A stretch of DNA of 35,035 bases from Aquihabitans sp. (GTDB lineage: Bacteria; Actinomycetota; Acidimicrobiia; Acidimicrobiales; Iamiaceae): the NCBI GenBank assembly GCA_025353965.1, contig JANXNS010000182.1, positions 1-35,035 of the forward strand, written 5' to 3'. Below, piece after piece: positions 1 to 35,035 of this stretch. The position numbers and the translations under genes are program-made. A model generated the notes under the pieces. The model had not been told where the DNA came from, did no database searches, and saw only the letters and a program-made list of their open reading frames with translations. The first letter of the stretch is position 1, and every line of letters begins with the position of its first letter.

Positions 1-2
1 TC

Positions 3-3000
3 TCTGCCGATGCGTTCTACAACAATGGTCAGACCAGTGGCAGTCTCCATGGCACCCCGTTCGTGGACCCTGCCGTGCCGACCTGCGCAAGTATTGCTGG
101 TGGCGTCAGCGAGACGGCCGGCGGTGCAGCCAACACCTGGACCAACTACACCAACGCTGGTGGATCACAAGGGCCGACGATCGGCGGAGGGGCCACGGTC
201 CAAATCGCTTGCGCGCTCACCGGGTTCAGAGTCGCCGACGGCAACACCTGGTGGTATCAGATCGCTTCGTCGCCGTGGAGCCACGCCTATTACGTGTCGG
301 CAGATGCCTTCTACAACAACGGTCAAACCTCCGGCAGCCTAAGAGGTACTCCGTTCGTAGACCCCGCTGTCCCTCTCTGCTCGTCGGTGGTCATCGGCAC
401 GCCCGGCACTGGAGTAACGGAACAGCAGGGCCACAACGGCGTCAACACCTTCGCCAACTATCACAATGCATCGGCGCTCGGCCCGCGTGTCGACGCAGCC
501 AGCTCAGTTCAGGTGTCATGCAAAGTGTATGACCCAACGATTGCCAGCGTCAATCCGGATGGCTACTGGTACCGGATTGCCAATTCCCCTTGGAACAACC
601 AGTACTACGCTCCGGCAAACACGTTCATGAACGGCGATCCGTGGGGCGGGCCCTACACCCATAACACCGATTTCTCGGTCCCAGATTGCACCGATGCTCC
701 ACGTTCCGGGACCCCATCGGTCAGCCTCGGTCAGGGTCCAGCGGCGCCGGCCGGTTTTCGGTACGCAGTGAGTTTGAGCGGCTTCCCAGCCGGGACTTCG
801 GTGTCGCTGAACTGCTACGACAGCGTCAGTCCCGGCGGCTTCTATCGCTTCACGTTGACCACTGACGGTTCCGGTTCGGCTTTCACGCAGAGCCAGTGTT
901 ACTCGGGCGACGGGCCAGATCACTGGGTCGTGGCGAGTGGGGCCTACACCTCCAACCACCTGAGTTGGGGCTCGGGTGGCAGCGGCGGTACTCGAGGTAT
1001 CAAGAGCGCTGCGGCGGGAGTGCAGGGTTCCACGCCCCCGAGGAGTCAGAACTCAACTACCTGTCAGGCGACGCGCCATCCCGTGAACTGTGCGACCGGC
1101 GACTTCTGGCACACCTTCCAGGACTTCTCAATCCCAGATCGTGGCCTGCCCCTGGCCTTCTCTCACACGTACACCTCCTCGGCGGCCTCGACTGGTGGTC
1201 GGCTGGGCATGGGCTGGACAGACAGCTACAACATGTCGCTGACGACGGCGGGCAGCAATGTGAGTGTGACAGAGGAGAACGGCGCGATCGTCACGTTCGT
1301 CTCCGATGGTGCCGGAGGTTTCACGGCGCCGCCCTATGTGCTCGCAACGCTCATCTCGAACTCTGACGGGACCTTTACCTTCACTCGTCTCCAAAGCCAG
1401 GTTCGCTACGTCTTCTCAGCATTTGGCGAACTTCAGCGGGTGGTGGATCGCAATGGTTATGCAACCACGCTCGGATACACCGACCACCAGATGACCTCCA
1501 TCACTTCGGCGTCCGGCCGCACGCTCACCCTCGGCTACACCGGCTCGCAGATCACCAGGGTCACTGACCCCCTCGGGCGCTTCGAAACGTTCGTATATGA
1601 CGAGGCAGGGAACCTCAGCAGTCAGACGTACCCGGCTGGAGGAGTGGAATCGTTCACCTACGATGCGAACCACCTCGTGCTGACGATGACCGACCCGCGT
1701 GGTGGCATCGTCACCAACGTCTACAACTCTGCCGGGCGGGTGACGAGCCAGACGGACCCGGCCGGTCTGACGACCTCCTGGACCTTTAGCGGCGACAACG
1801 CTTCGGCGGCAGGCGGCTACACGTCCATGACGGATCCCAACGGCCAGGTCACGAAGTACAGCTACCAGAACCTCGAACTCCAGTCCGTCACCCATGCGCT
1901 CGGCACCCCGCTGGAAGCCACAACTAGCTACGCCTATGACCCGGCGACGCTCGGGATCACGTCGATCACGGACCCCCTGGGTCATATCACCACCTACTCC
2001 TACGACAGCCGGGGCAACCTCCTCTCGAAGACCGATCCCCTCGGGCACACAACCAGCCAGACCTACAACACGTTCAACGAGCCGCTGACAAGCACTGATG
2101 CGCTCGGCGCTGTGACTACCTCCACCTACGATGCGAGTGGCAACCCGCTCACCACCACTGGGCCTACGGGTGACACAACGACATTCGTCTATGGCGATGC
2201 CACTCATCCGGGAGATGTCACCAGTCAGACCGACGGGGACGGACGCACCACGAGCTTCACCTACGCCGGGGGTGGCGAGGTCGCATCCAAGACTGTCAGC
2301 CGTTCCGCCGGATCGACCGACGTGGCTCGGTTTACCTACGACGCCGATGGAGAGCAGATCTGCAAGGTCTCGCCCAACGCAGTAGCCCTTGGCATCGACT
2401 GCCCGGCTCCGGGCGCCCCCAGCGTCCCACACACCACCGAGACCACCTACGACGCCAAGGGCCGAGTGGCATCCATCTCTGACCCCAACGCCCACGTCAC
2501 CACCTACCAGTACGACGGGAATGGCAACCGGACCCGGGTCACAGACCCTTCAGGCCACTCCACCAACTCCGCATTCGACCTCGACGGACGCCACACCAGC
2601 ACGACTGACGCCAACGGAGCCGTCACCTCAACAGCGTTCGACGGGAATGGCAACACCACCTCGGTCACAGATCCGAACGGAAAGATCACATCGAGCACCT
2701 TCGATGCGCTCAACCGCGTCACCTCGACCACCAACCCGCTCGGCGAAGTAACTACCTACGGCTATGACCTGGCCGGCAATCGGACGAGCCTGACCGACCC
2801 CAAGGGTCGCGTCACGAACACCACCTTCGACACCGCCAACGAGATCACCACCATCAGCTACTCGGACGGCATCACACACGGAGTCTCCTATTCGTACGAC
2901 GCTGCTGGCCGGCGGAAAACGATGACCGACGGCACCGGAGTCACGTTCTACGGCTACGACCAGCTCGGCCGGCTGACCTCATCGACCGACGGCGCGCTAC

Positions 3001-5261
3001 ACACCATCGCCCACAGCTACGACGCCGCAGGCCACCCCACCGTGATCACTTATCCCAACGGACACACCGTCACTGAGACCTACGACGGTGCAGGCAACCC
3101 GCTCTCGATCAAGGACTGGCTGGGCCACACCACCACCTTCTCCTACGACGGGGACGGCAACGTCACCAGCCAAACCACGGGATCCAGTCCTGCGGTCACC
3201 GATACCTACAGCTACGACTTTGCCGATCAGCTCGTCTCAATCAGCGATTCAGATGGCTCCACGGTGTTGCAGCACTTCAACTACACCAGAACAGCGAGCG
3301 ACCTGGTCGCATCAGCGACGCCCGACGCGTCGCCGCCGATCAACTACAATTACGACCCGACCGATCGGCTCAACACCGATGCCCAGGGCTCGTACGCATA
3401 CGATCCCGCAGGTAACCCGACCACCTTTCGGGGCGTTCCCCAGACCTTCAACAGCGGCGACCAGCTGGTGGCGTCCGGCACCGGCAATACCGCACTCGCC
3501 TACACCTACGATCACCTCGGCAATCGGACGGCCAGAGTCGCAGCGACCGGCAAGGTAGCGGGCTACTCCTACGACCAAGCCAACCGGCTCACCGCGATCG
3601 TTGGACGCACCATCCAACCTGCCATCACCAGCATCTCACCAGCCTCTGGGCCCGTTGCGGGCGGCACCACCGTGACGATCACCGGCACAGGCTTCTCCGG
3701 GGCCACCGCTGTTCAGTTCGGCGGCCACCCGGCCCCATTCACGGTTGTCTCCAGCCATACGATCACCACCACCGCCCCGGCCGGGCTCAGTGCGGTGAAC
3801 ATCACAGTCACCCGTGCAGCCGGCACCAGCCCACTGACGACGAACGACCGCTTCACCTACACCGGCGGCCCCGCAGTCGGATCCCTGACACCGAGCAAGA
3901 TGGGTTCGACCGCCAACCCGACCATCACCATCACCGGGGTCGGCTTCACCGGAGCAACGAAGGTGTACTTCGGGCTGAAAGCATCGGCTCACGTCACCGT
4001 GGTGTCCGACACCAAGATCACCGCTACCGCACCGACGGGCTCAGCATCAGTTCACGTGCGCATCGTGAACGGCACCGCCACCAGCCCGATCGTTGCCGAA
4101 GACCGATTCGCCTACGCCCAAACCTCGCCGACCATCACCCACATCAGTCCGAACTCGGGACCGGCCACCGGAAACACCAACGTGGTTGTTCTCGGCACCG
4201 GATTCAGCAGCGCCACCGCCGTCCGCTTCGGGACTACCGCGGCACTTAAGTTCAACGTCCGCTCGGACGGCGCACTCACCGCCACAGCTCCTCCGGGCAG
4301 CAGCACGACAGACGTCACCGTGACCAACCAGATCGGCACCAGTCCGAAGACGGCGGCGGACCGGTACTCCTACCTCAGCGGTGCTGTCCCGGTCGCCACC
4401 TACGAATACAACGGAGATGGACTTCGAACGTCCAAGACGGTCGGCGCAACGACCTCGAGCTTCGCCTGGGACACAAATGGCGAGCTACCGATGCTCCTGT
4501 CCAATACCGCGACCAGCTTCATCTACGGACCTGGTGGGTTGCCACTAGAGAGCATCAGCTCGACGGGGACAGTCGAGTTCTTCCATCACGATCAGATCGG
4601 AAGTACGACGCTTCTCACCTCTGCTTCTGGCACGACTGACGCAACCTTCACCTATACGTCCTTCGGACAGCTCAAAGCACATACAGGGACTGTCGCAACC
4701 GCGCTTGGTTTCACGGGCCAGTACCAGGATTCCGAGTCCGGCCTGTACTACCTTCGGGCACGGTATTACGACCCTGTGAGTGGACAGTTCCTCACTGTCG
4801 ATCCGGCGATAGAGCAAACGCGAGTTCCGTATGGCTACGCTGGGAGTGATCCTCTAAATTTCGTTGATCCCTCCGGGAATTTCTCCGTTGGCAAACTGAT
4901 TTGGACTGGCGTGGGGCTGGCTCTGGGCATTGGGGCGGTGGTTGTTGCTGCGCCGACTCTGACTGCCGCTGGCGCGGCGGTTATAGGTCTTGCTTTTGTA
5001 GCGGCCGGCGTGGGTGGGGCGATCGCTTTTGACGAAGCCTTTCGGTCATGTCAGCGGAACGGGTTTGCTTCGTCGTCCTGTGGTTCACATGCGTTGGCGG
5101 CTGACCTCGGCACCCTTGTCTCGGTGCTTCCGGGCTTGGGTTCCAAGGGGCTTCAAATCGCAGAGGAACTGGCTAAAGCCGGATTTGGTTACTTAATCAG
5201 TCCCAGCTGGTTTGGTGGAAATTCTCTTTCGACTGGGTCTACAAACCAGAGGCCTTGTTAG
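3..5261 (+). CDS. RHS/YD-repeat surface protein with IPT/TIG domains (5' partial)
   Basis: The frame is open from the window start, so the true start lies upstream; 1752 codons are visible. Near the N-terminus are three similar modules of about 100 residues, each with a WYxI(A)xSPW core and an aromatic/Asn-rich stretch such as ADAFYNNG, resembling bacterial SH3-like cell-wall repeats. A DUF6531-like segment follows (from about nt 1068; CATGDFW, GLPLAFSHTYTS), then YD repeats from about nt 1400 to 3600. Three IPT/TIG immunoglobulin-like domains (about nt 3613-3865, 3870-4115, 4128-4374) interrupt the shell. The RHS-associated core with GLYYLRARYYDP and the DPSG boundary is at about nt 4701-4875. 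The last ~127 residues are hydrophobic and Gly/Ala-rich. RHS proteins are exported and can carry a C-terminal toxin; this tip looks like a pre-toxin linker and I recognise no toxin fold. The role could be contact-dependent competition or adhesion. Confidence 0.9.
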   Translation, partial: SADAFYNNGQTSGSLHGTPFVDPAVPTCASIAGGVSETAGGAANTWTNYTNAGGSQGPTIGGGATVQIACALTGFRVADGNTWWYQIASSPWSHAYYVSADAFYNNGQTSGSLRGTPFVDPAVPLCSSVVIGTPGTGVTEQQGHNGVNTFANYHNASALGPRVDAASSVQVSCKVYDPTIASVNPDGYWYRIANSPWNNQYYAPANTFMNGDPWGGPYTHNTDFSVPDCTDAPRSGTPSVSLGQGPAAPAGFRYAVSLSGFPAGTSVSLNCYDSVSPGGFYRFTLTTDGSGSAFTQSQCYSGDGPDHWVVASGAYTSNHLSWGSGGSGGTRGIKSAAAGVQGSTPPRSQNSTTCQATRHPVNCATGDFWHTFQDFSIPDRGLPLAFSHTYTSSAASTGGRLGMGWTDSYNMSLTTAGSNVSVTEENGAIVTFVSDGAGGFTAPPYVLATLISNSDGTFTFTRLQSQVRYVFSAFGELQRVVDRNGYATTLGYTDHQMTSITSASGRTLTLGYTGSQITRVTDPLGRFETFVYDEAGNLSSQTYPAGGVESFTYDANHLVLTMTDPRGGIVTNVYNSAGRVTSQTDPAGLTTSWTFSGDNASAAGGYTSMTDPNGQVTKYSYQNLELQSVTHALGTPLEATTSYAYDPATLGITSITDPLGHITTYSYDSRGNLLSKTDPLGHTTSQTYNTFNEPLTSTDALGAVTTSTYDASGNPLTTTGPTGDTTTFVYGDATHPGDVTSQTDGDGRTTSFTYAGGGEVASKTVSRSAGSTDVARFTYDADGEQICKVSPNAVALGIDCPAPGAPSVPHTTETTYDAKGRVASISDPNAHVTTYQYDGNGNRTRVTDPSGHSTNSAFDLDGRHTSTTDANGAVTSTAFDGNGNTTSVTDPNGKITSSTFDALNRVTSTTNPLGEVTTYGYDLAGNRTSLTDPKGRVTNTTFDTANEITTISYSDGITHGVSYSYDAAGRRKTMTDGTGVTFYGYDQLGRLTSSTDGALHTIAHSYDAAGHPTVITYPNGHTVTETYDGAGNPLSIKDWLGHTTTFSYDGDGNVTSQTTGSSPAVTDTYSYDFADQLVSISDSDGSTVLQHFNYTRTASDLVASATPDASPPINYNYDPTDRLNTDAQGSYAYDPAGNPTTFRGVPQTFNSGDQLVASGTGNTALAYTYDHLGNRTARVAATGKVAGYSYDQANRLTAIVGRTIQPAITSISPASGPVAGGTTVTITGTGFSGATAVQFGGHPAPFTVVSSHTITTTAPAGLSAVNITVTRAAGTSPLTTNDRFTYTGGPAVGSLTPSKMGSTANPTITITGVGFTGATKVYFGLKASAHVTVVSDTKITATAPTGSASVHVRIVNGTATSPIVAEDRFAYAQTSPTITHISPNSGPATGNTNVVVLGTGFSSATAVRFGTTAALKFNVRSDGALTATAPPGSSTTDVTVTNQIGTSPKTAADRYSYLSGAVPVATYEYNGDGLRTSKTVGATTSSFAWDTNGELPMLLSNTATSFIYGPGGLPLESISSTGTVEFFHHDQIGSTTLLTSASGTTDATFTYTSFGQLKAHTGTVATALGFTGQYQDSESGLYYLRARYYDPVSGQFLTVDPAIEQTRVPYGYAGSDPLNFVDPSGNFSVGKLIWTGVGLALGIGAVVVAAPTLTAAGAAVIGLAFVAAGVGGAIAFDEAFRSCQRNGFASSSCGSHALAADLGTLVSVLPGLGSKGLQIAEELAKAGFGYLISPSWFGGNSLSTGSTNQRPC

Positions 5262-5345
5262 GTGCAGGGGGCCACGCCGTCGGTCAGGCGCTTGACGTCG
5301 CGTGTGGACATATTGCCGCCTTTAGTTATATAATCCGTAGCTGAA

Positions 5346-5828
5346 ATGTTAAAGACTTCTGAACCTCGTACTGCGATATCGATGCGGCCAAAATTATTAT
5401 ACCCGGTTGTATATTTTCTAGTAGCGTTCGTAGTAACGATGGGTAGCATTTTAGGATTTTCACATGTGACGAACCTTGCTGCGAAGATGACAGTTCTATC
5501 AAGTGGGCTGTTTCTCGCAGGGTCAACCCTCCTAAAATCTGGTCAACTCTTTGTGTATCGAATCTCCATTGATCGCTCGGGTAATATCCTTGCTCGAACG
5601 ATTCAGGGTACCGTCCTCATCAATCCTGCCGTTCTTACGAAGATCGAGATCTACGCACCTAACCCTCGTGACATTGGGTTGGTGTTATCGAATCAAACGC
5701 TAACGATGCGCATCCCTATAGATACGTTATCCAAGAGGGACGTCGCCAATCTATTGGACAGCATCAGGCCACACCTACCCAGGGACATTGTGATGAATTC
5801 CGAGGCCCGTAAAATGTTCGCAGTCTGA
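5346..5828 (+). CDS. Two-helix membrane protein, candidate RHS immunity protein
   Basis: 160 aa. Two hydrophobic segments (about residues 17-38 and 48-66) precede a soluble C-terminal half rich in alternating hydrophobic residues, which could be a small PH-like beta domain. I recognise no family. The gene starts 84 bp after the RHS stop on the same strand and is visibly richer in A+T than its neighbours, as often seen for RHS tip/immunity cassettes gained by transfer. No convincing Shine-Dalgarno sequence precedes the ATG at 5346; the in-frame ATG at 5382 is an alternative. The immunity role rests only on position, membrane topology and base composition. Confidence 0.65.
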   Translation: MLKTSEPRTAISMRPKLLYPVVYFLVAFVVTMGSILGFSHVTNLAAKMTVLSSGLFLAGSTLLKSGQLFVYRISIDRSGNILARTIQGTVLINPAVLTKIEIYAPNPRDIGLVLSNQTLTMRIPIDTLSKRDVANLLDSIRPHLPRDIVMNSEARKMFAV

Positions 5829-5833
5829 TTGAT

Positions 5834-6586
5834 CTAGCAGGGCCACTCCCACCACAACCCGTACAGCTGATCTCTCCTCGGGTTCTCTATCCGACACCGC
5901 GCCATCCCATCGGAGATCTCCAATTCTGTCCGTTCGTGGCCGAAGCCGACATCGAGCACGGTGTCGGCGACCAGGGCCCAGGCGGCAGCCGGGAGCTGGT
6001 CGTCCATGAAGGAGACCACGAATCGGATGCTGGCTGGTCGCCAGTCCCTCGGGAACCCGTAGAGCACGAGGGGCAGCGATGAGCCTTTCTCGGGGTTGGT
6101 GTAGCCGATGTTCTGCCCGTGGCTGAAGTGCTCATCAGTCCGGTCGTATTGCATGACCTCGATGCCGGCGATGCGCCCGTTCTTGACCCCCGCCGCCACG
6201 ATGACGTGGCCGTCGAAGAAGTCGTTGAGCAGCTGGGCTCGTAGCTCACCGAGTGCCCGGTCGGACCAACGCCCGACCGTTTTGACGTCTCGTTGCTTCA
6301 GTTCGGCGAACGAGGAACGGCGGTCACCGAGCCAGTCCCGCTCTCGCCCGGTGGGCGGCCGGTCGAGGAGTTCCTCGAGGTTGAGGGCGAGGTCGACCCG
6401 TAGGGCATTGGCCCGGTCGCTGTCGCCCAGGCTGCCCAGCAACTGCACCAGCGCCTGGTAGGCCTCGACAGGATCGCTGGTGGCCAGCGAAGACAGCACT
6501 GCGGGGCTGGTGGCCAGGCGATCAGCGCTCATACCGCGGCCCTCTCGCAGCTTCTTGAGCTCGGTCAGGGTCTGGTCAGTGTCCAC
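5834..6586 (-). CDS. Hypothetical protein with short regulator-like N-terminus
   Basis: 250 aa from a GTG start, convergent with the membrane protein gene and ending 5 bp from it. The first ~45 residues (LKKLREGRGMSADRL) resemble the short helical N-termini of actinobacterial XRE-like or tetratricopeptide-like regulators. The rest, with a (R/K)DWRPASIRF stretch and many Trp and acidic residues, matches no family I know. The start lies in a tandem repeat: AGTGGACA occurs twice 12 bp apart, and the upstream copy gives GTG GAC ATC TGA, a stop just before the chosen start. Function unknown. Confidence 0.65.
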   Translation of the reverse strand: MDTDQTLTELKKLREGRGMSADRLATSPAVLSSLATSDPVEAYQALVQLLGSLGDSDRANALRVDLALNLEELLDRPPTGRERDWLGDRRSSFAELKQRDVKTVGRWSDRALGELRAQLLNDFFDGHVIVAAGVKNGRIAGIEVMQYDRTDEHFSHGQNIGYTNPEKGSSLPLVLYGFPRDWRPASIRFVVSFMDDQLPAAAWALVADTVLDVGFGHERTELEISDGMARCRIENPRRDQLYGLWWEWPC

Positions 6587-6658
6587 TCAGATGTCCACTT
6601 TCTGGGAGACGTCTGGCCTATCTCACTACCTCCCGTTTGCTCCACGCTGCCCTCCGAC

Positions 6659-6677
6659 GGCCACCACCCCGGTGGCC
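6659..6677 (+). promoter_or_regulatory. Hairpin ahead of small-gene operon
   Basis: A perfect 7-bp stem (GGCCACC / GGTGGCC) with a 5-nt loop ends 7 nt before the GGAG ribosome-binding site of the gene at 6698. There is no T-tract, so it is more likely a 5' leader structure or a protein site than a terminator. It sits in the 111-bp divergent gap between the minus-strand gene and the first gene of the mobile element. Confidence 0.4.
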
Positions 6678-6697
6678 CAAACGAAGGAGACACCAAA

Positions 6698-7033
6698 GTG
6701 AGCAACCTCATCCCCGCCAGTGGCGGTACCAGCAACTTCTTGGAGCGTCGGGAGGATCGGGCGGTCTACCGCCAGATCTCTAGCTTGGAGCGGTCCAAGG
6801 CGGTTGGTCTGGCTCGCCTGGAGCAGCAGGCTGAGCTGGAGGCGGCCAAGGCCCACGCTGTGGGCTACGTCGGTCAGCAGGCCATGCAGGCCGTGACCAT
6901 GTTGAGCCAGATGGAAGGTCAGCTCGGCGCTGCCTGCCCATTGGCGGTGACTCGGCTGCAGGGCATCGCGGACATGACCGCTCTGTCGATCGCTCAGGTG
7001 GTGGCGGACTCGGCTCGGAAGATCGGTCGGTGA
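6698..7033 (+). CDS. Small helical protein of the mobile element
   Basis: 111 aa from GTG with GGAG ten bases upstream. The sequence is almost entirely predicted helical: a charged Arg/Glu-rich segment (residues ~15-50, coiled-coil-like), then a more hydrophobic Ala/Met/Gln-rich segment. No cysteines, no signal peptide, no family recognised. Its stop overlaps the next start (GTGA), making it the first of four translationally coupled small genes. An accessory conjugation or membrane-assembly role is inferred from the next genes being membrane proteins and from the transfer ATPase downstream. Confidence 0.7.
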   Translation: MSNLIPASGGTSNFLERREDRAVYRQISSLERSKAVGLARLEQQAELEAAKAHAVGYVGQQAMQAVTMLSQMEGQLGAACPLAVTRLQGIADMTALSIAQVVADSARKIGR

Positions 7034-7260
7034 GCGTCCTCACGGGTGTGCTCGCCCTCATCGGGCTCATGGTGGTGGTCGGCGTGGGCCTGTTCCTGCT
7101 GGCGATTGCGTTCTTGCCGTCGGTGTCGGCGGCGCACGAGCGGTCCCGGGCGGAGCGGGAGAGCCAGGAGGCGTCGTGGCGGATCCACCAGCAGGCCACC
7201 CAGGCCTTCGGGCAGATGTTGGAGTCGGCCCGCCAGGAAGACCGCGAGGACCGGCCGTGA
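7030..7260 (+). CDS. Small membrane protein with cytoplasmic charged tail
   Basis: 76 aa. One strongly hydrophobic segment (residues ~4-30) is followed by a charged amphipathic tail rich in Arg, Glu and Gln, the layout of a single-pass protein with a coiled-coil tail. The GTG start overlaps the preceding TGA, and the stop overlaps the next GTG. No family recognised; it probably acts with its coupled neighbours at the membrane. Confidence 0.7.
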   Translation: MSVLTGVLALIGLMVVVGVGLFLLAIAFLPSVSAAHERSRAERESQEASWRIHQQATQAFGQMLESARQEDREDRP

Positions 7261-7484
7261 GAGGCGGGTTCAAGCAGCTGGTGCATCCGGGGACCCAGAT
7301 CTCCGAGATCGATGTGGAGGCGACTCGGTCCGAGCGCAACCGGGTGCATGAGGAGGTCGAGATGCGGTCGTACATCGCGTGGTTGCTGGTGTCGTCGTTG
7401 CCGGGAGATGGTTTGGTGCGGGTGACGCCGTACCAAGTCCTCAGCGTGCCTGAGTCCGAGGCAGCCGCCGGTGAGGCTTCATGA
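7257..7484 (+). CDS. Small soluble protein, unknown function
   Basis: 75 aa from GTG at 7257, which overlaps the previous stop (GTGA); in-frame sequence further upstream is only the shadow of the neighbour. The product is soluble, with an acidic C-terminus (PESEAAAGEAS) and no clear motif. Translational coupling on both sides supports it as a real gene. Function unknown. Confidence 0.6.
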   Translation: MRGGFKQLVHPGTQISEIDVEATRSERNRVHEEVEMRSYIAWLLVSSLPGDGLVRVTPYQVLSVPESEAAAGEAS

Positions 7485-7666
7485 ACCAACAAGACCCGGT
7501 GCGTTCAGCGTCGCAGCGGCTGTGGTCGCTGGCGCTGAGTGCACTGGGCCTGCTCATCGTGTTCAACGTGGTGTGGACCTTGGTTCGGCCGTTGTTGCCG
7601 ATCTTGGTGGTGTTTGCGGTGCTCTTGGTAGGGGTGACCGTGTGGAACCGGCGGCGTTGGCGCTGA
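7481..7666 (+). CDS. Small two-helix membrane protein
   Basis: 61 aa. Two hydrophobic segments (about residues 16-33 and 36-54) separated by VRP, ending in a basic WNRRRWR tail, which suggests both termini are cytoplasmic. The ATG overlaps the previous stop (ATGA). It closes the four-gene run; a 200-bp AT-richer gap follows. No family recognised. Confidence 0.65.
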   Translation: MNQQDPVRSASQRLWSLALSALGLLIVFNVVWTLVRPLLPILVVFAVLLVGVTVWNRRRWR

Positions 7667-7779
7667 AGCGCGCCAAGCCCGCAACGGTGCGCGTTCGTTG
7701 CACAAACCACAACAAATAAGTGACGACCCATTCGTATCTGTTCTTTCAGCCTGTTGTGTATTTCACACGGCCATTGGCC

Positions 7780-7808
7780 TTGACTGTTTACACGAAGCGC
7801 CACATAAC
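7780..7808 (+). promoter_or_regulatory. Candidate sigma70-type promoter for transfer operon
   Basis: TTGACT (7780-7785), 17 bp, then CATAAC (7803-7808) lie in the AT-rich 202-bp gap before the gene at 7869. This is the only strong -35/-10 pair I see between the small-gene run and the transfer ATPase. It would give a leader of about 55 nt. Confidence 0.5.
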
Positions 7809-7855
7809 AAATAGAGAGGGTTGTAGCAATTCTTCTACTAAATAAATATGAAGCG

Positions 7856-7868
7856 AAGGAGGTGATCC
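7856..7868 (+). promoter_or_regulatory. Extended Shine-Dalgarno sequence
   Basis: AAGGAGGTGATCC matches the reverse complement of the bacterial 16S rRNA 3' end over 13 consecutive bases and directly abuts the ATG at 7869; the GGAGG core is 6 nt from the start. Such a long match is rare and fixes the start of the 55-aa gene. Confidence 0.8.
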
Positions 7869-8036
7869 ATGGCACAGAACAATCGTAAAGAAGTGAAGGT
7901 CCGGCCGGTTCGTAAGAACAAGCCAGATGTCCGGGCCTTGGCTCGGGTGCTCATCGAGTTGGCTATGGCCGACTCCACGCCTGAAGTAGTGAAAGCGGTC
8001 GACGTCGTGGACACCGACAGGGAGCGCTCGACATGA
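7869..8036 (+). CDS. 55-aa basic protein ahead of transfer ATPase
   Basis: A 55-codon gene starting MAQNNRKEVKVRPVRKNK and ending DRERST. The first 20 residues are strongly basic; residues ~21-48 form a likely helix followed by an acidic stretch. The ATG follows a 13-nt Shine-Dalgarno sequence, and its TGA overlaps the next ATG (ATGA at 8033), so it is co-translated with the ATPase. No family recognised. A DNA-binding or ATPase-adaptor role would fit the basic N-terminus and coupling, but that is inference. Confidence 0.75.
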   Translation: MAQNNRKEVKVRPVRKNKPDVRALARVLIELAMADSTPEVVKAVDVVDTDRERST

Positions 8037-10282
8037 GCGGTCCAGGGCGCTTGGCGTGGTTCGAGCTGACCTTCCCGGCTGGACTTCCGGCCGAGGCGGC
8101 TGTCAGGTTTGTGCGCTCACTGGCCAGTCGGGGCCGGTCCGGCTGGTTGGTGTCGCTGCGGCCGGTGGTCTTCGAGCTACGGGCCACCAAGACGGGTGCG
8201 GCTTGGTTTGTCGGGCTACCCGAGAACGAGGCCAGGCGGCTTCGATCGGCCATGGAGAGCTGGCTGCCGGGACTGGCGGTCTCGCCACTGAAGGTCGCGA
8301 CCGATGCCAGCGACGGTATGGCGGTGGAGGTGCGCCTTCGTTCCGGCCGACGACCGCTGCGCTCCGAGCTGCAACCGGAGATCAGCCAGGGCCTCTTGCA
8401 CGGCTTGGCCGGGCTGAAGGCGAATGAGCGAGTCACGGTTCAGTGGGTAGTCGGGGGATGGCTGCCCCGCTCCGCGGTCCCTCCGGCCGGCAAACCGGAT
8501 GACCCGCCCACGATCTGGAACATCTGGAACTGGGGAGCGCCCCGGCTCAGCTCGGAGGAAACGACCGAGGCTCGGAAGAAGCAGGCCGAGCAGTTGTTCG
8601 CCTGCGCCGGACGGATCGCTGTGCATGCCGCGACCGTCGGTCGCCAGCGGTCGCTGGTGACTCGGGTGGTTGGGGCGTATCAGGTGCTGCGGGTATCCGG
8701 GGCGGGGTTGTCTCGGCGGTCTCTGCCGTCGTGGCGGGCGATGAGCCGGATGCGCCGTGGGGTGGTCAACCAGGTGGACCCGGCCTGCGTGCTCCGGGCT
8801 GACGAGTTGGTGGCGGTGCTGGGATGGCCGGTCGGGCTCGACGAGAACGTGGTGTTGCCGGGTGTGGAGCTGAGTCAAGCCAGGTTGCTTCGACCCGACC
8901 GCCGGGTCCTGCGGGCCATCGCAATCCGGGATCAACGGGTCGTGGCCGAGTCGGCTTACCCATCTGAGCCAGGCAACTTGGTGCTGAGTGCTGACGCCGC
9001 CAGGCGTCACCTGCATGTCATCGGGCCGACGGGTGTCGGAAAATCGACATTGTTGGCCAATCTCATCATCCAAGACATCGAGGCCGGACACGGCGTCGTC
9101 GTGGTCGACCCGAAGGGCGATCTGGTCGACGACGTTGTTCGCCGGCTATCGCCTGCCGCGCTGGCACGGGTGGCGGTGCTCGATCCCAGCGATGAGGCCC
9201 CGATCGGGCTCAACCCAATTGGGCGGGGCGGATCGAACGTCGCGGTCGATGGGCTTCTCAACCTTCTCCACAGTTTGTGGAAAGACTCCTGGGGTCCACG
9301 CCTCCATGACGTTCTGCACGCCGGGCTGCTCACATTGTCGCTCGAACCAGGGCACTCACTGGTCGAGCTGCCGGTGCTGCTCACCAACCCAGCTTTCCGC
9401 CGACCCTTGGTGGCCCGGGCCTCGGCCCATGACCCACTGGGCCTGGGCAGCTTCTGGTCCTGGTTCGACCACCTCAGCGAGGAACAAGCCGCTCAGGTCC
9501 TCGGCCCGGTCATGAACAAGCTCCGGGCCTTCATCCTGCGACCAGATCTCCGAGCAGTACTCGGCCAGGCCGACCCACGTTTCAAGATCTCGCAGGTCTT
9601 CGACACTTCACCAGAAGGTCGCCGCTCACTACTGGTCCGGCTTCCGAAAGGAGAACTCGGCGGCGAGGCAGCGGCCCTGCTCGGCAGCCTCGTTGTCCAG
9701 CAGGTCTGGCAGGCCACCTTGGCCCGCTCGGCCGTCTCGGCTCGATCCCGTCACCCGGTCATCGTCTACCTCGACGAGTTCCAAGAGTTCGTTCGGTTGC
9801 CCCTCGATCTCGGCGATGCCCTCGCCCAAGCACGTGGTCTCGGTGTCGGGCTGGTACTGGCCCATCAGCATCTGGGCCAGCTGTCCGCAGATCTCCGGGC
9901 TGGGGTGCTGGCCAACGCCGGATCGAAGGTGGCCTTCCGCCTCGATCATGAAGACGCCGCGGTCATGGCCCGTCGATCCGGAAGCAAGCTCCGAGCCGAG
10001 GACTTCTCGTCGCTCCCACCGTTCCAGGCCTACGCCGATCTGGTGGCCGAGGGTGCTGCTCGCGGGTTTGCCTCGGCCAGAACCCAGCCACTCGGGCCCG
10101 CTGTTCGATCGCTCGGAGGGGTCCGGTCGTCTAATCGGAAGGCGTGGGGTGTCCCCCGGGGTGAGACCGAGGCGCTCCTGCGGAGCACCGCGCTCGGACC
10201 AGTTAGTAAGGGTTCGAGCGATCAAGGTCGGGCGCCTAGTGGGGCCTTCGGGGTCATCCCGGAAGCCGGGGGCTCGTCATGA
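8033..10282 (+). CDS. HerA/TraD-like DNA-transfer ATPase (T4SS coupling-protein family)
   Basis: 749 aa. The N-terminal ~300 residues are divergent. The ATPase core carries the Walker A motif GPTGVGKST (residues ~331-339), a conserved VVVVDPKGDLVDDV segment just after it, and Walker B VIVYLDEFQEF (~576-586), followed by an AHQHLGQL segment typical of VirD4/TraD/HerA-type motors. The family pumps DNA through a membrane channel or couples a relaxosome to a type IV secretion channel. No N-terminal membrane helix is obvious, so membrane attachment may come from the small membrane proteins upstream. The start is coupled to the 55-aa gene and the stop to the 45-aa ORF. I infer it drives conjugal transfer of this element. 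Confidence 0.85.
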   Translation: MSGPGRLAWFELTFPAGLPAEAAVRFVRSLASRGRSGWLVSLRPVVFELRATKTGAAWFVGLPENEARRLRSAMESWLPGLAVSPLKVATDASDGMAVEVRLRSGRRPLRSELQPEISQGLLHGLAGLKANERVTVQWVVGGWLPRSAVPPAGKPDDPPTIWNIWNWGAPRLSSEETTEARKKQAEQLFACAGRIAVHAATVGRQRSLVTRVVGAYQVLRVSGAGLSRRSLPSWRAMSRMRRGVVNQVDPACVLRADELVAVLGWPVGLDENVVLPGVELSQARLLRPDRRVLRAIAIRDQRVVAESAYPSEPGNLVLSADAARRHLHVIGPTGVGKSTLLANLIIQDIEAGHGVVVVDPKGDLVDDVVRRLSPAALARVAVLDPSDEAPIGLNPIGRGGSNVAVDGLLNLLHSLWKDSWGPRLHDVLHAGLLTLSLEPGHSLVELPVLLTNPAFRRPLVARASAHDPLGLGSFWSWFDHLSEEQAAQVLGPVMNKLRAFILRPDLRAVLGQADPRFKISQVFDTSPEGRRSLLVRLPKGELGGEAAALLGSLVVQQVWQATLARSAVSARSRHPVIVYLDEFQEFVRLPLDLGDALAQARGLGVGLVLAHQHLGQLSADLRAGVLANAGSKVAFRLDHEDAAVMARRSGSKLRAEDFSSLPPFQAYADLVAEGAARGFASARTQPLGPAVRSLGGVRSSNRKAWGVPRGETEALLRSTALGPVSKGSSDQGRAPSGAFGVIPEAGGSS

Positions 10283-10416
10283 CGGGGGTCGGGAGCATGG
10301 TTCGCGTCGCTGTTCGCGTCGGCATCGTGGTTCCGGGCCGGTGGGCAGGCAGAATGCGGCTGGAACTGCCAGGGACTTACTCCCGTTTGGGAACGGTCAA
10401 TTGGAGTGCGACGTGA
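10279..10416 (+). CDS. 45-aa ORF coupled on both sides
   Basis: 45 codons, MTGVGSMVRVAVRVGIVV to VNWSAT. Its ATG overlaps the stop of the transfer ATPase (ATGA, 10279-10282), and its TGA overlaps the GTG start of the replication-relaxation gene (GTGA, 10413-10416), so it bridges an otherwise untranslated 130-bp gap exactly. Residues 8-19 are hydrophobic (VRVAVRVGIVVP) and Arg occurs throughout. It may be a functional micropeptide or a reading frame kept open for translational coupling. No family recognised. Confidence 0.5.
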   Translation: MTGVGSMVRVAVRVGIVVPGRWAGRMRLELPGTYSRLGTVNWSAT

Positions 10417-11216
10417 GCCGGCGGACAGCACCCCGGCGGGCGCTCGGAGATCGGGAGATGGCGCTGCTCCGTGATGTTGGTCGGCTGAGGTTCGTGAGCG
10501 GCGATCAGGTGGCCCGGCTGCACTTTGCCGAGGGGACACCGGTTGGTCGCCAACGTCGAGCACAGGCCACGCTCCGACGACTGACCGATGATGGCTTCCT
10601 GTTTCGGTTACCTCGTCGGATAGGAGGCTCCGGAAGCGGGTCGGCTCGGTTCATCTACCAGCTCGGCTTTCGAGGCCAACGGGAGATCTGGCCGGAACGG
10701 AGAGCGCGTACGCCTGACGAGACAGGTTGGCTGTTCGTCGAGCACACCATCTCGGTCTCGAATCTGGTGGTCGAGCTGATCGAACTGGAACGAGACAATC
10801 GGTGCCAGGACCTTCGGATCGAAACCGAGCCAGCCGTCTGGCGTCACTACCTGGGCAGGTCCGGGCGAGCGCTGGTCTTGAAGCCCGACCTTGGCCTGGC
10901 GCTGAGCGTCGGGCCCAGCCAGTTGACCTGGTTGGTCGAGATCGACCGGTCGACCGAGAGCCTGAAGCGGATCCGGATCAAGGCCACCCAGTACCTCGAC
11001 TACTGGCGCACCGGCATCGAACAGGCACGACCCGAGCTCCGAGGAACGTTCCCCCGAGTCCTCTGGTCGGTGCCCGACGACAAGCGCGCCGCAGCGCTCA
11101 GAAGGACCCTGGCCACGTTGCCGAATCCGGCCGAGGCGATGTTCGCCGTGGCCACACATACACATACAGCCCGAGCTTTGCTCGGGCACCCGACTAACCA
11201 AGGAGGTGAAACATGA
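10413..11216 (+). CDS. Replication-relaxation family protein
   Basis: 267 aa. The GTG at 10413 is chosen because GGAG lies 6 nt upstream and the recognisable domain begins about 12 residues later; the longer upstream frame is the shadow of the ATPase gene. Residues ~15-75 form a winged-helix-like segment (LGDREMALLRDVGRLRF, then QVARLHF and RRLTDDGFLFRL), and a downstream region carries KPDLGLAL and LVEIDRSTESLKRI, as in the replication-relaxation (PF13814) family of actinobacterial and firmicute mobile elements. These proteins are thought to act in plasmid or element DNA processing. Its position right after the DNA-transfer ATPase suggests a role in origin recognition or relaxosome formation. 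Confidence 0.8.
   Translation: MSRRTAPRRALGDREMALLRDVGRLRFVSGDQVARLHFAEGTPVGRQRRAQATLRRLTDDGFLFRLPRRIGGSGSGSARFIYQLGFRGQREIWPERRARTPDETGWLFVEHTISVSNLVVELIELERDNRCQDLRIETEPAVWRHYLGRSGRALVLKPDLGLALSVGPSQLTWLVEIDRSTESLKRIRIKATQYLDYWRTGIEQARPELRGTFPRVLWSVPDDKRAAALRRTLATLPNPAEAMFAVATHTHTARALLGHPTNQGGET
11169..11187 (+). promoter_or_regulatory. Hairpin at end of replication-relaxation gene
   Basis: GCCCGAG / CTCGGGC, a 7-bp stem with loop CTTTG, lies inside the last codons of the upstream gene and just before the methyltransferase Shine-Dalgarno sequence. There is no T-tract. It may stabilise or process the transcript between the two genes. The same AGCCCGAG stem recurs at 16237-16260. Confidence 0.4.
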
Positions 11217-12280
11217 ACAACAAGAAACTGAGCAACGAGCACAACACGATGGGACTCCCGACCGGGCAGATCCTGGTCGGCGACGCCGTGACCCGCTTGC
11301 GGGAGTTGCCCGCTGGTTCAGTCGACACGGTGGTGACCTCACCGCCGTACTTCATGCTGCGCAACTACGGCGTGGACGGTCAGATCGGGCTCGAGGGAAC
11401 CGTCGAGGACTGGGTCCAAGCGCTGCTGGCAGTGCTGCGCGAGGTAGCTCGGGTGTTGAAGCCGGGCGGGTCGCTGTGGCTCAATATCGGCGACACCTAC
11501 GCCCGCCATGAACGCCACGGCGCCCTGCCCAAGGGCCTGGTGTTGGCCCCCGAACGACTGCTCCTGGCCTTGATCTCGGAGGGCTGGATGGTGCGCAACA
11601 AGGTGGTGTGGGCCAAACCAAACCCGATGCCCGCCAGCGTGCAAGACCGGCTCAGCACCACGTGGGAACCGCTCTACCTGCTGACCCGCGACCGGCGCTA
11701 CTTGTTCGACCTGGATGCCATCCGGGTTCCGGCCCGATCCCAGCTGAATCATCCAACGACGGCGGGATCAGGAACCAAGTACGGCATGCGTTCAAAGGCC
11801 AGGCCTCACTGGTCGGGTCCGCTCGCTGGCAGCAACTCCGGTCTTGAACAAATGAAAGCGCGCGGTGTGAGTTCGCACCCGCTTGGCAAGAACCCTGGCG
11901 ATGTGTGGACGATCGCGACCGCCGCGTACCGGGGCGCGCATTTCGCTACCTTCCCCGAGGCCCTGGTCGAACGGCCGCTTCTGGCGACGTGTCCGGAACG
12001 GGTCTGCCAGGGCTGCGGTGCCGCCTGGCGGCGGGCCCGAGTCGTGCGCTCCCTTGGGTCGCTGGCGGTGCTGGGTGCGCTGCGTAAGTCATGTGGCTGC
12101 GTGGACAGGGCCTGGCAATCGGGCATCGTGCTCGATCCGTTCATGGGCGCCGGAACCGTCGGCGTGGTGGCCGAGCGGCTGCATCGGCGGTGGATCGGGA
12201 TCGAACTCAACCCGGACTTCGCCCAGCTGGCCACCCGGCGGATCCGGGCTGTGAACAGCGAGAACCAAGCAGCGGCATAA
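11213..12280 (+). CDS. Orphan DNA methyltransferase (beta-class amino-MTase)
   Basis: 355 aa from an ATG behind AAGGAGGTGAAAC, overlapping the previous stop. The catalytic motif TSPPYF is near residue 42, and the SAM-binding motif DPFMGAGTVG comes late, followed by GIELNPDFAQLA. Motif IV before motif I is the beta-class arrangement for N4-cytosine or N6-adenine methylation; SPPY rather than DPPY favours N4-cytosine. Between them, CPERVCQGCGAAW and CGC form a possible zinc site. No restriction enzyme lies nearby, so it is an orphan enzyme. In this element it probably protects incoming DNA from host restriction alongside ArdA, or marks element DNA; the target sequence is unknown. Confidence 0.9.
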   Translation: MNNKKLSNEHNTMGLPTGQILVGDAVTRLRELPAGSVDTVVTSPPYFMLRNYGVDGQIGLEGTVEDWVQALLAVLREVARVLKPGGSLWLNIGDTYARHERHGALPKGLVLAPERLLLALISEGWMVRNKVVWAKPNPMPASVQDRLSTTWEPLYLLTRDRRYLFDLDAIRVPARSQLNHPTTAGSGTKYGMRSKARPHWSGPLAGSNSGLEQMKARGVSSHPLGKNPGDVWTIATAAYRGAHFATFPEALVERPLLATCPERVCQGCGAAWRRARVVRSLGSLAVLGALRKSCGCVDRAWQSGIVLDPFMGAGTVGVVAERLHRRWIGIELNPDFAQLATRRIRAVNSENQAAA

Positions 12281-12316
12281 GCCGCTGCAAGACAACTAAT
12301 TGAAGAAGGAGGCGAC

Positions 12317-12973
12317 ATGGAACAACCACATGACAACAGAGGAGGACAATCAGACGGGTCAATCGACCCGAGCCAGGAAGTACCGGGTACTAGCGAGGCC
12401 CGACGTGAGATCGAAGGGCCATGGATCTATGTGGCCAGTCTCAGCGACTACAACGCCGGGATCTTGCACGGCACCTGGTTGGCGGCAGATCTCGGCGCCG
12501 AGGTTCTGCACCAGGGCATCGCCGAGATGCTGGGCGACTCGCCAACGACCAAGCGCTACGGCGAGGTGGCCGAAGAGTTTGCCATCCACGACTTTGAGGG
12601 CTTCGGCCCGGTGTACCTCGGGGAGTACGAATCAATCGAGCGAGTCGCCAAGCTGGCCCACGGGCTGGCTGAGCACGGTGAACCGTTCGGGGTCTGGTGG
12701 GCGATGGAGACCCGAGACGACGAGGACTGGGGAGAGGTTGAGTCCCAGTTCGAACAGCAATACCTCGGGCACTACCGATCAATCGAGGACTACGGCGAGC
12801 AGATGCTCGACGACATGGGCGTCGAGATCGACGAGATGGCGGGCATCCCCGAGGGCCTGCGGCCCTACGTCAAGGTCGACGTCGAAGCCTGGACGAGGGA
12901 CATGGTGCTCAGCGGAGACATCTCAACGATCGAGGGCAGCGACGGGGGCGTGTATGTGTTTTGGAACAGGTAG
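12317..12973 (+). CDS. ardA: ArdA-like antirestriction protein
   Basis: 218 aa; ATG at 12317 with GAAGGAGG upstream. After a ~40-residue polar N-terminus, the sequence follows the ArdA pattern: IYVASLSDYNAGILHGTWL, then an acidic body (EFAIHDFEGF, YLGHYRSIEDYGEQM) and a C-terminal VDVEAWTRDMVLSGD segment. ArdA proteins are negatively charged DNA mimics that bind and inhibit type I restriction-modification enzymes during entry of mobile DNA. The product is very acidic, as expected. It sits right after the methyltransferase in the same direction, which suggests a defence-evasion pair expressed early in transfer. Confidence 0.9.
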   Translation: MEQPHDNRGGQSDGSIDPSQEVPGTSEARREIEGPWIYVASLSDYNAGILHGTWLAADLGAEVLHQGIAEMLGDSPTTKRYGEVAEEFAIHDFEGFGPVYLGEYESIERVAKLAHGLAEHGEPFGVWWAMETRDDEDWGEVESQFEQQYLGHYRSIEDYGEQMLDDMGVEIDEMAGIPEGLRPYVKVDVEAWTRDMVLSGDISTIEGSDGGVYVFWNR

Positions 12974-12986
12974 CGACTGTTGGTGG

Positions 12987-13235
12987 TCACCCGGTGTGCG
13001 ATGTGGGCTGGTCGACACGGCGATAGATGTTGACCCCACCTCGATGCACGTAAGCAATGACGCCCGCTTCAATGAGAATTTTAACCGGACGGGTCATGCT
13101 CCAAAACGGGATACCAGTGACTTCAGACAGCTGGTGAGTTGTGAATTCTCCAAATGGAAGCAGAGCGGCGATGGTGTCGAGATCGAAGGTCTCAGTTACG
13201 CCATCTGTCGTCATGGTAAATTGCCGATCAATCAT
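12987..13235 (-). CDS. Small winged-helix-like protein, possible regulator
   Basis: 82 aa if started at the ATG at 13235; the open frame could extend to an ATG at 13286 (99 aa). I prefer 13235 because a TTGACC element, 18 bp, and TATCGT (TANNNT type) lie just upstream, leaving 6 nt to the ATG, the layout of a leaderless actinobacterial promoter, and because a 7-bp inverted repeat (13247-13261) would otherwise fall in coding sequence. No Shine-Dalgarno sequence precedes any candidate start. The middle holds a likely helix-turn-helix and wing: FTTHQLSEVTGIPFWSM, then IEAGVIAYVHRGGVNIYRR. It is divergent from the XRE gene and may be the second switch regulator of the element. Confidence 0.55.
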   Translation of the reverse strand: MIDRQFTMTTDGVTETFDLDTIAALLPFGEFTTHQLSEVTGIPFWSMTRPVKILIEAGVIAYVHRGGVNIYRRVDQPTSHTG

Positions 13236-13246
13236 GTATTTACGAT

Positions 13247-13261
13247 ACAAGTTCAACTTGT
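13247..13261 (+). promoter_or_regulatory. Inverted-repeat operator candidate
   Basis: ACAAGTT-C-AACTTGT is a perfect 7-bp inverted repeat with a 1-bp centre. It lies within the proposed spacer and -10 region of the minus-strand promoter for the small winged-helix gene. A repressor bound here could silence that gene; either the winged-helix protein itself or the divergent XRE protein is a candidate. Confidence 0.5.
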
Positions 13262-13380
13262 TGTAGGTCAATATATGCGCGCGCATTCTACAACAATCGG
13301 GAGTCAGGTTTGTTGACCTCCACGGATATTCTTCTGGGAAGCAACACCCTGAGTCTGTTCCTTTTTGGTTCGTTGTGAAA

Positions 13381-13422
13381 TAAACAATCTTTGTTTACTC
13401 CCCGCGACATTCGTGAGAGAAT
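13381..13422 (+). promoter_or_regulatory. Promoter with 7-bp inverted repeat ahead of XRE gene
   Basis: TAAACAA-TCT-TTGTTTA (13381-13397) is a perfect inverted repeat overlapping a weak promoter: TTTACT (13394-13399), 17 bp, GAGAAT (13417-13422). The layout suggests autorepression by the XRE protein encoded downstream. Arms and spacing differ from the repeat at 13247, so two regulators may share the divergent region. Confidence 0.5.
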
Positions 13423-13449
13423 AGATACATAAACGGAGACAGTTAGGCT

Positions 13450-13842
13450 ATGAGCACAAGCGACAACAACGGTACAAAATCTGGCGGGGTGCATCTCGGC
13501 GAAGCCATCAGGCAAGCCCGAGTGGCACTTGGTCTGTCGCTTCGCCAACTGGCCGAAACAGTGAACGTGCATCACAGCTTCCTGGCCCGCCTGGAATCCG
13601 GTGACTACCAAACCGCCAAGCCTGCCTTCCTACAACGCCTCAGCCGAGTGTTGGAGCTCGACGAGCGAGATCTGTTCTCCCTGGCCGGGCTCGACGCCCC
13701 CGAGGGCCTCCCCACCTTCACCCCGTACCTGCGAGCCAAATACGAGATGACCGACGAAGCCGCCAAGGCCCTGCAGGAGTACTTCATCTTCGTCACCGAC
13801 AAGTACCACGTTCGCGAGAAAGACCACCCGCCCGCGGCCTGA
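13450..13842 (+). CDS. XRE-family repressor
   Basis: 130 aa. An XRE helix-turn-helix spans residues ~15-70: IRQARVALGLSLRQLAETV, HHSFLARLESGDYQ and LQRLSRVLELD. The C-terminal ~45 residues include a short helical segment and a basic tail. XRE proteins followed by ImmA/IrrE proteases act as element repressors removed by proteolysis, as in ICEBs1 (ImmR/ImmA). Here the protease gene is 70 bp downstream and the recombinase follows it, so this protein is likely the maintenance repressor. The ATG at 13450 has GGAG 12 nt upstream. Confidence 0.9.
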   Translation: MSTSDNNGTKSGGVHLGEAIRQARVALGLSLRQLAETVNVHHSFLARLESGDYQTAKPAFLQRLSRVLELDERDLFSLAGLDAPEGLPTFTPYLRAKYEMTDEAAKALQEYFIFVTDKYHVREKDHPPAA

Positions 13843-13912
13843 GCTGAGGAATCACTCCTGCGATCCTCCGCTTGAGCAGGCCATCACCCTTGACCCTGAA
13901 AGGAGGATCACC

Positions 13913-14581
13913 ATGAACAACTCAATCAACCATCAACCAACTGTCGCTCGTCACGAGGTCATCGGCGCAGCCCGAGCCCTGATGCCGCACCGACCGCTAG
14001 AGGACCACGAAGCCCGCTCAATCGCTGAGCGTCAGGCCAGACGGCTCACGCAGCTGCTCGACCTCGGTGGTCCCGTCGTGGATCTCGGCCCAATCGCTTC
14101 GCTGCCCCGACTCGACCTGCGCACCAGGCCAGGCCTGCCGGTGTCAGGCTTCTCAGAGTGGAGCCGCAGCCGTTGGGTCATCGCCCTCAACGAAGACGAT
14201 CACCCGACCAGGCAGCGCTTCACCTTGGCCCACGAGATCAAGCACGTGCTGGACAATCCATTCATCGAGGCGCTCTACCCTGGCCGTGACGGCAAGCCGT
14301 CAGGCAAGCGAGCTGAGTCAATCTGCGACTACTTCGCTGCCTGCCTGCTCATGCCCCGCCCGGCCGTGAAGAGCACCTGGTTCCAAGGCCACCAGCGAGT
14401 CGATGACCTAGCGGCTCACTTCGGGGTGAGCCAAGCGGCCATGGGTCTGCGGCTCAGCCAGCTCGGTCTGATCAGCGATCGGCGTCGCTGCCGGCCGTTG
14501 CCCTCGATCCGGTACGAACGAGCCGGAATACGCCCTTCCTTCTCGCTCGATCTAGCGCCAAAATTGGAGGCATGGACATGA
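13913..14581 (+). CDS. ImmA/IrrE-type metallopeptidase
   Basis: 222 aa; ATG with AAGGAGG nine bases upstream. The zinc-binding HEIKH motif is at residues 107-111 in a typical FTLAHEIKHVLDNP context, with a downstream ESICDYFAACLLMP segment supplying the third ligand region, and a C-terminal helix-turn-helix-like stretch (VDDLAAHFGVSQAAMGLRL). The family (PF06114) cleaves partner XRE repressors after DNA damage or quorum cues. Together with the XRE gene it probably decides excision and transfer. Its stop overlaps the recombinase start (ATGA). Confidence 0.92.
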   Translation: MNNSINHQPTVARHEVIGAARALMPHRPLEDHEARSIAERQARRLTQLLDLGGPVVDLGPIASLPRLDLRTRPGLPVSGFSEWSRSRWVIALNEDDHPTRQRFTLAHEIKHVLDNPFIEALYPGRDGKPSGKRAESICDYFAACLLMPRPAVKSTWFQGHQRVDDLAAHFGVSQAAMGLRLSQLGLISDRRRCRPLPSIRYERAGIRPSFSLDLAPKLEAWT

Positions 14582-16449
14582 GCGACCAGATCGGCAGCAG
14601 CCCACCGAAGCGGGCGGTGGCCTACCTGCGGGTGTCAACCCGCCAACAAGCCCAGCGCGACGGCAGCCCCGAGGGATACTCGCTGCCGACCCAGCGCAAG
14701 ATTGTGACTGAGAAGGCCGAAAGCCTCGGCGCGGTGATTGTCGACGAGTATCTCGACAAGGACACCGGTACACGCACCGACAAACGGCCCGACTTGCAGG
14801 CGCTCTTGGCGCGGATCCTGGCGGACCAAGATGTCGACTACGTCATCGTGTTCAAGCTGGATCGATGGGCCAGAAACGCCCGAGAGGATCTGGCCAACGA
14901 TTACCTGCTCGAACAGAACGGTGCCGAACTGGTGTCGTGCTCCGAGCCCATCGATCGCAGCAACTCCGGCCGGCTGAGCCACGTGTTTCTGGCTGGCACC
15001 AACGAATACCAGTCGCGCAACATGGGCGACGAGATCCGGCGCAAGCGCCTTATCAAGATCGAGAACGGTGGCACCCCCGGTCCGGCACCGCTCGGCTACA
15101 AGAACGTCGGTGAAGGGGGTCGCCGCTACGTGGTCCAGGACCCCGACGTGGTGCCACTCGTTGCCTGGTTGTTCGAGGCCTACGCGACCGGTGACTGGAC
15201 TCTTGTCGCTCTATTGGCCGAGGCGACCGAACGGGGTCTCTGGAGCAAGGGCGGTCCGAACACACCGAGAAAAGTGTTGGCCGAAGGCCAACTCAACCGG
15301 ATACTTGCCAGCCCGTACTACAAGGGCATCGTCCGTTTCAATGGGGTCGAGTATCAGGGCAAGCACGAGCCAGTCGTCGACGAGGCAACCTGGGACCGGG
15401 TGCAAGCCGTGCTGGAATCTCATCGACAGGGCACCAAAGCCCGCCAGCACCCGCACTACCTGAAGGGCACCATCTTCTGCGGGCACTGCGGCTCGCAGCT
15501 GTGCATTACCAACAGCCGCTCCAAGACCGGCAAGTACTACATGTACTACTTCTGTGTTGGTCGCCATCAGAAGCGCACCACCTGCATGTTGAAGCACCGG
15601 CCGTTGGCTCTGGTGGAAGAACAGATCGAGGACCACTACCGACTGGTCCAGCTCACCGCCGACGGACTCAGAGAGACCGCCGCTGCGGTGGTCACCGAGC
15701 TTGCCAAGCGGCAGGCCGACACCAAAGACGAACAACAGCGTCAACGAGAGCGCCTTCGTTCCCTTGACGATGAACGCACCAAGTTGCTCCACGCCCACTA
15801 CGCCGGAGCCGTCCCACTCGACCTGCTGAAGGTCGAGCAAGAACGAATCACCGCCGAGATGAAGGCCGCACAAGGCGCCCTGGCCAAGGCCGAGGCGGGC
15901 ATGGGGGAGATCGAGGCGATCGTGGTGAAGGCAGTCAGCTGGGCCGAGAATTGCCACGAGGCCTACCTGGCAGCTGGCCCACAGCTGCGCAAGCAGATGA
16001 ACCAGGCCTTCTTCTCCCAAATCATGGTCACCGAAGAAGGTGTGGTCGGGTGGGAGTACCAGCAACCCTTCGATGTTCTCATGCGCATCCATCCGCCCCT
16101 CCCCGGAGTGGTCGGCACGAGTCAAGGACTGAGCGAGACAGGGGCTGAGGCAGCACTGCGCTGGTCACTCACCGGCGTCGTGGGCACGGAGCCAACCGCC
16201 ATTGGCGGTCGCCAGCATCGGCCGACGAAAGCGAACAGCCCGAGCTGGTGGGCTCGGGCTGGTTTCGTTGGGCTGAGTTCGAAAGACGAACACTTGGCGG
16301 AGCGGGAGGGATTCGAACCCTCGAACCTTTCGGTCGCCGGTTTTCAAGACCGGTGCATTCGTCCGCTCTGCCACCGCTCCGCTCGACATCGTAGGCGGCT
16401 CGCCGGGTGGTCGGATTCCGGTGGGGAGCGCACACTGCGGGCTGTGTAA
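14578..16449 (+). CDS. Large serine recombinase (integrase of the element)
   Basis: 623 aa from ATG 14578, chosen over 14572 because GGAGG is 7 nt upstream (only 1 nt for the other). The resolvase domain has the catalytic serine in AYLRVSTRQQ (Ser20) and an active-site Arg region FKLDRWARN. A recombinase domain follows (PLGYKN to ILASPYYKGIVRF), then a zinc ribbon (FCGHCGSQL, and later FCVGRHQKRTTCM) and a coiled coil (~residues 375-450). Large serine recombinases integrate and excise phages and ICEs without a tRNA target as a rule. Beyond residue ~520 the frame has no family-like content and runs through a hairpin and the antisense of tRNA-Ser(UGA), giving the familiar artefact EREGFEPSN. 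The native C-terminus was probably replaced when the element joined the chromosome here. Confidence 0.9.
   Translation: MSDQIGSSPPKRAVAYLRVSTRQQAQRDGSPEGYSLPTQRKIVTEKAESLGAVIVDEYLDKDTGTRTDKRPDLQALLARILADQDVDYVIVFKLDRWARNAREDLANDYLLEQNGAELVSCSEPIDRSNSGRLSHVFLAGTNEYQSRNMGDEIRRKRLIKIENGGTPGPAPLGYKNVGEGGRRYVVQDPDVVPLVAWLFEAYATGDWTLVALLAEATERGLWSKGGPNTPRKVLAEGQLNRILASPYYKGIVRFNGVEYQGKHEPVVDEATWDRVQAVLESHRQGTKARQHPHYLKGTIFCGHCGSQLCITNSRSKTGKYYMYYFCVGRHQKRTTCMLKHRPLALVEEQIEDHYRLVQLTADGLRETAAAVVTELAKRQADTKDEQQRQRERLRSLDDERTKLLHAHYAGAVPLDLLKVEQERITAEMKAAQGALAKAEAGMGEIEAIVVKAVSWAENCHEAYLAAGPQLRKQMNQAFFSQIMVTEEGVVGWEYQQPFDVLMRIHPPLPGVVGTSQGLSETGAEAALRWSLTGVVGTEPTAIGGRQHRPTKANSPSWWARAGFVGLSSKDEHLAEREGFEPSNLSVAGFQDRCIRPLCHRSARHRRRLAGWSDSGGERTLRAV
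16237..16260 (-). terminator. Terminator-like hairpin of tRNA-Ser(UGA)
   Basis: AGCCCGAG / CTCGGGCT, an 8-bp stem with an 8-nt loop, lies 34 nt past the 3' end of the minus-strand tRNA-Ser, flanked by GAAA/TTTC. It would terminate the tRNA transcript and, on the other strand, possibly the recombinase. The T-tract is poor (GTTCGCTTTCG). Confidence 0.5.
16295..16380 (-). tRNA. tRNA-Ser(UGA)
   Basis: 86 nt on the minus strand with encoded CCA. The acceptor stem GGAGCGG/CCGCTCC pairs, the anticodon stem is CCGGT/ACCGG with loop CTTGAAA (anticodon TGA), there is a long variable arm typical of serine tRNAs, and the T-loop is GGTTCGAATCC. The antisense is read as the tail of the serine recombinase, so the gene sits at the element-chromosome border. 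Confidence 0.95.
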
Positions 16450-16465
16450 CATCCGCCTGCGCAAA

Positions 16466-16557
16466 GGAGAGGTGCCGGAGTCTGGTTGAACGGGCTTCCC
16501 TGCTAAGGAAGTGACGGGTTAAACCGTCCGTGGGTTCAAATCCCACCCTCTCCGCCA
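16466..16557 (+). tRNA. tRNA-Ser(GCU)
   Basis: 92 nt with encoded CCA. The acceptor stem GGAGAGG/CCTCTCC pairs, the anticodon stem is CTTCC/GGAAG with loop CTGCTAA (anticodon GCT), a long variable arm is present, and the T-loop is GGGTTCAAATCCC. Divergent from tRNA-Ser(UGA), 85 bp apart, so the two share a bidirectional promoter region. A strong terminator follows. Confidence 0.95.
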
Positions 16558-16579
16558 AGGTGATCTCGCGAGAGATCGG

Positions 16580-16623
16580 AAACTCCCCGAACCTGCAAAG
16601 GGTTCGGGGAGTTTCACGTTTTT
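16580..16623 (+). terminator. Rho-independent terminator after tRNA-Ser(GCU)
   Basis: A 14-bp perfect stem (AAACTCCCCGAACC / GGTTCGGGGAGTTT, 16580-16593 and 16601-16614) with a 7-nt loop is followed by CACGTTTTT. It starts 22 nt after the tRNA CCA end. The stem is strong on both strands, with A residues flanking the left arm. Confidence 0.85.
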
Positions 16624-16830
16624 GGCGTTGGCTGGGGTGGTCGTCGGGTGGGCTGGTGGCCGCGGATGGGGTTGAGGGTGAGGTGCCGGAGGGTGACGAC
16701 GCGGGAGTTGTCGATGCGGTCGTGGCGGACGCGCAGGTGGGTGTTGGCGGGGAGGGCGGCGGGGGTGGCCTTTGGGCGTGGGATCGGTGGGGGCGTTGGT
16801 GCTGGCTGATGATCAGGTCGACGATCTCGG
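16614..16830 (-). pseudogene. Decayed IS481-like transposase C-terminus
   Basis: On the minus strand one frame reads RPKATPAALPANTHLRVRHD, then RIDNSRVVTLR joined directly to HLTLNPIRGHQPTRR. In IS481-family transposases an RxKATP, RVRxDRID, VTLR segment and a final LTxDPTRxYQP segment are separated by ~40 residues that are missing here, so this is an internally deleted tail. A QRPHRSH motif, from the integrase-core end (QRPH), lies slightly upstream in another frame, which shows a frameshift. No start and no catalytic DDE core remain. Identification rests on motif memory. Confidence 0.5.
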
Positions 16831-17266
16831 TGCTGAGCATCTGCGGCGAATGCTTCGGACGACGCGACCGGGGCTCGAACGCTTGATCGCCCTCCGCTCT
16901 GGACCCCGGCCATTGCGGCCGGGGTCTTTCGCGCCCCTAGCTCGGGTATTTCTTTTCACCGCGCCGTTGGGTCGTTCGAACGATCTGTGGTGCTGGACCT
17001 TGTGGATCACCGCAGCTCAGGGGGTTGTCGCCGGGCGTTTTCCCGATCTTTGCCCACCGTACGGCTCCGAGACGTGTGTCACGATTGGGCCACAGATGTT
17101 GCATTCCCGTTACCGATGCGACAATCATGTCACTCGTCAATCCTGTCAGCTGATGCGTGGTCGTCTCTCCGGAGACACTCCCCAACCCGCCCAGCGTCGT
17201 GGCTCCGGTTCGCCGCAGCCGCCCGCCCGAGGGCGAACGGGTCCGCCTATCAAGGAGTACGACCAC
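16831..17266 (+). other. Intergenic region before lytic-transglycosylase gene
   Basis: No supported gene in this stretch apart from a terminator at 16902-16930. The leader next to the 17267 start contains a 7-bp hairpin, GTTCGCC (17208-17214) / GGCGAAC (17232-17238), flanked by further C/G pairs, ending 13 nt before the AAGGAG ribosome-binding site. A TTGCAT hexamer near 17098-17103 is a possible -35 element. A CCTGTCAGCTGATG stretch faintly recalls the end of c-di-AMP riboswitches but the rest does not fit. Confidence 0.4.
16902..16930 (+). terminator. Hairpin terminator
   Basis: A perfect 10-bp stem (GACCCCGGCC / GGCCGGGGTC) with loop ATTGC is followed by TTTCG. No gene on either side clearly needs it, so it may be the remaining end of a transcript lost with the adjacent transposase remnant, or the end of an unrecognised RNA. 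Confidence 0.65.
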
Positions 17267-17734
17267 GTGAGCAGCCCCGAGAACACCGACACCATCGAGG
17301 ACGTCACCGTTCCGAAGTTGCCGGTGCGACGGAGCCGCAAGTCGCTGCGGGTGACGGGCTGCCTCTTGGCCCTCGCTGCCTTGGCTTTCGCCAACAGTGC
17401 TTGCACGCCCGAAGCGACAGCGCGGGATGCGGTCCAGAAGTACTGGACCGTGTACTCCCCATGCGCCGACAAGATCGTGGCCCGCGAGTCCGGCTTCGAT
17501 GCCACCGTCGTGAACTCGAGCAGTGGGACCACCGGCCTGTTCCAAATCCACCCGACCCATGCTGCGTGGATAAAAGCCAAGTACGGCTACGAGTTCGGCG
17601 AACTAACCGATCCCTACAAGAACGCCCGAGTAGCCAAGGGCCTCTCGACCGAGGCGTACCGCTACTACGGCGACGGCTGGCAGCCGTGGCGCCTGAGCGG
17701 CAAGGTTGCCCCCGACGGTGGCTGTCCCGCCTGA
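17267..17734 (+). CDS. Lytic-transglycosylase-like lipoprotein
   Basis: 155 aa from GTG at 17267, with AAGGAG ten bases upstream. Residues ~25-46 form a signal sequence ending FANSAC, a loose lipobox with Cys46, so the protein is probably exported and may be lipid-anchored. The catalytic domain is short: ARESGF (Glu74 as likely general acid), then NSSSGTTGLFQIHP and a YG(D)GWQPW ending, matching the SLT transglycosylase pattern (E-S, GLFQI). Such enzymes cleave the peptidoglycan MurNAc-GlcNAc bond. Length is typical of small actinobacterial resuscitation- or growth-linked SLT proteins. Confidence 0.85.
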   Translation: MSSPENTDTIEDVTVPKLPVRRSRKSLRVTGCLLALAALAFANSACTPEATARDAVQKYWTVYSPCADKIVARESGFDATVVNSSSGTTGLFQIHPTHAAWIKAKYGYEFGELTDPYKNARVAKGLSTEAYRYYGDGWQPWRLSGKVAPDGGCPA

Positions 17735-17737
17735 TCT

Positions 17738-18571
17738 GTGGTTCGTTCCCACGTGACCACCAGTGCCTCTGAAGGCAGCAGCAGCCCTCTCCTCGTAAGC
17801 GACGAGGCTCGGGTGCGCACGCTCACCCTCAACCGTCCCGAGGCCCTCAACGCCTGCAACGAGGCCCTCTACGACGCCCTCACGGACGGCCTTCTGGCTG
17901 CGGCCGAAGATCCCGCCGTGGCCGTGTTGCTGCTGACCGGTGCCGGTCGGGCGTTCTGCGCAGGCACGGACCTGGTGGAGATGGCGTCTCGGGTAATGGA
18001 CCCCGAATCGTACGTGGAAGGCAAGCACGGGTTCCTGGGGTTGGTGGACGCGTTGGCGGCCTTCCCCAAGCCGCTGGTGGTCGCCGTCAATGGTTTGGGC
18101 CTCGGCATCGGCACCACGATCTTGGGCTTCGCCGACCTTGCTTTTATGAGCACGGCGGCCCAGCTGAAATGCCCGTTCACCAGCCTGGCCGTTGCCCCTG
18201 AGGCCGCGTCGAGCTTCCTGTTCCCCCGCCTTCTCGGGCACCAAGCGGCCACCTGGGCCTTGCTGAGCAGCGAGTGGCTCAGCGCCGAGGAAGCCCACCA
18301 AATGGGCTTGGTCTGGAAGCTGGCAGCCCCGGAGGACCTCATGGCCGAGGCCCGTCGTCATGCTGAAGTGCTGGCGGCCAAACCGATCTCCAGCCTGGTC
18401 GCCTGCAAACGGGTCATGGTCGCCCCGCTGCGCCAAGAGATCGCCGCGGCCCGCGAACGTGAGAACCAGTGCTTCGCTGAACTCATGGGCGGGCCAGCCA
18501 ATACGGAGGCGCTGGCCGCATTTGGCGAGGGTCGCGTTGCGGACTTCACCAACCTTCCGCCGGGCTGGTAG
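17738..18571 (+). CDS. Enoyl-CoA hydratase/isomerase family protein
   Basis: 277 aa. Crotonase fold signatures are present: LNRPEALNACN, the oxyanion-hole segments GAGRAFCAGTDL and NGLGLGIGTTILGFADLAF, and a catalytic acid region SLAVAPEAASSFLFPRL. The last points to the delta3-delta2 enoyl-CoA isomerase/PaaG-like side rather than a classical hydratase, which usually has two glutamates. It would act on fatty or aryl acyl-CoA beta-oxidation intermediates in the cytoplasm. It starts 3 nt after the upstream stop (GTG 17738; GTG 17753 is an alternative, neither with a clear ribosome site). Confidence 0.88.
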   Translation: MVRSHVTTSASEGSSSPLLVSDEARVRTLTLNRPEALNACNEALYDALTDGLLAAAEDPAVAVLLLTGAGRAFCAGTDLVEMASRVMDPESYVEGKHGFLGLVDALAAFPKPLVVAVNGLGLGIGTTILGFADLAFMSTAAQLKCPFTSLAVAPEAASSFLFPRLLGHQAATWALLSSEWLSAEEAHQMGLVWKLAAPEDLMAEARRHAEVLAAKPISSLVACKRVMVAPLRQEIAAARERENQCFAELMGGPANTEALAAFGEGRVADFTNLPPGW

Positions 18572-18581
18572 CCGGGGAACC

Positions 18582-18944
18582 TCAGCTCAGTTGCCCGGCG
18601 GTGGTGCGGAATTGGTCCTCGGCACGGCAGGGGGCCGGTGGTGGGGTCGGGTGATCGAAGAGGCGAGGGGTGTTGGTCTGTTGGCCGAGCTCGATGTCTC
18701 GGACATGCTTTCTTTGGTCGCTACTGAAGCCGATGGGCCTTGGCTCAGTGGTGGGCGATTTAGTGGTGACCATGGGCAGGCCTGCCTCCACCGCCGCAAA
18801 GCGGATGCCGCACGGGTAGAACCGGCCGTTCTGGGGGTAGCCCTTGAGCGGTTTGAGCCGAAGCGCCCCAGCGTCGGGATCTTCATTGGGCCTGTCGACC
18901 GCCAGGTTGGCGCTACCCCGTTGGCTGGCCAGTGAGGTGCCCGA
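18582..18944 (-). other. Start-less open frame, possible gene remnant
   Basis: A 121-codon minus-strand frame is open between a TAG at 18945-18947 and its stop at 18582, but has no ATG before the last third. It encodes segments such as LKPLKGYPQNGRFYPCGIRF and DQRKHVRDIELGQQ that look protein-like. I recognise no family; it may be a decayed gene between the enoyl-CoA hydratase and tRNA-Arg, or chance in a high-GC stretch. Nothing else is visible in this 398-bp gap. Confidence 0.25.
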
Positions 18945-18969
18945 CTAGGGTCACTTGGCGCCATTGCAA

Positions 18970-19046
18970 GCGCTTGTAGCTCAATTGGATAGAGCATCTG
19001 ATTACGGATCAGAAGGTTGGGGGTTCGAGTCCCTCCAAGCGCGCCA
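18970..19046 (+). tRNA. tRNA-Arg(ACG)
   Basis: 77 nt with encoded CCA. Acceptor GCGCTTG/CAAGCGC, anticodon stem TCTGA/TCAGA with loop TTACGGA (anticodon ACG), and T-loop GGTTCGAGTCC all fit. A tyrosine integrase remnant lies 3 kb downstream, so the 3' end may be an old attachment site. Confidence 0.95.
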
Positions 19047-19063
19047 GCAAGATATGCAGGTCA

Positions 19064-19092
19064 GAGGCGGCCACTGATTCGGAGGCCGCCTC
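19064..19092 (+). terminator. Hairpin after tRNA-Arg
   Basis: A perfect 9-bp stem (GAGGCGGCC / GGCCGCCTC) with an 11-nt loop begins 18 nt past the CCA end. It has no uninterrupted T-tract, so termination efficiency is uncertain, but its position fits the tRNA terminator. Confidence 0.55.
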
Positions 19093-19115
19093 TGTCGCGT
19101 CTGGGCCGGGCCGAC

Positions 19116-19136
19116 TTCTAACGGTTCTTCTAACGG
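19116..19136 (+). repeat. 9-bp direct repeat downstream of tRNA-Arg
   Basis: TTCTAACGG occurs twice (19116-19124 and 19128-19136), with a 12-bp period. Short direct repeats beside a tRNA used as attB are typical arm-type sites of tyrosine integrases, and an integrase remnant lies nearby, but two copies are weak evidence. Confidence 0.4.
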
Positions 19137-19192
19137 ATCGGGCAGAACGGTCCACTGTGCACCACCACGGGCGTGCTCGATGCCAGCGGGGA

Positions 19193-21361
19193 CTAGAGGT
19201 CACTCAGCTCGTTTTCTAGGCGGGCTGCGGCGGTGCCCTCACGTTGGATCTGCTGCCAAGGGAGCCGGGCACCGAGTAAGGCCGTTACCAGCGATTGAAT
19301 GACCACGAGTTCCATGAGCTGGCGGTACACAAACTGTTGGAACGGCATGGCCCACAACGGTCCAAGCGGCTCATGGTCGAGCCGAAACGCGTAGCTGGCG
19401 ATGCCCAATTGGAGGAAGGTGAACCCGAGCCAGGCTAGAAGAACTGGGCCCGGGTTCAGAAACAGGACCCCGTAAAGTCCGTAGAGGTCGATAGCGGGTG
19501 CAAGCAACGGCAACAGGACTTGAAACAAAAGAAGATAGGGAAGAGCCCGGCGCCCGATACCTCGGTGCTCCTGGTCGCGTAGTGCGTGTCGGTGCTTCCA
19601 CATTGCTTGCATCGTTCCGTAGGACCAGCGGTAGCGCTGTCGCCACAGCCCGCTCAGCGAGGAGGGTGCTTCAGTCCAGGCGACGGCCGATTCCTCGTAG
19701 ACGACGCGCCACCCTGCCCGGTTGATAGCCATGGTGAGATCGGTGTCCTCCGCCAAGGTCTCCTCACTGAGGCCGCCCGCGGCGTCGAGGGCTTCGCGGC
19801 GGAAGGCGCCAATGGCACCAGGGACGGTGGGCATGCAATTGAGTTCCTCGTACATGCGCCGGTCAAGGTTGAAGCCCATCACGTATTCGATGTGCTGCCA
19901 CCGGCCGAGAAGCCTGGTGCGGTTGCCGACTTTGGTGTTGCCACTAACAGCACCAACCGTTGGACTGGTAAAGGGGGCGACCAGGTTCCGGACCGTGTCG
20001 GGCTCAAAGACGGTGTCGCCATCGACCATCACGATCAGTGCGTGGTGGGCCGCAGCAATCCCGGTGTTGAGCGCTCGGGGTTTGCCTCCGTTGGTTTGCC
20101 GGATCACCGTGACGTTGGGCAGCGCGAGCGCTTCAGCGATAAGAGCCGTGTCATCGGTCGAGCCGTCGTCGACGACGATGATTTCGACCTCGAGACCGGT
20201 GGATGCCGCGATCGTGGTGATGGTGCCAGCAATGCCGGCCGCCTCGTTGTAGGCGGGAACGATCACGCTCACCGGGCCGAGGACCACCGGTGCACCCCCG
20301 GAAGCGGCCAGGCGCTGGGAGCGTCGGCGGAGATGTCTCCGGGCCAGCACCACGACGGTTATGGCGCGCAGCAATGCCAAGATGCCAATGGGAAGCAAGA
20401 GCCACTGCAAAACTTGAGCGAAGAACGATGACGTCGTCTGAAGCGCCACCATGGCCTGGCCTTCAAGCCGGACCGCACCGTGCACAGGAGCATTCCCCGA
20501 GCGGCTACCAGTGCTCCGGCCTGCACCATGGGTCAGGTCGCTCACCGTCGTGAAGTGGTAGTTCCGGGATTGGAGGCGGGTGAGGAGTTGATCGAGCGCT
20601 TGGACAGTCTGTGACCGGTCGCCGCCACCGTCGTGTAGCAACACGACGGCGCCGCGCCCCGCGGCCGGAGTCGCGTTAGCCACGATGTGGGCCACGCCGG
20701 GTTTACGCCAGTCCTCACTGTCGAGATCGCTTAACACGATGAGATAGCCCTGGGCCGCTACTTGGCGGTAAGCCCGCAGGTCCTGGAATGAGACGGCGTC
20801 CGGGGTCGACGAGTAGGGCGGCCGGAAGAGGTTGGTGTGGATCCCGACCGTCCCAGCCAGTGTCGTTTGGGTGAGCGAGAGCTGGAGGTTCCGCTCCCAA
20901 CCAGCAGCATCGGTCAAATTCTGATGGCTGTAGGTGTGGGAGCCAAGCTCGTGTCCTTCGGCTCGGATCCGTCGAATGGTCGCCGGGTTGGCCGCTGCTC
21001 GAGCTCCAATCACAAAGAAGGTGGCCGGCACATGGTACCGGCGCAGCACGTCGAGGACTAGGGGCGTCCATCGGGGGTCCGGACCATCGTCGAAGGTCAG
21101 CGCAACCGTCCGGGCCGGGGCCTTCACCGATCGTGCGTCATCCTGCGAGAGATCGATAACCGGCCCGGTGCTGGATCGGAATGGCGAAACCTTTGACCGC
21201 TCGCCGGTGGATGGAGCGCCGAGTCGATGATCCGCATAACCGGAGAGAGTCAGGCCCAACACCATCAAGATGGTGGCCAGGCCCCACAGTCCCCAGTGCG
21301 CACGCGGAATTGCGCGAGAGCGCCGGGCTTTCACAGAAGCCTCATGCTGGGTTGCCGCCAA
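19193..21361 (-). CDS. Polysaccharide deacetylase-glycosyltransferase fusion membrane protein
   Basis: 722 aa. A signal-anchor helix (~25-45) precedes a NodB-type deacetylase domain (~85-270): TFDDGPD, SHTYSH and RPPYSS motifs, with HDG near the end. A membrane segment (~315-345) follows, then a family 2 glycosyltransferase: VSVIVPAYNEA, VVDDGS, VDGDTVFEPD (DxD), LAEDTD, QRYRWSYG, and C-terminal helices. The order suggests synthesis of a beta-linked aminosugar polymer on the inner face and de-N-acetylation outside, as PgaC and PgaB do separately. The start is TTG 21361; GTG 21334, with GAGG five bases upstream, may be the true one. The upstream gene ends 6 bp before it. Confidence 0.9.
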   Translation of the reverse strand: MAATQHEASVKARRSRAIPRAHWGLWGLATILMVLGLTLSGYADHRLGAPSTGERSKVSPFRSSTGPVIDLSQDDARSVKAPARTVALTFDDGPDPRWTPLVLDVLRRYHVPATFFVIGARAAANPATIRRIRAEGHELGSHTYSHQNLTDAAGWERNLQLSLTQTTLAGTVGIHTNLFRPPYSSTPDAVSFQDLRAYRQVAAQGYLIVLSDLDSEDWRKPGVAHIVANATPAAGRGAVVLLHDGGGDRSQTVQALDQLLTRLQSRNYHFTTVSDLTHGAGRSTGSRSGNAPVHGAVRLEGQAMVALQTTSSFFAQVLQWLLLPIGILALLRAITVVVLARRHLRRRSQRLAASGGAPVVLGPVSVIVPAYNEAAGIAGTITTIAASTGLEVEIIVVDDGSTDDTALIAEALALPNVTVIRQTNGGKPRALNTGIAAAHHALIVMVDGDTVFEPDTVRNLVAPFTSPTVGAVSGNTKVGNRTRLLGRWQHIEYVMGFNLDRRMYEELNCMPTVPGAIGAFRREALDAAGGLSEETLAEDTDLTMAINRAGWRVVYEESAVAWTEAPSSLSGLWRQRYRWSYGTMQAMWKHRHALRDQEHRGIGRRALPYLLLFQVLLPLLAPAIDLYGLYGVLFLNPGPVLLAWLGFTFLQLGIASYAFRLDHEPLGPLWAMPFQQFVYRQLMELVVIQSLVTALLGARLPWQQIQREGTAAARLENELSDL

Positions 21362-21367
21362 ACAACC

Positions 21368-21943
21368 TCAGCGACCTCCATGAGGTCGCGTCGTTGGCGT
21401 CGGGTGGCTCGTTGGGGGTGAGGGATGGGCAACAGTCGTGGGCGTAGGACGGGTTGTTGGCGGTCCGGTGGTTGGTGGACCGGTCGTCGGCGGTGGCCCC
21501 GTCGTGGGAACCGTGGCCGGTGTCGTGGATGTGGGATGGGCCGCGGTGGTTTGCGTGGTTGTGTCGGGACCGGTGGTGGCGGTCGTGCTGGACCGTGAAG
21601 AGTTGGTGCTCGTGGAGGTTTGACTTCCGGGTGAGTCCGAACCCTGCGGGCCGTTCGGGCCAGCTGCGCTCGTTGCCACTGGGTCGACATTCGCATCGGT
21701 CGACCGCAGGAGAGGACCCGAAGAGGACGGGCCAGAGTTCGAGGCGTGCGGCCGTTGTAGGACCGGACCGAGTCCGGGAAGCGACACGCGCGGTACCCAA
21801 GTTGCGCCAGTTAGTGAAGCGACCGCCAACACGATCCAAACTAGGAGAAGAAGGCCCCCGGCCCACCCGAAGGCACGGGCCAGTCGGACTCGGTGACCGC
21901 CTGGATCCACGAACACCGGTACCGCTGTACCCGGTTGCTCCAT
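21368..21943 (-). CDS. Single-pass membrane protein with Pro/Thr-rich extracellular tail
   Basis: 191 aa. One membrane helix (about residues 26-46) is followed by ~130 residues of low-complexity Ser, Thr, Pro and Gly (TTGPPTTGPPTTRPTP), typical of an extended, possibly O-glycosylated stalk facing outward. It is directly upstream of the deacetylase-glycosyltransferase gene with a 6-bp gap on the same strand, so the two are cotranscribed; it could tether or space the polymer export machinery. No domain recognised. Confidence 0.7.
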   Translation of the reverse strand: MEQPGTAVPVFVDPGGHRVRLARAFGWAGGLLLLVWIVLAVASLTGATWVPRVSLPGLGPVLQRPHASNSGPSSSGPLLRSTDANVDPVATSAAGPNGPQGSDSPGSQTSTSTNSSRSSTTATTGPDTTTQTTAAHPTSTTPATVPTTGPPPTTGPPTTGPPTTRPTPTTVAHPSPPTSHPTPTTRPHGGR

Positions 21944-22032
21944 GGCGGCATCGTAATCTCACCCTCGTTCTGGTAACGGTTCCTTGCACTGACTCACCTC
22001 AAACCTCCGCGGAGCTGGGGCCGTGTTCGGGT

Positions 22033-22825
22033 CTACTCATCGTCGCTGAGCAGGTCGTCGAAGATTTGCGCCGCGTGGGCCTGCATTCCGGGTAGGACGT
22101 GCTGGTACACGTTGAGCGTGAAGCCTGCCGATGCGTGACCGAGGCGCTCCGCCACCACCTTGGCCGGGACGCCAGCCTTGAGGAGCAGGGTTGCGTGGGT
22201 GTGTCGGAGGTCGTGAAAGCGGATGACGGGGAGCTTGTGTGTGGCCACGAGGCGGTTGAAGCCTCGAGTGATGTACTCGGGGTGCTCGGGTTCGCCGTTA
22301 GCGCGGCCGAACAGCAAGCCTTGGCGATCGAACTGTTCTCCGAGTTCTGTTTTCGCCATCTCCTGGGCGGCTTGCCGAGCCTGGAGAGCTGTAGCGGTCC
22401 GTGAGTCGATGTCGATGGTCCGGCGGCCCGATGGCGTTTTGACGTCCGAGACGTGGATCTTCCAACCGACTACGACGACGGCGCGCCGAACCGAGAGGGT
22501 CGATTTCTCGAAGTCGACGTCGTTCCAGCGCAGCCCCATGACTTCGCCTCGGCGCATGCCGGTCTTGGCGGCGACGAGCAGCAGCGTGTGATGGCGGTGG
22601 TCCTTCGTGTCTCGAGGAAGCGGCGGAGGTCTGGGGCGTCCCAGACCTGGATCTTTGATTTGGTCCCGATCGACTCACGCCTGGGTTGGTCGGCGAGTCC
22701 TGCGACGTTGCGGCTGACAACACCCTTGCGGAGGGCGTCAGTGAGCGCCTTGTTGATGACGCGGTGGACGTAGCGGACCGACGTCGGGTCGAGGCCACCT
22801 GTAGTCCTGCCGCGTCGGTTACCGC
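22033..22825 (-). pseudogene. Tyrosine integrase, frameshifted and N-terminally truncated
   Basis: The C-terminal 174 codons (22557-22033) carry the catalytic residues: Arg in GMRRGEVMGLRW, HDLRHTHATLL, GHASAGFT and the nucleophile Tyr in NVYQHVLP. Upstream, the core-binding part (GLDPTSVRYVHRVINKALTD, NVAGLADQP, WDAPDLRRFLE) continues in a different frame, with the shift near 22600. Translation fails further upstream at about 22825, where a different gene ends. So the integrase lost its N-terminal arm-binding domain and has a one-base shift; it is inactive. It is a remnant of a prophage or ICE, probably once targeting tRNA-Arg. Confidence 0.85.
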
Positions 22826-23217
22826 TCCGCAGGGAAACGAAGTCCTACTACCCACCACGAACCTCGGCCGAGAGTTCGTCCCACGACCGGCCATGCGATG
22901 TAGTCGACCAGAGTGAAAAACGGCAGGGACACGAGGCGAAGCAACAATGCTGTGATGGTGAGTTCAGGGTCACCCGTCTCGAACCCAGCGACTTTGCCAG
23001 CCCTGATTCGCTGTAGCCGGTACCTCAGTCGCGATCTGGGCGTCAGGACACGACCCTTGCGGAGAAGAAGCGGTCCGGTCGACACCGCCTCATGATGCTT
23101 GGCTGACCGGGGAACCAGCAAGAACAGCGGGCCCTGTTGGGTCCTGTAGTTCGTCGCCTGAGGTAGCGAATCGGGGGTGCCCTCGATGCGCCAGTAAGTG
23201 ATGGTCGGCGGTCCCAT
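22819..23217 (-). CDS. Small membrane protein, unknown function
   Basis: 132 aa; ATG at 23217 with GGAGGTGAGCG upstream, a good ribosome site. A basic middle (RSRLRYRLQRIRAG) precedes one hydrophobic segment (about residues 86-115, ITALLLRLVSLPFFTLVDYI). It ends within the truncated integrase region, so its own last residues (GLRFPAER) may be altered by the junction. I recognise no family. Confidence 0.55.
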   Translation of the reverse strand: MGPPTITYWRIEGTPDSLPQATNYRTQQGPLFLLVPRSAKHHEAVSTGPLLLRKGRVLTPRSRLRYRLQRIRAGKVAGFETGDPELTITALLLRLVSLPFFTLVDYIAWPVVGRTLGRGSWWVVGLRFPAER

Positions 23218-23302
23218 CGCTCACCTCCATGTCCAGGTGTGAACAACGTCCCGCGACAGCTGTGAACGAAGTCCTGAACTCAGACACCTCCTCGCGCGCT
23301 GG

Positions 23303-23333
23303 GAATCCCGCGGGGGTCGTGCTACCGGGATTC
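23303..23333 (-). terminator. Stem-loop at sulfite reductase 3' end
   Basis: GAATCCCG / CGGGATTC, an 8-bp stem with a 15-nt loop, spans the stop codon of the minus-strand reductase gene. No T-tract follows, so it may protect the 3' end rather than terminate. Confidence 0.4.
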
Positions 23334-25058
23334 GCCGGTTTGGGCCGTCGGCCGCGGGGTGCGCACCCAACGTTCGGTGCCTAGCTCGCCCCGCAGGCGG
23401 TCGACTCCCAGGCGGTGACAGAAGTCGCCGAACCGTTCCCCGTCGTGGCGGTGATCGCGGTAGTGCACCAGCACCGGGCGCAACACGTTGACCAGCTCGT
23501 CGCGGGGGACATTTTGGGCGAAGACGGCGTTGAGGCGGATGCCGACCGGCTCACCCCCAAGGTGGATGTCGTAACTCTTCTTGCCTCGCCCCACGACGCC
23601 GATCTCTGCCGTGTACGGCCGGGAGCACCCGTTGGGACAGCCGGTCATGCGGACATGGGCGTCGAGCCCACCGAGCCCCAGCGCGTCCAGCTCGGCTTCC
23701 AGATCGTCGAGCAAGGCAGGCATGACCCGCTCCGCTTCGGTCAGGGCCAGCCCGCAGGTGGGCAAGGCCGGGCAGGCGAAAGAGTTGCGTTTGATGGGCG
23801 CCCACCGCTCGGCCGGCACCACACCGTGCTCGGCCAGCAGGGCCTCCACGGCCGGCCGGTCATGGTCGGCCAGGTCGGTGAGCAGCACGTCCTCCCTGGG
23901 GGTAAAGCGCACCCCGGGCGAGAACCGCTCGATGACAGCCCGCAGCCCTGAGCGCATCCGCACGCCGTCGCGGTCGATGACGCGGCCGTTGCTGACCTTG
24001 ATCCCAAGGAACCAGCGGCCGTCGCCCTGGGGGTGCCAGCCGAGATGGTCGTCGGCGGCTGCGAAGACGACGGGCTCGGCGTCGGGGAGCGAATAGCCGA
24101 GGCGCCCCTCCACGGCAGCTCGGAACCGCTCGATTCCCCAGCCGTGGACCAGATACTTGAGCCTGGCTTGGGCGCGGTCGCTGCGGTTGCCGTTGTCTCG
24201 CTGAACCCCGACGATGGCCTCGAGGACCTCGAACAGCTTGTCGGCGGCGATCGTGGTCAGCGGGTCGGCGAGCCGGGGGAAGGTGTCGGGGTTGGTGTGG
24301 TTCTTGCCCATGCCGCCCCCGACGAGCAGGGTGAACGCCCGCAGGCAATCGCCGTCAAGCACGGGCACGACCCCGATGTCGTGGGTGTACACATCCACAC
24401 AGTTGTCACCCGGGAAGGCGAAGCCGATCTTGAACTTCCGGGGTAGATAGGTGGCGCCGTAGATCGGCTCGTCGTCGGGCACCTCGGCGGTCACCGCTTG
24501 CTCCCCGTCGAGCCAGAGCTGGAAGTAGGCGTGGGAGCGGGGTCGGAAGCGTTGGGCCACCTCGTGGGCGTAGGCCTGGACGTCGGTGCGGATCGGGTCG
24601 GCGAGCGGCGCCGGGCAGCACATGGTGTTGCGCACCACGTCGCCGCATGCCCCCAGGGTGGTGATCAGGTGGTGGTTGAGAGTGGAAAGCAGCGACGTCA
24701 GATCACCCTTGTCGACGAAGTGGTACTGGATCCCCTGGCGGCTGGTGATCCGCAGGGTGCCGTTGCCTACGGCGTCACACAGCTTGTCCATGGACAGGTA
24801 CTGCTCGGCGTTGAGGATTCCGCCGGGAATGCTGACCCGCACCATGCAGCTGTGGTCGAAGTCGAGGCCCTGGCGTTTCCGCTCGGTGCGGACGTCGCGA
24901 TCGTCCTGCTGGTAGATCCCGTGGAACTTGAGCAGCTCGTAGCTGTCATTGGAGAAGACCGGGACGTCAGCGGCCAGCTCCTCGGCGATCGTGCCCCGCA
25001 GGTGGTCGCTGGTGACCTTTATCCCTTCGACCTTGGAGACGGGGGTGTCGTTGGTCAT
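23322..25058 (-). CDS. Siroheme [4Fe-4S] sulfite/nitrite reductase, hemoprotein subunit
   Basis: 578 aa; ATG with GGAG 6 bases upstream. Two ferredoxin-like and two siroheme domains alternate as in the sulfite/nitrite reductase family: SRQGIQYHFV in the N-terminal half and the cluster-siroheme ligands FACPALPTCGLAL and GCPNGCSRP (C-x5-C, C-x3-C) near residues 430-480. Length matches CysI-type or ferredoxin-dependent assimilatory enzymes that reduce sulfite to sulfide (or nitrite to ammonia). No flavoprotein partner lies beside it; the ferredoxin in the suf operon is a possible donor. It is 12 bp downstream of sufR on the same strand, so it is likely repressed together with the Fe-S system. 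Sulfite is favoured by context, but not certain. Confidence 0.88.
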   Translation of the reverse strand: MTNDTPVSKVEGIKVTSDHLRGTIAEELAADVPVFSNDSYELLKFHGIYQQDDRDVRTERKRQGLDFDHSCMVRVSIPGGILNAEQYLSMDKLCDAVGNGTLRITSRQGIQYHFVDKGDLTSLLSTLNHHLITTLGACGDVVRNTMCCPAPLADPIRTDVQAYAHEVAQRFRPRSHAYFQLWLDGEQAVTAEVPDDEPIYGATYLPRKFKIGFAFPGDNCVDVYTHDIGVVPVLDGDCLRAFTLLVGGGMGKNHTNPDTFPRLADPLTTIAADKLFEVLEAIVGVQRDNGNRSDRAQARLKYLVHGWGIERFRAAVEGRLGYSLPDAEPVVFAAADDHLGWHPQGDGRWFLGIKVSNGRVIDRDGVRMRSGLRAVIERFSPGVRFTPREDVLLTDLADHDRPAVEALLAEHGVVPAERWAPIKRNSFACPALPTCGLALTEAERVMPALLDDLEAELDALGLGGLDAHVRMTGCPNGCSRPYTAEIGVVGRGKKSYDIHLGGEPVGIRLNAVFAQNVPRDELVNVLRPVLVHYRDHRHDGERFGDFCHRLGVDRLRGELGTERWVRTPRPTAQTGESR

Positions 25059-25070
25059 GGGCCTCTCCGG

Positions 25071-25790
25071 TCACGCACGAAGCTCATCCGTTGCCGGTGT
25101 CACCGCAACCGGCCGGCGCCGCCGAGGCGCAGCCACCCGGTGATCACGTGGTCGGACCTCATACCCGCAGGCGTAGGCGCCTGCCGCTTTGTGCGCGACC
25201 CGCTCGACCTCGACCTCGGGTAGAACCTCCCGGAGGAACTCGAGCTCGGTGGTGCAGGCCTGACCGTACCGGGATGCCACGGCCCAGATGGCGCAACTGT
25301 GCAGGGTCATCCTGTAAGCACCGCCGGGCAGCTTCTCGAAGTCGGCGAGGTATCCCTCCTCGTCGAGCATGCCGGCGAGGAACGCCATCTTCTCGTCGAG
25401 GTTCTTGCCCGCCATTTGTGTCCGAGCTTGCTCAACCCGCCGATCTCGGCGCCGCTCGAAGATGCGGGAGACGAGCTGTGGGTCCTCCTCCTCGATGTGG
25501 CCGAGTAACTCCACAGAAAGATCGACGGAGACCTTGGAGAGCACTGCCTCGGCGAGATCGGTGCTGTGGTAGAGGTCAGTCGGGCGCCCCGACCGGCCTC
25601 GCTCCTGACGGGCGGCGACGATCCCGGCGGCCCTGAGGGCGGCCAGGTGCTGACGGACACCGCTCGGAGTAATTCCCAAGGCCTCCGCCAGCTCTTCCGC
25701 CGATGCTTCCCCTCGCCTCTTCAGTGCGACCACAACCTGCCTTTGGGCAGCCGAAAGATCAACCGGAGGCACGTGGACAGCGTTCATCAT
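25071..25790 (-). CDS. sufR: SufR-type Fe-S-dependent transcriptional regulator
   Basis: 239 aa. An N-terminal winged helix (~15-75) contains AEELAEALGITPSGVRQHLA. The C-terminal domain has Cys166 and Cys179 (C-x12-C) and Cys208 in AYACGY, the three-cysteine ligand pattern of SufR that holds an Fe-S cluster. SufR represses suf genes when it carries its cluster and releases DNA when the cluster is lost. It is divergent from the suf operon, with a promoter and inverted repeat between them, and cotranscribed with the sulfite reductase. A TAGACT hexamer 6 nt before the ATG may give a leaderless transcript. Confidence 0.88.
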   Translation of the reverse strand: MMNAVHVPPVDLSAAQRQVVVALKRRGEASAEELAEALGITPSGVRQHLAALRAAGIVAARQERGRSGRPTDLYHSTDLAEAVLSKVSVDLSVELLGHIEEEDPQLVSRIFERRRDRRVEQARTQMAGKNLDEKMAFLAGMLDEEGYLADFEKLPGGAYRMTLHSCAIWAVASRYGQACTTELEFLREVLPEVEVERVAHKAAGAYACGYEVRPRDHRVAAPRRRRPVAVTPATDELRA

Positions 25791-25827
25791 GCTTTCAGTC
25801 TAACGCCCGCAAGGCCAAGACGCCAGG

Positions 25828-25857
25828 TTGACAAGTAGTAACTTGCGTAACTATCCT
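25828..25857 (+). promoter_or_regulatory. suf operon promoter with putative SufR operator
   Basis: TTGACA (25828-25833), 18 bp, TATCCT (25852-25857). Inside the spacer is an inverted repeat CAAGT-AGTA-ACTTG (25832-25845), placed to block RNA polymerase when SufR is bound. The arms resemble, but do not equal, the CAAC-N6-GTTG-type SufR sites known from other bacteria. The implied start is near 25864, giving a 100-nt leader. Confidence 0.65.
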
Positions 25858-25896
25858 CTATGGGGCACCAACCCGCAGCCACACGGAGACGAGACG

Positions 25897-25971
25897 ATGA
25901 CTCGATCGGCGATTGCGATCACCAGGTACACCCCGATGGGCGAGGTCCTAGCGGGGGACCTGGGATCATGA
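25897..25971 (+). CDS. 24-aa leader ORF overlapping sufB start
   Basis: An ATG at 25897, with GGAG 8 nt upstream, opens a 24-codon frame ([20 protein letters not shown], then DLGS) whose TGA overlaps the sufB ATG (ATGA, 25968-25971). It fills most of the 100-nt leader behind the promoter. It could couple sufB translation to leader translation. It has no cysteine codons, so simple cysteine attenuation is unlikely. Real expression is unproven. Confidence 0.5.
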
Positions 25972-27409
25972 CCGACGTATCGAGCGAGGTCCGCGAGTTC
26001 GCCAGCCGGGAGTACCAGTACGGGTTCGTGACTGATCTCGAGACCGACGTCGCGCCACGGGGTCTGAACGAGGATGTTATTCGGCTTATCTCGTCCAAGA
26101 AAAACGAGCCGGACTGGATGCTCGAGTGGCGCCTCAAGGCCTACCGGGGCTGGCTCACGATGGAGGAGCCCACCTGGCAGAAGGCCAACTACGCGCCGAT
26201 CGACTACCAGGACATCATCTACTACGCCGCTCCCAAACCGAAGGTGGCGCTGACCAGCCTCGACGAGGTCGATCCCGAGGTGCTGGCCATGTTCGACAAG
26301 CTGGGGATCTCCCTGGCCGAGCAGGAGCGCCTGAGCGGCGTCGCCGTCGACGCAATCGTCGACTCGGTGTCGGTGGCCACGACGTTCAAGGAGAAGTTGG
26401 CCGACGTCGGCGTCATCTTCTGCTCCTTCTCCGAGGCGGTCCAGTGTCACCCCGAACTGGTAAAGCGATACCTCGGCACCGTGGTTCCGAGGAGGGACAA
26501 CTTCTTTGCCGCCCTGAACTCCGCGGTGTTCTCCGACGGCTCGTTCTGCTTCATCCCCAAGGGGGTGCGCTGCCCCATGGAGCTTTCCACGTACTTCCGT
26601 ATCAACGCCGCCGATACCGGCCAGTTCGAGCGGACGCTCATCATCGCCGAAGAGGGCGCCTCCGTCAGCTACCTCGAAGGCTGCACGGCCCCGATGCGCG
26701 ACACCAACCAGCTCCACGCCGCGGTCGTCGAGCTCGTCGCCCTTGATGACGCCCAGATCAAGTACTCCACGGTGCAGAACTGGTACCCGGGCGACGCCGA
26801 AGGGCGGGGCGGCATCTACAACTTCGTCACCAAGCGTGGGAAGTGCGCGGGGGTGAACTCGAAGATCTCTTGGACCCAGGTCGAGACTGGCTCGGCCATC
26901 ACCTGGAAGTACCCGGGGGTGATCCTCCAGGGCGACAACTCAGTTGGCGAGTTCTACTCGGTCGCCCTCACGGCCAACCATCAGCAGGCCGACACCGGCA
27001 CGAAGATGATCCACATCGGCAAGAACACCAGCAGCACCATCGTCTCCAAGGCCATCTCCGCCGGCCACGGCCAGAACACCTACCGGGGCCTCGTGAAGGT
27101 CCTCGACTCGGCGAGCGGCGCTCGCAACCACACCCAATGCGACTCGCTGCTCTTGGGCGGCGACTGCGGCGCCCATACCTTCCCTTACGTCGAGGTGAAG
27201 AACCCAACGGCACAGGTCGAGCACGAAGCGTCGACCTCCAAGATCGGCGAGGACCAGCTTTTCTACTGCCGCCAGCGCGGCATCCCCGAGGAGGACGCAG
27301 TGTCGATGATTGTGAACGGCTTCTGCCGTGAGGTGTTCAAGGAGCTGCCCATGGAGTTCGCGGTCGAAGCTCAGAAGCTGCTCAGCGTCAGCCTGGAAGG
27401 GAGCGTCGG

Positions 27410-27413
<4 letters not shown>
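25968..27413 (+). CDS. sufB: Fe-S cluster assembly protein SufB
   Basis: 481 aa from ATG at 25968; an in-frame ATG at 25860 sits on the -10 box of the promoter and cannot be used. The sequence follows SufB throughout: [13 protein letters not shown] near the start, [70 protein letters not shown], then [20 protein letters not shown] and [11 protein letters not shown] near the end. SufB forms the SufBC2D scaffold on which Fe-S clusters are built, with the GC and H region near Cys of NHTQCDSLL as part of the sulfur tunnel. It overlaps the leader stop and the sufC start. Confidence 0.97.
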
Positions 27414-28194
<781 letters not shown>

Positions 28195-28198
<4 letters not shown>

Positions 28199-29532
28199 CC
28201 ACCACGGCCACCACTGCGTCGCCCCGGGGCCTCGCCGGCCTCGAACCCGCGCTCAATGGCCACCAGCCGGGCTGGCTTGGAGGGATACGCCGCGCTGGCC
28301 TCGAGTGGGTGGCAGAGCACGGGTTCCCCACGCTCGGCGACGAGGACTGGAAGTACACCCGGGTCGGGCCCATCCTGGACGTCCCCTTCCAGCCGGCCGT
28401 AGGCGGGATGAAACACCGGCTGTCGGCGAGCGCCATCGACGGGCTCGCGGGCGACCTTGGCGGCACGCGGCTGGTCTTCGCCAACGGCTACTTCGCTCCC
28501 GAACTGTCAACGCTGATGGCGCTTCCCGAAGGCACAACAGTGACCAGCCTCGCCTCGGTGCTGGCCGGCGACGCTGAACGTCTCGAACCCTTCCTGGCGC
28601 GCCCGCTCTCATCGCAACACCACGCCTTCACCGCGCTAAATGCCGCGCTCGCCGAGGACGGAGCGTTCATCCAGATCCCGCCCGATGCCACCATCGCCGC
28701 GCCGATCCACCTGGTGTTCGTCTCCGACGCCGGCGCCTCCCCGCTGGTGTCGAGCCCGCGGTCGGTGGTGCACGCCGGTGCCCGAAGCCAGGCGACGATC
28801 GTCGAAACCCACGTCGGGAGTGGCGGCGTGTACCTCACGAACGCGGTCACCGAGGTGATCCTCGAGGACGGTGCCCAGGTCCAGCACTACAAGGTGCAGG
28901 ACGAGGCCGACACCGCGTTTCATCTGGCGGCCCTGCACGTGAGACCCGGTCGCGACAGCAGCTTCTCCACCCACGCACTGGCCCTCGGCGCCGCTATCGC
29001 CCGCCACGAGGTCTGGGTGAAGCTCGAGGCCGCGGGGGCGGAGGTGACCCTCAACGGCCTGTACCTGCCCGACGGGAACCAACACCACGACAACCCGACG
29101 TTGATCGAGCACGTTGCGCCCCGCTGTACCAGCCGCCAGCTCTACAAGGGCGTCCTGGGCGGGCATGGCCGGGGGGTGTTCAACGGGCACATCGTCGTGG
29201 GCCCTGACGCGCTGGGGACCGACGCCAGCCAAACGAACAAGAACCTGCTCCTCTCCGACACGGCAGAGGTCGACACGCGGCCGCGGCTCGAGATCCTCAC
29301 CGACGACGTGCGCTGCACCCATGGGGCCGCAGTGGGCCAACTCGACGAGGAGGCCGTGTTCTATCTGCGCTCGCGGGGTGTCCCCCACCAGCAGGCCCGG
29401 GGCGTGCTCACCTACGCGTTCGCCGGCGAGATGCTGCAGCTCATTGGGGTGGGGCCACTGCGGTCCCGTGTCGAGAGCAAGGTCGCCGAGCGCCTCAACC
29501 GCGAAGATACCGACCGGGAGACGTTCCGATGA
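28195..29532 (+). CDS. sufD: Fe-S cluster assembly protein SufD
   Basis: 445 aa; ATG 28195 overlaps the sufC stop. Landmarks are EDWKYTRVGPI near residue 50, HAFTALNAALAEDGAFIQIP, EVTLNGLYLPDGNQHHDNPT, GVFNGHIVVGPDALGTDASQ and TYAFAGEMLQ near the end, all SufD-family features. SufD pairs with SufB in the scaffold. Gene order sufB-sufC-sufD differs from the B-D-C order seen in many actinobacteria, which I recall but cannot check here. Confidence 0.95.
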
Positions 29533-29990
29533 GCAGCGACCTCCGGGGTCTCTACCAGGACGTAGTCGTCGACCACGGCCGCCATCCGCGGAACTTCCGC
29601 GAGATCGCCGACGCCACCCGCACCGCGGAGGGCGTCAACCTCTTATGTGGCGATCAGCTCACGCTTTACGTGAAGCTCGCCGACGACCGCATCGAAGACA
29701 TCGCCTTCCAGGGCGTCGGCTGCGCCATCTCGCAGGCCTCGGCTTCTTTGATGACCACGGCCCTCAAAGGTAAGAACCAACAAGAGGCCCTCGCTCTGTT
29801 CGGCCCCGTCCACGCCATGCTGACTGAAGGTCCCAACGGCGAGGTCCCGCCCGAAGAACTGGGCAAGCTCGCCGTGCTATCGGGCGTCTGGGAGTTCCCG
29901 ATGCGGGTGAAGTGCGCCACCCTCGCCTGGCACACGCTGCGAAGCGCCCTCGAATCCGAATCAACCGCCGACCGCGTGTCGACGGAGTAG
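29529..29990 (+). CDS. sufU: SufU sulfur-transfer/scaffold protein
   Basis: 153 aa; ATG overlaps the sufD stop. The three conserved cysteines are in LLCGDQLTLY, FQGVGCAISQASASLM and VKCATLAWHTL, with Asp after the first (CGD), the zinc site of SufU. SufU takes persulfide sulfur from the desulfurase SufS and passes it to SufBCD. No SufS lies in this window, so the desulfurase must be elsewhere. Confidence 0.95.
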   Translation: MSSDLRGLYQDVVVDHGRHPRNFREIADATRTAEGVNLLCGDQLTLYVKLADDRIEDIAFQGVGCAISQASASLMTTALKGKNQQEALALFGPVHAMLTEGPNGEVPPEELGKLAVLSGVWEFPMRVKCATLAWHTLRSALESESTADRVSTE

Positions 29991-29996
29991 GTGACC

Positions 29997-30545
29997 ATGA
30001 CCGACCGACATACCTCAATCGAACTCCAGCGGGACTGCGAGGTAACCGTGATCCCCGGTGGCGACAGGATCACGCTCCGGCGCGGCGACCAGGTACAGGT
30101 CACCCAAGCCCTGGGCGGCAGCTTCACCGTCACCACCAGCCAGGGCTACCTGGCCCGGATCGGGGCCGCAGACGCCAGCGCGCTCGGCCTGGCCCCTCTG
30201 CCGGCGATCGACCAACCGTCGGCGTCGGGCCCGTTCGAGGTCCAGCAGGTGATCGAGCAGCTCAAGACCGTCTTCGATCCGGAGATCCCCGTCAACGTCG
30301 TAGATCTCGGCCTCATCTACACCTGCGAGGCGCAACTGCTCCCCGACGGCGGCAACCGGGTCGAGATCAAGATGTCCATGACCGCTCCCGGCTGCGGGAT
30401 GGGCGACGTGCTCCGCGAAGACGCCATCGCCAGGGTGCAGGAGGTTCCCGGCGTCGCTGAGGTCGACGTCGAGCTCGTCTGGGACCCGCCCTGGGGCCCG
30501 GAACTCATGTCCGAAGCCGCCCAACTCGAACTCGGCATGTTGTGA
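29997..30545 (+). CDS. sufT: SufT-type MIP18/DUF59 Fe-S maturation protein
   Basis: 182 aa from ATG 29997 (GGAG 9 bases upstream; a GTG at 29991 is only 3 bases from GGAG). An N-terminal beta-rich domain (~10-60) precedes a MIP18/DUF59 domain with FDPEIPVNVVDLGLIY and MSMTAPGCGMGDVL, including the conserved Thr and Cys. SufT proteins help load clusters onto target enzymes. It continues the suf operon, 6 bp after sufU. Confidence 0.92.
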   Translation: MTDRHTSIELQRDCEVTVIPGGDRITLRRGDQVQVTQALGGSFTVTTSQGYLARIGAADASALGLAPLPAIDQPSASGPFEVQQVIEQLKTVFDPEIPVNVVDLGLIYTCEAQLLPDGGNRVEIKMSMTAPGCGMGDVLREDAIARVQEVPGVAEVDVELVWDPPWGPELMSEAAQLELGML

Positions 30546-30627
30546 GAAGGAACGTACCGTCGGCCCAGAAGCCGTTGCCCGACGCCGAGACCACCCGACC
30601 AGCCGTACCAGAGGAGAACACATCACC

Positions 30628-30873
30628 ATGAAGGTTTGGATCGATCAGGACCTGTGCACGGGCGACGGCCTGTGCGAAGAGATAGCACCCGACGTGTTTA
30701 CCCTCCTCGACGACGGCCTGGCCTACGTCAAGGAGGGCGACAAGGTCTTCGCTGCTGCCAAGGGCAACCCCGAGGGTTCCGAGGGCATGGCGATCATTCC
30801 CGCCGGCCAGGAGGAGGCCGTAATCGAGTCGGCCGAGGAGTGCCCAGGCGAATGCATCTTCATCGAGTTTTAG
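30628..30873 (+). CDS. Small ferredoxin
   Basis: 81 aa; AGGAG 10 bases before the ATG. Cysteines are at 10, 16, 72 and 76 in CTGDGLC and CPGEC, i.e. C-x5-C then C-x3-C. The second cysteine of a classical CxxCxxC is replaced by Asp-13 position residues, the pattern of [3Fe-4S] or mixed ferredoxins that serve P450 systems. An inserted loop (~35-60) is longer than in P450 ferredoxins. It may carry electrons for the sulfite reductase or for suf reactions. The 82-bp gap to sufT is the largest inside the operon. Confidence 0.9.
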   Translation: MKVWIDQDLCTGDGLCEEIAPDVFTLLDDGLAYVKEGDKVFAAAKGNPEGSEGMAIIPAGQEEAVIESAEECPGECIFIEF

Positions 30874-30881
30874 ACACGACC

Positions 30882-32093
30882 GTGCCCGGCAACCCGGTGG
30901 CTGAGGAGGCCGTACGCAACGTTCTGCTCGGGGTGATGGACCCGGAACTGGGCGATAACATCGTGGACCTGGGCATGGTCCAGCGCATCGAGATAGACCC
31001 GCTGGGCGGCGACGTGGATGTCACCATTTCCCTGACCACGTCCGGCTGCCCATTACGAGCCCAGATCATGAAGGACATCAAGCGGCGCGTGGCTGGCCTG
31101 CCCGGTGTCGCCGAGGTGCGGGTCCACTTCGGCGAGATGACCACAGAACAGAAGAAAAACGTCATGGCTCGGGCCCGGTTCAAGGCGCGCGACAATGCGC
31201 TCGACACCGACATCCCGGCCACCACTCGTATCGTGGCCATCGCCTCGGGCAAGGGCGGAGTGGGCAAGTCCTCGGTTACCGCCAACCTGGCCGCGCAGCT
31301 GGCCCAGCGGGGCCTCACGGTCGGTGTGCTCGACGCCGACATCGGCGGGTTCTCCATCCCCCGCATGCTGGGCGTAGAGGGCCGGGTCCAGGGCGAGAAG
31401 GACAAGACTGGGCGGGCCCGGTTCGCACCGCTGGAGAAGCCGATCGGGTCGGGCCTGCTCAAGGTGATGTCGATGGGTTCGATCGAGGGGACAGGCGAGG
31501 ACCAGGCCATCATGTGGCGGGGGTTCATGCTCAACCGGGCCGTGCAGCACTTCCTCGAAGACGTGGCCTGGGGCGACATGGACTACCTGCTGATCGACAT
31601 GCCCCCAGGCACCGCCGACATCCAGATGGGCCTGGCCCGCATGCTGCCGCGCACCGAGGTGGTGATCGTCACCACCCCGACACTGGCCGCCCAGCAGGTG
31701 GCGGCTCGGGCGGCCGACATGGCTCGCAAGGGCTACCTGCGGGTGGCCGGAGTCGTCGAAAACATGAGCGCGTCGGTGGCTCCCGACGGCACCCGGTATG
31801 CCGTGTTCGGCGCGGGCGGGGGCGAGCGCCTGGCCGAACAGCTCGGCGTGCCCCTGCTGGGATCGATCCCCCTCGACCCAGCCGTGGCCGCCGGGGGCGA
31901 CGCCGGTGAGCCGGCCGCGATCGCCACGCCGCAATCACCGGCGGCTCAAGCCTTCGCTGCCCTGGCCGAGTGCATCGTGACCGAGGCCATCCCGCTCGTC
32001 GAGATGGTCACCTGCACCGCCCGACAGTTTTTCAAAGCCGCCGGCCTGCTGAACCCCATGCACAACGACAAAACAAGGAGCCCTTTCCCATGA
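30882..32093 (+). CDS. Mrp/NBP35-type Fe-S carrier ATPase with N-terminal DUF59 domain
   Basis: 403 aa from GTG 30882; an ATG at 30852 inside the ferredoxin gene is also in frame, and neither has a strong ribosome site. Residues ~10-85 are a MIP18/DUF59 domain (MDPELGDNIVDLGM, TSGCPLRAQI). The P-loop ATPase follows: SGKGGVGKSS, DADIGGFSIPRML, LLIDMPPGTAD. The CxxC pair normally after ENMS is absent (ENMSASVAPDGTRYAVF), as in other actinobacterial Mrp proteins, so cluster binding is altered. It transfers Fe-S clusters to targets. The stop overlaps the next start. Confidence 0.93.
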   Translation: MPGNPVAEEAVRNVLLGVMDPELGDNIVDLGMVQRIEIDPLGGDVDVTISLTTSGCPLRAQIMKDIKRRVAGLPGVAEVRVHFGEMTTEQKKNVMARARFKARDNALDTDIPATTRIVAIASGKGGVGKSSVTANLAAQLAQRGLTVGVLDADIGGFSIPRMLGVEGRVQGEKDKTGRARFAPLEKPIGSGLLKVMSMGSIEGTGEDQAIMWRGFMLNRAVQHFLEDVAWGDMDYLLIDMPPGTADIQMGLARMLPRTEVVIVTTPTLAAQQVAARAADMARKGYLRVAGVVENMSASVAPDGTRYAVFGAGGGERLAEQLGVPLLGSIPLDPAVAAGGDAGEPAAIATPQSPAAQAFAALAECIVTEAIPLVEMVTCTARQFFKAAGLLNPMHNDKTRSPFP

Positions 32094-32440
32094 GCACCAC
32101 CGAGGTAACCACCACTCCGGTCATCAACCTGACCGACCAGGCCGCAGGCAAAGTCGCTGAGTTGCTGGCCCAGGAGGGCGACGACCAGCTCGCCCTGCGC
32201 GTCGCCGTCAAGGCCGGCGGGTGTTCAGGGATGTCCTACGAGATCTTCTTCGACACCGCCACCGAGCCCGAGGACCATGAGGTCGTGTTCGGCACGGTCA
32301 AGGTGAGAGTCGACCCGGCCAGCGCCCCCCACCTCGCTGGTGCCACCCTCGACTACAAGGACGGCCTCAACGACGCCGGGTTCCACATCGAGAACCCCAA
32401 CGCCCAGCGCTCCTGCGGCTGCGGGCAGTCGTTCTCGTGA
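32090..32440 (+). CDS. A-type Fe-S carrier (ErpA/IscA/SufA family)
   Basis: 116 aa; ATG 32090 with AAGGAG upstream. The three cluster cysteines are in AGGCSGMSYEIF and the C-terminal SCGCGQSF, the A-type carrier hallmark. These small dimers deliver [2Fe-2S] or [4Fe-4S] clusters to apoproteins. The start overlaps the mrp stop; the stop overlaps the DUF169 start. Confidence 0.95.
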   Translation: MSTTEVTTTPVINLTDQAAGKVAELLAQEGDDQLALRVAVKAGGCSGMSYEIFFDTATEPEDHEVVFGTVKVRVDPASAPHLAGATLDYKDGLNDAGFHIENPNAQRSCGCGQSFS

Positions 32441-33207
32441 CGCGTGACGCGCCAGGAGAGGCGGTGGATCCCCTGGTCCGTCAGAACTGGCCTGAGCTCA
32501 GCGAACGACTCGTCAAGGTCCTCCGGCTCGCCACGGCCCCGGTGGCCATCAGCTTCGCTGACAGCCCGCCGCCGGGCGTCGACCGCTTCGACGCCCCGAT
32601 GCCCGCCGCGACCGATGACGGTCGCCAGGGGCGGGTTCCGGCTGGCTGCGTGTTCTGGGTGCACGGAGCCAAGCGAGCGTTCGCCACGGTGCCCGAGGAC
32701 CACGGCAACTGCAGCGTCGGCAGCGTCACCCATGGCCTGCTGGCGCCGAGCGAAGTGGTCGATCACAGCGACATCGCCGCGCTGGTGGGCGCCGGGTGGG
32801 TCGGCCCCGACGTTCTCGAGCAGCTGCCCAAGGTGACCGGACAGCCAGGATCGGTCGTCTACGCGCCGCTCCAGGACACCCCGGTCGAGCCTGACGTGGT
32901 GCTCTTGAGGGTCAACGCCCGTCAGCTGATGGTGCTGTCCGACGCGCTGCCGGGCCTATCGATCGGGGGAAAGCCGCAGTGCCACATCGTGGCGCTGGCC
33001 AGAGAGCACGGTGTCCCGGCGGCGAGCGTGGGCTGTGCGCTCAGTCGCCAGCGGACCGGTATGGGCCCCGAGGAGATGACGTGTGCCCTGCCCGCCCCAC
33101 AACTCGCCTCGATCGTCGCAGCCCTCGAGAAGACCTCAGGGATCGATGCAACCGTCGGTCGGTACGCCGCCGAGGACGCACGCCGCTTTACGATCCAGGG
33201 GTCGTGA
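32437..33207 (+). CDS. DUF169 family protein
   Basis: 256 aa from GTG overlapping the carrier stop. Family features: VAISFADSPPPGV near the start, GCVFWVHGAKRAFATVPEDH, NCSVGSVTHGL, LRVNARQLMVLSDALPGLS, GKPQCHIVALAREHG, VGCALSRQRTGM with several conserved Cys (about residues 71, 92, 182, 200, 216). DUF169 proteins are often near methanogen, radical SAM or Fe-S enzymes; their function is unknown. The cysteine pattern suggests a metal or Fe-S cluster site. Tight coupling to the suf genes and to the ATP-grasp gene suggests a shared pathway. Confidence 0.85.
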   Translation: MTRDAPGEAVDPLVRQNWPELSERLVKVLRLATAPVAISFADSPPPGVDRFDAPMPAATDDGRQGRVPAGCVFWVHGAKRAFATVPEDHGNCSVGSVTHGLLAPSEVVDHSDIAALVGAGWVGPDVLEQLPKVTGQPGSVVYAPLQDTPVEPDVVLLRVNARQLMVLSDALPGLSIGGKPQCHIVALAREHGVPAASVGCALSRQRTGMGPEEMTCALPAPQLASIVAALEKTSGIDATVGRYAAEDARRFTIQGS

Positions 33208-34451
33208 CCTGCGTGCTGCTCCTTCTGCCGACCGAGACCTACCGGGCTGCGGATTTCCTGGCGGCCGCCCGCCGCCTCGACGTCGACGTCGTCGTCGGCT
33301 CTGAGCATCGCCAGGCGATGGCCGGGTCGATGGGCGACCGGGCGGTGGTCGTGCCCATGGGTGACGTCGACGTCGCCGTGGGCATCATCGCTGCCCTCCA
33401 CCAGCGTCGACCGCTCGACGCGGTGCTGGCCGTAGACGATCAGGGATTGATGGTGGCCGCTGCCGCGTCCGAGCACCTGGGGATGCCCCACAACCCAACC
33501 GACGCGGTGGCCGCGACGAGAGATAAAGCGGCTCTGCGGGCACGCTTGGCCGCATCATCGGTGCCCCAGCCCGACCATCGGCTCGTCATGCCCGGTGGTC
33601 GGATTTCCGCGGCGGCGGCCGAGATCGGTTACCCGTGCGTGGTCAAGCCGGTGTCCCGCTCCGGTAGCCAAGGGGTCATCCGCGTCGACGACGGCGCCCA
33701 GGCGGTCGCCGCCGAGGACCGAATTCGGTCGATCGTCGGTGCATCCGAGCCGCTCCTCGTCGAGCGGTTCGTTCCCGGCGCAGAGGTCGCCGTCGAGGGG
33801 CTGCTCGCAGGCGGGACGCTCGAGGTTCTCGCCGTGTTCGACAAACCCGACCCGCTCGACGGTCCGTTCTTCGAGGAGACGATCTACGTAACGCCGTCAC
33901 GCCAGCCGCCACTGGTCCTCGCCGCCCTCGAAGCGACGGTCGCCTCCGCCGCGGCGGCGCTCGGGCTGAGGGAAGGCCCCGTCCACGCCGAGCTGCGCAT
34001 CGGCCCGGCTGGCGAGCTGACCGTCCTAGAGATAGCGGCGCGCTCCATCGGTGGGTTGTGTGCCCGAGCGCTGCGCTTCGGGGCCGGGGTGAGCCTCGAA
34101 GAGGTCATCATCCGCCACGCCGTCGGCGCCGGTCTCGACGGGCTGAGTCGGGAGACTCAGGCGTCGGGGGTGATGATGCTCCCGATCCGTTCGGCAGGGG
34201 TGCTCGAACGGGTCTCCGGTCTCAGCGACGCGCTGGGCGTCGACGGCATCGTCGGCGTGGAAATCAGCATCCCCGTCGGGCGACCGGTGATCCCGCTCCC
34301 CGAGGGCGACCGCTACCTCGGGTTCGTCTTCGCCCGCGGGCCCGCCCCGGCCGACGTCGAACTCGCCCTGCGCCGGGCCGAGGCTTCACTGGACGTCGTT
34401 GTGCGCCCGGCGCCCGGACCGGCGAGACCTGACGGTAGGGCCGAAGGGTGA
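33204..34451 (+). CDS. ATP-grasp ligase-like enzyme
   Basis: 415 aa from GTG overlapping the DUF169 stop. An N-terminal Rossmann-like part (VTCVLLLLPTETYRAADFL) leads into the ATP-grasp core: CVVKPVSRSGSQGV (ATP-binding Lys), LLVERFVPGAEVAVEGLL, then VHAELRIGP and LEIAARSIGG (metal-binding Glu, and Arg). This fits carboxylate-amine ligases that make amide or peptide bonds through an acyl phosphate, similar in layout to BtrJ/PurK-like and L-amino-acid ligases. The substrate is unknown. The stop overlaps the radical SAM start. Confidence 0.88.
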   Translation: MTCVLLLLPTETYRAADFLAAARRLDVDVVVGSEHRQAMAGSMGDRAVVVPMGDVDVAVGIIAALHQRRPLDAVLAVDDQGLMVAAAASEHLGMPHNPTDAVAATRDKAALRARLAASSVPQPDHRLVMPGGRISAAAAEIGYPCVVKPVSRSGSQGVIRVDDGAQAVAAEDRIRSIVGASEPLLVERFVPGAEVAVEGLLAGGTLEVLAVFDKPDPLDGPFFEETIYVTPSRQPPLVLAALEATVASAAAALGLREGPVHAELRIGPAGELTVLEIAARSIGGLCARALRFGAGVSLEEVIIRHAVGAGLDGLSRETQASGVMMLPIRSAGVLERVSGLSDALGVDGIVGVEISIPVGRPVIPLPEGDRYLGFVFARGPAPADVELALRRAEASLDVVVRPAPGPARPDGRAEG

Positions 34452-35035
34452 GGGTTCTGGTGGTATCCACCTACGAGTTGGGGCACCAACCGCTCGCCGC
34501 GGCGTCGGCCACGGCCGCGCTGCTCGGTGCCGGACACGAGGTGCGTTGCGTCGATGTCGCCGTCGATACCCTCGACAGCGCCGATGTCGACTGGGCGGGG
34601 GGAGTGGCACTATCGGTGCCGATGCACACGGCCATGCGACTGGCGTTGCGGGTCGTCGAGACCATCCGGGCTCGTCGCCCTGGCCTGGCGATGTGTTTCT
34701 TCGGCCTGTACGCAGGCATGGGTCGAGAGCTCACCGTGACATCACCGGCGGACGCGGTCATCGCCGGCGAGTACGAGGCTGGCCTGGTGGCATGGGCGGA
34801 CGGCGCAGACCCAGGAGCCGCCATCCAGCTACACCGCTCCGAAGGTCGTGTGCCGATCCGCGAGTTGTTGCCGGAGCTGGGGCGCTACACCCGCCTGGCC
34901 ATCGCCGGCGAGGAGCGACTCGTGGGCTCCGTTGCCGCCAGTCGCGGTTGCGCTCACCGCTGCCGCCACTGCCCGGTTCCGGTGGTCTACGACGGGCGGG
35001 TCCGCCGCGTCGAGGCGGCGGCGGTGCTCGCCGAC
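34448..35035 (+). CDS. B12-binding radical SAM enzyme (3' partial)
   Basis: 196 codons are visible from GTG 34448, which overlaps the ATP-grasp stop; the gene runs off the window. Residues 1-~115 form a Rossmann-type cobalamin-binding domain (RVLVVSTYELGHQP, VALSVPMHTAMRLAL, VIAGEYEAG), though the DxHxxG motif is not evident, so base-off binding is doubtful. The radical SAM cluster motif is CAHRCRHC (CxxxCxxC) near residue 168-175. Such enzymes perform methylation or radical rearrangement. Function and C-terminus are unseen. Confidence 0.88.
   Translation, partial: MRVLVVSTYELGHQPLAAASATAALLGAGHEVRCVDVAVDTLDSADVDWAGGVALSVPMHTAMRLALRVVETIRARRPGLAMCFFGLYAGMGRELTVTSPADAVIAGEYEAGLVAWADGADPGAAIQLHRSEGRVPIRELLPELGRYTRLAIAGEERLVGSVAASRGCAHRCRHCPVPVVYDGRVRRVEAAAVLAD

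Follow-up and report, generated by a model that had tools for sequence, protein, structure and literature searches.

Why does a sulfite reductase gene follow the regulator gene of an Fe-S cluster assembly (SUF) operon that carries no gene for the sulfur donor SufS? The question is raised by a 35,035-nt stretch of DNA from Aquihabitans sp., the whole of which we call the window. In the window, sufR is divergent from a closely spaced row of plus-strand genes, sufB-C-D-U-T-ferredoxin-mrp-sufA, and sir lies behind sufR (Table 1). Profile searches of the window proteins found no SufS in the operon. These profiles, the 12-nt gap and the shared strand confirmed the starting point of a sequence-only reading of this DNA, namely that a sulfite reductase stands behind sufR and that the operon has no SufS. 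That reading had gone on to propose either that sulfide supply is regulated together with Fe-S biogenesis or that sulfide feeds the SUF system more directly than by cysteine desulfurase.

Table 1. Positions in the window of sir, sufR, the suf operon and associated sites
Feature	Position	Strand	Basis
Truncated tyrosine-type integrase, downstream of sir	22033..22557	-	ORF read by eye; plasmid match annotated as site-specific integrase
sir, CysI-type siroheme [4Fe-4S] assimilatory sulfite reductase, 578 aa	23322..25058	-	profile, PDB matches, active-site residues
sufR-sir gap, 12 nt, ribosome-binding site GGAGAGG before ATG	25059..25070	-	sequence
sufR, winged-helix regulator with three cluster-type cysteines	25071..25790	-	TIGR02702 96.5 bits; C166/C179/C208 conserved in relatives
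Predicted sufB promoter, TTGACA-18-TATCCT	25828..25857	+	consensus match only
Candidate SufR operator CAAGTAGTAACTTGCGTAACT, overlapping the sufB promoter	25832..25852	+	similar sites in G016, G091
sufB	25971..27413	+	NF008773 909 bits
sufC	27410..28198	+	TIGR01978 352 bits
sufD	28201..29532	+	TIGR01981 271 bits
sufU, zinc-type (C40, D42, C65, C129), SufS sulfur acceptor	29529..29990	+	TIGR01994 151.8 bits; residues
sufT	29991..30545	+	TIGR03406 221 bits
Single-cluster ferredoxin, possible electron donor (putative role)	30628..30873	+	PF13459 64.6 bits
Mrp/ApbC-like Fe-S carrier with DUF59 domain	30870..32093	+	PF10609, PF01883
A-type carrier (ErpA/SufA-like)	32090..32440	+	TIGR00049 118 bits

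The Sir of the window, as read from its sequence, is a complete CysI-type sulfite reductase. It scored 693.6 bits against the profile NF010029, above the cut-off of 457, and did not reach the cut-offs of TIGR02041 and TIGR02042. A nitrite reductase was ruled out by NirA-family scores far under the cut-off. Two structures match it nearly end to end: PDB 5h8v, a ferredoxin sulfite reductase from a plant, and PDB 6c3m, the CysI of E. coli. All four cluster/siroheme cysteines are retained, in the motifs CPALPTC and CPNGC. Residues R74, R143, K208 and K210 fall at the positions of R83, R153, K215 and K217, the sulfite-binding residues of E. coli CysI. A domain search of the genome found no CysJ-type FAD_binding_1 domain. 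Therefore, "NADPH-dependent" in the name of the Sir family is unsupported here, and because no CysJ-type flavoprotein was found, the electron donor of Sir is probably ferredoxin. A candidate for siroheme synthesis is present at C7 of the genome (PF13241, 79 bits).

The regulator scored under the cut-off (178.8 bits) of TIGR02702, the cyanobacterial SufR equivalog, and hence we call it a SufR homologue and not the cyanobacterial equivalog. It has a winged-helix N terminus and the cysteine pattern C166-x12-C179-x28-C208. This trio resembles the three essential cysteines C203, C216 and C244 of M. tuberculosis Rv1460 (PMC6034842). Many relatives also have SufR-like regulators (L165-L177), 43 to 49% identical to the window SufR, that lie away from suf genes.

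The sufR-sir junction reads ...CGTGCGTGA CCGGAGAGGCCC ATG. A scan of positions 22000 to 26200 returned a single sigma-70-like site, on the plus strand at 25828-25857. The range held no terminator-like site and, on the minus strand, no sigma-70-like one, which is weak evidence against a separate promoter for the reductase, the arrangement that the sequence-only reading had named as contrary to its proposal. sufR may still contain a promoter of a kind that the scan does not cover. The layout suggests that sufR and sir are probably on one transcript.

The site CAAGTAGTAACTTGCGTAACT is a candidate SufR operator. The genomes G016 and G091 have close counterparts of it upstream of sufR, and G072 and G076 less clear ones. 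It is itself the only exact match in the genome, and a search that allowed up to 3 mismatches gave none close to the suf genes at C204 or the sir at C251, both described below. It is unlike the cyanobacterial SufR operator, CAAC-N6-GTTG (PMC8593673). Joint control of sir with suf is plausible on two grounds, the short gap and the promoter-overlapping site, versions of which are also seen next to sufR in relatives; the shared transcript itself is a prediction from the sequence. In G072, a gene like O-acetylhomoserine sulfhydrylase or cystathionine gamma-synthase (L160 8823-10034) is convergent on sufR. This may be a further sulfur gene next to sufR, or a chance neighbour.

We searched the genome for sufS and found one protein above the TIGR01979 cut-off, at C204 (33615-34823); the genome also encodes further class V aminotransferases. 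The C204 SufS has an HPHD motif, and its catalytic Cys lies 19 residues past the second His of the motif. In the M. tuberculosis SufS, His354 and Cys373 are equally far apart (PMC10216065), and by this motif the C204 SufS is of the SufU-dependent kind. C204 also bears a second SufU, adjoining sufS, and a second SufC, SufD and SufB, the last 45% identical to the window SufB. This SUF set covers about 21 kb, from L185 5919-7316 to L183 14944. Its sufB, sufD-sufC and sufS-sufU stand apart, interrupted by unrelated genes such as those for a transporter and a Lon-like protease. The four residues of the window SufU listed in Table 1 are the pattern of zinc-type SufU (PMC10216065), which accepts persulfide from SufS. 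Therefore, the partner of SufS is encoded in the window operon. The sequence-only reading would have been refuted by a sufS located elsewhere and regulated with suf. The first half was found, at C204; the candidate operator was not found near that sufS.

The relatives point in the same direction. SufB of the window type (73 to 86% identity) occurs in 15 of the 98 other relatives, often with a second SufB of the 45% type. Around these loci, several of which are truncated by contig ends, we found no SufS, no sulfite reductase and, with the same search, no SufU. SufS is present somewhere in 85 of 99 relatives (E up to 1e-100), and in G072 it lies outside the suf cluster. Thus, absence of sufS is usual for the accessory SUF cluster and is independent of the reductase.

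These results bear on the idea that Sir passes sulfide straight to SufBCD and replaces cysteine desulfurase, a route that has been proposed for methanogens that use sulfide. An operon without sufS would fit, and there is a precedent in Methanococcus maripaludis, which uses sulfide and has no cysteine desulfurases (PMC8593673). However, the genome encodes SufS, the window operon encodes its partner SufU, and the sister clusters that have no sufS have no sir either. We regard direct feeding as very improbable here, and the proposal of a sulfide route more direct than cysteine desulfurase did not hold up; a reductase at C251, described next, also speaks against it. Sulfide in place of SufS was ruled out by the C204 SufS, the second SUF set and the zinc-type SufU. 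Because SufS is encoded elsewhere in the genome, nothing here points to a new sulfur route.

The genome has a second sulfite reductase, of the NirA/SirA-like family, at C251 (7964-9733), with cysH immediately after it, and this rules out the window Sir as the sole sulfite reductase. The CysI type was found in none of the same-genus genomes, where the weak matches belong to the NirA/SirA-like family, and a strong CysI-type match occurs in 27 of 395 genomes of the class, our own genome counted. The usual neighbours of a CysI-type reductase are cysH and a cysG-like gene. No SufR-like gene stood beside the reductase in the best 80 loci of the genome collection or in the remaining class genomes with a strong CysI-type match; of the roughly 100 CysI-type homologues examined, not one had sufR as a neighbour. 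In this set the sufR-sir pairing thus shows no conservation. The closest homologue of the window Sir (72% identity) is L018, which comes from another Actinomycetota bin and forms part of a cysH-sir-cysG-like operon. The two are joined in the tree at 99% support, outside the clades of the window's own order. The deep forks of this tree are weak, and we therefore hold horizontal acquisition of sir to be likely and no more than that.

A gene acquired in this way could have landed behind sufR by chance during assembly of the island, with its own promoter or with no selected link to Fe-S biogenesis. This is the main rival to the explanation that we prefer. It is favoured by the absence of the pairing from all 80 loci and from the other class genomes, by the truncated integrase that adjoins sir, and by the second Sir with cysH, which makes the window Sir redundant. 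However, the tight gap, the ribosome-binding site of its own and the intact active site suggest a sir that is expressed and kept. We consider chance placement unlikely, while giving it real weight.

As a reference for the composition of the window we used 52 chunks, each 5 kb long, taken from 20 further contigs of this genome. Positions 15001-25000 fit the bin, and positions 1-15000 and 25001-35000 lie in the lowest few per cent. Taken with the remnant of an integrase at 22033-22557, the pattern suggests that the contig is native and has acquired segments. A plasmid search found no plasmid bearing the sir-suf block. A neighbouring glycosyltransferase is of no use as a binning control, because it is missing from the relatives in the genus. 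If the contig came from another organism, the SufS and the second Sir of the bin would not be its own. The composition of 25001-35000, in the lowest 2 to 4% of core chunks, would agree with such a binning artefact, as would the fact that the nearest SufB and SufR are those of G072, which belongs to another family. However, the composition of 15001-25000 agrees with the bin, several relatives also have both kinds of SUF, and G072 too keeps its SufS outside the suf cluster. A binning artefact is, in our judgment, improbable.

Two other regions of the window drew our attention. Positions 13450-16449, with tRNA-Ser at 16295-16380, resemble L184 27-2884 of the same genome, with tRNA-Ala at 2820-2895. 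Each combines an ImmA/IrrE-like gene with a large serine recombinase gene whose 3' end overlaps the tRNA gene on the opposite strand, and the two are possibly related elements with tRNA genes as integration sites. A long open frame covers positions 3-5261; it is truncated at the start of the contig and contains repeats of approximately SADAFYNNGQTSGSL..GTPFVDPAVP. Its product is probably a repetitive exported or surface protein.

The explanation that we prefer, and hold to be probable, is that sir encodes a spare and probably acquired assimilatory sulfite reductase, is the final gene on the sufR transcript within an accessory SUF island, and probably rises together with suf. The divergent promoters would be repressed by SufR as long as it holds its cluster. 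A drop in the Fe-S supply would release SufR, and sufR-sir and sufBCDUT would go up together. Sir would then reduce sulfite to sulfide, probably driven by ferredoxin, and the sulfide would enter the cysteine pool. From there, the C204 SufS and SufU would carry cysteine sulfur to SufBCD. The occurrence of the sufR-sir pairing in one genome only counts against this explanation. We also propose, tentatively and as something possible though doubtful, that SufR senses Fe-S and directly controls sulfite reduction, which would place sulfide supply in the SufR regulon and let it rise with the accessory SUF system. If SufR does control sir, a regulator of Fe-S assembly would also set the entry of inorganic sulfur, and the enzyme under its control itself requires a [4Fe-4S] cluster. 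The sufR-sir case fails as evidence that bacteria have a SUF system fed by sulfide.

We found no description of a sulfite reductase behind sufR in the open-licence papers searched. Among the nearest known systems are the SufR-controlled suf operons of Actinobacteria, sufRBDCSUT of M. tuberculosis and sufRBDCSU of Streptomyces avermitilis, which likewise place a three-cysteine SufR homologue beside sufB, sufC, sufD, sufU and sufT. However, the window sufR is divergent, there is no sufS, sir stands behind sufR, and a second SUF set with SufS is found elsewhere in the genome. Cyanobacterial sufR/sufBCDS shares with the window the divergent type of SufR control over sufBCD and the B-C-D order; it differs in that the window SufR has three cysteines and not four, the candidate operator is another one, sufS is absent from the operon, and sir follows sufR. 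The cysH-sir-cysG operons, such as that of L018, contain the same type of reductase, with up to 72% identity and all active-site residues, whereas the window sir has neither cysH nor cysG and lies behind sufR. SUF-like minimal systems (SMS) and the sulfide-fed SufBC of methanogens resemble the window in having scaffold genes without an adjoining cysteine desulfurase gene, but the window has a full SufBCD and a zinc-type SufU, with SufS in the genome. Set beside these systems, sufR-sir consists of known parts and varies the SufR-suf arrangement in a single genome.
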